This document shows positions 1-46,580 of a DNA stretch of 46,580 bases, piece by piece (the stretch's first letter is position 1; every line of letters starts with the position of its first letter). Source of the stretch: a virus. The stretch spans positions 1 to 46,580 of the IMG/VR virus record IMGVR_UViG_3300032241_000538. One strand, given 5' to 3'. The notes under the pieces were generated by a model. That model was not told the DNA's origin. It ran no database searches and saw only the letters and a program-made list of their open reading frames with translations. Position numbers and translations under genes: made by a program.

Positions 1-54
1 GTGTAACATTTCCTATTGAAAGGAAATTTCTTAATGTAATATTTTTTAGTATAA

Positions 55-276
55 TCATCGTTTTAGTGTTCTGAAAGAATCTTTTTTGGCTAAATTTTCA
101 GCCTTTAATGTTCTTTCAATTATTCCTTCTATTTTTAATTTGGCGCTAATAAGTGTTCTCTGTTCTCTTAAACTGCCAACATAAGGATGCACTTTTGTCA
201 TTTCATTTAACGCAATACCTAAATGTTTATTGATTTTAATTAACGACTCTAAATCCCTATATTGTCTTGTTTTCAT
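55..276 (-). CDS. Small hypothetical protein downstream of gp47
   Basis: A 73-residue, basic, probably helical protein with no membrane segment or signal peptide. Its ATG overlaps the TGA stop of the gp47-like gene in an ATGA arrangement, so the two are probably translationally coupled. In T4, small frames (46.1, 46.2) lie between genes 47 and 46, and this gene sits in the equivalent place; gp46 would be expected just beyond the left edge of the window. I recognise no domain. The operon position makes it a real gene, but its function is unknown. Confidence 0.6.
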   Translation of the reverse strand: MKTRQYRDLESLIKINKHLGIALNEMTKVHPYVGSLREQRTLISAKLKIEGIIERTLKAENLAKKDSFRTLKR

Positions 277-1286
277 AGATTATTATAAATTTCTAACAGT
301 AACTTAGGATTATATGAATTACTTTCTATGTTACTGATTTGATCTAATATTATCTTATCTACGCTTTCAAATTTCAACTCGCCTGGAGCAAGATCAATTG
401 CGTGTAACTCATTCTTAATTGGAATCAATGCCATTTCACGTAGTTGATGTTCGGGAATTAATTTTTCACGCAAGAAATTTGCCTCTTCATAACTAATATC
501 AATATCCAAATGTACTCTGACACTAGAGTGGGGCAATAATAGTCCTTCTGGATTTTCTAGGACATCACTTAACTTGTATACCCTGAACAGTGGCTGATTA
601 GGCCAACTGTGAAATTCAGGGTCTTTGCCCCACTCTAGTGTCATCATACCTCTTTGATCATCACCTGCATCAGCATAGTTATGTGGGAAAGCATTGCCAA
701 TATACCAAATGTTGTTTTTACATTGACGTTTATGAAAATGTCCACTAAAGACAGTTTCAAATCCACCTAACTGCTCTGCACTAATCTCACCATGATCAGG
801 CATTTCAACCATTGCGTTCATATAAAAATGTGGCAATTCAAAATGCCCAAACAAATATTTTCCTTCTAACTTCTTTAACTTTTTATAGTCATCACCTACT
901 AACCAAGGAGCAATAGTTACATCACCCTCAGTATGCCAATCATTTACAATTGTTACATTAGGTAAATGTTTAGCCCATTCAACGCTGTGAATATCGCGTT
1001 TGTCTCTGTAGTATAGATCATGATTGCCTGGAATGAAATAAACCTGGCTAAAATTCTCATTTAGTTTCTCCAGCGCACGTAAGCCATATTGCAACGTTGC
1101 AATATTGATACTAGCACGATGATGGTTATAATCACCCAAGAAGAAACAGGTTTCACAGTTTTCTTCTTTGGCTTTCTTTATAAACCAATCAACAAATTCA
1201 CTACAATCCATATTATGTTGTATAGAATTGCTTTTCAAACCAAAATGTATATCGGTAAAGACCGCTGCTTTTTTAAATAAATTCAT
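273..1286 (-). CDS. 47: gp47-like recombination endonuclease subunit (Mre11-type metallophosphoesterase)
   Basis: The 337 residues are close to T4 gp47 in length (about 339 aa). The calcineurin-like phosphoesterase motifs appear in order: D12-x-H14, G51-D52, G87-N-H-D90, H148 in GHFE, and G182-H-F-H185. These are the two-metal ligands of the Mre11/SbcD/gp47 family. In T4, gp47 pairs with the ATPase gp46 and resects DNA ends for recombination-dependent replication; that role is inferred here from the family. It lies one base after the stop of the gp55-like gene, in one minus-strand operon with it. The ATG at 1286 fits the N-terminal strand leading into the first metal motif. The first motif could also suit a cellular SbcD, but size and neighbours favour gp47. 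Confidence 0.9.
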   Translation of the reverse strand: MNLFKKAAVFTDIHFGLKSNSIQHNMDCSEFVDWFIKKAKEENCETCFFLGDYNHHRASINIATLQYGLRALEKLNENFSQVYFIPGNHDLYYRDKRDIHSVEWAKHLPNVTIVNDWHTEGDVTIAPWLVGDDYKKLKKLEGKYLFGHFELPHFYMNAMVEMPDHGEISAEQLGGFETVFSGHFHKRQCKNNIWYIGNAFPHNYADAGDDQRGMMTLEWGKDPEFHSWPNQPLFRVYKLSDVLENPEGLLLPHSSVRVHLDIDISYEEANFLREKLIPEHQLREMALIPIKNELHAIDLAPGELKFESVDKIILDQISNIESNSYNPKLLLEIYNNL

Positions 1287-1287
1287 A

Positions 1288-2178
1288 TTATTCTTCGTAA
1301 CTATCGAACTTCATTCCCTGCATTTGTCGTGTAAAACTTGGTGTTAAATTATTCATTTCTAGAATATCGTCACGAATGTTTTGATTACGTTTTTCGGTAT
1401 TCAATACACGACAGAAACTATTTGTAATGGCTGCTGTGTAATATGCGAATGGGTTGGCACTTTTTGCCTCATTAAATCGTAACCCAACATATGTTAATTG
1501 TAAAATTGCGCTACCACGCATTTCATCATTATATGTGTAACCACGCCAGTTAAACTTCATAGCATACTTTTCACATAGCATCATATACATTCTTGCTAGT
1601 TTGTCTGTAATCTGCCCATGAGTTTTACTAAATTCGCCAGTTTTGACTCCACCTTTCCAATGACTCTTGCCTACACAGTAAGGGTCGCCATTTTCATCAA
1701 TCTTAAAATGTTGAAAGGGTGGGAAGTTTACCTTGACATGAACCATGTCATCTACTTCATCTTTGGTAGTAGTATCTTCTAAATCTGCAAATTCATTGTC
1801 TTCATCGTCAACAAATTCCAAAATATCTTTAGCAGTTTTCTTTTTAACAACTTTCTTTGGTTGTTTAGCACTAACTGGAATATGATCCCAAGTCATAACT
1901 CTGAATACCAAATCTGTGGTTTCTATATCTTTGTATGTAAGTTTATTATCGGGAGTGCTTAATCGTGCTGCACGATTTTCTTTGGCTTCTTTAATTTTGC
2001 CAGGCTTTATTATGTGTTTTACTGAAACATCTAATGCACTATCGGGAGTGTCTATAATTAAATCATATTGATGATATTCTTGTTTGGTAAAGCAGCAATA
2101 ACTTGTTTTGCTTGCGTGAATCTCTTTTAAAATGTCTTTATTATTTAAATAATTGACAGGTTTCTTTGCGACTGACAT
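1288..2178 (-). CDS. 55: gp55-like late-transcription sigma factor, enlarged
   Basis: The N-terminal segment YLNNKDILKEI matches the start of T4 gp55 (YVNNKELLQAI). The region around residues 190-265 resembles its sigma region 2: a helix ending in KFNWRGYTYNDEMRG, then KSANPFAYYTAAITNSF. Gp55 directs host RNA polymerase to late promoters. The chosen start at 2178 gives 296 aa. It follows an AAGGAA ribosome site (2182-2187) and lies downstream of a promoter whose predicted start point is near 2198; the longer frame from 2226 would begin upstream of that transcript. T4 gp55 is 185 aa. Here about 140 extra residues, partly Lys-rich and then acidic, lie between the two conserved parts. The C-terminus MKFDSYEE is hydrophobic-acidic, as in the T4 clamp-binding tail, but that reading is tentative. 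Confidence 0.8.
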   Translation of the reverse strand: MSVAKKPVNYLNNKDILKEIHASKTSYCCFTKQEYHQYDLIIDTPDSALDVSVKHIIKPGKIKEAKENRAARLSTPDNKLTYKDIETTDLVFRVMTWDHIPVSAKQPKKVVKKKTAKDILEFVDDEDNEFADLEDTTTKDEVDDMVHVKVNFPPFQHFKIDENGDPYCVGKSHWKGGVKTGEFSKTHGQITDKLARMYMMLCEKYAMKFNWRGYTYNDEMRGSAILQLTYVGLRFNEAKSANPFAYYTAAITNSFCRVLNTEKRNQNIRDDILEMNNLTPSFTRQMQGMKFDSYEE

Positions 2179-2204
2179 AGTTTCCTTATATAACTGTTGA
2201 TAAC

Positions 2205-2233
2205 ATATTACATGACACTTTAACAAATGTCAA
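2205..2233 (-). promoter_or_regulatory. Sigma-70-like promoter for the gp55-gp47 operon
   Basis: On the minus strand a perfect TTGACA (-35, at 2228-2233) is followed after 17 nt by TAATAT (-10, at 2205-2210, 4 of 6 consensus bases) preceded by TG. The predicted transcript would start near 2198, about 20 nt before the gp55 ATG and just upstream of its AAGGAA site. This suggests the host polymerase makes the sigma factor before late transcription begins. Confidence 0.55.
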
Positions 2234-2266
2234 TAAGTTATTGATTAAATTGGTGATTTTTTTGAC

Positions 2267-2274
2267 GATAAATA
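2267..2274 (+). promoter_or_regulatory. Late promoter box GATAAATA before the tail module
   Basis: GATAAATA differs by one base from the T4 late box TATAAATA. It lies in the divergent gap between the gp55 operon and the first structural gene, 43 nt before the ATG at 2318. A second partial match, TATAAATG, lies at 2293-2300. The ribosome site GGGGAA (2305-2310) follows, so a normal leader is expected. Confidence 0.6.
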
Positions 2275-2317
2275 TACTAGACAGACTATTTATATAAATG
2301 TCTTGGGGAAATTTTAA

Positions 2318-4084
2318 ATGGCTTCAACCACACAAACACAAAATATTACTTATACTGTAAATGTAGGGAACCCACAAACCGCACAAGTCACTACTGTATA
2401 CCAAGTAAATCCCGATGGGAGTTATGAAATAATATCAAAATCTGATAACCCTGCTTTTAGTGTTGATGTACGGGCAGAGGACCCAGAAGCGGCAATAAAC
2501 GCTTATGAAGACAAATTAAAAACTTTAGGACCCCCTGGTTCAGCACAACGCGCTTTAGGAGCTGCTACAGATTTAGCTTTTAATCCTGCTGCTGCATATG
2601 ATACATTAACTTCACTATCACAAAAAGGCACAGGAGCAGATAAAACTCCTTCAGTAACAAATAACGATACCGCCGCTAATACAGCTAGCAATACATCTAC
2701 GGTTGATTCTTCAACTCCTGTAACAGCCACTACAGCTAATAATGTAGCAGATCCTAATAATAATCCAACTAATCCAACAGTTTCAACAGAACCACCGCCA
2801 AGTACGGGTACACAAGCATCAAATGTACCCACTGATGCAGCGCCAGCTACCCCACCAGCAAGTCAAGGTAGTCCAACCACAACTAGTTGTGGTATTACAA
2901 TGAGTTATAGTGCTACTGACGAAAAGTATACATTAACACTTCCTTCTGGTAAAACTTTACAATCAAATGATCCAAATGCTTTAACAATATCGGATGCTGG
3001 TGATTCTATAAAATTTGGTGGTACAACAGTACGCTATGATATCACAGCTCCTGAAAACAAGGCTGACGTATCGGCACTTGTATGTCAATCTCAACATTTA
3101 GGAGACATAGCAACAGCGGCTGCTGCTGCTAAAAATGGGGCAACACCCGCACAAGGTACTGCGCCACAAGATGTTTCTCCTGAACAACAGGGTCAAGAAA
3201 ACGAAGAAGAAAGCGAAGAAAACATAGAAAATGACGGCGAAGATACTAATAGTGAGGATGATGTCCCAAGTCAAGTGGTTAAAACACGTAATCAAAGTGC
3301 TTTGGGAAATGCAAACAACGTACAGTTAAACAATGACTGGCGAGTAAGATTGTCTTTAGCGGCAGGCAGTCCGCCAATACTTTATAACGCAAACCCTGCA
3401 GGAATATTAGCACCATTGGCAGTAACAAATGGAGTTATTTTCCCATATACACCAGATATACAAATTCAATATAGTGCCTCGTATGAGGGATTTAACCCCA
3501 CACATAGTAATTACAAAATATATCAATATCAAAACAGTAGCGTAGACACTGTGACTATAAATTGTCCTTTTACTGCACAAGATACAAATGACGCAACATA
3601 TGTTTTAGCAGTCATACATTTTTTTAGAACACTTACTAAAATGTTTTATGGCCAAGATCAAACTATAAGACCGGGCACACCTCCCCCATTAGTTTATTTG
3701 TATGGGTTAGGAACATTTCAATTTAATAATCATCCATTGGTAATAAGTGGATTTAATTATTCTTTGCCTAATGATGTTGATTATATAAGAGTGGCTACAC
3801 CATCAGTAAATGCCAATGTTCCTGTTAAAACAGATGGATATAATCCAAGCCCACAACAGTTACAAGCAATTAGAAATTTAGGAGGAACATTAAGCCCTGG
3901 TGGACAACCGCCCGCTGCAAACTTTGGTTCACCGCCAGCGGGGTCGATACAGCCAACATATGTTCCTACAATGATGAGTATGAGTATTACATGTTACCCA
4001 ATCGTAAGCAGAAATGATGTAAGTAACACATTTAGTTTAGAACAATATGCCACAGGCGAATTAATTCAAAGAGGATTTTGGTAA
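2318..4084 (+). CDS. Baseplate/tail-tube junction protein, gp48/gp54-like
   Basis: A 588-aa protein in two parts. Residues about 95-200 are Thr/Asn/Pro/Ala-rich and probably disordered, and residues about 290-318 are strongly acidic. The C-terminal part, from about residue 325, is compact: it starts with DWRVRLSLAAGSP, has TNGVIFPYTPDIQIQ and HSNYKIYQYQNSSVD, then FRTLTKMFYG, and ends in LIQRGFW. This pattern fits the family of T4-like proteins related to gp48/gp54, which start the tail tube on the baseplate. It is the first gene of the plus-strand late module, with a GGGGAA ribosome site 7 nt before the ATG, and its TAA overlaps the next ATG. Which of gp48 or gp54 it replaces is uncertain; the long disordered N-terminal region is unusual. 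Confidence 0.55.
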   Translation: MASTTQTQNITYTVNVGNPQTAQVTTVYQVNPDGSYEIISKSDNPAFSVDVRAEDPEAAINAYEDKLKTLGPPGSAQRALGAATDLAFNPAAAYDTLTSLSQKGTGADKTPSVTNNDTAANTASNTSTVDSSTPVTATTANNVADPNNNPTNPTVSTEPPPSTGTQASNVPTDAAPATPPASQGSPTTTSCGITMSYSATDEKYTLTLPSGKTLQSNDPNALTISDAGDSIKFGGTTVRYDITAPENKADVSALVCQSQHLGDIATAAAAAKNGATPAQGTAPQDVSPEQQGQENEEESEENIENDGEDTNSEDDVPSQVVKTRNQSALGNANNVQLNNDWRVRLSLAAGSPPILYNANPAGILAPLAVTNGVIFPYTPDIQIQYSASYEGFNPTHSNYKIYQYQNSSVDTVTINCPFTAQDTNDATYVLAVIHFFRTLTKMFYGQDQTIRPGTPPPLVYLYGLGTFQFNNHPLVISGFNYSLPNDVDYIRVATPSVNANVPVKTDGYNPSPQQLQAIRNLGGTLSPGGQPPAANFGSPPAGSIQPTYVPTMMSMSITCYPIVSRNDVSNTFSLEQYATGELIQRGFW

Positions 4085-4398
4085 TGGCCAATCAAACAAT
4101 TTATCCAGCAACAAGCAACTATTATCAAACAGATATTTTTAATAATAAATTTTTAGATGTAATGGTAAATCGTCCTATACCAGCATTAACTAGTGATGTG
4201 TATTATACCATACCATTAGTTTATCAATATAGACCAGATTTGTTAGCATATGACTTATATCAAGATCCAAGATTATGGTGGGTATTTGCAGCACGTAATC
4301 CTAATCGTTTAGGTCCCGATCCATATTTTAATTTTGTGGCTGGGTTGGGCATATATGTCCCACAATTAAACACGCTTAAACAAGTGTTAGGTATCTAA
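4084..4398 (+). CDS. 53: Baseplate wedge protein gp53-like (short form)
   Basis: A 104-aa protein. The central and C-terminal parts (YRPDLLAYDLYQDPRLWWVF, then ARNPNR and GLGIYVP) match the gp53 family pattern, in which a 'preferred location/neighbour' segment is followed by a LysM-like end. T4 gp53 (about 196 aa) joins adjacent wedges; this version is about half that length, as in many other phages. The frame could be extended to a TTG at 4078, but the ATG at 4084 overlaps the upstream stop (TAATG) and has an AGAGGA site about 8 nt before it, so I use 4084. Confidence 0.75.
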   Translation: MANQTIYPATSNYYQTDIFNNKFLDVMVNRPIPALTSDVYYTIPLVYQYRPDLLAYDLYQDPRLWWVFAARNPNRLGPDPYFNFVAGLGIYVPQLNTLKQVLGI

Positions 4399-4401
4399 TA
4401 C

Positions 4402-6888
4402 ATGGCAGCAGCACAACAACCCGTTCAACCTGTAACTACACCCACAACAACAGCAAATGACCCTAATGCAACGCCTGTTGATCCAAACACTCAAAATAGT
4501 GGGCCACAACAAACAGCACAAGCAGATGATGATAGCAGTCCTAAAAATGATCCTGCACAAAATCAACAACAAGCGGCAATAGTTAGTAGTACAGGAAATA
4601 ACCCATCGGCAGCGTCAACCAATGCAGCATCACCATTAAGCCCTAGTTCACCCCCTGCAACTCAAGGTCCTCCCACTGCACCTGGTGTAAGAATTAATAA
4701 TCCATTGGGATCATTGGCTAGTTACACATATCAAATAAGTTTATACATGGTAAGCCCTGACGCATACGCACAGTTTGCCTCTGTGCGTGATATCACTGGA
4801 TTACCAGGGGTAGCATTAATATGCCAAGATGGTGGCGTAAATTTAAAAGATACGCCACGCGCTCCGGGCTTTCAATATGATTACTACATTGATAACGTAA
4901 AATTCACAACTCTTGCCACAGCAAAAGCATCAGGTAGTGAAACAATGAACGTTAATATCTCATTTGATATCATTGAGCCATATGGATTTAGTTTTATTAC
5001 AAATCTACGAAACGCACAAGATAACATATACTCAACACCAACTACAACTGCTACCGATAATTCAAGTAATACTAATAGAAATAATTCAAATGGTACCAGT
5101 ACTTCTACAAATGGTAGCAATACTACAAGCGCAGGCCCAGATAACACACCACAAAATCCAACAAGAGGCATTTTTGTAATAGGCATACAGTTTTTAGGTT
5201 GGAACATAGATGGTACTCCTGCAACAGGGCAAGAACCATCGGAAAACACAGTTTTAGATAAAAACGGATCAACACAGGGATTATTTAAAACTTACTATGA
5301 ATTTCAAATTAGTAGTTTTAAATTTAAATTAGATGGAAAGCCAGTTATCTATAATATAGAAGGTGCACTAATGCCACCCACTGCTATGTGTGGCACAAAA
5401 AGAGGAAACCAAGATAGTGCAATAAGCATAGACGCAAAAACTGTTGGAGATGCCATTAATAATTACATTGCACAACTTAATAGTTTAGAGCAGGGCTATG
5501 TTAAAAACAAACAAGCAGAAATTGCAAATAAATTTAGTGTAGAGTATGTAGGTGAGGGCAGCGATAGAATACAAAATGCAAGTATAGTTAGTCCAGCCGA
5601 CGTTGATAAATCAAAATGGGCTAATAGCAATGTTAAAAAACCAGCAGACAGCAACGCAGCCACAGCACAAAAAGCCACACCAAACAATACAAGTAGAACA
5701 ATTAGCATAGGCCCTGGAACAAACATTGTTCCCGCAATTAGTCAAATCATTTCACAAAGTCAGTATGTACTTGATGCTATGAAATCGGTTACTACTACTT
5801 CTAATGAACCAAACAACAATGGCGGTCAACAACAAGTTTCAAAACAAAATCCCATAGATTTAGCATGGTTTAACATACAACCAGTGATTGTTGGTCCTCC
5901 TAAATGGGACTGCATAAGAGGCGATTGGACTTTTGATACAAAATTTCAAATAAGACAATATACAACACCCTCAGTACAAGTACCAGCAGCAGGTGACAAC
6001 GTTACCCCATATCCAGGCGCATATAAAGTTTACAACTATTGGTTTACTGGCGAAAACACAGAAGTAATTAATTTTGACATGCAGTTTGATTTGTCATACT
6101 TTTTGGGCGTAGTAGCAACAGACACAACAGGACCTAGCAGTGCGGCTAAGGGAAACAATGCCCCTATTGCCCCAGGCAAAAATAATAATGTAAACAATCA
6201 GGGCAAAACAGGCACAGGCATGAATGCACCCAATCAGTATAGAACATATCTATATGATCCTAGTGCCACGCAAGAAGTTTACATGACAATTTTAGGCGAT
6301 CCCGATTGGTTCATGCCAGTTCAGCCTGCTAACAATGATGACGGATCAAACAAATATTATGGTCCAAATGGAACAGGTATAAATCCATTAACAGGACAAG
6401 TATTTGTCGAAGTTAATTTACTTGAAGCAATTGATTATGATAACACCACAGGACTAATGAGTTTAAACGACAGTATATACTTTGGACCACAGCCCGCAAG
6501 TATTGCAGGGCAAGTAAAAGGTATACCCTTTCAAGTAATCGATGTTGAAAGTACATTTCAAGGTGGAAAATTCACACAGAAATTGCATTTACAGGGAACA
6601 CAATTTCCAGACAATAGTGCAGGAGACAATAACTCTACTATTAATAGAACTGATGATAGTAAAGCAAATGCACAGCCTTCAACTTCAGGACCAACTCCTG
6701 GAAGTGATTCAACATCACAAAATAATGGCTTAACTCCTGCAGGCGACACATCAAACTGTGGACCAGGAACTTCGCCAACAAATAGCCCAGATGGCAGAAG
6801 TAGTCCAACACCAAGAACTTCTAACACAGGTCCAAATAGTAGCGCGGTAGCAGATGATGATGCACCGGGTGCAGGAACTCTAGGATAA
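4402..6888 (+). CDS. Baseplate hub-like structural protein
   Basis: An 828-aa protein made of folded blocks separated by Asn/Thr/Ser/Pro-rich linkers: residues 1-90, about 214-252, about 580-610 and 740-828. Block 1 (about 95-213) has SYTYQISLYMVSPDAY and NISFDIIEPYGFSFI. A later block (about 483-573) has YPGAYKVYNYWFTGENTEVI followed by NFDMQFDLSYF. Near residue 715 there is FQVIDVESTFQGGKFTQKL, a strand pattern often seen at the end of tail hub proteins. Its place between gp53 and the gp5 spike supports a hub role like gp27, but I cannot show homology to gp27. The disordered linkers resemble those in the gene at 2318. It starts with ATG 3 nt after the gp53 stop. Confidence 0.45.
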   Translation: MAAAQQPVQPVTTPTTTANDPNATPVDPNTQNSGPQQTAQADDDSSPKNDPAQNQQQAAIVSSTGNNPSAASTNAASPLSPSSPPATQGPPTAPGVRINNPLGSLASYTYQISLYMVSPDAYAQFASVRDITGLPGVALICQDGGVNLKDTPRAPGFQYDYYIDNVKFTTLATAKASGSETMNVNISFDIIEPYGFSFITNLRNAQDNIYSTPTTTATDNSSNTNRNNSNGTSTSTNGSNTTSAGPDNTPQNPTRGIFVIGIQFLGWNIDGTPATGQEPSENTVLDKNGSTQGLFKTYYEFQISSFKFKLDGKPVIYNIEGALMPPTAMCGTKRGNQDSAISIDAKTVGDAINNYIAQLNSLEQGYVKNKQAEIANKFSVEYVGEGSDRIQNASIVSPADVDKSKWANSNVKKPADSNAATAQKATPNNTSRTISIGPGTNIVPAISQIISQSQYVLDAMKSVTTTSNEPNNNGGQQQVSKQNPIDLAWFNIQPVIVGPPKWDCIRGDWTFDTKFQIRQYTTPSVQVPAAGDNVTPYPGAYKVYNYWFTGENTEVINFDMQFDLSYFLGVVATDTTGPSSAAKGNNAPIAPGKNNNVNNQGKTGTGMNAPNQYRTYLYDPSATQEVYMTILGDPDWFMPVQPANNDDGSNKYYGPNGTGINPLTGQVFVEVNLLEAIDYDNTTGLMSLNDSIYFGPQPASIAGQVKGIPFQVIDVESTFQGGKFTQKLHLQGTQFPDNSAGDNNSTINRTDDSKANAQPSTSGPTPGSDSTSQNNGLTPAGDTSNCGPGTSPTNSPDGRSSPTPRTSNTGPNSSAVADDDAPGAGTLG

Positions 6889-6891
6889 TTT

Positions 6892-8391
6892 ATGGCACAA
6901 GATGTTTTTAAACCACGTGGACAAACTAAAGCAACTAAACCTGACGCAGGTGGAGCAAGTGTATTTTCTGTTCCTGTGTTTGGTACAGTTAAAGACAATA
7001 TAGATCCAAACAGATCGGGACGCATTCGTGTTTACATTTCAGGTATAAACACAAAAACCCCAGATGATCCCAGCAGTTGGACAACAGTAAGTTATTTAAG
7101 TAGTTATTTTGGTAGTGTACAGGGCGATTCAGGTGACACAGGATATGGAACTTATAAAGGCAATCCTGCAAGTTATGGCATGTGGAATGCACCACCTGAT
7201 ATAGGCACTACTGTATTGTGTATATTTGCCAATGGTGACCCAAACTATGGTTTTTACGTAGGTGTTGTTCCTGATCCTGATATGTTACACATGGTACCCA
7301 ATATTGGCGCAGTAGATAATGTTGTACCCAATGAAGGCGAAGCACAGAGTTATGGTGGAGCACCAAGACTTCCTGTAACTAACATCAATAGTAACAACAC
7401 AGGCATTAGCGATAGCCCTGATTTTATTAACGCGGCTAAACCTGTGCATAGTTACACAGCAAGTTTAATGTTTCAGCAAGGAACATTACGTGATCCTATC
7501 AGAGGACCTATATCAACTAGCGCACAACGTGAAAGCCCAAGTCGTGTGGGTTGGGGCGTTACTAGTCCAGGACGCCCAATATATCAAGGTGGTTATACAG
7601 ATTCAGATGTGGCTGCAAATCTTGATACATCTAATGCATCTCAACTACAAGTAGTAAGTCGCAGAACAGGTCATACTTTTATTATGGATGATGGCGACAT
7701 AATAGGAAGAGATCAATTAGTTAGAATTAAATCAGCATTGGGCCATTTAATTAATATGAGTGACGATGGCGGCTGTATTACAATTTTACATGCCAATGGA
7801 CAAAGTTATATTGAATTAGGCAAAGAAGGTACAGTTGATATCTATAGTACAAACAGTTTCAATGTTAGAACACAGGGTGATTTAAACCTACACGCAGACA
7901 ATAATATAAACATACATGCCATGCAAACTCTTAATATTCAAGCCAACGCAATGAATATGAATGTTGAAACTACCATGAATCACAGAGTGGGTTCTGATTA
8001 TCAAGTAAGTGCAGGTGGCAAATTTACATTGTTAGCAGGTGGAGCATTAAGTCTAGCAGCAGGCGGCGATGCTAGTTTGGCTGCTGGCGGTGTTTCATAT
8101 ATTAATGGATCAAAAGTAAATCTTAACAGTGGACAATCAGGTACACAGCCCGCAGCAGTTAATAACATACCATTGGTAGCACAAACTGATACATTATTTG
8201 ATGCAACCAAAGGATTCTTGGCTGCGCCAGGTAAATTATTAAGCATTACAAGTCGCGCGCCAGCACACGTGCCATGGACTAATGCAAATCAAGGTGTAAA
8301 CGTACAAGTAAGTTTAAGTGCAGATAGTCAGTTGCCTTCAGCACCTAGTACAGCAGTAAATAATATTAATCAAACTGCCGCAGGACAATAG
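6892..8391 (+). CDS. 5: Baseplate central spike, gp5/VgrG-like, without lysozyme domain
   Basis: A 499-aa protein. Residues about 25-150 look like the OB-fold of gp5: FGTVKDNIDPNRSGRIRVYI, then WNAPPDIGTTVLCIFANGDP. Residues about 250-300 carry the VgrG/gp5 run RRTGHTFIMDDGD and GHLINMSDDGGCITI. Residues about 300-425 are short alternating strands (VDIYSTNSFNVRTQGDLNL and similar), the pattern of the trimeric beta-helix needle. T4 gp5 carries a lysozyme domain between OB-fold and needle. Here I see no lysozyme-like sequence and the intervening segment is Gly/Ser/Pro-rich. The protein should form the membrane-puncturing tip. The start follows an AGGA ribosome site at the end of the preceding gene. 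Confidence 0.75.
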   Translation: MAQDVFKPRGQTKATKPDAGGASVFSVPVFGTVKDNIDPNRSGRIRVYISGINTKTPDDPSSWTTVSYLSSYFGSVQGDSGDTGYGTYKGNPASYGMWNAPPDIGTTVLCIFANGDPNYGFYVGVVPDPDMLHMVPNIGAVDNVVPNEGEAQSYGGAPRLPVTNINSNNTGISDSPDFINAAKPVHSYTASLMFQQGTLRDPIRGPISTSAQRESPSRVGWGVTSPGRPIYQGGYTDSDVAANLDTSNASQLQVVSRRTGHTFIMDDGDIIGRDQLVRIKSALGHLINMSDDGGCITILHANGQSYIELGKEGTVDIYSTNSFNVRTQGDLNLHADNNINIHAMQTLNIQANAMNMNVETTMNHRVGSDYQVSAGGKFTLLAGGALSLAAGGDASLAAGGVSYINGSKVNLNSGQSGTQPAAVNNIPLVAQTDTLFDATKGFLAAPGKLLSITSRAPAHVPWTNANQGVNVQVSLSADSQLPSAPSTAVNNINQTAAGQ

Positions 8392-8392
8392 C

Positions 8393-10666
8393 ATGGATGA
8401 TACTTTTTTACCAGATGATGAATTAAGTTTGCCAGATGATTCAAATTTTTTGGCAAGCCCAGTCACACCTGCAAGTATAGCAAGTCAGCCAGTCACACCC
8501 CCAGTTAGCGATAGTATAGATAAACCTGCTACAAGTGCGTTATTGGGAACAATGGCGCAAACAACAGCAAGTAACCCACAGACAGTTACAGCAACAACTA
8601 CAGGCACAGCAGTTTACCCAGATGATAATGGCATACCTGTTGTTGCTATAGGACAATATGGTCAAACACCTGATCAAATGGAAGCAGCAGGTATATTAAA
8701 GCCCGGCAGCGCACCGTTAGTAAATTCAATGATTGCAGGTGGAGCAGATCCCTATGATGCTATGCCTCCTAATTTGTTTACAGGTAAAAATGGTATTAAT
8801 AGTTTAGATAGTTACGTTAATAATCCCAACGCACAAGCAACTGTGGCAGTAACCAACTTGCAGCAAAGTCAAACACAATTAACAAATGCTGGAGTAATAA
8901 CAGGTAATGAAGATTCATCACAGATATCAGGTGTAGTATTAGCAGGGGCAACTGTGGGCGTGCCACAGACTATAAATGCAATCAACACAACTAATACAGT
9001 TGTTCCACCTAATCTTAATAGTTCAGGTGTATATTCAACATCTGCACCAGGTGGGTTTGGGTTAAACAGTCAAAATGATGATTCAACAGGGACAAGTCTA
9101 ACAACTTATCCAAATGGAACTATACCATCTATAGCAGGCGGCATAAATGCAAGTAATTACAATGGATCACTTACTGGTGTTAACAATGGTTTAGGTGGAG
9201 TATCAGGTAGTTTAACTGGATCATTGTCAGGTAGTTTAAACAGCACTGGTACAGGATCAGTTTCGCCAGGATCAGCATTAAGTGCAGCCTCAGGCAGTAA
9301 AGTTTTAAGTACAATTAAAGCAGGAAATTTTGCTGCTGGATCATCTACTAACAGTGTATTGTCAGGATTAACCACATCATTAAGCGCACTTTCAAGTGTG
9401 CCAAGTCTTAGTTCATTAACCAAATCTACAAGAGGTGCAAGTGCAAGTGCCTTTTATGCTATAGCATCAAGTTTTAAACCAATGCAAGCGGGTGTCCCAC
9501 AAAACTTAACTGCATTGTCAAAACAATCTGCATTAACTACAAAAGCAGCAGGTAGCACTAATAGTTCAAGTGCTATAACTCAGGGTTTAAATTTGGCAGG
9601 CAGCGCAATTATTAATTCTAGTGGTACATCAACCACTAATTCTTCATACATACAAAGTGCATCTGCTTCAGGAAACTTTCCTTCAGGTATTAATACCCCC
9701 AGCACATTGTCACAATATGGTGCAAGTGTTTCAAGTATAGGATATAATAGTAACCCACAAATACCACCAACTGCTACGGCTTTTGGCAGCATTAACACAT
9801 TGACAAACACTGCTCAAAGTAATAATTCAAGTTTATCATCTATTGCAAAATCATTAAACAAAGGTCAATTACAAACAGGTGTGTCAAGTGTTGCAAGTGG
9901 CATAAGCAATTTGCCAGGAGGATTAAATTCTTCGGCTAGTGTAGTTAATAAAAGTTATAATAGCACTAGTTCTGTTCCAGGTATATCTAGTATAACAAAT
10001 CTTACACAAACAGCCAGCGCACAGAGTTTAAGTAATTTAACACCATCTAACCCATTAAATGGCGTAAGTCTAAGCAGTTTAAAAAATAATAATGTTTCTT
10101 ACGCACAATCTTTAAATGCAAACCTATATTATGGCGACCCCACAAATGACCCAGCATTAATGTCCCCAACAGATATAGGTTCACCTGATATTAGTCAAAC
10201 ATTGGCAAGTACCAATGGAGATTTGTCTGCGTTAGCAAGCACAGGATTAAGTCCAGAAGATCAGGCATCATTACAAGCCAGTATAAGTGCAATGGGTGGC
10301 TCAGGCCCATCCCCAGTACAAATTCCAACAGTCGCAGTTAATACCAATGACAGAACAGAATTAACTGACAGCATAGCAAGCACATTAAACGATCCAAGTA
10401 TACCTGCTCCAGACTTTATAGGCGAAGTAAGCGACACTTCAATAGCAGAAATTGACTCTATAGATCAACAACAAGCACAGGCAGTAGCCGCAGTTGATCA
10501 ACTTGACACATACAACGTACAACTAAGCGCAGCATATGACACGTACTCACAGGCAGTTTTAACATATCCACAGGGAGATCCGCGTATAGATATTGCATAT
10601 TCAAACTATCAATCATTGTTAACCTCACCAACGCTTGCTAGTTTACAGAGTCAAATTAACGGATAA
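8393..10666 (+). CDS. Ser/Gly/Asn-rich tail-associated protein of unknown function
   Basis: A 757-aa protein. It starts with an acidic stretch (residues 1-20). Residues about 80-190 look folded, with QMEAAGILKPGSAP and LTNAGVITGNEDSSQISGVV. A very long Ser/Asn/Gly/Thr-rich central region (about 200-580) is followed by a probably helical end rich in Gln/Asp/Ala (about 685-745). There is no signal peptide or clear membrane helix. It lies between the spike and gp25 genes with only a one-base gap after gp5, so it is probably a virion or tail-tip component. I do not recognise the family; the 'AGILKPG' block might be a wall-interacting module, but this is a guess. Confidence 0.5.
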   Translation: MDDTFLPDDELSLPDDSNFLASPVTPASIASQPVTPPVSDSIDKPATSALLGTMAQTTASNPQTVTATTTGTAVYPDDNGIPVVAIGQYGQTPDQMEAAGILKPGSAPLVNSMIAGGADPYDAMPPNLFTGKNGINSLDSYVNNPNAQATVAVTNLQQSQTQLTNAGVITGNEDSSQISGVVLAGATVGVPQTINAINTTNTVVPPNLNSSGVYSTSAPGGFGLNSQNDDSTGTSLTTYPNGTIPSIAGGINASNYNGSLTGVNNGLGGVSGSLTGSLSGSLNSTGTGSVSPGSALSAASGSKVLSTIKAGNFAAGSSTNSVLSGLTTSLSALSSVPSLSSLTKSTRGASASAFYAIASSFKPMQAGVPQNLTALSKQSALTTKAAGSTNSSSAITQGLNLAGSAIINSSGTSTTNSSYIQSASASGNFPSGINTPSTLSQYGASVSSIGYNSNPQIPPTATAFGSINTLTNTAQSNNSSLSSIAKSLNKGQLQTGVSSVASGISNLPGGLNSSASVVNKSYNSTSSVPGISSITNLTQTASAQSLSNLTPSNPLNGVSLSSLKNNNVSYAQSLNANLYYGDPTNDPALMSPTDIGSPDISQTLASTNGDLSALASTGLSPEDQASLQASISAMGGSGPSPVQIPTVAVNTNDRTELTDSIASTLNDPSIPAPDFIGEVSDTSIAEIDSIDQQQAQAVAAVDQLDTYNVQLSAAYDTYSQAVLTYPQGDPRIDIAYSNYQSLLTSPTLASLQSQING

Positions 10667-10669
10667 ATA
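10662..10669 (+). promoter_or_regulatory. Late promoter box GATAAATA immediately before gp25
   Basis: The box overlaps the TAA stop of the preceding gene and ends exactly 5 nt before the gp25 ATG at 10675. By the T4 late-promoter geometry (box about -13 to -6) the transcript would begin at or next to that ATG. No Shine-Dalgarno sequence is seen before gp25, which fits a leaderless message. A chance match in AT-rich sequence is possible. Confidence 0.45.
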
Positions 10670-10674
10670 AGTAT

Positions 10675-11124
10675 ATGCCAACATATATAGGATTTTCAAC
10701 AATAAATGCAAATCAGCCACGCAGTTATAACCAACCCACTGGGGTTTATGGTGGTACTGGAAACTTGACTGTACCTACAAGTTATGGTAACAAATTTATG
10801 CTTGTAGATGAACAATTAGTAGTACGTGACTTTTTAAACGCACTAAACATACCATTAGGGCAAAAAGTGGGCCAACCACAGTATGGCACAACAATATGGT
10901 CGTTTGTGTTTGAACCAAACACTAATGATACGCAATTTAAATTAGAAGAAGAAATAAAAAGAATAATAGCATTAGATCCTAGACTACAATTAGGGTATAT
11001 ACAAACTTATCCAAAAGATAATGGCATACTATTACAAGTCACTGTAGCAGTAAATCCTTTTAATAATCCTGGGACACTTAATATTTTCTTAAATCCAGGG
11101 AATAATACAGCAGTATTACAATAA
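10675..11124 (+). CDS. 25: Baseplate wedge protein gp25-like
   Basis: A 149-aa protein of the GPW/gp25 family. The diagnostic run is present: VVRDFLNALNIPLGQKVGQP, then YGTTIWSFVFEP (about residues 70-82), a helix EEEIKRIIAL, and LDPRLQLGYIQ (about 100-110), which stands in for the usual 'EPRI' motif. The N-terminal 35 residues are Gly/Asn/Thr-rich. In T4, gp25 contacts the sheath initiator and the gp6 wedge ring and is essential in all contractile systems. It lies just before gp6, as expected for a wedge partner. Confidence 0.85.
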   Translation: MPTYIGFSTINANQPRSYNQPTGVYGGTGNLTVPTSYGNKFMLVDEQLVVRDFLNALNIPLGQKVGQPQYGTTIWSFVFEPNTNDTQFKLEEEIKRIIALDPRLQLGYIQTYPKDNGILLQVTVAVNPFNNPGTLNIFLNPGNNTAVLQ

Positions 11125-11148
11125 CAAAAAAGTCGTATTTTTTATTAC

Positions 11149-11156
11149 GATAAATA
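11149..11156 (+). promoter_or_regulatory. Late promoter box GATAAATA before gp6
   Basis: GATAAATA lies in the 50-nt gap between gp25 and gp6, 18 nt before the gp6 ATG. A CGGA ribosome site (11164-11167) lies between box and ATG, so this would be a short but normal leader. Confidence 0.55.
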
Positions 11157-11174
11157 ATTAAAACGGAATGTATT

Positions 11175-14100
11175 ATGGCTGTAACTAGTAATCGACAAAG
11201 TAATTTATTTGGCATCAACACATGGCAACAGATATACCAAACCTATGCGGGTGCCGATTTTACAAGTTATAATTATGAAACTTTAAGAAAAAGTTTTATT
11301 GATTATCTTAAAATATATTATCCTGAAACCTTTAATGACTATATTGAAAGCAGTGAGTTTATCGCATTGCTTGACGTTATGGCGTTCATGGGTCAGGGTC
11401 TAGCATTTCGTAGCGACTTAAACGCACGTGAAAACTTTATTGATACAGCAGAACGCCGTGATAGCGTTATCAAATTAGCCAATCTTGTAAGTTATAACCC
11501 TAAACGTAACCTTGCAGGACAGGGGTATTTAAAAATCACACGTATTCAAACAACACAAAACATTACAGACTTAAATGGTTTAAATTTAAGCAACGTACCA
11601 ATTTTATGGAATGATCCTGCAAACGCAAGTTGGCAAGATCAATTCAACACAATCATTAATGCTACATTAGTTCCATCACAGTTTGTGGGTAGACCAGGCA
11701 ACAGTCAAGATATATTAGGAACTACAACCAGCGAATATGCCATGCAAATACCTCAGGGTAGTTTGCCAATTGTTCCATTTACCGCAACAATTAATGGCAC
11801 AAACAGCAACTTTGAATTGTGTAGCATGACAAGTGTGGGAGAAACATATCTATATGAAATTCCACCCGCACCAAGCGGCAAATTCAACATATTATATCGC
11901 AGTGATCAATTAGGTTATGGCAGTCCAAACACAGGCTGGTTTTTCTACTTCAAACAAGGATCATTGCAGAACTTTACATTTAACTTGCCACAACAAATCG
12001 CTAACCAATCAATACCAATTGGCAATATTCAGGGTATTAACAACACAGATACATGGTTATATCAAATCAGTGCTGATAACGGCAGTCTTGGACAATGGAC
12101 ACAAGTTGAAAACATTTATGCTAATGCATGGTTACAAAATACAGCAGAAGGCAGTCAACGTACAATTTTCAGCGTATCGTCTGGATTTAACGATACAGTA
12201 AACTACGTCTTTGGTGACAACGTATTCAGTGAAATACCTGTAGGAAACTTTATTGCATATGTAAGAGCAGGCAACGCATTAACATACACAATTTACCCTA
12301 GCGATATGCAGGGATTAACAATAGCATTTACCTATGTAAGTCGTTTAGGCACATTAGAAACACTAACAGTTGGCTTAGAATTACAAGAAACAGTAAGCAA
12401 TGCACAAGCACGTGAAACAATTGCTGATATTAAACAACGCGCACCAAGCGGATATTACACACAAAATCGTATGGTAAATGGTCAAGACTATAACAATTTC
12501 CCATATAGTTATTACAGTTCAATTATTAAATCACAGGCAATTAACAGAAGTAGTATTGGCATTAGTAAAAACATAGACCTACTAGATAGTACAGGCAAAT
12601 ATAGTAGCACCAATAGTTTTGGTAGTGATGGCGCATTATATCAAGATACATCCGAAGGCTTTTTAACATTAACAATTAATAGCAACAGCGATATAGTTTT
12701 ATTTTTAACATCTACATTAGCAAGTGCTTTAGCCGACGTTTATGCAAATCAATATTATATTCAATATTATCCTAGATACCCAATCAACTCAACAACTGCA
12801 CCAGGCACAATGTATTGGCAAACAAGCAGCGTAGACGCCGGCAGCGAAAGTGGTTATTTCTATTATATAAATGGCGATCAAAACATACCAAGCCCAATTG
12901 GAACATATAGCACAACTAGTTTACAATATCTAACAAAAGGCGCATTAGTTTATATAACTGCGCCTCCTGGATATTATTTTGACAACAATAACAGATTAGT
13001 ATCAGGCGTGCCTGGACCAAACAACGTCACAGGCTTTTGGACAACAATATTAAATGTTATTGGTGATGGTAGTAACAATGGTAATGGTAGTTTTAGTAAT
13101 GGCACAGGTCCAGTAACATTATATGGATATGTTCCAAGCGGTGCGATATTAACAACTGTAATTCCTGTATTTGGCAACACATTGCCAGTTGACGTAATAC
13201 AAGAAGCCACTGTAAAATTACAATTACAATTAAGTTTTAGTTTAGTATTTGATAATAGTATTCCTATTAACTTAGATCGTTGGTCTGTAAGTTATTACGG
13301 AGATCCAAATGCATTTGTAAACTTTAGTAGCAATGGTGTTGCAGGACAAAACATATACACAGTTACTTACGATCAATTAATATATTATTTTGGTAGTGCT
13401 GCTGATATAAGATTTGCCGCACCAAGTGGCACACTTGTATATGATCCTTTTAGTGGAAAAATCTTACAAGATTATGTTGAAGTTTTACAAAGTAACACAC
13501 AACCAAATAGCAGTTATCCTTTAAATGTGCCAGTTAAATCAAATATTATAGGACAAACTGTCGAATCAGATGGCTATACTGATGACTTTAGCGTAGTGGT
13601 TAGCGCAACTGATGTAAACAATGACAATTTAATATTAAATCCTGACTTTTTTAGTTTTGTAACAGGTTACAGCCCAACTGGCAGCAATTATGGAATATAT
13701 GTATTCTTTGAAATTATCACTGATGTATTCAATTTAACAAGATATCAAATAGTTCCAACAGCCGACATTGTATATCAATATCCAACAAAATCGCAAATTG
13801 AATTAGTAAAATATGATTATCCAGTGGGGCAAGTATTCTTTGCTTATTCAGAAACAAATGTTAATGGAACTCAAGGAAACTTTTACGCAACAATACAAAA
13901 CCCAACATCAATTGTTCCAAACTACACTGTAACATTACAGCCACAATATACATGGAAAATTGGTCGTCAGGGATTAAGTTTCCAATACCGTCATAATAGT
14001 AATAATACTACACGTATTGATCCTACTACAACAAACATTATTGATTTGTACGTTGTAACACAAAGTTATTATACCGCATATCAAAATTATATTACCGATA

Positions 14101-14591
14101 CTACTAACACAATACCTGAACCAGACATGCCAACTATTGATGAATTAAATCAAGACTATGGTCAATTACAAGATTATAAAATGGTAAGTGATAGTTTAAT
14201 CCTTAATAGTGTAGTTTTTGTTCCATTATTTGGTCCTAAGGCTGATCCTGCATTGCAGGGAACAATTAAAGTAGTTCCTGTAGCCAATGCTAACGCAAGT
14301 AATAGTGAAATTATTAGTGCAGTATTATCGGCCATGAACGATTATTTTGACATAAATAATTGGAACTTCGGTGAAACATTTTATTTCAGTGAATTAGCAG
14401 CATACTTACATGCTAATGTAGGCCAATATATTAGCAGTGCTGTTTTAGTTCCAAATGATCCTAATGCACCATTTGGATCATTATATGAAATTAATGCCGC
14501 GCCGTATGAAATTTTCGTTAATGCCGCTACAGCGAATAACATTGTTGTAATTCCAGCATTGACATCGGCTGAATTACAGATTGCACAGTAG
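11175..14591 (+). CDS. 6: Baseplate wedge protein gp6-like
   Basis: A 1138-aa protein, longer than T4 gp6 (660 aa). The N-terminal part is typical of gp6/baseplate J-like proteins: YETLRKSFIDYLKIYYPETF, then FIALLDVMAFMGQGLAFRSD and LNARENFIDTAERRDSVIKL, followed by LVSYNPKRNLAGQGYLKI (residues about 35-120). Residues about 340-430 continue the J-like core (VFGDNVFSEIPVGNFIAYVR, IADIKQRAPSGYYTQNRMVN). The C-terminal third (ILNSVVFVPLFGP to the end) also looks conserved. The middle holds an extra Tyr/Asn/Gly-rich region, which explains the length. Gp6 forms the ring that joins the wedges. A late promoter and ribosome site precede it; gp25 is just upstream. Confidence 0.9.
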   Translation: MAVTSNRQSNLFGINTWQQIYQTYAGADFTSYNYETLRKSFIDYLKIYYPETFNDYIESSEFIALLDVMAFMGQGLAFRSDLNARENFIDTAERRDSVIKLANLVSYNPKRNLAGQGYLKITRIQTTQNITDLNGLNLSNVPILWNDPANASWQDQFNTIINATLVPSQFVGRPGNSQDILGTTTSEYAMQIPQGSLPIVPFTATINGTNSNFELCSMTSVGETYLYEIPPAPSGKFNILYRSDQLGYGSPNTGWFFYFKQGSLQNFTFNLPQQIANQSIPIGNIQGINNTDTWLYQISADNGSLGQWTQVENIYANAWLQNTAEGSQRTIFSVSSGFNDTVNYVFGDNVFSEIPVGNFIAYVRAGNALTYTIYPSDMQGLTIAFTYVSRLGTLETLTVGLELQETVSNAQARETIADIKQRAPSGYYTQNRMVNGQDYNNFPYSYYSSIIKSQAINRSSIGISKNIDLLDSTGKYSSTNSFGSDGALYQDTSEGFLTLTINSNSDIVLFLTSTLASALADVYANQYYIQYYPRYPINSTTAPGTMYWQTSSVDAGSESGYFYYINGDQNIPSPIGTYSTTSLQYLTKGALVYITAPPGYYFDNNNRLVSGVPGPNNVTGFWTTILNVIGDGSNNGNGSFSNGTGPVTLYGYVPSGAILTTVIPVFGNTLPVDVIQEATVKLQLQLSFSLVFDNSIPINLDRWSVSYYGDPNAFVNFSSNGVAGQNIYTVTYDQLIYYFGSAADIRFAAPSGTLVYDPFSGKILQDYVEVLQSNTQPNSSYPLNVPVKSNIIGQTVESDGYTDDFSVVVSATDVNNDNLILNPDFFSFVTGYSPTGSNYGIYVFFEIITDVFNLTRYQIVPTADIVYQYPTKSQIELVKYDYPVGQVFFAYSETNVNGTQGNFYATIQNPTSIVPNYTVTLQPQYTWKIGRQGLSFQYRHNSNNTTRIDPTTTNIIDLYVVTQSYYTAYQNYITDTTNTIPEPDMPTIDELNQDYGQLQDYKMVSDSLILNSVVFVPLFGPKADPALQGTIKVVPVANANASNSEIISAVLSAMNDYFDINNWNFGETFYFSELAAYLHANVGQYISSAVLVPNDPNAPFGSLYEINAAPYEIFVNAATANNIVVIPALTSAELQIAQ

Positions 14592-14602
14592 TAGGATAAA
14601 GA

Positions 14603-17600
14603 ATGGCTACAAAGATTAGAACACTAGATTTTCTTCCAGAGATATTTCAAACTCCTACTAATCAACAATTTTTGTCTGCGACATTAGACCAATTAGTAAA
14701 CCCTCCTGATTTGCAAAAAATTCAAGGTTATGTTGGTAGTCGTTATGGCTATGGTGTAAACCCTAATGATTATTATGTAACAGAACCCGATGTAACAAGA
14801 ACAAATTATCAATTAGATCCAGGTGTAGTGTTCACACAGCCAGGCACTAGCACAGCAACAGACTTTATTAGTTATCCTGGACTTATTGACGCACTTAACA
14901 CCGCAGGTGGTGTAACTAATAACAACAATAGATTGTTTAACAGTCAATTTTATAGTTGGGACAGTTTTGTAAACCTTGATCCATTGGTAAACTTTAACCA
15001 ATACTATTGGCTACCTGAAGGTCCGCCATCAGTAACAGTTGCGGCAAGCACAGTTTACTCAACTGAAACATATGTGGTCAATGATCAGCCCACTGGTTAC
15101 TTTATTTCAACATTAAATTCAGCAGGTGGAAGTATTAACCCCACACTTACTTTATTGCGTAGTGGTGTATATGAATTTGTTGTAAATCAACCAACAGATT
15201 TTTGGATTCAAACACAACCTGGAATTTCAGGCAGAAACCCAAGCAACCCAAATCAAACCACACGTGAAATTTTTGGTGTTACCAACAATGGTGCAAACTC
15301 AGGAGTAATTACTTTTGCAGTACCTCAATCAAATGCACAACAAGACCTTAATATTCCAGGAAATAACTTAGTAAGTGTTGTAAGTAATATCTCATATCAA
15401 AATTTAAACGGCGCTCCGTTATCAAGTATTGGAAGCATCGACGGTGTTACATCATTAAATGGTTTAACTGTGATGTTCTATGACACAGGTGTACCAAATG
15501 AAATTGCTTATACAGATAACACATGGGGCAACACAGAATACGCACAAAATGATCCTAATATAACTGCTCCACAAAACATTACAATAACTGCTACTTCAAG
15601 TACAGGAAATGTTATTACATGTAGTAGTGTTGAAGGAATGCAAGTCAATCAAAGCATTGCATTTACCGGGGTTTCATTTGGTGGCATAACAGTAAGTCCT
15701 ATTGACAGCAATGGAAACATAACTGACGTACAAATTTACTATGTAAAAAGTATAAATGCAACTGATAATACCTTTACAATTAGCAGTGCATTAGGCGGCC
15801 CAGCAGTATCATTAACCACTGCTACAGGCACAATGAACGCAATTATTAATGACATGGAATGGGAACAGGGTTGTTATAGCAGTGTAAACAATAACTTTTA
15901 TAAAATTACACTTGCGGGCGACCCAAGTAATCCTGTTATTTTATTAAGTCTTGCAGGTCAAATTCCTGTTAATCAAAAAATTACAGCAGTATATGGTAAC
16001 ACATATGGCGGTTTAAGTTTTTATCTTGACACATATAATAATATAGAAATTATACCTTTAATTACAGCACCACTTAACACATTATATTATCAAGATGGCA
16101 GAGATCCAAATAAAGTTGGCACAATTCAATTGATTGACAATAACATATTCAATCAATTAGATGTAACCACACAAATAATAGGGCAAAAGAATTTTACTAG
16201 TAGCAATGGCGTAGTATTCACAAACGGATTAAAAGTAACTTTTGATGGGGACGTTATACCTTCAAGTTATCTTTCAGGTGAATATTATGTTTCAGGTGTG
16301 GGCGTTGCAATAGAACTATTGCCAGTTGATACGTTTGTTGTTCCCGAACCATTTACAGGCAGCGTGTACAACACATACAGTACAGAACCATATGACACAA
16401 CCAACTATGATGATAGTTTATACATTCCAGTAACCCCAGATTATATTACAATTGCACGTGATAGTTTAAGTTTAAACGCATGGAGTCGCAGTAATCGTTG
16501 GTTCCACATTCAAGTAATTCAAGACACTGCAACTTATAACAACGATCCTTCTATTTTAACTACATATGGAAGTCAACAAAATAAAGCAGTTAGACCAATA
16601 TTAGAGTTTTACCCAAATCTAAGATTGTTCAATTCAGGTACTGCTGGCAAATTACCTGTAGACTTTATAGACTTTAGAACAACTGACGCATTAAATGATG
16701 TTGCAGGTCAGCCTGTATATTATCCAGACGTTGAAGTATACACAAGTTATACTGCTAATATTGCTGCTGCAACTAATGCGGTCAGTACAACAATCACAGT
16801 TGCTGCTAGCGCAGTAAATGGCACATTTGCTGTTGGCATGTATATCAACGACTCACAAAATGTATTGCCACCAACTGCACAGATCACAGAAATATCTGGT
16901 ACAACAACATTAACAATAACAGTTGGTTGGGACGATGCGTTAACCATACCTACAACTAATAACGTTTCATTAGTAGCAGATCAAGAAAGCAATCAAAATT
17001 ATATTTTATTCAGCGGAGCAAGAATTATATTTGCTGCTGACCCTAATGAAAATAATAAGATTTTTATAGTCAATATAACCACTGTTGATACAGGCAGTAA
17101 ACCTGTAATCGTATTAAGTGAAACACCAGATGGCAACATTGTAGACAACAACTTAGTTGCAGTTTTACGTGGCTACAACTATCAAGGATATAGTTTCTAC
17201 TATAACATAGATGCATGGGTAGAAGCACAACAAAAAACTACAGTAAATCAAGCACCATTTTTTGATGTGTTTGATAGTAATGGAATTAGTTTTAGCGACC
17301 CTACTGTTTATTTGGGAACAAATTTTGCAGGCAGCACACTTTTTGCTTATGGTGTAGGAACAGGAACAACTGACACAGTATTAGGATTCCCACTTCGTTA
17401 TAGCAGTGTTAATAACATTGGTGATATTAGTTTTGATGTAACATATAACAGTCAAACATTTGATTATATTACTAGCCAAACACCAATTACACAAAACATA
17501 AGCACAGGTTATGTTTATAACATGACTGGCATAGAAACATTTGAAAGATTAATTGGCTGGCAAACAGCAGTTGGTCCTAGCGTACAGTATCAAGTGTTCT

Positions 17601-20600
17601 CATTTAATTATTATGAAGGTAATACAAACGCAAACGTGTTTGAGTGCGACATAGTACCTGTATCAACAGATTCTACACCATGGCCTGTAATAGAAGTATT
17701 TGTCGATGGTGAAATACAACCAAATTCAAATTACACTGTAAGTATTATAAGATCAAGTACAATAGTCACAGTTACAATACCAAACACAATTGTAAATGGC
17801 ACAGTTCAAATTTTCTTATTAAGTGATCAAGTAAGTGCAAATGCATATTATGAAATTCCAACAAACTTAAGTAACAACCCATTTAATACAGATATCACTG
17901 TGGCCAACACAGGCGACATTCGTAGACAATATGAAAGTATTTTCTATAATAATCCAAACTTTACAGGAACAGTTTTAGGTAGTAACAACTATCGTGATTT
18001 AGGTAATCTTGTTCCATGGGGCAACGTATTAATTGAAAATAGCGCGAGTTTAGTATTACCCGGAACTTTCTTACGTAATTTAAATTACAATATTTTTGAC
18101 AGCATAGCATACAACAGTAAAAAATACATTGAATATAAAAACTTAATTGTATCTACCGTAAACAGTTATCCTTTTAGTCAAACATATGACCCTGCATATA
18201 TTTTAAATACTGCGTTAGATGTCATTACCGCAACAAAAGACAACAGCATGAGTTTCTTTTGGAGCGACATGTTGCCAGCAAAAGCACCATATGCAAGTAA
18301 TGTTTACACATTTAATAATAGTTTACAAACAACCATTTATCCATTAACACAAACTTATAACTTTGAAACAGCAAATTATAATGGTGTATTAGTATATTTG
18401 GCTAGAACAGTTAATGGATTAACAACAACACAACAATTAATAAAAGGCGTTGATTATACTGTTAGTACAACTGCTCCTTCACTAGAAATCACAATTGAAT
18501 TATTACCAGGCGACGTTGTAACAATTAACGAATACAACCAAACATATGGTAGTTATGTTCCAAACACCCCAACTAAATTAGGATTATACCCTGCATATGT
18601 TCCAGGTGTAGTATTAGATAGTGACTACGCACAGCCAACATATTTTATTCGTGGTCACGATGGTAGTTACAATAAATTATACGGCGATTATATTGCTGAA
18701 ACCAATATATTAATTGATTTCCGTGATCAAGCATTATTAGAATTTGAAACAAGAATTTATAATAATCTAAAATTAAGCAATACATTGCCAATTTTAGAAC
18801 AAGATATTGTTCCTGGATTCTTTAGAAACAGCGATTACTCATATGAAGAATGGCTAGAAGCATACGAGCCAGGATTCTTAAACTGGGTAGGGCAAAACAG
18901 ATTAAATTATCAAACACAGTATTATGATCCTAATAATCAATATACATGGAATTATAATACAACAACTAATAAAGTTGATAACACACAAATTGGTATTGGT
19001 TACTGGAGAGGTGTTTACAAATATTTCTATGATACATTTACACCAAACACAACACCATGGGAATTATTAGGATTTACAAGCGAACCAAGTTGGTGGACAA
19101 GTCGCTATGGTGCTGCTCCTTATACAAGCAACAACTTAGTGTTATGGGGTGACTTAGAAGCCGGTATAAATTACAATAACGGCGATCCAGTCATTATACC
19201 TCAAGCAGTAAGACCAGGGTTGTCAAAAATTATTCCAGTAGACAGTCAAGGCAATTTAGTAAGTCCTTTTGTTAGCGTAGTAAAAAATTATTATAATCCA
19301 AACTTTAAACAAAATTGGGAAGTTGGAGATATTGCGCCAGTCGAATTAAGTTATCGCCGTAGTAGTTCATGGCCATTTGATTTTATGCGCATACAAGCAT
19401 TGTTAAAACCAGCAGAGTTTTTCAATTTGGGCGTGTATGTAGACAACTATCAATATAACGCTGAATTTAATCAATACTTGTTTAATGGAAACAATCATTT
19501 ACTATTAAATGAAATTCCTGTATATGGCAATGGCACAGCAGTAACAAGTTATATTAACTGGATCGTTGATTATCAAAAACAATATGGTATTGATGCTACA
19601 ACTGCTATCACAACATTACTAAATAATTTAGATGTACGTTTAGTTTATCGATTAGCAGGCTTTAGCGATCAAAACTTATTAAACTTCTACGTACAAAGTA
19701 CAAACCCAAATAGCAACAATAGTACATTATTAATACCTAATGAAAGTTATCAAGTACTATTGTATAGTAACCCTCCATATAGTGGATTGAAATACTCAAG
19801 TGTAATTGTACAAATATTACAAAATGGTTTCTATGCAATAACTGGCAATAGTCAAACTAGCGCATACTTCACAGTATTAACACCAAAAAATGATGGACAA
19901 ACCACAACTATTACAGTTGATAACTTAACAGTTAAAGTCGCTAAAAATTACACTGACGTTGAACAAGTTATACCATATGGTACACAATTTATAAGCATAC
20001 AACAAGTAGCAGAATTTTTAGCAAGTTATGGCGCATATCTTGAAGCCAATGGCGTGCAATATCAATATCAAGTTAATAGCATATTGTTAAATTGGACACA
20101 AATGATTAGTGAGTTTTTATATTGGACACTGATCGGATGGCAACCAGGTGCATTAACAACATTGAATCCTGCTGCATATGAATTAACTATTGATTTACCT
20201 AATCAGATTGTACAGCCACTTAGTGTTCAAGGTGCCAACTTTGTTTTAAATCAAAACTTATATCCAATTAAAAACAGCGATTTAAACATATTAAGAGATG
20301 GAACATTGTTTAACGTAGCACCATTACGCACAGGTGATACAATAAGTTATGGTCAATTTAATTTAAGTAATTTTGAAAATGCATGTGTGTTTGACAACTA
20401 CACATTATTTGGCGATACAATTTATGATTTAACTACAGGAACAAGACAGAATCGTATATATGTTCGTGGTAGCAAAACTGCAAGTTGGGACGGCACATAT
20501 ACTGCTAGTGGGTTTATAATCAACAATAACAACGTAGTACAATGGCAACCATCACAACGTTATACAAAAGGACAGATCGTACTTTACAAAAATCAATATT

Positions 20601-23600
20601 GGATTGCAACTGATATTATTCAACCAAGTGCAACATTCCAACAACAATATTGGAAGATAAGCAATTACAATCAAATTCAAACAGGTCTATTGCCAAACAG
20701 CAGTACTCAAAGTGCTGAAAGTCAATATTTCTATGATACCAATGTTGCAACTATTAACAACGATGCTAACTTATTGGGATATAGTTTGATTGGCTATAGA
20801 CAACGAGATTATGCTGCGTTGGTAGACTTAACTGATACAACACAAGTAAATGTATATCAAAACTTAATTAAAACAAAAGGTAGTTTAAATGCAGTAAATG
20901 CATTTGTGGGAGCAGATTTACCAGCAAAACTTCCTGCAGGTGGCATCAATTATAATCTATATGAAAACTGGGCAATACAAACCAGTTCATATGGTGGAAC
21001 AACTAATAATAACTTTGTACAATTTAGATTAAATGCAGGTGAATTATTAGGAAATCCAAGCGTAGTTGGTTTAACTGATGGTGTTTACACTACTGGAGTT
21101 GAGCAAGAAGTACCATTAACAAGTTTATATAATTACAGTGGATTAATTACTGACCCTAATATTTTAAGTACTATTCCATATGTTCCTTCTACATTATTTT
21201 CAGAAGCGGGATATGTGAACTTTAATGATGTAAAAATGTCTTCATATTTTTACAGTAATCTTGCTACAGCAGTTAGCCAACAGGGAACCATTGTACCAAT
21301 AACTAATTTTTATGTGGGCGATTATGTATGGGTTGCAAACTACTTAAATAAATGGCAAGTTTATACTCCTACTAGTATAGGCCAAGTTGTATTAGTACAA
21401 AACAATTTAAACAACACTTGTACTGTAACTTTCAGCGCACCACACAACTTAAGTCAATATGACTTGATTGCTATCGTAAACTTCAATAGTCAAGTTGATG
21501 GATATTATAGCGTAAGTAACATTGTTGACAATTTTAGAATAACTATTTTCTTAAACATCAGCAACAGCACACGACAAATTGTAGGTCAAGGTGTAGCAAT
21601 GTATCTCACCTCGCAGCGTGTCGCTAGCCCAGCCGACGTAATTAACTTGCCTCTAATAGATTTTGAGTTTGAGCCAAACACAGTATGGGTAGACACTAAC
21701 ACAGATGGCAGTTGGGCTGTATATCAAAAAACTTTAAACTACACTTACGAGCAAGAATTTAATTACGAAGAAAGCACAGCATTTGGTACTGCTGTATGTT
21801 ATAACCAAGATTTAGGCGGATACTTATTAAGTGATCCAGGAACTGTATATCGTTATGATTATGATCCATTAAATGGACAATATAATATATTCCAACAATT
21901 AACTGGAAACGCATCAACTTATGGTTCAACAATTACAAATGAACAACAAATTTATGTAGTATCACAAACAACATCTGATCCTGCTGTTTATTTGTATACA
22001 TTGAATACAAACAATATACTTTCTGATAATTTAATACCATATCAGACAAACACTAACGCAGATAACACAAGAAATTATAGTTCTTATCAAGGAAAAATCA
22101 CAGCGCCAACTGGTGTAACCAATTTTGGTTATAGTACTGCATTGTCTGGTGATACTAACTGGTTATATGTAAGTGATATTGTTGACAACAAAGTTTATGT
22201 GTATAAAAAACAAAATATTTTATTACAAGCAGGATATTTTGTAACAGGTGAAACTTACACTATAACAAGTGTGGGCACAACTGATTTTACTACATGCACA
22301 GATCAAAGTGATTATCCTATTCAAAACAAAGTAGGCACTGTATTTGTAGCAAGCAATGCAGGTACTGGCACAGGCACAGCATCACAATGCACATATGTAT
22401 TATCAACTGTTATTGATGGCAGCGGATTTAGTAGTTCAGGAGACAACTTTGGTAATAGTATAGCAACTGACTATTATGGCGATACAGTTATCATTGGTGC
22501 ACCAGGAGTTGATTATAGTTCTAGTGTTCAAAATTATGGCAGTGCTTATGTATATGACAGAAGTAAACAAAATTTTGTAACAGGAATTATAAACAGTGCA
22601 TTGGTACCTACATTCAACTTAGCATGGACACCAACCACATTAACAAAAACACCAACAAGCGTTACAACTGGCAACCAAATAGTATTAAGTAACACAACTG
22701 GTATAACTAATGGAATGCCAATTATCTTTACTGGCACAAGTTTTGGCGCGACTGGGTTGCAACAAAACGTAGTTTACTATGTATTAAGTGTAGTTGACGG
22801 CACACATATAACATTAAAAGCATCACGCAATACTACAACACCTGTAACATTATCATCTGGTGTATTAACTGGCGGTGTTGCTACAGCACAAAATCATGGC
22901 ATTACTGTAAGCGTAAATGGAAACACAGTACAAGACAACAATTACGCAGTAGTTGGAACACAGTTAATTTACACTGGCACATTAACTACAGGCGACATTG
23001 TAACTGTTGATGATAACGTGTTTACACTAGTTCAAACACTTACAACAGAAAACACACCTGAAATTGGTGTACAATTTGGCACTAGCATTGACACTACACA
23101 ATTCGCAACAGAAGTTATCATTGGCGCACCATTCGAATTAACTACACAATTAAACGAAGGCGCAGTCTATAGATTTACAAATGCTGGTGGGAAGTATGGC
23201 ACAATTTATGGAACATCAGCAGTAAATGTCACATCATTGCGTCCATTGTTAATTAATGGATTTGCTGTGTATGTAATAGGAAATGCAAGTTCAGTTGCTA
23301 CATCAATAAATCAAGCCAACATTTTAAATGTACAAGCAAGTGCAACTTCTGATAATAAACTTATAATAAGTTTGATTAATCCAAATCTATCACAAGCAAA
23401 TGAAGAATTAATAATTTCAACATTGGACCCACTAGCATTTGGCGAATTGGGTATACAGCCTTATACTTTAACACAAACTATATTATGCCCACATGATGAG
23501 GGCGCAACACAGTTTGGTACAACTGTCAAATTTAATGAACAGGGAAGTTTTGTAGCAAGTGCGCCAGTAGGCACACGCTTTGAATCAACTACATTTGATC

Positions 23601-26600
23601 AAATTGAATACCCAGACAACGATACAATTTTTGATAACAACACTACACAGTTTATTGAACAGTACGCAAATGCTGGCGCTGTATATATGTTTGATTATTT
23701 AGGTGTTTATAATGAAAACATTAATAACACAGGAAACTTCGTATACGCACAAAGTGTAAACGCACAAGATACAAATTATGGTTTGCAGCCTAGATATGGC
23801 ACAGCATTAGACTTTGTTGACAATCGTGTAGTAATTGGTACTCCTAACTTTAAAGGCGTTCCAAATACCATTGAAAGTGATTTTGTTTATGGCAATGGTC
23901 AAGTAATAACATATGTAAACAATGTTGGCACAAGTGACTGGTCAGTTTATAGACAAAGTTCTCCAATTGTTGATATCAACAAAATCGGTTATGCACAAAT
24001 ATTCAGCGCAACAAGCAATCAAACATTAGTAAATCTTGATTATTTTGATCCACAACAAAACAAATTACTTGGCGCAGTTGCAGAAAATATTGATTACATT
24101 GCTAATACTGATCCTGCAAGTTACAACACTGGTAGCGTAACACAGCGCGGTATTGTATGGGGCAAAGAACACGTTGGTAATATATGGTTTAACACACAAA
24201 ATGTTAGATTTGTAAACTATCATCAAAATGATGTAACTTATAACAGTGCATACTGGGGAATATTGTTCCCAGGCAGTGACGTTGCTGTTTACACATGGGT
24301 AGAAAGTAATGTTCCTCCTGTTAACTATGCAGGCCCAGGCGAGCCTTATAATACAAACAGTTATAGTGTAGAAACAATATTAAATTCAAGTCAGGCTGCC
24401 GTGTTAGTTTATTATTTCTGGGTACGCAACACTGGAGTTATTTTTACACAACAAGGTAAAAATCTAAGTGACACAGTACTTGCAGGTTATATTGCAAGCC
24501 CGCAAAACTCAGGAATCAGTTATGTCAGCCCAGTGTTGCCAAACGTATTCTCTTTATATAATTCATCAGCATATCTTAACGGAACTGATAGTATATTCAA
24601 TATCGCATACGCTACAGGAACAACCAATGACGCATATCACCAAGAATATGCGTTAATACGTGAGAATTATCCAGAAGATTTCTTACCAGGATTGCCAAAC
24701 TTTGATAATAAAAACCCTAGTTTATTATATCAAAGATTCTTATATAGTTTATCAGGCGTAGATGCTATAGGACAAGTTGTACCAAATCCATTCTTGCCAA
24801 TACACGTACAAACAGGCGTGTCAGCAAGACCACGACAAAGTTTCTTCTTAGATCGCTTTTTAGCATTGCAAAATTACATACAATTTGCTAACAATGTATT
24901 AATACAATACCCTATTAGCGAAACACGTGAAAACGCCACATTCTTGTTTACAAGCGGCGAGTTTTATAATACCAGTGATTTTTGGTCATATGTTAACTGG
25001 TGGGCATCAGGATATGATGACAGCGTAAGAAGTAGCGTAGTTGTTCCTATCTATGCAGATTTAGAAACATTAACTGTAGCACCTGGAACAATAGTAAAAG
25101 TACAACAAAACGGAAAAGGTTTCAGTGAGTGGTACATCTATAACACAGATGGAACATGGACACGTATTGGTTTACAAAATGGTACAATACAAATTAGTTC
25201 AAACTTATACAACTATCCAGCAGCAGGATATGGATTTGCAGGAAACTTCTTTGGCACAACACCATTTGATCAATACCCAAGTGAAGAAACATATTGGATT
25301 GCACGTGCATTAAACGAACAAATCTTTACAAGTGAACTACTGATTTACAGAAATCAAAGTTTAATATTAATGTTCCAATATATAAGCACTGAAGCAGTAA
25401 GTAGTCAAAATTACTTGACATGGTTAAACAAAACTAGCCTTGTTGACGTTTCACATAATATTAGAAACTTAGTACCACTTGAAAATTATCAAAGTGACAA
25501 TCAAGATTTCTTATCAGGATACCTCAGTGAGGCATTGCCTTATCACGTATACATTAAGAACTTTACATATGTTTATACTGGAAGTGAAACTTATGCAGGT
25601 AATATAACAGACTTTGATCTACCTTCACAATACAATAGTTCTATAAAACAGTTTATTAGTCCTGAGTTAGTTTATAGCCAAGCAGATAATATTGTAACAT
25701 TCTTACCAACTGCAAGTATTTGGCAAGAACAACAATACAATGATTGGTTTAATAATTATGGAGTAAGTTTAACAGGTCAAAACAACGTGTTGATTACAAC
25801 AGTTGCTCAATATGTTTCTATTGGTAGCAACAGCATTTATGTAACCAACAGCTCGGGTTTCCCATTGAATGGTATAGTCACAATAAGTGGCGAACAAATT
25901 TCGTATAGCAGTATTGATCGCAATTTGGGTATATTGTATAACTTAATTAGAGGTTATAATGGTACACCAATCAGCACTCATTTACCAGGAGAAAACATTT
26001 ATATTGACTTGCCTCCAGTGTTGTTATTAAACGGCGGCAGAGGATATGTAAATCCTCCTAGAGTTACCGCATATATTGACACAAGTATATACCCAGAACC
26101 AAGAGTTCCTGCGCAACTTGAAGCAGTAATGGGATTAGACACAGTAGTTGGAATAAACGTTATAAACCCAGGTGAAGGTTACGCAGTACTTCCAGAAATT
26201 ATCATTGATAGCAGTGAAGTTGTAGTATTTGCAGGCACTAATATCAACGTAGGATTAAACACAATTACAATTTACAGTTCGTTATTACAAACTGGTGATT
26301 TAGTAAAATACATTGAAAGTACAACAAACACTGGTCCAAGTGGATTAGTAGACAATCAATGGTATTATGTTGGTATATTACAAACTACCCCAGTAGTAGT
26401 TATTGCGTTGTATGCAAATTACAGCGACTCAATAAATGACAGAAATCGTGTAAACATTACAAGTCAGGGTAACGCAGTTGATAATACATTAAACTTATCG
26501 GCTAGAGCAAGTGCAATTAGTACAGCCGTTCCAGTTAGAGAAAATGTAATCAATATCAAATTTGATAGAACAACCTATCAAAGTCAAGTTAGTGACTGGG

Positions 26601-29600
26601 CAAGTGATACATTCTATGGTAGTTTCTTTGCTGGTGACTTGTTAAACAAAGAACAAGTGTCAAGTTCAAACTACACATTAGAAAACACACAACCAAATAT
26701 ATCTACAATATTGGCTAGTGCGCAGGGCGCAGTATTTGAAATCACTAATGTAAGTAATAATCAACAAGTTGAATGGTCAACATTAAGTCGTAGCATAAGC
26801 AATACATTTGCTGCTACTAACAGTATTAGACTATCAGTTGCAGACGAACAAATAATCAGCGCATCTAATTTGGTTGTTGGACAACAATATACAATTAACT
26901 TTGTTGGTACTACTAACTTTACAGCAGTTGGCGCAGCATTTAATAATGTTGGAACAACATTTATTGCTACTGGTTCAACTACAGGAACTGGTACAGTTAT
27001 TTTTAATAAAAACGTAGCAATCAGTGGATCAACAATTGGTATGACTGTTGGCATGCCAATACAATTTACAGGCGTAATTGGTAGTAGCGGATTAAACATT
27101 GACACAGTTTATTATGTAAAGAGCATTTTAAATTACACAGACTTTACTATAAGTGCAACAATTGATCAATATGGTAATCCAGGTTCTGTTTATAGTTTAA
27201 ATGATTTTACAGTTCCAACAAGTGGGTTAAATTGCTTTGTTGCTCAAGTTATTAACACAGCACAACTAACTGTAAACTACCCAGGTATTAGACAAGTTAC
27301 TACCGTTACAGCAGATAAATTCTCACAAAGAGGGTATTTTACATGCCCAACTAGTGTATTAGGAACAGGTGGCACACAGGGATTCTATATTGGGTTACCA
27401 GTATTCTTTGTAGGTGACGTATTTGGTGGTGTAATACCAAACATAACATATTATGTTTTAAGTATATTAGATAATCAAAACTTTACATTAGCAGCAAATA
27501 CAGATGTCTTTACTTTAACTGTTAACAGTACATCAAGTGTTACAAATTATGTAAACTTAAATTCTACATTTGGTTTAAATGTAAACGATCCTATCGTTAT
27601 CAACGATGGTTACATTGCAGGTATACAAACAAACGATTTTGGTAATATCTTGTCAGATACAATTTATTTTGTAAGTGAAATTATTGATGATAACAACATA
27701 ACTATTTCAACTAGTTACAATGGTCCTGTAGTAAGTTTAGAAACAGTTGGTCCAACTACATTGGTAGCAGCAGGGTCAATGACAGCAGGACAAACATATA
27801 CAATTTACTTTGTTGGCACCAGTGATTTTACACTAGTTGGCGCAAGTTCAAATGCTATTGGAACTATATTTGTAGCAACTGGCTCAACAACAGGAAATGG
27901 TACTGTACAAAGCGTATATGAGGCTACACTTACAAGTCAAGCCAACACATTGCAATTAAGCAGTGCTACAGGAAGTATGACAATTAACTTATCATTGCCT
28001 GTAAGCCCAGGTCAAGTTAATGGTCAATTGTTTAACTTATATAAAACATCACAAATTACACCAAATGTAAGCAATGGTACAATTACAAACCAAATTACTG
28101 GAACTATTGGCGCTCTTATAACAACATTAAATTACGCAGCAATTACCAGTAGTAATGGCACAAATGGCTACTATGTAAACATGCCAATTACAGTTGGCAG
28201 TGGATTTACATCATTGCCTGCAGGGCTTTATTATATAACAAGCATTGGCACAATTAGTGTAATCGTAACAAGTACAGATTCAAGCACTAACCGTTTGACT
28301 TGCTCTAGCAACGCAGCACTATATCTAAACATGCCTATAATTTTCAGCAATTCAAGTATTGGTGGAATCATTATTGGTCAACAATATTTTGTTGCAAGTA
28401 TTGTAGGAACAACACACTTTACTATTTCAGAAACACAAGGCGGAAGTACATTTGTCGTAACCACAGACAGTGGTGCAATGACAGGAACAGGTAGTCCTTA
28501 TATTACTGTTTCAACTACAATGAGTGGCAGCAATGTTGTACTTTCAAACGAGCCTGTAAGCCCGCCGGCAAGTGTTACATTACAACAATCACCACAAAAT
28601 GTGGCACAATTTGCGATTGGCTATCAAGTAGGTGGATATAGCGTAATTATCGAAAATGGTGGATCAGGATTTGCAATTAATAACATAATTACTATTCCTG
28701 GAACTACTGTAGGTGGTGAAAGCCCAGCAAATGATATAACATTACAAGTTAATGGTATAGACTCAGATGGCGCCATCACTAGTGTAATCGTAACAGGAAC
28801 AGTACCAAGTAGTACAGAAAATCAATATTACTTAAAAGTCACAGGCACAAATACATTTGAAGTATACACAAACCCATTAATGACTATACCTGTAAGCGGA
28901 ATCAATTTCCCATACACAGGATTTACAACATCTACAGTTACACATGTAAATTCATCAACTAGTGCATTAACAGTGGCTGATAGTAGCGTATTCAACTTAT
29001 ATGATCCAGTTGTTTTCACAGGTAATATTATACCTACAACAACTGACATTGTAGCAGATACCACATATTATGTTTACGAAATTCTAAGTCCAACTACATT
29101 TGCGGTAAGCGCACAACCTGGTGTAGCCCCAGCAATTGCTATGCTAACTACAGTCGATGTAGACTTTACTGTATCAAAAGCAGGAAGTTATGCCTTCTTG
29201 CCAGAACCATTCTATTTCAATCAAAGTATTGTAAGATTTAACGAACAAGTTTATGTATGTATAGTAAGTAACAACGATACTGAGTTTGTATATGGAAAAT
29301 GGCAACAATTAGACAGTGGTGATCGTAGATTAAACGCATTAGATAGAATTGTTGGTTACTATCAACCAACCGTGAACATGCCAAGTTATAGTTATTATCA
29401 AAACGAGGCAATACAACTTGGTGTACCAACAATAGATTTTAGTCAGTTAGTTGCAGGTACAGAATATCCTAATAGCACATATTTAGGTAATCAATTCCAA
29501 CCAGGATTACAATTGCCAGTTGCGATTGAATTACAAGATAAACCATTTTACCCAACTGACATTAATTTAGCAGGAATCATTTATAATGGCGTAACATATG

Positions 29601-32600
29601 TTGCACCTGCAAATATTAGCACTGGCGCTGCACTTGCAACCAACACAACAGATGATACATGGAACATTACAAATCTTACAACAAGTAACACAGGATTAAC
29701 ATCAATAAATTACACAAATAATTTATACTTGTTAACTTGCACAAATTCCGCAACTCCTATTTTAAGAAGTTTTGATGGCGTAACATGGTCAAGTTTAGGG
29801 TACTATACTTCAAATTATGTTACAACATTAAACCTAGCAGGATTATCATTAAATGATAGTACATACGGCAATGGCATATATGTTGCAGTTGGTTCAGCAA
29901 TTTTAACAAGCACTGATGCAATTAACTGGACAGAAACATTGTCATTTACAGGTCCATTGCCAACAACTTTATATAGCGTAACATACGTTAGTATTCCTAC
30001 ATTTACTGGATTTATTGCTGTTGGTGCAGGACAACGCTATGATTATAGTACAGGATTTACAGAAATTGTAGACTGCAATGTAGTTTATACCAGTACAAAC
30101 GGTGTTCAATGGTCACCTGTTCAATACTTTAGTTATAATGGCTTATACTATGTCACTAGCAATGGTACTTGCATTGTAGCAGTTGGACAAAACGGTATAA
30201 TTTACACAAGCACCAATGGTACAAATTGGAATGGTATTACCGAAACCAATGTGTTAAGTGCCAATGGTACAAATAACGTACTTAATGTGGGCAATACTTC
30301 AGGGTTAACAACTAACGCCCCAATTAGATTCTCACAAAGTTTCAACAACATTGTTGCAGGAACAACTTATTATGTAAACACAATAGTTTCTAACACACAA
30401 ATTAAAATTAGTGCGACAAATGGTGGCGGTGTACTCACACTTAATAGTGAAAACCCAGTTGGTCTATGCACATTAAACATATATCCTACATATGGCAATT
30501 TAACAAATGTAAATTATATTAATTCTACATTGGTTGCTCTAGGTAGCGATGGTGTATTAGTTACAAGCACGGATAATGCTGCAACAACTTGGACTACACA
30601 TACTACAGGAACAACAGAAAATCTAAAAGGTTCAGTATACCACTCTGGAACATATACAATTGTAGGTGATAATAACACAATACTACAATCAACAAACTTA
30701 TCAACTTGGACTGATGGTGCAAACTTTACAACACCTGATACAATATATAACGTACAGGGTTCGCCATTCTTAGATGGTTATGGTCCAGAAGAATTAGTTG
30801 CTGGTGTAGTACGTGATAATTTAACAATGTTAATTACTACAAGACCAGGCGTGAACTGGGATGTTACAGAATACGCACATAATGGCTATAATGTAGTATC
30901 AACAGTGGTAAGCCCAACTTCAGAAACACAAACAGTTTATAGTTTTGCTGATTTTGGAGTGCGAGTTCCAACAGTGTTATCAGTGTATGTTGTCAATGGA
31001 ACAACTAATCTATGCACAGGGCTTTATAATGGCGTAGACTACACAGTAAATTGGTTAAACAAAACAATAACATTAAACAGTGCATTGCCATATTATCCAA
31101 TCACTTATAGTCTACGCATTGATTTATATGAAGCCGGTAATGGATTCCAATTGGTAAAATCAAGTACAGATTACAATCCTATTATTAATAATTTCACAAC
31201 TGGGTTTGATGAAATTGAATTAGATTGTAACTTCATAGCAAGTATTAGTGCAGGAAATGGCGCAGTGCAGCCAGCCACTAGCCCAGTAGAAACAACTGCC
31301 ACACAAACAATAGCATCAACAAATTCAATTATATGCGATGATGTATCTCAATTTGTTGTTAACAGTTCGATTTATTTTGAAGGCACAACATTTGGTAATA
31401 TACAACAAGGTCCCGCTGTAAGTTATTATGTAAAAACTATAAGTATATCAACAAGCAGCATAACAGTAAGTGCAAGTATTGTTGGTGGCATTGCAGGACC
31501 AACTTTTAGTTTAACTAACGCAACTGGAAGTATGGTAGTAATCATAAGTTCTGGAAACGAAACATATTGGACACCTCCTCTTGTGACAAACAAAGGTGTT
31601 GCTTTAACACCAGGGGTATTAAATTACGCAAGTGCAACAAGTTCAACTAACAATCATATCTTATGTAACAGTACATCAGGAATCGTAGTAAACAGTCCTA
31701 TTGTATTTGATAATGATATCTTTGGTGGAATAAATGCATTACAAACTTATTATGTAAAAGCAATTATTGACAACAATAACTTTACTATTAGTTCTACTGT
31801 AGGAGGTTCAACATTAACCTTAACAACTGCGGTTGGCACTTCAAGTTTCATAACATATGATTATGCTATTGGTGCCGCTGATAATAATATTACTGCAAAA
31901 CTTATATTCAGTAATCCATACGACAACGCAGATAACTTTATCACATATACAATTTTAGGTGAAACATTGCCAATACAGTATGGTTACACCATACCACAAA
32001 CACAATTGTTTACAGGCAATGGCGCTACAAAAACCTTCACACTTTCTAACTATATAGGTGGAGACAACGCAAGCAACGCTATTGTTGAAGTTGCAGGTAT
32101 AAGACAAACAGCAACTGCTTACTCATTTGATGTTGCAACCAATCAGATTACATTTACATCTGCTCCTGCAAATGGAAGTACTATTGCTATAACAACATAC
32201 AATGATACTGAAAATCAGTATCTTAATACACAATACGATATTACAGGAAATACAGTTGCCAATATTGTAAGTATTAGTAACGCACTGTCAACCCCAATTA
32301 CGACTGTAGCAACTGCAAGTTCAAGTTCTACTAATCAGATAACTGTAACTTCTACTGTTGGATTTATAGTGGGAGCAACAGTGTTGTTCCAAGGCACAAG
32401 TTTTGATGCCAACATCACTACAGGAACTATATATTTTGTAAAACAAGTAATCAACGGCACACACTTTACTATAGCAAATCAAACTGGTACATTGATCACA
32501 TTAGCAGGTGGTTCAGGTGCAATGGAAGTTAGTGTTGGTGGTCAGCCAGCAGTTCGTGTAACTACAGGAATAGCACATAATTTATCAGATAACAATATTA

Positions 32601-33874
32601 TACGTATTGATGGAACTAATGGATCTGTACAGTTAAACAACAATACTTACTATGTAAAAGTTATTAGTTCTACTGTTGTTGATTTGTATAACACTCCATA
32701 TAGTGCAGCATTATCTGCCGTAAATAACCCAGTTACAGCAGTATCAACTTATACAGGTGGCGGTTATGTTTGGTTAGACGGATCATATATCTTATCTGAT
32801 ACAACTGCGTCTGCAACTGCAACCAATGGCACTATTACAGTTACAACAAACACAGGTCTATCGTTGATTGTAGGAACCCCAGTTTACTTTACACAAAAAG
32901 GTGTAACATTGGGAACAACATTTAGTTGTGGCATAGTAGCAGGTCAAGAGTACTATGTTTATGATAGTAACGCTTCAAGTTTTAGAATATCAGCCACACG
33001 ATATGGTTCGGTTCTACCATTAACTGCTGAAACAGGGTTAACAATTAATGTAACACAATGGCAACACATAAACGTTGATAGATTGTGGGTAACAGTAAAT
33101 GGATATCGTGTGCCTTCAAGTGCATTGCGCATTAATCCAGGAAATTATGTCAGCATACTTACAACTATACAGTCAAGCGACACAGTAATTATTACAAGTA
33201 TGATGCCAAGCGCAACGCCAAACGAAATGGTATATATTCAAAATGTCAATCAAGACGATGTGCCAACAGTTTATAATTCTAATTCAAACACAACATGGTT
33301 AACACAACCATTGGGTGATTTAGATACCATAATTTACGTTAATGACGCAACCCAACTTACAAACAAAGTAGTTCAAAATACTACAGCCTCAACTGTTGAT
33401 CCAGTTACTGGCAATATAGTAGTTGGTCTAACTGTAGACAAAAATACAGTTACTAACATAGTAGTTTACAATAACACTACAGGTCAAACAGTTCCTTCAA
33501 GTGATTATACGTTTATTGTAGTTGATTTAAGCCCAACACTATCGTTTGCTTCGGGCGTGTCTATTGGAAACAGTCTAACAATTACTATGTTAGAGGGCAA
33601 TTTAATTTACGTCAACGGCGAACAAATTAAGTTTGGTCTAATAAACTTAAGCAACAACAGTTTAACAAATATACAACGTGGCGCCAATGGCACATCACAG
33701 CAAACATATATTCCTGTATACACTACAGTAAGAGGACTATTATCTATTAACATGCTTCCTGAAGTCTATTACAACCAAACATGGAACCCAATACCAGGTG
33801 TTTATAACACTACATTAGGGGATCCATTGCAAATTGCAACAACTACACCAGCAAATATCTTAAACATGGACTAA
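14603..33874 (+). CDS. Giant 6423-aa virion protein in the gp7 position
   Basis: A single frame of 6424 codons, 41% of the window, starting at an ATG 5-6 nt after AGGA. No frameshift or internal stop is present. It follows gp6, where T4 has gp7 (1032 aa). The N-terminus (LDFLPEIFQTPTNQQFLSAT, then FYSWDSFVNLDPLVNFNQYY) and RPILEFYPNLRLFNSG (about residue 665) match what I recall of very large structural proteins in aquatic T4-like phages. Aromatic-rich conserved-looking stretches lie near residues 1380-1700 and 3176-3716. Repeated modules follow: about a dozen 'FTG...YYV...F.IS' units, three 'vGTTDFTavGA' units, an FG-GAP-like region (about 2500-3090), two 'GE.I.y...RG.NGT' units (about 3750-3800 and 6333-6370), and a BNR-like region (about 5010-5370). 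A baseplate-linked fibre or wedge role is likely. Tape measure is unlikely: there are no coiled coils or membrane segments. Confidence 0.85.
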   Translation: MATKIRTLDFLPEIFQTPTNQQFLSATLDQLVNPPDLQKIQGYVGSRYGYGVNPNDYYVTEPDVTRTNYQLDPGVVFTQPGTSTATDFISYPGLIDALNTAGGVTNNNNRLFNSQFYSWDSFVNLDPLVNFNQYYWLPEGPPSVTVAASTVYSTETYVVNDQPTGYFISTLNSAGGSINPTLTLLRSGVYEFVVNQPTDFWIQTQPGISGRNPSNPNQTTREIFGVTNNGANSGVITFAVPQSNAQQDLNIPGNNLVSVVSNISYQNLNGAPLSSIGSIDGVTSLNGLTVMFYDTGVPNEIAYTDNTWGNTEYAQNDPNITAPQNITITATSSTGNVITCSSVEGMQVNQSIAFTGVSFGGITVSPIDSNGNITDVQIYYVKSINATDNTFTISSALGGPAVSLTTATGTMNAIINDMEWEQGCYSSVNNNFYKITLAGDPSNPVILLSLAGQIPVNQKITAVYGNTYGGLSFYLDTYNNIEIIPLITAPLNTLYYQDGRDPNKVGTIQLIDNNIFNQLDVTTQIIGQKNFTSSNGVVFTNGLKVTFDGDVIPSSYLSGEYYVSGVGVAIELLPVDTFVVPEPFTGSVYNTYSTEPYDTTNYDDSLYIPVTPDYITIARDSLSLNAWSRSNRWFHIQVIQDTATYNNDPSILTTYGSQQNKAVRPILEFYPNLRLFNSGTAGKLPVDFIDFRTTDALNDVAGQPVYYPDVEVYTSYTANIAAATNAVSTTITVAASAVNGTFAVGMYINDSQNVLPPTAQITEISGTTTLTITVGWDDALTIPTTNNVSLVADQESNQNYILFSGARIIFAADPNENNKIFIVNITTVDTGSKPVIVLSETPDGNIVDNNLVAVLRGYNYQGYSFYYNIDAWVEAQQKTTVNQAPFFDVFDSNGISFSDPTVYLGTNFAGSTLFAYGVGTGTTDTVLGFPLRYSSVNNIGDISFDVTYNSQTFDYITSQTPITQNISTGYVYNMTGIETFERLIGWQTAVGPSVQYQVFSFNYYEGNTNANVFECDIVPVSTDSTPWPVIEVFVDGEIQPNSNYTVSIIRSSTIVTVTIPNTIVNGTVQIFLLSDQVSANAYYEIPTNLSNNPFNTDITVANTGDIRRQYESIFYNNPNFTGTVLGSNNYRDLGNLVPWGNVLIENSASLVLPGTFLRNLNYNIFDSIAYNSKKYIEYKNLIVSTVNSYPFSQTYDPAYILNTALDVITATKDNSMSFFWSDMLPAKAPYASNVYTFNNSLQTTIYPLTQTYNFETANYNGVLVYLARTVNGLTTTQQLIKGVDYTVSTTAPSLEITIELLPGDVVTINEYNQTYGSYVPNTPTKLGLYPAYVPGVVLDSDYAQPTYFIRGHDGSYNKLYGDYIAETNILIDFRDQALLEFETRIYNNLKLSNTLPILEQDIVPGFFRNSDYSYEEWLEAYEPGFLNWVGQNRLNYQTQYYDPNNQYTWNYNTTTNKVDNTQIGIGYWRGVYKYFYDTFTPNTTPWELLGFTSEPSWWTSRYGAAPYTSNNLVLWGDLEAGINYNNGDPVIIPQAVRPGLSKIIPVDSQGNLVSPFVSVVKNYYNPNFKQNWEVGDIAPVELSYRRSSSWPFDFMRIQALLKPAEFFNLGVYVDNYQYNAEFNQYLFNGNNHLLLNEIPVYGNGTAVTSYINWIVDYQKQYGIDATTAITTLLNNLDVRLVYRLAGFSDQNLLNFYVQSTNPNSNNSTLLIPNESYQVLLYSNPPYSGLKYSSVIVQILQNGFYAITGNSQTSAYFTVLTPKNDGQTTTITVDNLTVKVAKNYTDVEQVIPYGTQFISIQQVAEFLASYGAYLEANGVQYQYQVNSILLNWTQMISEFLYWTLIGWQPGALTTLNPAAYELTIDLPNQIVQPLSVQGANFVLNQNLYPIKNSDLNILRDGTLFNVAPLRTGDTISYGQFNLSNFENACVFDNYTLFGDTIYDLTTGTRQNRIYVRGSKTASWDGTYTASGFIINNNNVVQWQPSQRYTKGQIVLYKNQYWIATDIIQPSATFQQQYWKISNYNQIQTGLLPNSSTQSAESQYFYDTNVATINNDANLLGYSLIGYRQRDYAALVDLTDTTQVNVYQNLIKTKGSLNAVNAFVGADLPAKLPAGGINYNLYENWAIQTSSYGGTTNNNFVQFRLNAGELLGNPSVVGLTDGVYTTGVEQEVPLTSLYNYSGLITDPNILSTIPYVPSTLFSEAGYVNFNDVKMSSYFYSNLATAVSQQGTIVPITNFYVGDYVWVANYLNKWQVYTPTSIGQVVLVQNNLNNTCTVTFSAPHNLSQYDLIAIVNFNSQVDGYYSVSNIVDNFRITIFLNISNSTRQIVGQGVAMYLTSQRVASPADVINLPLIDFEFEPNTVWVDTNTDGSWAVYQKTLNYTYEQEFNYEESTAFGTAVCYNQDLGGYLLSDPGTVYRYDYDPLNGQYNIFQQLTGNASTYGSTITNEQQIYVVSQTTSDPAVYLYTLNTNNILSDNLIPYQTNTNADNTRNYSSYQGKITAPTGVTNFGYSTALSGDTNWLYVSDIVDNKVYVYKKQNILLQAGYFVTGETYTITSVGTTDFTTCTDQSDYPIQNKVGTVFVASNAGTGTGTASQCTYVLSTVIDGSGFSSSGDNFGNSIATDYYGDTVIIGAPGVDYSSSVQNYGSAYVYDRSKQNFVTGIINSALVPTFNLAWTPTTLTKTPTSVTTGNQIVLSNTTGITNGMPIIFTGTSFGATGLQQNVVYYVLSVVDGTHITLKASRNTTTPVTLSSGVLTGGVATAQNHGITVSVNGNTVQDNNYAVVGTQLIYTGTLTTGDIVTVDDNVFTLVQTLTTENTPEIGVQFGTSIDTTQFATEVIIGAPFELTTQLNEGAVYRFTNAGGKYGTIYGTSAVNVTSLRPLLINGFAVYVIGNASSVATSINQANILNVQASATSDNKLIISLINPNLSQANEELIISTLDPLAFGELGIQPYTLTQTILCPHDEGATQFGTTVKFNEQGSFVASAPVGTRFESTTFDQIEYPDNDTIFDNNTTQFIEQYANAGAVYMFDYLGVYNENINNTGNFVYAQSVNAQDTNYGLQPRYGTALDFVDNRVVIGTPNFKGVPNTIESDFVYGNGQVITYVNNVGTSDWSVYRQSSPIVDINKIGYAQIFSATSNQTLVNLDYFDPQQNKLLGAVAENIDYIANTDPASYNTGSVTQRGIVWGKEHVGNIWFNTQNVRFVNYHQNDVTYNSAYWGILFPGSDVAVYTWVESNVPPVNYAGPGEPYNTNSYSVETILNSSQAAVLVYYFWVRNTGVIFTQQGKNLSDTVLAGYIASPQNSGISYVSPVLPNVFSLYNSSAYLNGTDSIFNIAYATGTTNDAYHQEYALIRENYPEDFLPGLPNFDNKNPSLLYQRFLYSLSGVDAIGQVVPNPFLPIHVQTGVSARPRQSFFLDRFLALQNYIQFANNVLIQYPISETRENATFLFTSGEFYNTSDFWSYVNWWASGYDDSVRSSVVVPIYADLETLTVAPGTIVKVQQNGKGFSEWYIYNTDGTWTRIGLQNGTIQISSNLYNYPAAGYGFAGNFFGTTPFDQYPSEETYWIARALNEQIFTSELLIYRNQSLILMFQYISTEAVSSQNYLTWLNKTSLVDVSHNIRNLVPLENYQSDNQDFLSGYLSEALPYHVYIKNFTYVYTGSETYAGNITDFDLPSQYNSSIKQFISPELVYSQADNIVTFLPTASIWQEQQYNDWFNNYGVSLTGQNNVLITTVAQYVSIGSNSIYVTNSSGFPLNGIVTISGEQISYSSIDRNLGILYNLIRGYNGTPISTHLPGENIYIDLPPVLLLNGGRGYVNPPRVTAYIDTSIYPEPRVPAQLEAVMGLDTVVGINVINPGEGYAVLPEIIIDSSEVVVFAGTNINVGLNTITIYSSLLQTGDLVKYIESTTNTGPSGLVDNQWYYVGILQTTPVVVIALYANYSDSINDRNRVNITSQGNAVDNTLNLSARASAISTAVPVRENVINIKFDRTTYQSQVSDWASDTFYGSFFAGDLLNKEQVSSSNYTLENTQPNISTILASAQGAVFEITNVSNNQQVEWSTLSRSISNTFAATNSIRLSVADEQIISASNLVVGQQYTINFVGTTNFTAVGAAFNNVGTTFIATGSTTGTGTVIFNKNVAISGSTIGMTVGMPIQFTGVIGSSGLNIDTVYYVKSILNYTDFTISATIDQYGNPGSVYSLNDFTVPTSGLNCFVAQVINTAQLTVNYPGIRQVTTVTADKFSQRGYFTCPTSVLGTGGTQGFYIGLPVFFVGDVFGGVIPNITYYVLSILDNQNFTLAANTDVFTLTVNSTSSVTNYVNLNSTFGLNVNDPIVINDGYIAGIQTNDFGNILSDTIYFVSEIIDDNNITISTSYNGPVVSLETVGPTTLVAAGSMTAGQTYTIYFVGTSDFTLVGASSNAIGTIFVATGSTTGNGTVQSVYEATLTSQANTLQLSSATGSMTINLSLPVSPGQVNGQLFNLYKTSQITPNVSNGTITNQITGTIGALITTLNYAAITSSNGTNGYYVNMPITVGSGFTSLPAGLYYITSIGTISVIVTSTDSSTNRLTCSSNAALYLNMPIIFSNSSIGGIIIGQQYFVASIVGTTHFTISETQGGSTFVVTTDSGAMTGTGSPYITVSTTMSGSNVVLSNEPVSPPASVTLQQSPQNVAQFAIGYQVGGYSVIIENGGSGFAINNIITIPGTTVGGESPANDITLQVNGIDSDGAITSVIVTGTVPSSTENQYYLKVTGTNTFEVYTNPLMTIPVSGINFPYTGFTTSTVTHVNSSTSALTVADSSVFNLYDPVVFTGNIIPTTTDIVADTTYYVYEILSPTTFAVSAQPGVAPAIAMLTTVDVDFTVSKAGSYAFLPEPFYFNQSIVRFNEQVYVCIVSNNDTEFVYGKWQQLDSGDRRLNALDRIVGYYQPTVNMPSYSYYQNEAIQLGVPTIDFSQLVAGTEYPNSTYLGNQFQPGLQLPVAIELQDKPFYPTDINLAGIIYNGVTYVAPANISTGAALATNTTDDTWNITNLTTSNTGLTSINYTNNLYLLTCTNSATPILRSFDGVTWSSLGYYTSNYVTTLNLAGLSLNDSTYGNGIYVAVGSAILTSTDAINWTETLSFTGPLPTTLYSVTYVSIPTFTGFIAVGAGQRYDYSTGFTEIVDCNVVYTSTNGVQWSPVQYFSYNGLYYVTSNGTCIVAVGQNGIIYTSTNGTNWNGITETNVLSANGTNNVLNVGNTSGLTTNAPIRFSQSFNNIVAGTTYYVNTIVSNTQIKISATNGGGVLTLNSENPVGLCTLNIYPTYGNLTNVNYINSTLVALGSDGVLVTSTDNAATTWTTHTTGTTENLKGSVYHSGTYTIVGDNNTILQSTNLSTWTDGANFTTPDTIYNVQGSPFLDGYGPEELVAGVVRDNLTMLITTRPGVNWDVTEYAHNGYNVVSTVVSPTSETQTVYSFADFGVRVPTVLSVYVVNGTTNLCTGLYNGVDYTVNWLNKTITLNSALPYYPITYSLRIDLYEAGNGFQLVKSSTDYNPIINNFTTGFDEIELDCNFIASISAGNGAVQPATSPVETTATQTIASTNSIICDDVSQFVVNSSIYFEGTTFGNIQQGPAVSYYVKTISISTSSITVSASIVGGIAGPTFSLTNATGSMVVIISSGNETYWTPPLVTNKGVALTPGVLNYASATSSTNNHILCNSTSGIVVNSPIVFDNDIFGGINALQTYYVKAIIDNNNFTISSTVGGSTLTLTTAVGTSSFITYDYAIGAADNNITAKLIFSNPYDNADNFITYTILGETLPIQYGYTIPQTQLFTGNGATKTFTLSNYIGGDNASNAIVEVAGIRQTATAYSFDVATNQITFTSAPANGSTIAITTYNDTENQYLNTQYDITGNTVANIVSISNALSTPITTVATASSSSTNQITVTSTVGFIVGATVLFQGTSFDANITTGTIYFVKQVINGTHFTIANQTGTLITLAGGSGAMEVSVGGQPAVRVTTGIAHNLSDNNIIRIDGTNGSVQLNNNTYYVKVISSTVVDLYNTPYSAALSAVNNPVTAVSTYTGGGYVWLDGSYILSDTTASATATNGTITVTTNTGLSLIVGTPVYFTQKGVTLGTTFSCGIVAGQEYYVYDSNASSFRISATRYGSVLPLTAETGLTINVTQWQHINVDRLWVTVNGYRVPSSALRINPGNYVSILTTIQSSDTVIITSMMPSATPNEMVYIQNVNQDDVPTVYNSNSNTTWLTQPLGDLDTIIYVNDATQLTNKVVQNTTASTVDPVTGNIVVGLTVDKNTVTNIVVYNNTTGQTVPSSDYTFIVVDLSPTLSFASGVSIGNSLTITMLEGNLIYVNGEQIKFGLINLSNNSLTNIQRGANGTSQQTYIPVYTTVRGLLSINMLPEVYYNQTWNPIPGVYNTTLGDPLQIATTTPANILNMD
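15580..15840 (+). repeat. First 'FTG-YYV' repeat module in the giant protein
   Basis: It encodes about residues 327-413, with the pattern N-V-ITCSSVEGM, FTGVSFGGI, YYVKSI, FTISSALGGPAVSLTTATG. This is an isolated copy of the module that is clustered near the end of the same protein. The pattern is like the phage repeats that databases often label 'E1 FCCH-like'; that label concerns fold similarity, not ubiquitin activity. Confidence 0.6.
22120..23880 (+). repeat. FG-GAP-like beta-propeller repeats in the giant protein
   Basis: It encodes about residues 2506-3092. At least five blade-like units show the integrin-type pattern 'FG.S-A...D....VIGAP....G.VY.F': FGYSTALSGDTNWLYVSDIV, FGNSIATDYYGDTVIIGAPG, FGTSIDTTQFATEVIIGAPF, FGTTVKFNEQGSFVASAPVG, and YGTALDFVDNRVVIGTPNF. 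One 'FTG-YYV' module and one 'vGTTDFT' module interrupt the series. Such propellers commonly bind proteins or glycans; the ligand here is unknown. Confidence 0.6.
26870..29160 (+). repeat. Cluster of 'FTG-YYV' and 'vGTTnFT' repeat modules
   Basis: It encodes about residues 4089-4852. 'YYV/YFV' modules centre near nt 27100, 27440, 27650, 28370 and 29060; each has a Cys/Thr-Ser lead strand, an 'xPIxF' turn, YYVxSI, and FTIS. Two 'GQ.YTI.FVGT.(N/D)FT.VGA' units (26870-27000 and 27775-27910) share TGSTTG(T/N)GTV. The copies are diverged in both DNA and protein, so the array is old or under diversifying selection. Confidence 0.6.
29640..30720 (+). repeat. BNR/sialidase-like propeller repeats in the giant protein
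   Basis: It encodes about residues 5013-5372. Successive units show the pattern 'S.DG..W' with variants SFDGVTWSSL, TSTDAINWTETL, TSTNGVQWSPV, TSTNGTNWNGI, TSTDNAATTWTTH and STNLSTWTDG, each followed by strands with VAVG or similar. T4 gp7 contains comparable 'RKSTDVRWS' segments, which supports the idea that the giant protein is a grown gp7 analogue. No sialidase catalytic set is visible. Confidence 0.55.
31290..33050 (+). repeat. C-terminal cluster of 'FTG-YYV' repeat modules
   Basis: It encodes about residues 5563-6150. Clear copies lie near nt 31320-31545, 31620-31850, 32300-32525 and 32800-33050, with a shorter relative at about 32550-32760 ('IAHNLSDNNIIRI...YYVKVISS'). Each carries the sequence of short strands ending in YYV/YFV and F-(T/R)-I-(S/A), then a Gly-rich turn and 'LTTATG'-like strand. 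Confidence 0.6.
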
Positions 33875-33880
33875 AAGATT

Positions 33881-34042
33881 ATGATAAATAATTCTATGAA
33901 TTTAAATAAGTCAAAAACTACAAACCAAACAAATAGCCAAAAAAAGCCCAATGAATTGGGCACATTGCAATTTGCCACACATTTAAAGATTTTTGACCCA
34001 CAAACCAAACAAGTTTTGGTAAATAAAAGGGGCGAAAATTAA
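33881..34042 (+). CDS. Small protein related to the N-terminus of the next gene
   Basis: A 53-codon frame from ATG 33881; a second in-frame ATG at 33896 would give 48 aa and lies 5 nt after a late promoter box, so it is the likelier start. The N-terminal half is Lys/Asn/Thr/Ser-rich. The C-terminal half (HLKIFDPQTKQVLVNKRGEN) resembles the first strands of the next protein (FLKIYDPNNLEVFVEKKNAI). Its TAA overlaps the next ATG (TAATG), pointing to translational coupling. It may be a short paralogue, a remnant of duplication, or a leader peptide that sets expression of the next gene. The 167-nt gap after the giant gene is otherwise empty of genes. Confidence 0.5.
   Translation: MINNSMNLNKSKTTNQTNSQKKPNELGTLQFATHLKIFDPQTKQVLVNKRGEN
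33883..33890 (+). promoter_or_regulatory. Late promoter box GATAAATA after the giant gene
   Basis: The box lies 8 nt after the giant gene's stop and ends exactly 5 nt before an in-frame ATG at 33896. This repeats the geometry seen at gp25. No ribosome site precedes that ATG. It would start transcription of the fibre region. Confidence 0.5.
33939..33961 (-). terminator. Minus-strand intrinsic terminator-like hairpin
   Basis: The stem GCCCAA (33946-33951) pairs with TTGGGC (33956-33961) around a 4-nt loop. Read on the minus strand the hairpin is followed directly by seven T residues (33945-33939). On the plus strand no T-run follows. It lies inside the small frame, so it might only reflect codons, but its form is that of a terminator for antisense transcripts. 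Confidence 0.4.
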
Positions 34043-34659
34043 TGATTAACTTAAGATATAAAGTAGAAGGGTTCTTAAAAATATACGACCCCAATAACTT
34101 AGAAGTTTTCGTAGAAAAGAAAAACGCAATTAACTATGAAAATATGAGTATTGCTATCGCAAATACACTTAGCGATAGAGGATATGGATTTATATATGAA
34201 ATGGCGTTTGGAAATGGCGCAGCCAGTGTCGATAGTACTGGTGTAATCACATATCTGCCACCCAACGTAACTGGTCAAAATGCTGCATTATACAACCAAA
34301 CTTACCAAAAGATTGTAGATGACAATAGTGCGTTCAATAATGACCCTACACGTAACAATATGACAGTTTACCATACTTCGGGTAATGTCTATACCGATAT
34401 TTTAGTTCAATGTTTATTAGACTACGGCGAACCTGCAGGTCAAAACGCATTTGATAACAGCACACAAACTGATAGCGCATATGTTTTTGATGAATTGGGT
34501 TTGTTAGCAAACAATGGCACAGATAGTTCAGGAAATGTAATTACAAGTTTACTAACACATGTAGTATTTCATCCTGTACAAAAGTCATTAAATCGCCAAA
34601 TTCAAATTGATTATACAATACGTATTCAAGCATTAACTAACTTGATTACTACAATTTAA
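34042..34659 (+). CDS. Conserved T4-like virion structural protein
   Basis: A 205-aa protein. The N-terminal strand pair LKIYDPNNLEVFVEKKNAIN leads to a helix and then YEMAFGNGAASVDSTGVITY and LPPNVTGQNAALYNQTY. The second half has THVVFHPVQKSLNRQIQIDY before the end. I recall this 'FGNG...YLPPN' type in structural gene clusters of aquatic T4-like phages but know no defined role; a baseplate or fibre-attachment protein is possible. The start overlaps the upstream TAA, with an AGGGG ribosome site (34028-34032). It sits between the giant protein and the fibre genes. Confidence 0.6.
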   Translation: MINLRYKVEGFLKIYDPNNLEVFVEKKNAINYENMSIAIANTLSDRGYGFIYEMAFGNGAASVDSTGVITYLPPNVTGQNAALYNQTYQKIVDDNSAFNNDPTRNNMTVYHTSGNVYTDILVQCLLDYGEPAGQNAFDNSTQTDSAYVFDELGLLANNGTDSSGNVITSLLTHVVFHPVQKSLNRQIQIDYTIRIQALTNLITTI

Positions 34660-34673
34660 GGGGAAAACTAAAG

Positions 34674-37250
34674 GTGTCTTATGCAATTTACAAAAGTGAT
34701 GGTACATTATTAACAACCATTGCTGACGGTACAATAAACACAACATCGACATCTTTAGGGCTGCCAGGTAGATTGTACCCTGGATATGGTCAAATTATCG
34801 ACACTGACTTAGTACACATATTAGAAAGTTCAGCAAGCAGTACCCCTCCAAACAATCCATTAGTTGGGCAATTATGGTATAATAGTGCTAATTCAACACT
34901 TAACGTATTAGCAAACGTTTCTAATGCTAATTCTTGGCAAACTATTGTAACAATATCTACTACCAGTAATATCACATTGGGCAATTTAACAGTTGTTGGC
35001 AATTTAGTTGCAGCCAACGCCAATGTTGTTAACTTAGAAGGTAACACAATAGTAAGTCCTGGTAACATATTAGCAAACAATATTACTAGTAATGTCAATC
35101 TTTCAACATATAACTTATCAGTAAGTAATCAAGCCACACTTACAAATTTAACTACAGGTTCTAGTAGCAATACTGGTACAATAACAGGACAATGGACAGT
35201 TCAGCCAGGGTCAAATATAAATTTAACTGTGCCTGCTGCTAATGTTGTAGGTACTGTGGCAAACGCTAACAATGCTGCATATGCAGGGAATATCACAGTC
35301 AACAGTCAACCTAACATTAATTTAGTGGGAACATTGGGATATCTTACTGTTAGCGGAGCACTATCAGCAAACACAGTTACTATAAACGTTCCAACTGGCA
35401 ATTCACCATTGGTAGTTTATTCAAACACAAAAGTATCAAATCTTAATGCTGACTTAATAGATGGCTATAATACAGATATAAATGCAAGCCCACTCAGCGT
35501 TGCCGTAAGAGACGTAAATGCAAGTATGACAGCAAACTTCTTTTATGGAAACGGCCTATACTTGACAGGCGTAAATCATGGCGTGCAGCCAAGCATTGGT
35601 TATGGCACAAGCAACATCAATATAGCAAATGCCGATGCAAATATAACAGTTAGCGTTTATAATATAAGCAACGTAGCAGTATTCAATCCAAATGGATTAT
35701 CAGTATCAAACAATTTAACTGCTAACACAATTACTGGCACATTAACAACTGCTAACCAATCTAATATTACAACAGTTGGTACATTGGGATCATTAACAGT
35801 AAGTGGCAATATTACAAGTGGAAATGCTAACTTAGGTAACACCGCACAAGCCAACTATTTTTCTGGAAACGGATATTACTTAACAAATTTAAACATAGCA
35901 GGGTATACTGTTGCCAACGCAAATAACGCAAATTATGCAGGAACAGTTACAGGCAATAGTCAAAGTAACATTACTAGCCTTGGCACACTTATAAGTTTAA
36001 ACGTAGTAGGAAACATTACAGGTGGTATAGTTTCTGGTAATCATGTTGGAAATGGTGCAGGATTATCTAACATCACTGGCGCTAATGTCACTGGACAAGT
36101 AAATTACGCAGCGGTAGCAAACAGCGTTTCTGGGTCAAATGTATCTGGCAACGTAGCGGCCGCAACTTTAGCAGGAAGCGCAGTTAGTGTACCTGCTGCA
36201 AACATCACTGGTGTAGTTGCTTTTGCTAATATTGCTAATACTGCCAATATTGTTCCAGGTAGTAATGTTTCAGGACCTGTATCAAGCGCAAACAACGCAA
36301 CTTATTTAAACGGCATAGTAGGTTCAAGTTACCTACTTGCAAATGGCACAGGCAGTCTTTTAACTAGTATCAACGGTAGTAATGTAAGTGGACCTGTTGC
36401 TAATGCCACATATGCTACTAATGCAGGGAACGCAGTTAACGCTACTAACGCAACTAATGCCACAAATGCTAATATTGCTAGTTTGGCAACTACTGCCAAT
36501 TATGCTGTAACTGCCGGATCTGCTGGTTCAGCAAGCACAGTAACATCAAGTTTTCAACCAAACATTACTGGTTTAGGAACTCTGTCAACACTTTCGGTTA
36601 CAGGCACAGCAAGTGCAAATACTTTCTCAGGAAGTGGCGCAGGTTTAACAAACATAAACGGCGGAAATGTTAATGGTGAAGTCGCAAATGCAGTGTATGC
36701 TGATAACGCAGGCAACGCCACAAACGCTAATAATGCTAACAGCGCCAGCAGCGCAACAAGCGCCAACTATGCTGTTAACTCAGGATACGCAACTAATGCA
36801 GGTAATGCCACAAACGCTACTAACGCTACTAATGCTGGTTACGCCACAGTAGCAAACACTGTTAATAATATATCTGGCACACAAGTTACTAACGCATTGG
36901 GTTATACCCCAATTGGTATTAGTAGTTTCCCAAATTCACTTACTGCCAACGGTTGGCAGATTTTACCAGGCGGTTTAATAATGCAATGGGGTTATGTTAA
37001 CTGGGGCACAAATCCTCCAGGAAACTGGAACTTTGTAAATTATTCAAAAGGAATGAGTGTATTATTATCAATACATGTTACTAAGGTTTCTAACCATACA
37101 GATAATGGTGTAGTAACAGCAACAGCAAGTCAAATCGCAATAGGATCGCCTACAAACCCGTTTTATTATCCTACAACAAGTGGGTTTTATTACTCAGCGG
37201 CAGGTGGCAACTGTAATGGATTTTATTGGTTTGCTATAGGTTATCAATAA
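34674..37250 (+). CDS. Tail-fibre-like protein with long Ala/Asn repeat region
   Basis: An 858-aa protein starting at GTG. The start is supported because MSYAIYKSDGTLLTTIADGT aligns with the ATG-initiated MAYTIVKSNGTVLTTIADGT of the paralogue at 37292, and AGGGGA lies upstream (34659-34664). The N-terminal module (about 1-75) ends in NPLVGQLWYNS, typical of fibre attachment ends in this phage group. The middle is a long series of short Asn/Ala/Thr/Gly strands ('NATNA', 'NYAV'). The C-terminal 120 residues begin with TNALGYTPIG and NGWQILPGGLIMQWG, as in prophage fibre tips of the gp53-like C-terminal type, which bind receptors. It is the best candidate receptor-binding fibre in the window. 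Confidence 0.7.
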   Translation: MSYAIYKSDGTLLTTIADGTINTTSTSLGLPGRLYPGYGQIIDTDLVHILESSASSTPPNNPLVGQLWYNSANSTLNVLANVSNANSWQTIVTISTTSNITLGNLTVVGNLVAANANVVNLEGNTIVSPGNILANNITSNVNLSTYNLSVSNQATLTNLTTGSSSNTGTITGQWTVQPGSNINLTVPAANVVGTVANANNAAYAGNITVNSQPNINLVGTLGYLTVSGALSANTVTINVPTGNSPLVVYSNTKVSNLNADLIDGYNTDINASPLSVAVRDVNASMTANFFYGNGLYLTGVNHGVQPSIGYGTSNINIANADANITVSVYNISNVAVFNPNGLSVSNNLTANTITGTLTTANQSNITTVGTLGSLTVSGNITSGNANLGNTAQANYFSGNGYYLTNLNIAGYTVANANNANYAGTVTGNSQSNITSLGTLISLNVVGNITGGIVSGNHVGNGAGLSNITGANVTGQVNYAAVANSVSGSNVSGNVAAATLAGSAVSVPAANITGVVAFANIANTANIVPGSNVSGPVSSANNATYLNGIVGSSYLLANGTGSLLTSINGSNVSGPVANATYATNAGNAVNATNATNATNANIASLATTANYAVTAGSAGSASTVTSSFQPNITGLGTLSTLSVTGTASANTFSGSGAGLTNINGGNVNGEVANAVYADNAGNATNANNANSASSATSANYAVNSGYATNAGNATNATNATNAGYATVANTVNNISGTQVTNALGYTPIGISSFPNSLTANGWQILPGGLIMQWGYVNWGTNPPGNWNFVNYSKGMSVLLSIHVTKVSNHTDNGVVTATASQIAIGSPTNPFYYPTTSGFYYSAAGGNCNGFYWFAIGYQ
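36410..36860 (+). repeat. Degenerate Asn-Ala-Thr coding repeats in the fibre shaft
   Basis: It encodes about residues 580-729 of the fibre gene. Short units read as 'NATNATNA', 'AGNATNA', 'SANYAV', built from near-repeats such as GCTACTAACGCAAC. Two runs are separated by a non-repetitive segment (about 36530-36680). Such a run could slip or recombine, changing shaft length. Confidence 0.6.
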
Positions 37251-37264
37251 TAAGATTTAATTAA

Positions 37265-37272
37265 GATAAATA
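37265..37272 (+). promoter_or_regulatory. Late promoter box GATAAATA before the second fibre-like gene
   Basis: GATAAATA lies in the 41-nt gap after the fibre gene, 19 nt before the ATG at 37292. A CGGAG ribosome site (37279-37283) lies between them, the same arrangement as at gp6. Confidence 0.55.
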
Positions 37273-37291
37273 CAAGAACGGAGTGTTTTGA

Positions 37292-38518
37292 ATGGCATAT
37301 ACAATAGTAAAGAGCAATGGTACAGTATTAACAACTATTGCTGACGGTACAATTAATACAACAAGTACCAGTTTAGGCTTACCCGGCAGAAACTATGCTG
37401 GTTATGGGCAAGCATTAGATGAAAACTTTGTATATTTGCTTGAAAATTTTGCAAGTCCAAACCCACCCGCAAACCCTTTAACTGGTCAATTGTGGTTTAA
37501 TACAAATAATAGCACAATGTATATCTGTCCTGCTGATGGTATTACAAATCAGTCAGCATGGTTAGCATTAACAGCCACAAGCAGTAGTGGTAATACTACT
37601 TTCGGTGCGGTTACAGTCACAGGCAACTTATCAGCAAATAATGCTATTTTTACAAATAGTATGTCTGCAAACAGCGCAAGTCTTAGTTACTTGACTGTTT
37701 CAACTAACGCCAATATAGCATTAGCAAACGTCAATTCAGCAGTTATTGGTACACTTACAACACAGTCAATTACATCAGGTGGCTTAACAACATTAGGTAA
37801 TTTAACTGGCGTATGGACAATGAGTGGTACAGGAACTGTTGGCGGCTATAACGGCACAGCAGTTTATATCACAAATGGTAACTTGCAAGTAGGATTAACA
37901 GGCGGAACAATAGGCATTCATACAGATAATTATTGTTATGCTAACGGTGCACCAGTAAGTTTTGCTGGTACATATAGTAACGCTAACGTGGCTGCATATT
38001 TGCCATTATATGGTGGCAACATTTTAGCACAACAAGTACAAGCAAATACAATTACAACAGGTGCAAATACAAACCCTGGCACAATTACAGGTAACTGGGC
38101 ACTTACAACAGGTTCACGTTTAATATCAACATACGCTGACTTGGCTGAACGCTTTGCTGCTGATGAAGAATATGATGCAGGAACAGTTGTTGAATTGGGC
38201 GGAAAATACGAAATTACAAGTGTAAAATATGAATTAAGTGATGACGTATTTGGCGTCATTAGTAATACCGCTGCTTATCTCATGAATGGAGAAGCAGGCA
38301 ACGATATAACTCACCCTGCAGTAGCAGTAACTGGTCGTGTACCAGTTAAAGTTGTAGGTAAAATAAATAAAGGTGAACGTTTAGTAAGTGCAGGTGATGG
38401 TACAGCCCGTGCAGCCAAACCAGGCGAAGCAACTGCATTTAATACTATTGGTCGAGCATTGGCAAGCAAAACCACTGATGATGTTGGCACAGTAGAAGCC
38501 ATAGTAATGATAAGATAA
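37292..38518 (+). CDS. Second tail-fibre-like protein with 'DLAE' C-terminal domain
   Basis: A 408-aa protein. Residues 1-75 repeat the N-terminal module of the preceding fibre (TIADGTINTTSTSLGLPGR, then NPLTGQLWFNT). The middle is a shorter Asn/Thr/Ala/Ser strand region. The C-terminal 130 residues are different: STYADLAERFAADEEYDAGT, VVELGGKYEIT, DVFGVISNTAAYLMN, VAVTGRVPVKVVG, and GRALASKTTDDVGTVEAIVM. This 'DLAE...GTVV..GG' domain is common at the ends of T4-like structural proteins. It may be a trimerisation or chaperone-type end; I cannot show self-cleavage. It follows a late promoter box and CGGAG site. Confidence 0.65.
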   Translation: MAYTIVKSNGTVLTTIADGTINTTSTSLGLPGRNYAGYGQALDENFVYLLENFASPNPPANPLTGQLWFNTNNSTMYICPADGITNQSAWLALTATSSSGNTTFGAVTVTGNLSANNAIFTNSMSANSASLSYLTVSTNANIALANVNSAVIGTLTTQSITSGGLTTLGNLTGVWTMSGTGTVGGYNGTAVYITNGNLQVGLTGGTIGIHTDNYCYANGAPVSFAGTYSNANVAAYLPLYGGNILAQQVQANTITTGANTNPGTITGNWALTTGSRLISTYADLAERFAADEEYDAGTVVELGGKYEITSVKYELSDDVFGVISNTAAYLMNGEAGNDITHPAVAVTGRVPVKVVGKINKGERLVSAGDGTARAAKPGEATAFNTIGRALASKTTDDVGTVEAIVMIR

Positions 38519-38530
38519 TAGGATTAGATA

Positions 38531-39487
38531 ATGACTTACGCGCAGTATGGATTGATACAAGCAACAGACTTCAACACATTAGTTGGTACAAACCCTAACA
38601 CCACATCAGGTACATTGAACACAGTTTGGGCAACAGGTGGAACTAGCGCGGGGTATGGTCAAACAGCAGTAGGTCAAGTAACAGCAGGCGGCACTGTAAC
38701 AGCCGCAGGTCAATGGAATGCATTAGTAAGTAACACCGCAAACGCAGCCACACATCAGGGAACAAGTATTTCCGCAGTTACTGCACCAGTAACTGGTAAC
38801 ACAATTACATATGTAAGTGCTATTAGTACAAACTTAACAACAATTTACAATAGCAGATTAAACGCTGCATCACAGGGCACAACAACAAGCAACACAGCAA
38901 CTTTTGGTAGCACATGGGCAAGTGCGTTAACATTCACATTTACTGCTACATTTGCCAACGGCGATGCTGCTCGTTATTTCTTTAACAGTGGCGGTCAATT
39001 AGCATTAACATGCAGTCACCCAACTGGTACAGGTATTAACTTATTGTTAAACAACTTAGCAAGTAACGTTGGTACAGTTGTATTAAGTGCACCAACAAGT
39101 GGTACAATCACAGTTAGTAGTACAAGTTATTCGGGCGTTACTAAAATCGGTGGCGGCGGCAACGCCCCAAGCCCATATCTAACAAATAATGGTTACTATG
39201 CGTTGACAACAGCAAACGCAAACGTTTTCCAACAAGCCGCTAGTACCGGACCAAGTGGTTACTTAAGTACAAACATTAAGTTTTTAATTAAATCAAATGG
39301 TACACAGGGAACCAACGGTGACGCAGGTAGCATTATTACAATCTACTGTTTATGGACAGAAATCCCAACTGGTTTAACAGCAAGTAGTGGCAGTGCTACA
39401 ACATTAACATTGCGTCCACCTGAAACAACATACCTAGCAAACAGTTGGGGCGCAGTAACATTATCTGGAACAGTTTCAGGTTCATAA
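38531..39487 (+). CDS. Fibre-region structural protein (putative)
   Basis: A 318-aa Thr/Ser/Ala/Gly-rich protein without signal peptide or membrane helix. The N-terminal part (residues 1-75) contains a 'WATGGTSAGYGQ' segment and may be the attachment end. Near residue 145 there is ANGDAARYFFNSGGQLAL, a motif I recall from virion proteins of marine phages. The C-terminal part is strand-rich and ends LSGTVSGS. It has an AGGA site 7 nt before the ATG and lies 12 nt after the previous gene. Function is unproven; its position makes a fibre or tip component most likely. Confidence 0.5.
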   Translation: MTYAQYGLIQATDFNTLVGTNPNTTSGTLNTVWATGGTSAGYGQTAVGQVTAGGTVTAAGQWNALVSNTANAATHQGTSISAVTAPVTGNTITYVSAISTNLTTIYNSRLNAASQGTTTSNTATFGSTWASALTFTFTATFANGDAARYFFNSGGQLALTCSHPTGTGINLLLNNLASNVGTVVLSAPTSGTITVSSTSYSGVTKIGGGGNAPSPYLTNNGYYALTTANANVFQQAASTGPSGYLSTNIKFLIKSNGTQGTNGDAGSIITIYCLWTEIPTGLTASSGSATTLTLRPPETTYLANSWGAVTLSGTVSGS

Positions 39488-39511
39488 TTTTTTTGGCAAG
39501 TCTTTGTATCA

Positions 39512-39519
39512 CTTAAATA
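39512..39519 (+). promoter_or_regulatory. Weak late-promoter-like box CTTAAATA
   Basis: CTTAAATA keeps the last five bases and the second T of the late box. It lies in the 47-nt gap before the gene at 39535, with a strong AGGAG site (39525-39529) between. If active it would drive the modification operon; otherwise that operon depends on upstream late transcripts. Confidence 0.3.
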
Positions 39520-39534
39520 CTCTTAGGAGTACAT

Positions 39535-39840
39535 ATGGATACAAGAACACTTATTGCCGAATCTAAGGCACGCTTTAATCATAACAGTGCCAAAACTTAT
39601 CTTAAAGAAAAATACAATGCAAAATTGATAGTGGCTGATCAAGGCGGTCTTTGGAAAGCCGATGCGCAAACACTTAACATTTTAAATGTTTTTGACAGCG
39701 AAAAACTAGTATTAATAGATACATTTGATAATCCTGTAATGGTAGATAGAAATGCATTGTTGGTTAAATTAACCGAAACGTATACAACTGTAATGAATGA
39801 ATGGTTAAAAGAATGGCAAGAACTAGAAGCAAAAAGATAA
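39535..39840 (+). CDS. Conserved phage protein of unknown function (101 aa)
   Basis: A 101-aa mixed helix/strand protein: LIAESKARFNHNSAKTYLKE, then KLIVADQGGLWKAD, LVLIDTFDNPVMVDRN, and a C-terminal helix rich in Glu/Lys/Trp. It has no Cys, signal peptide or membrane helix. I recall similar small proteins in structural regions of T4-like aquatic phages, without assigned role. A strong AGGAG ribosome site precedes the ATG. Its end overlaps the first glycosyltransferase-like frame by up to 40 nt, so it is the first gene of the downstream overlapping operon. Confidence 0.6.
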   Translation: MDTRTLIAESKARFNHNSAKTYLKEKYNAKLIVADQGGLWKADAQTLNILNVFDSEKLVLIDTFDNPVMVDRNALLVKLTETYTTVMNEWLKEWQELEAKR

Positions 39841-40640
39841 CCAGAGGTGTAGTTCTTTTTGCTTTCAACTCGCCAAGTTATAACTATTATGATATGGCAG
39901 TTTATACTGCTAAAAGAGCAAATCACTTTCTTAATTTGCCTGTAACATTGATTACAGATAATGACTCTGTGCCAAAAAAATCAAAATATAAATTTGATAA
40001 AGTAATTAAAGTAACTCCTGATAAAAATAATATACGTGATTATGGTATTTGGATTAACAAAGGTCGCTATCAAGCATATGAATTAAGCCCATACGATGAA
40101 ACAATATTACTTGATGCTGATTATATGATCAACAGCGACAAGATATTAAAAACATTTGACACCTGTGAAGATTTTTGTTGTCATGATACAACAAACTTTT
40201 TAATGCATCCAAATGCGGCACAAGAAGTATTAAGTGTTTATAGTTACAACACACTATGGGCAACTGTAGTTGCGTTTAGAAAAACACAACGTGCGCAACA
40301 AATTTTTGAATGTTTAGAAATGGTACAAAAGAATTATGATCATTATGCTAATATTCATAATTTTATTGGTGGCGTGTATCGCAATGACTATGCGTTAACA
40401 TTAGCATTGCGCATTGTAAATGGACATAGTGTAAATCCAAGAGATATTATTCCTTGGGAACTGTTACACGTTGGAAAAAATACACAAGTTTATCATGATA
40501 ATAATGATCCGTATAACACACAATATACAGTCATGTTTGATAATTGGCAAAGAACTAAAATACGCAAAGAGTATATAACAATCAAAGACATGGATTTTCA
40601 CGTTATGAATAAGGAAATCTTTGTAGAGTTAATAAAATGA
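39801..40640 (+). CDS. GT-A-like glycosyltransferase
   Basis: A 279-aa protein. A strand GVVLFAFNSPSYNYYDMAVY begins the nucleotide-sugar fold, LNLPVTLITDND follows, and the metal-binding DxD motif appears as LLDADYMI (D105-A-D107). A later NFIGGVYRNDYALTLAL and IPWELLHVG fit the acceptor side. Such enzymes transfer a sugar from a nucleotide donor; donor and acceptor are unknown. The first ATG overlaps the preceding gene by 40 nt; another in-frame ATG lies at 39813 and neither has a clear ribosome site, so the exact start is uncertain. The last four bases overlap the next gene (ATGA). It has no membrane segment, so it is expected in the cytoplasm. Confidence 0.6.
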   Translation: MVKRMARTRSKKITRGVVLFAFNSPSYNYYDMAVYTAKRANHFLNLPVTLITDNDSVPKKSKYKFDKVIKVTPDKNNIRDYGIWINKGRYQAYELSPYDETILLDADYMINSDKILKTFDTCEDFCCHDTTNFLMHPNAAQEVLSVYSYNTLWATVVAFRKTQRAQQIFECLEMVQKNYDHYANIHNFIGGVYRNDYALTLALRIVNGHSVNPRDIIPWELLHVGKNTQVYHDNNDPYNTQYTVMFDNWQRTKIRKEYITIKDMDFHVMNKEIFVELIK

Positions 40641-41398
40641 GAATTGCTTTATTTGCTGATAGTTTTGGTACCTCTCGTAATTCATTAAACGTGGCTTGGT
40701 ATAATCTTTTAGCAGAAAAACTAAACGCAAAACTTGATATTTTCGCATTAGGCGGGTATCCAACATTTTTATGTTATAAAAAATTTTGCAATGTGTATGA
40801 AAATTATGATCAATGTATTTTTTTAGTAAGTGATTATGCCAAATATACTAAGCCAGTAAATTTAGAAACTAAACAAGGCGTAAAATTTAATGAACATTAT
40901 ATTTCTGGATTGCGCAATTGTGAAATTATGTTAGAAAGCATGGATTTAATTGATAACGATGTAGAGTTATTAAACATGATTAAAGTTTGGTTTTTAATAT
41001 GTGATGATGAATTTTTACAAACTGTACAAGACCTTATCATTCAAGATTTGTTAAACAAAAAGCCTAACACAATAGTTTTACCAGTAAGCATACAAACAGC
41101 AGGGGTAAAACATTGCATGTCAGAAAAATGGTACGACAAACTTAATATAGATAAAAATTGGTCGTTTTGGGAGTTTCATAAAGTTATGGCAAGGTCACTT
41201 CAAAACAAATACGATGTATTGACATTTCCAGAATATCTAGAAATTCCTGACAAAATTTCTGCCCATTTAACTTTTGAGGCAAATAAGGTATTGGCTAATG
41301 ATTTATATGAATACATAGTTAACGGCACCACGTTAAAATTGCCAGAATATATAAAACATGATCATGAGATAAATTATTATTACGAGGTTAAGGAATGA
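40637..41398 (+). CDS. Putative SGNH/GDSL-like hydrolase
   Basis: A 253-aa protein. The first strand and turn, MRIALFADSFGTS, resemble block I of SGNH hydrolases (nucleophile Ser at residue 9). A late segment ISAHLTFEANKVLANDLYEY could supply the catalytic His (block V), though the usual Asp three residues before it is replaced by Ile (sequence ISAH). A Gly in block II may be in FALGGYP. If active, it would act as an esterase or acyl-transferase on sugars. It starts in ATGA overlap with the glycosyltransferase before it and ends in ATGA overlap with the one after it. The assignment rests on two motifs only. Confidence 0.4.
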   Translation: MRIALFADSFGTSRNSLNVAWYNLLAEKLNAKLDIFALGGYPTFLCYKKFCNVYENYDQCIFLVSDYAKYTKPVNLETKQGVKFNEHYISGLRNCEIMLESMDLIDNDVELLNMIKVWFLICDDEFLQTVQDLIIQDLLNKKPNTIVLPVSIQTAGVKHCMSEKWYDKLNIDKNWSFWEFHKVMARSLQNKYDVLTFPEYLEIPDKISAHLTFEANKVLANDLYEYIVNGTTLKLPEYIKHDHEINYYYEVKE

Positions 41399-42183
41399 AT
41401 AAAGGGTTTTTAATTGTAGCACAAAATACAGAAGACACTGATTATATTAAGTGCGCTACAGTATTAGCAAAAAGCATTAAAAAAGTAATGCCACGTGAGC
41501 AAGTGGTTTTATTAACTCACAAGATAATAGAAAACAACGCATTTGATAAAGTAATTAAATTCCCATATGGAGATTTAAACCCAACAGGAAAATGGAAATT
41601 GGTCAACGATTGGCAAGTTTATAAAGCCAGCCCATTTGAATACACAATCAAGTTAGAAGCAGATATGTATTTGCCACAAAATATTGATTATTGGTGGGAC
41701 GTATTAAAACAACGAGACTTTGTTGTGTCTACTACAATCAGAGACTTTAAACAGAATATTAGTAACGTAAGAGCATATCGAAAGTTTATTGATGACAATA
41801 AATTGCCAGATGTTTACAATGCTTTGACGTATTTTAAGAAAAGTGAAACTGCTAGATTGTTTTATGAAATTGTTAGAAATGTATTTGAAAATTGGAATGA
41901 ATGGAAAAAGATTTTGATTTGCCATCCCAATGAACCTATTACCACTGATTGGGCATATGCAATTGCCGCACATTATATTGGTATTGAAAAAACAACAATG
42001 CCACAATTTAAAGAAATGAGCATGATACATATGAAACAATACATTAATGGACTCCCAACAGAAGATTGGACTAATGTATTAATACATGAAAAATTGCCAC
42101 ATACTTTGCGTATTAATACTATTCCTCAAATGTATCCTTTTCATTATCATATAAAAACTTTTGCAAACGAGTTGGAGGCATAA
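41395..42183 (+). CDS. Glycosyltransferase-like protein with ExD motif
   Basis: A 262-aa protein. It begins with a Rossmann-like strand (KGFLIVAQN), then a helix and VVLLTHK. A metal-binding-type motif occurs at KLEADMYLP (E88-A-D90), in the position of DxD. Later segments include NALTYFKKS and TTDWAYAIAAHYIG, typical of sugar transferases that read a nucleotide-sugar and acceptor. It has no membrane helix. GAGG lies 7 nt before the ATG, inside the upstream gene. It shares its general plan but little sequence with the enzyme at 39801. Acceptor unknown. Confidence 0.55.
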   Translation: MNKGFLIVAQNTEDTDYIKCATVLAKSIKKVMPREQVVLLTHKIIENNAFDKVIKFPYGDLNPTGKWKLVNDWQVYKASPFEYTIKLEADMYLPQNIDYWWDVLKQRDFVVSTTIRDFKQNISNVRAYRKFIDDNKLPDVYNALTYFKKSETARLFYEIVRNVFENWNEWKKILICHPNEPITTDWAYAIAAHYIGIEKTTMPQFKEMSMIHMKQYINGLPTEDWTNVLIHEKLPHTLRINTIPQMYPFHYHIKTFANELEA

Positions 42184-42184
42184 T

Positions 42185-42535
42185 ATGAGTGAACAAACAG
42201 AAGAATATATTACAATATGGGCAACACCCACTATAGTTAAACCAGAATTTCGCTTATATTATGATGACAAGGGAAATGTAATTTGCTATACTTGTGATAA
42301 GTTAGAGGGAGACTATATTGTAGTTGACGCACAAACTTTTGCAGCCGGTAGACCAGATTTAAGAGTTATTAATGGGAAAATATCATCAGTTGCTAGTAAC
42401 TTGATTATTTCAAAATTAGAAAAACACGACAAAGAAGGACAAACTACTAGTGTTGAAGATATTAGTATAATACCAGACAGCAAATCGAGAGTTAAAAAAC
42501 AAAAATGGAAATTAACTACTAATGAGTATGGATAA
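42185..42535 (+). CDS. Conserved small phage protein with CxxC motif
   Basis: A 116-aa protein from ATG 42185, chosen over an in-frame ATG at 42161 because the strong GGAGG site (42173-42177) precedes 42185 and the stop of the previous gene lies just before it. Residues about 1-60 look folded: IVKPEFRLYYDDKGNVICYT, with the Cys pair C-Y-T-C, then LEGDYIVVDAQTFAAGRPDL. The C-terminal 45 residues are Lys/Ser-rich. The 14-nt overlap with the next gene ties it to the operon. I recall similar proteins beside T4-like sugar-transferase genes. Its role is unknown; it could be a carrier, adaptor or substrate for the neighbouring enzymes. Confidence 0.6.
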   Translation: MSEQTEEYITIWATPTIVKPEFRLYYDDKGNVICYTCDKLEGDYIVVDAQTFAAGRPDLRVINGKISSVASNLIISKLEKHDKEGQTTSVEDISIIPDSKSRVKKQKWKLTTNEYG

Positions 42536-43475
42536 TATTATTGACATAGCAGACTTAGATTGCATTTATCTAAGTTACGATGAACCACAAAAAGAAGAAT
42601 TTTGGTTAAAGATTAAGAACATGGTTCCCTATGCCAAACGTGTGGATGGCGTTAAGGGCAGTGATGCTGCGCATAAAGCAGCGGCTGAGGCTAGCGATAC
42701 CGAACGTTTTATTCTTATTGACGGCGACAATATGCCTGATGAAAGTTTTTTTAATGTACAATTAGACTTTACTGACAAAGACCCACGATATAAACAAGCA
42801 CAGTTTCGTTGGAAAGCAACAAACATTATTAACGGCTTGCGTTATGGCAATGGTGGCATGAGCAGTTGGACTAAAAGTTACGTAATGAATATGAAGACGC
42901 ACGAAAATCAAACTGATGGTGATGCGTCACGTATTGCTGATTTTTGTTTAGACAGTAATGACAACTTGTATTGGGCAATGTATGATTGCTATAGCACAAC
43001 ATATCCTAACTACACAAGTTTTCAAGCATGGCGTGCTGGTTTTCGTGAAGGCGTAAAGATGTGTTTAGTGCGTGGTGTTGTGCCTAGCATTGAAGATTTT
43101 AAAACAAATGTAAGCAGTCGTAATTTAAACAATCTTACTATATGGCATAACATTGGCGCTGATGTACAAAATGGCATATGGGCAATATATGGCGCAAGAC
43201 TAGGCACATATATGACTATGCTAACAGATTGGAACGCACATAACGTACAATGGTTTGATAACTATATTGAATTGTGGGAAGAACATAAAGATAACGACCC
43301 ACATGAAGAAATGTTACGATTAGGTAAAGAGTTAAAATTAAAATTAGATTTGCCTATATGTAATTATCATATTGAAGAAAGCAAATTTTTCAAACGCCAT
43401 TACACGGCAGACAAATACAACTTAGGTCCATTAGTTACTGAAATGGAAATCATACGTAAGATAGAAGGCTGGTAA
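42522..43475 (+). CDS. Glycosyltransferase-like protein with DGD motif
   Basis: A 317-aa protein. It begins IYLSYDEPQKEEFW, followed by YAKRVDGVKGSDAAHKAAAE and RFILIDGDNMPD (D67-G-D69). This order (sugar-nucleotide strand, 'GS.AAH.A' helix, DxD) is that of GT-A-type enzymes. Later aromatic-rich segments (NLYWAMYDCYSTTYPNYTSF) may bind acceptor. The start overlaps the preceding gene; M1 (42522) and M3 (42528) are both possible. Its TAA overlaps the ATG of the first radical SAM gene. It has no membrane segment. The acceptor and donor are unknown. Confidence 0.6.
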   Translation: MSMDNIIDIADLDCIYLSYDEPQKEEFWLKIKNMVPYAKRVDGVKGSDAAHKAAAEASDTERFILIDGDNMPDESFFNVQLDFTDKDPRYKQAQFRWKATNIINGLRYGNGGMSSWTKSYVMNMKTHENQTDGDASRIADFCLDSNDNLYWAMYDCYSTTYPNYTSFQAWRAGFREGVKMCLVRGVVPSIEDFKTNVSSRNLNNLTIWHNIGADVQNGIWAIYGARLGTYMTMLTDWNAHNVQWFDNYIELWEEHKDNDPHEEMLRLGKELKLKLDLPICNYHIEESKFFKRHYTADKYNLGPLVTEMEIIRKIEGW

Positions 43476-44875
43476 TGAGTTACGAAAGTGATCGCATCAA
43501 ACAAATTAAAATTAAGATTGAACAGGAAGTAGGACCTACATTCTGTTTAGCAAAGTGGCACCACGTTACAATGTACTTACAAAGTGGCGAGACACATAGT
43601 TGTTATCATCCTCGTCCACACAAGATTCCATTAGAAGAATTAAAAGATAATCCTTCAGCATTACACAATACAAACGAAAAGAAACAAGAACGCAAACTAA
43701 TGTTAGAAGGCGGCAAACCAGACGGCTGTGTATACTGTTGGAACATTGAGGCAATGGGCCCAGACTATATCAGTGATCGTCATATACGTAATGGTAGTAT
43801 ATTTACAGAAGAACGTTACGAACAAACAGCCAAAGGACCTTGGGATCAGAACATTAATCCAGAGTATCTGGAAATCAACTTTGGTAATGAATGTAACTTT
43901 AAATGTGGATATTGTCATCCTAAATACAGCACACGTTTCTATAATGAAATTAAAGAAAACGGGCCAGTAGAAAATGTACGCAATCATCGTTGCGATATTG
44001 ATTGGATGAAACTATATCAACGCGAAGAAGAAAATCCCTATGTTGACGCATTTTGGGAATGGTGGCCCGAACTACGCAAAACACTGAACATTATGCGTGT
44101 TACTGGCGGCGAACCTACAATGCATCGTAGTACATGGCAACTGTTAGATGCTATTGATAAAGATCCAATGCCTTGGCTTGAATTGAATATCAATAGTAAC
44201 TTGGGTACTAAAAACGCATTGGTACAACGATTAAGTACTAGTGTTAAAAAACTTGTAGATGAAAAGAAAATCAAAAGTTTTAAATTGTTTACAAGTATGG
44301 ATACATGGGGCGAACGTGCTGAGTATATTCGCACAGGACTTGATTTACAAGTTTGGGAAGAAAACTTTCATACCTATCTATCACAAACAGATAGCCCAGT
44401 TACGTTTATGATTACGTTTAATATCTTTAGTGTAACCACATTTAAATCGTTTTTAGAAAAGATATTAGAATGGCGCAATACATATGATTGGTATGACGAT
44501 CCTGTAAACCCACAACATCGTGTGCGTTTTGATACCCCATACTTACGTGACCCTATACAGTATGATATGAATATATTGCCTAAAGGCGAGTTTATGCCAT
44601 ATATGCATGATGCGTTAGAGTTTATGAAAGCAAATGTCGATGATAGTAGTGGTAAAAAATTTAGCACTATTGAATATGAAAAGTTTAAGCGTGTAGTTGA
44701 CTACATGGCTGAAACGAATTATAGCGATGAAAAACTAATTGAGGGTCGTAGAGACTTCTATAATTGGTTCAATGAATTAGATGAACGCAGAGAAACAGAC
44801 ATGCTTAGTGTGTTTCCAGAAATGATGAATTTTTACAGATTATGCCAGGAAGTAAATAGAACTAATCCACTATGA
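43475..44875 (+). CDS. Twitch-domain radical SAM protein 1
   Basis: A 466-aa protein. The radical SAM cluster motif is C140-x3-C144-x2-C147 (CNFKCGYC), followed by RVTGGEPT, the SAM-binding GGE. Upstream lies an N-terminal auxiliary-cluster pattern: FC24 (CLAKWHHVTMY), C43, and C85-x2-C88 (GCVYCW). This plan matches the N-terminal 'twitch' radical SAM proteins found in phages and bacteria. Downstream, GERAEYIRTGLDL is shared with the next gene. These enzymes use SAM and [4Fe-4S] clusters for radical chemistry on unknown substrates. It overlaps the upstream gene (TAATG) and the next (ATGA). It is the most divergent of the three radical SAM proteins here. Confidence 0.85.
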   Translation: MSYESDRIKQIKIKIEQEVGPTFCLAKWHHVTMYLQSGETHSCYHPRPHKIPLEELKDNPSALHNTNEKKQERKLMLEGGKPDGCVYCWNIEAMGPDYISDRHIRNGSIFTEERYEQTAKGPWDQNINPEYLEINFGNECNFKCGYCHPKYSTRFYNEIKENGPVENVRNHRCDIDWMKLYQREEENPYVDAFWEWWPELRKTLNIMRVTGGEPTMHRSTWQLLDAIDKDPMPWLELNINSNLGTKNALVQRLSTSVKKLVDEKKIKSFKLFTSMDTWGERAEYIRTGLDLQVWEENFHTYLSQTDSPVTFMITFNIFSVTTFKSFLEKILEWRNTYDWYDDPVNPQHRVRFDTPYLRDPIQYDMNILPKGEFMPYMHDALEFMKANVDDSSGKKFSTIEYEKFKRVVDYMAETNYSDEKLIEGRRDFYNWFNELDERRETDMLSVFPEMMNFYRLCQEVNRTNPL

Positions 44876-46149
44876 TAAAAATTAATAAATTAGACTTACT
44901 AGAAAATAGTAAAACATTCTGTATGTATCCATGGATACATCTTCACACTACACCAAGTGGTCGTACCGCTCCCTGCTGTATTGCTAAAAGTTGTACTGAT
45001 GACTATGCATTGAATCCAAACGACTATAATCTTATGGAATTAGTCAACAGTGATATGATGAAAACATTGCGTTTGGACATGCTTAAAGGTGTTCAAAACC
45101 CAGAATGTGAAAATTGTTATAAACACGAAAAACAAAATATTTGCAGTAGTAGAAAAAGTGTCAATAAAGATTTTGGAAAATACTTTGATGAAGCCATAGC
45201 ATCTACCAATTTAGAAGATGGATCATTAAAGCAATTTAAAATGCGTTATTTTGATATTCGTTTTAGCAACATATGTAATTTTAAATGTCGCACATGTGGA
45301 TTGCATTACAGCAGTCAATGGGAACAAGAAGATATTAAGCATAGTCCTATACATGTAAACCCAATACCAAAAAACAATAACAAAGAATTTTTACAAAACG
45401 TATTAGATCAAATCCCATATATGGACACTGCTTATTTTGCCGGCGGCGAACCCTTAATTACAGAAGAACATTATATTTTATTAGAAGAAATGATACGTTT
45501 GGGCAGAACTAATATACAATTAAAATATAATACAAACTTAAGTAACCTGCGTTTTAAAAGTAAAGACTTATTATCAATATGGAAAAACTTTAAAATGCCC
45601 ATACAGATTTATGCAAGTATTGACCATTATGGTGAACGTGCAGAATATCTACGACATGGAACAGATTGGGGCGTTATTGAAAGTAACTTTTTAACTATCA
45701 AACAACAAAGCAATATTAATTTGTCAATTAATACCGTGTTAAGTGCGTTTAATTTATTAACTATTGATAAATTTTACAATTATCTAATAGATAAAGGAAT
45801 GTATTATCCAACTTGTGATGTTTATAGTTTATATCCAATGGCTACACCAACACATTTAAGTTGTCATATACTGCCAATGGAATATAAAGATCAAGCAAAA
45901 ATTAAACTACAAAATTGCGTAGACAGATTTACAAAAGAAAACTTTACACACGAACAAACACATGAGTTTGTAAATGGTATACGTTGGATTTACAGTGAAA
46001 ATACATGGGAACGTGAAAAGTTTAACTTCTTTAGTGAAGTAAATCGTTTGGATAGAATACGCGGAGAAAATTTCAGCAAAGTCTTTCCTGAACTAGCCCC
46101 ATTATATGAAAGTATGAAACCACAACGTAGACCTTTGCCAACCATATGA
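44872..46149 (+). CDS. Twitch-domain radical SAM protein 2
   Basis: A 425-aa protein. The N-terminal auxiliary motif is C17 in FCMYPWIHLHTTPSG, C35-C36 (APCC), and C79-x2-C82 (CENCYKHE). The radical SAM motif is C135-x3-C139-x2-C142 (CNFKCRTC), then YFAGGEPLI. The GERAEYLRHGTDWGVIESNF block is shared with radical SAM 1. The C-terminal part lacks an obvious further cysteine cluster. It is about 40 aa shorter than radical SAM 1 and closer in sequence to radical SAM 3, so 2 and 3 look like the more recent duplication. ATGA overlaps at both ends show strict coupling. The substrate is unknown. Confidence 0.85.
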   Translation: MIKINKLDLLENSKTFCMYPWIHLHTTPSGRTAPCCIAKSCTDDYALNPNDYNLMELVNSDMMKTLRLDMLKGVQNPECENCYKHEKQNICSSRKSVNKDFGKYFDEAIASTNLEDGSLKQFKMRYFDIRFSNICNFKCRTCGLHYSSQWEQEDIKHSPIHVNPIPKNNNKEFLQNVLDQIPYMDTAYFAGGEPLITEEHYILLEEMIRLGRTNIQLKYNTNLSNLRFKSKDLLSIWKNFKMPIQIYASIDHYGERAEYLRHGTDWGVIESNFLTIKQQSNINLSINTVLSAFNLLTIDKFYNYLIDKGMYYPTCDVYSLYPMATPTHLSCHILPMEYKDQAKIKLQNCVDRFTKENFTHEQTHEFVNGIRWIYSENTWEREKFNFFSEVNRLDRIRGENFSKVFPELAPLYESMKPQRRPLPTI

Positions 46150-46580
46150 ACAAAGACTTCTTATTAAATGAAAGCAAAGTCTTTTGTATGTTTCCATGGG
46201 TACACTTAAACACAACACCCAAAGGTGATATCTATCCCTGCTGTAGCAATGACTATCAAAGTCCATTTGCTAACACAAAAGACAGCACATTAGAACAAGC
46301 ATTTAATAATGACAAAATGAAACAACTGCGTTTGGATATGTTAAACGAACGCAAGAATAATATCTGTACGTTTTGTTATAAGCACGAAGAAGCAGGCCCA
46401 CATAGTTTTAGAAACTATAGCAAAGATCATTTTGCCAAATACTTTGATGAAGTTGTGACTACTACACAGCCAGACGGCACTGTGCCAGATTTTAAAATGC
46501 GTTACTTTGATATTCGCTTTAGCAATATCTGTAACTTTAAATGCCGTACTTGTGGCAGTGAATTTAGCAGTCAATGGGCA
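46146..46580 (+). CDS. Twitch-domain radical SAM protein 3 (cut by window end)
   Basis: 145 residues are visible before the window ends, with no stop. FC14 (FCMFPWVHLNTTPKG), C32-C33 (YPCC) and C74-x2-C77 (CTFCYKHE) give the auxiliary motif. The radical SAM motif is C129-x3-C133-x2-C136 (CNFKCRTC). The segments LRLDML, FCYKHE and FKMRYFDIRFSNICNFKCRT are almost identical in radical SAM 2, though the DNA differs at many third positions. It starts in ATGA overlap with that gene. The catalytic end lies outside the window; more genes of this operon may follow. Confidence 0.85.
   Translation, partial: MNKDFLLNESKVFCMFPWVHLNTTPKGDIYPCCSNDYQSPFANTKDSTLEQAFNNDKMKQLRLDMLNERKNNICTFCYKHEEAGPHSFRNYSKDHFAKYFDEVVTTTQPDGTVPDFKMRYFDIRFSNICNFKCRTCGSEFSSQWA

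Follow-up and report, generated by a model that had tools for sequence, protein, structure and literature searches.

A conserved fibre-linked block of glycosyltransferase-like and radical SAM genes in uncultured aquatic jumbo phages

Results

A fixed gene block behind the tail fibre

A gene block that leads from a fibre-like gene through two GT8-like glycosyltransferase genes to radical SAM (rSAM) genes is real and strongly conserved in uncultured aquatic jumbo phages. Its core order is fibre, c5, c7, GT8, GT8, small protein, glycosyltransferase and a first rSAM protein (clade RC), followed by zero to four more rSAM proteins. Our best explanation, to which we give a probability of about 0.45, is a late-expressed jumbo myophage operon that would assemble a glycan edited by radical chemistry, with the fibre and neighbouring virion proteins as the most likely acceptor.

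The window, that is the whole stretch of DNA analysed here, is the entire 46,580-base virus record IMGVR_UViG_3300032241_000538, and this record is itself a fragment. T4-type baseplate genes (gp53-, gp5-, gp25- and gp6-like) are found upstream of the block, and gp47- and gp55-like genes are located on the opposite strand in the upstream region of the window. The gp14 gene lies beyond the ends of the fragment. The gp6 protein is closest to that of jumbo phages such as Munch, GAP32, CBB, Atu_ph07 and Phosso, the Rak2-like group, and in this the window phage, a jumbo myophage, is unlike the pelagimyophages. The relevant features are as follows.

14603-33874: virion protein of 6423 aa, after the baseplate set (giant ORF, phrog_10938 match)
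37265..37272, +: box GATAAATA, resembling a late promoter by consensus match alone, 27 nt upstream of the fibre gene at 37292
37292..38518, +: fibre-like structural protein of family f/c6, with which the putative operon would begin (repeats, synteny)
38531..39487, +: c5, a conserved protein of 318 aa that probably belongs to the virion (conservation in loci; no family match)
39535..39840, +: small conserved protein c7, 101 aa (conservation in loci)
39801..40640, +: GT8-like glycosyltransferase 1, DAD motif (profile homology to the 41395 family)
40637..41398, +: protein that is SGNH-like only in one motif (ADSFG close to the N-terminus, seen by eye), window-private insert
41395..42183, +: GT8-like glycosyltransferase 2, EAD motif (AlphaFold2 model and Foldseek)
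42185..42535, +: small conserved protein c4, 116 aa (family alignment)
42522..43475, +: GT-A-like protein G, DGD motif (invariant motif residues; weak structural match to GT-A enzymes)
43475..44875, +: N-terminal-twitch rSAM, clade RC, the core rSAM (NF033640 5.3e-93; N-terminal Cys 24/43/85/88; CxxxCxxC at 140)
44872..46149, +: N-terminal-twitch rSAM, clade RF (NF033640 7.8e-111; N-terminal Cys 17/36/79/82; CxxxCxxC at 135)
46146..46580, +: N-terminal-twitch rSAM, clade RG, cut by the contig end (NF033640 1.7e-46; CxxxCxxC at 129)

From 39535 onward all junctions overlap or abut, directly behind the fibre genes. The gene 39535-39840 overlaps 39801 by 40 nt; 40637, 41395, 44872 and 46146 each overlap the preceding gene by 4 nt, 42522 by 14 nt and 43475 by 1 nt. 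A single nucleotide separates the end of the 41395 gene (42183) from the ATG at 42185, and the homologue in the related locus L004 starts at the ATG that matches 42185, which makes the longer alternative from the TTG at 42161 less likely. The 39801 gene starts at 39801 or 39813; the ATG of the ATGA junction seen in relatives reads ATA in the window. An earlier reading of this DNA, made from the sequence only, had described gene positions, strand and tight junctions behind the fibre genes that our ORF check reproduced. It had placed the start of the block at 39801, but the conserved unit begins further upstream, with the fibre gene, 38531 and 39535. Its count of three rSAM proteins is right for the window, whereas near relatives carry four N_Twi rSAM proteins plus another rSAM. 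Only 145 of about 409 aa of the RG protein are present before the contig ends; its orthologue in L004 is full-length, and there the order past the window end is RG, RB, c18, where c18 is another rSAM.

Conservation of the gene order

A scan with 44872 yielded 80 viral loci, and the rSAM clades were defined by clustering and a tree of 222 rSAM proteins. Each clade occurs mostly once per locus and in fixed order, which is RC-RA-RB-RD-RE in most phages and RC-RF-RG-RB-c18 in the group of the window. In a divergent set of 34 loci, in which RB shares less than 80% identity (median 58%, minimum 32%), all 34 have the order RC-(RA or RF)-RB. RD and RE or c18 followed downstream in all 26 divergent loci with enough sequence, and G, the two GT8-like genes and c5 preceded in all 11 for which enough sequence was available. 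Across these 34 loci, 33 non-core genes were inserted between RC and RB; the order is therefore preserved within a region that acquires genes.

As the first loci had been found through an rSAM, the order test was repeated from G and 41395. At least 598 stretches with G were confirmed, of which the best 80 loci were analysed. Among these best 80 of at least 598, an rSAM lay downstream of G in 77 of 77 viral loci with at least 1.5 kb of downstream sequence (RC in 76), and c5 and both GT8-like genes lay upstream in 79 of 79 viral loci. These counts include related phages and lean towards close relatives, since the 80 loci are the best-scoring ones. The sequence-only reading had proposed a comparison of the whole gene order across metagenomic phages; in our comparison the genes were co-conserved and not scattered. 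The genome_contigs scan also recovered the full block on phage-like MAG contigs (L084, L099, L101, L105 and L108). A search of 50,697 deposited phage records gave no relatives of G, c5, c4, either GT8-like gene or RC.

Only the first rSAM, RC, belongs to the core, and the others are add-ons. In 97 loci anchored on G or 41395 whose sequence continues for at least 4.5 kb past G, one strong rSAM followed G in 19, two in 10, three in 25, four in 32 and five in 11, these numbers being lower bounds where a locus ends early. In examples with RC only, the next genes encode mannose-6-phosphate isomerase-type cupins and NTP-transferase-like, kinase-like or SGNH-like proteins. Variable neighbours elsewhere include a DegT aminotransferase, NAD epimerase, UDP-glucose dehydrogenase, a heptose-phosphate adenylyltransferase-like protein and a NodU-type carbamoyltransferase. 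Sugar genes and rSAM genes thus occupy one slot, which favours a glycan as their common product. Moreover, an MTA/SAH-type nucleosidase gene directly follows RD in 17 loci and MetK is present in 13 (TIGR01034, 4.8e-130 in L044). Nucleosidases of this type can also cleave 5'-deoxyadenosine. Both genes fit with active, SAM-consuming radical SAM enzymes.

Radical SAM proteins with an N-terminal twitch domain

All three rSAM proteins of the window match NCBIfam NF033640 (N_Twi_rSAM, "twitch domain-containing radical SAM protein"), with bit scores of 312 for 43475 and 371 for 44872 (curated cut-off 170 bits) and 159 for the partial 46146; none of 14 control genomes passed this cut-off. In an alignment of 44 relatives, C135/C139/C142 (CxxxCxxC), GGE at 191-193 and the N-terminal cysteines were invariant. 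Across the seven clades, CxxxCxxC and GGE were present in 212 of 212 non-redundant rSAM proteins, and the four N-terminal cluster cysteines (17, 36, 79 and 82 of 44872) aligned in all but one row of the 212, which has a gap. The possibility raised earlier that most rSAM relatives lack the cluster residues was checked with these counts, and they rule out degenerate rSAM proteins. At position 35 a fifth cysteine is found in RB, RD, RE, RF and RG, while RA and RC invariably have serine. A first rSAM alignment proved too diverse to scan genomes with.

At their N-terminus the rSAM proteins have a domain that matches the BtrN twitch domain (E 6.5e-5). BtrN, NeoN and HygY likewise combine a radical SAM core with a twitch domain that holds one auxiliary Fe-S cluster. 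In BtrN, however, the twitch domain follows the core, whereas in the window proteins it lies at the N-terminal end.

Transferases and small proteins

When the transferase profiles were searched against PDB sequences, no match was significant, and structure prediction was therefore needed. The model of 41395 (pLDDT 96) matched glycogenin (E 1.1e-8), LgtC (8.3e-7) and UGGT (2e-6) in Foldseek, which predicts a GT8-type GT-A fold. The likeness to glycogenin and LgtC lies in this predicted fold and in a putative metal-binding motif of the DxD type; 41395 differs in its 12-17% identity, in EAD replacing DxD and in having no Pfam GT8 match. By profile comparison 39801 appears as a homologue of the 41395 family (probability 99.3, E 6e-21). 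No Pfam or NCBIfam family gave a GT8 model for 39801 or 41395 at E up to 1. The first and last residues of the acidic motifs DAD (39801), EAD (41395) and DGD (42522) are invariant in 34-40 relatives, D67 and D69 being those of G. Near the C-terminus of the 39801 and 41395 families an H...K pair is invariant (H267/K271 and H250/K254), while the full HxxGxxKPW is absent.

Among the transferases of the cassette, G shows the highest conservation, with 59% mean column identity. Its model (pLDDT 85) found nearly only GT-A enzymes or nucleotidyltransferases among the best PDB structures, with weak scores (E at least 1.3e-3, TM about 0.3), and its strong matches in a viral library were two large uncharacterised phage proteins. 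This points weakly to a divergent GT-A-like protein. Of the three sugar-transferase-like proteins suggested earlier, 41395 by its predicted fold and 39801 as its homologue agree with that assignment, and 42522 does so only weakly.

Conservation extends over most of the small protein c4, in which neither repeats nor a variable core were seen, and the CxxC that had been highlighted in it is not kept across its family alignment. For 40637, an ADSFG-like block I (of SGNH blocks I, II, III and V) was recognised by eye, and searches returned no family, no PDB match and no homologue in any fetched locus. As these searches found nothing, we treat 40637 as an insert private to the window and not as the pathway member it had been taken for. 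Other phages carry a different gene at this site, for instance one in L185 that looks sulfotransferase-like by eye and has no Pfam match.

Expression signals

The box GATAAATA before the fibre gene also occurs 26-51 nt before genes 11175 and 2318, and it recurs 27-31 nt before the fibre orthologue in L004-L007. No late-type box was found between 38531 and the window end, and fibre to rSAM genes would form one late transcript. Exact ATAAATA is rarer than chance across the window (8 against 31 expected) yet present before fibre genes; a TATAAATA scan allowing one mismatch was uninformative. Sigma-70 and terminator scans gave no more matches than shuffled sequence.

Discussion

In the proposed mechanism the two GT8-like enzymes and the divergent G would add sugars to an acceptor, and the twitch rSAM proteins, RC first and then the lineage-specific ones, would edit these sugars by hydrogen abstraction. 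Candidate edits are dehydrogenation, epimerisation or deoxygenation, as carried out on aminoglycosides by BtrN, NeoN and HygY. The match to the twitch domain of BtrN, a dehydrogenase of a sugar ring (aminocyclitol), counts for a glycan. Gene order, conservation, cluster cysteines and the predicted GT8 fold were established here, and from them we infer that all the enzymes act on a single glycan, as well as the radical chemistry and the identity of the acceptor. The fibre is favoured as acceptor because of gene position and the late-type box, and the neighbouring virion proteins are encoded just upstream.

Several points speak against this explanation. The N_Twi_rSAM family has no assigned activity or substrate, and G matches GT-A enzymes weakly. 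Chromosomal rSAM homologues in varied bacteria are mostly single genes (genome_contigs scan), and a Pfam tally of their neighbours gave no consistent partner, glycan genes included. Moreover, peptides are more common than sugars as substrates of the SPASM/twitch rSAM enzymes characterised so far. A glycan product nevertheless remains our best inference over a peptide. A bolder version, in which a multi-step phage rSAM pathway builds a unique glycan on its own fibres with one ordered radical edit per paralogue, is tentative and on balance unlikely; if true, it would be the first case of a virion glycan made by radical chemistry, and the orphan N_Twi_rSAM family would gain a function. If the block decorates fibres, it would matter for host range and for competition among phages in lakes and seas.

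The main rival to the fibre is the surface of the infected host, whose glycan (LPS/O-chain) the same enzymes may remodel, excluding rival phages or preventing progeny from sticking to debris. For pelagimyophages, whose tail-fibre island is rich in GT8 genes, the available text interprets the island as serving O-chain modification (PMC7029224). Genes that neighbour the block in relatives look like LPS sugar-nucleotide genes. In Vibrio phage K566 the lipid A acyltransferase PagP is encoded at most about 10 kb away from distant relatives of the rSAM proteins, and in some loci G is directly preceded by c12, a small protein whose N-terminus resembles a signal peptide. Yet the cassette sits in the fibre operon behind a late-type box, whereas superinfection exclusion would be expected early, and the core showed neither a flippase nor a polymerase or membrane acyltransferase. 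We consider a host target rather unlikely. Peptide modification is improbable. Here the rSAM proteins would crosslink, epimerise or oxidise residues of the fibre, c4 or c7 like RiPP maturases, while the transferases glycosylate the same protein. Many characterised SPASM/twitch enzymes act on peptides (review PMC11002830), several ordered paralogues could serve several residues, and the fibre and small proteins adjoin the cassette. However, the overlapping genes leave no room for a precursor-like small ORF, so that a RiPP precursor gene is missing, and c4, with its even conservation, does not resemble one; in RC-only phages, sugar-type and not peptide genes replace the other rSAM genes.

That unrelated accessory genes share no pathway and stay together only through fibre linkage in one phage lineage is largely disfavoured and very improbable. 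The surrounding region is hypervariable, and further N_Twi rSAM genes are scattered elsewhere in phage genomes, with 6 to 14 matches per contig, mostly above the cut-off, on nine phage contigs of 91-344 kb; against this, the core order persists at down to 32% protein identity despite insertions. The single dedicated pathway envisaged earlier thus gains from the co-conserved unit, the intact rSAM cluster residues and the predicted glycosyltransferase folds, and has to be narrowed by the SGNH-like gene and all rSAM genes other than RC.

The chemistry had been called undescribed, which holds in part. The "host recognition cluster" of pelagimyophages, located between VrlC and gp14, contains tail fibres, GT8 genes and radical SAM cassettes. 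Our block shares with it fibre and GT8 genes that lie in the structural region within a variable island; the available text describes variable cassettes and mentions neither ordered rSAM paralogues nor a fixed GT8-GT8-small-GT-RC core (PMC7029224). One T4-like marine TARA genome has 12 rSAM genes, so that there too many rSAM enzymes occur in one phage; they are listed as Fe-S proteins beside Fe-S assembly genes, and the available text does not take up gene order or sugar genes (PMC5332604). A search of freely available journal papers found neither the fixed GT-rSAM core nor a function for it, and the fixed multi-rSAM core appears undescribed. The block ties the orphan N_Twi_rSAM family to glycosyltransferases and fibres, which makes the glycan, the protein and the radical step testable questions. 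NF033640, a family without assigned function, is in this block multiplied into ordered paralogues.

Radical SAM and GT-A-like relatives

The three radical SAM proteins of the window (43475, 44872 and 46146) belong to the N_Twi family (NF033640) and fall into clades RC, RF and RG, respectively. In the alignment of the seven clades, position 35 (numbering of 44872) adjoins one of the N-terminal cluster cysteines. Five clades have Cys at this position, whereas RA and RC always have Ser. This residue might distinguish reaction types. One Elusimicrobia MAG carries N_Twi-type radical SAM genes in tandem arrays of three to six (loci L110, L112, L114 and L159). Distant relatives were found in Vibrio phage K566, a Vibrio jumbo phage and a possible laboratory model:

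L163, 11965-16367 and 21978-22427: several distant radical SAM relatives with a PagP gene nearby

Long relatives of G, the GT-A-like protein with the DGD motif (42522-43475), were present at three loci:

L008, 3599-6373: tandem repeats and C-terminal G domain
L066, 7915-10623: tandem repeats and C-terminal G domain
L053, 16804-18432: tandem repeats and C-terminal G domain

The W/D/Y-rich repeats, ~65-90 residues each, precede the G domain and resemble G's own segment after the DGD motif.

Gene starts and upstream region

The GT8-like glycosyltransferase gene at 39801 must begin upstream, overlapping the small conserved gene c7 (39535-39840), because window 39837-39840 reads ATAA where the relative L004 has an ATGA start-stop overlap. 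Further upstream lies a giant gene:

14603-33874: single ORF, 6423 aa, phrog_10938 match

Its first two thirds match this virion structural protein family; the protein is unusually large for a virion protein.

On the + strand, GATAAATA occurs five times (2267, 10662, 11149, 33883 and 37265), each time 13-159 nt before a gene start. It is likely a late promoter box. In contrast to this placement ahead of gene starts, ATAAATA is overall depleted in the window.
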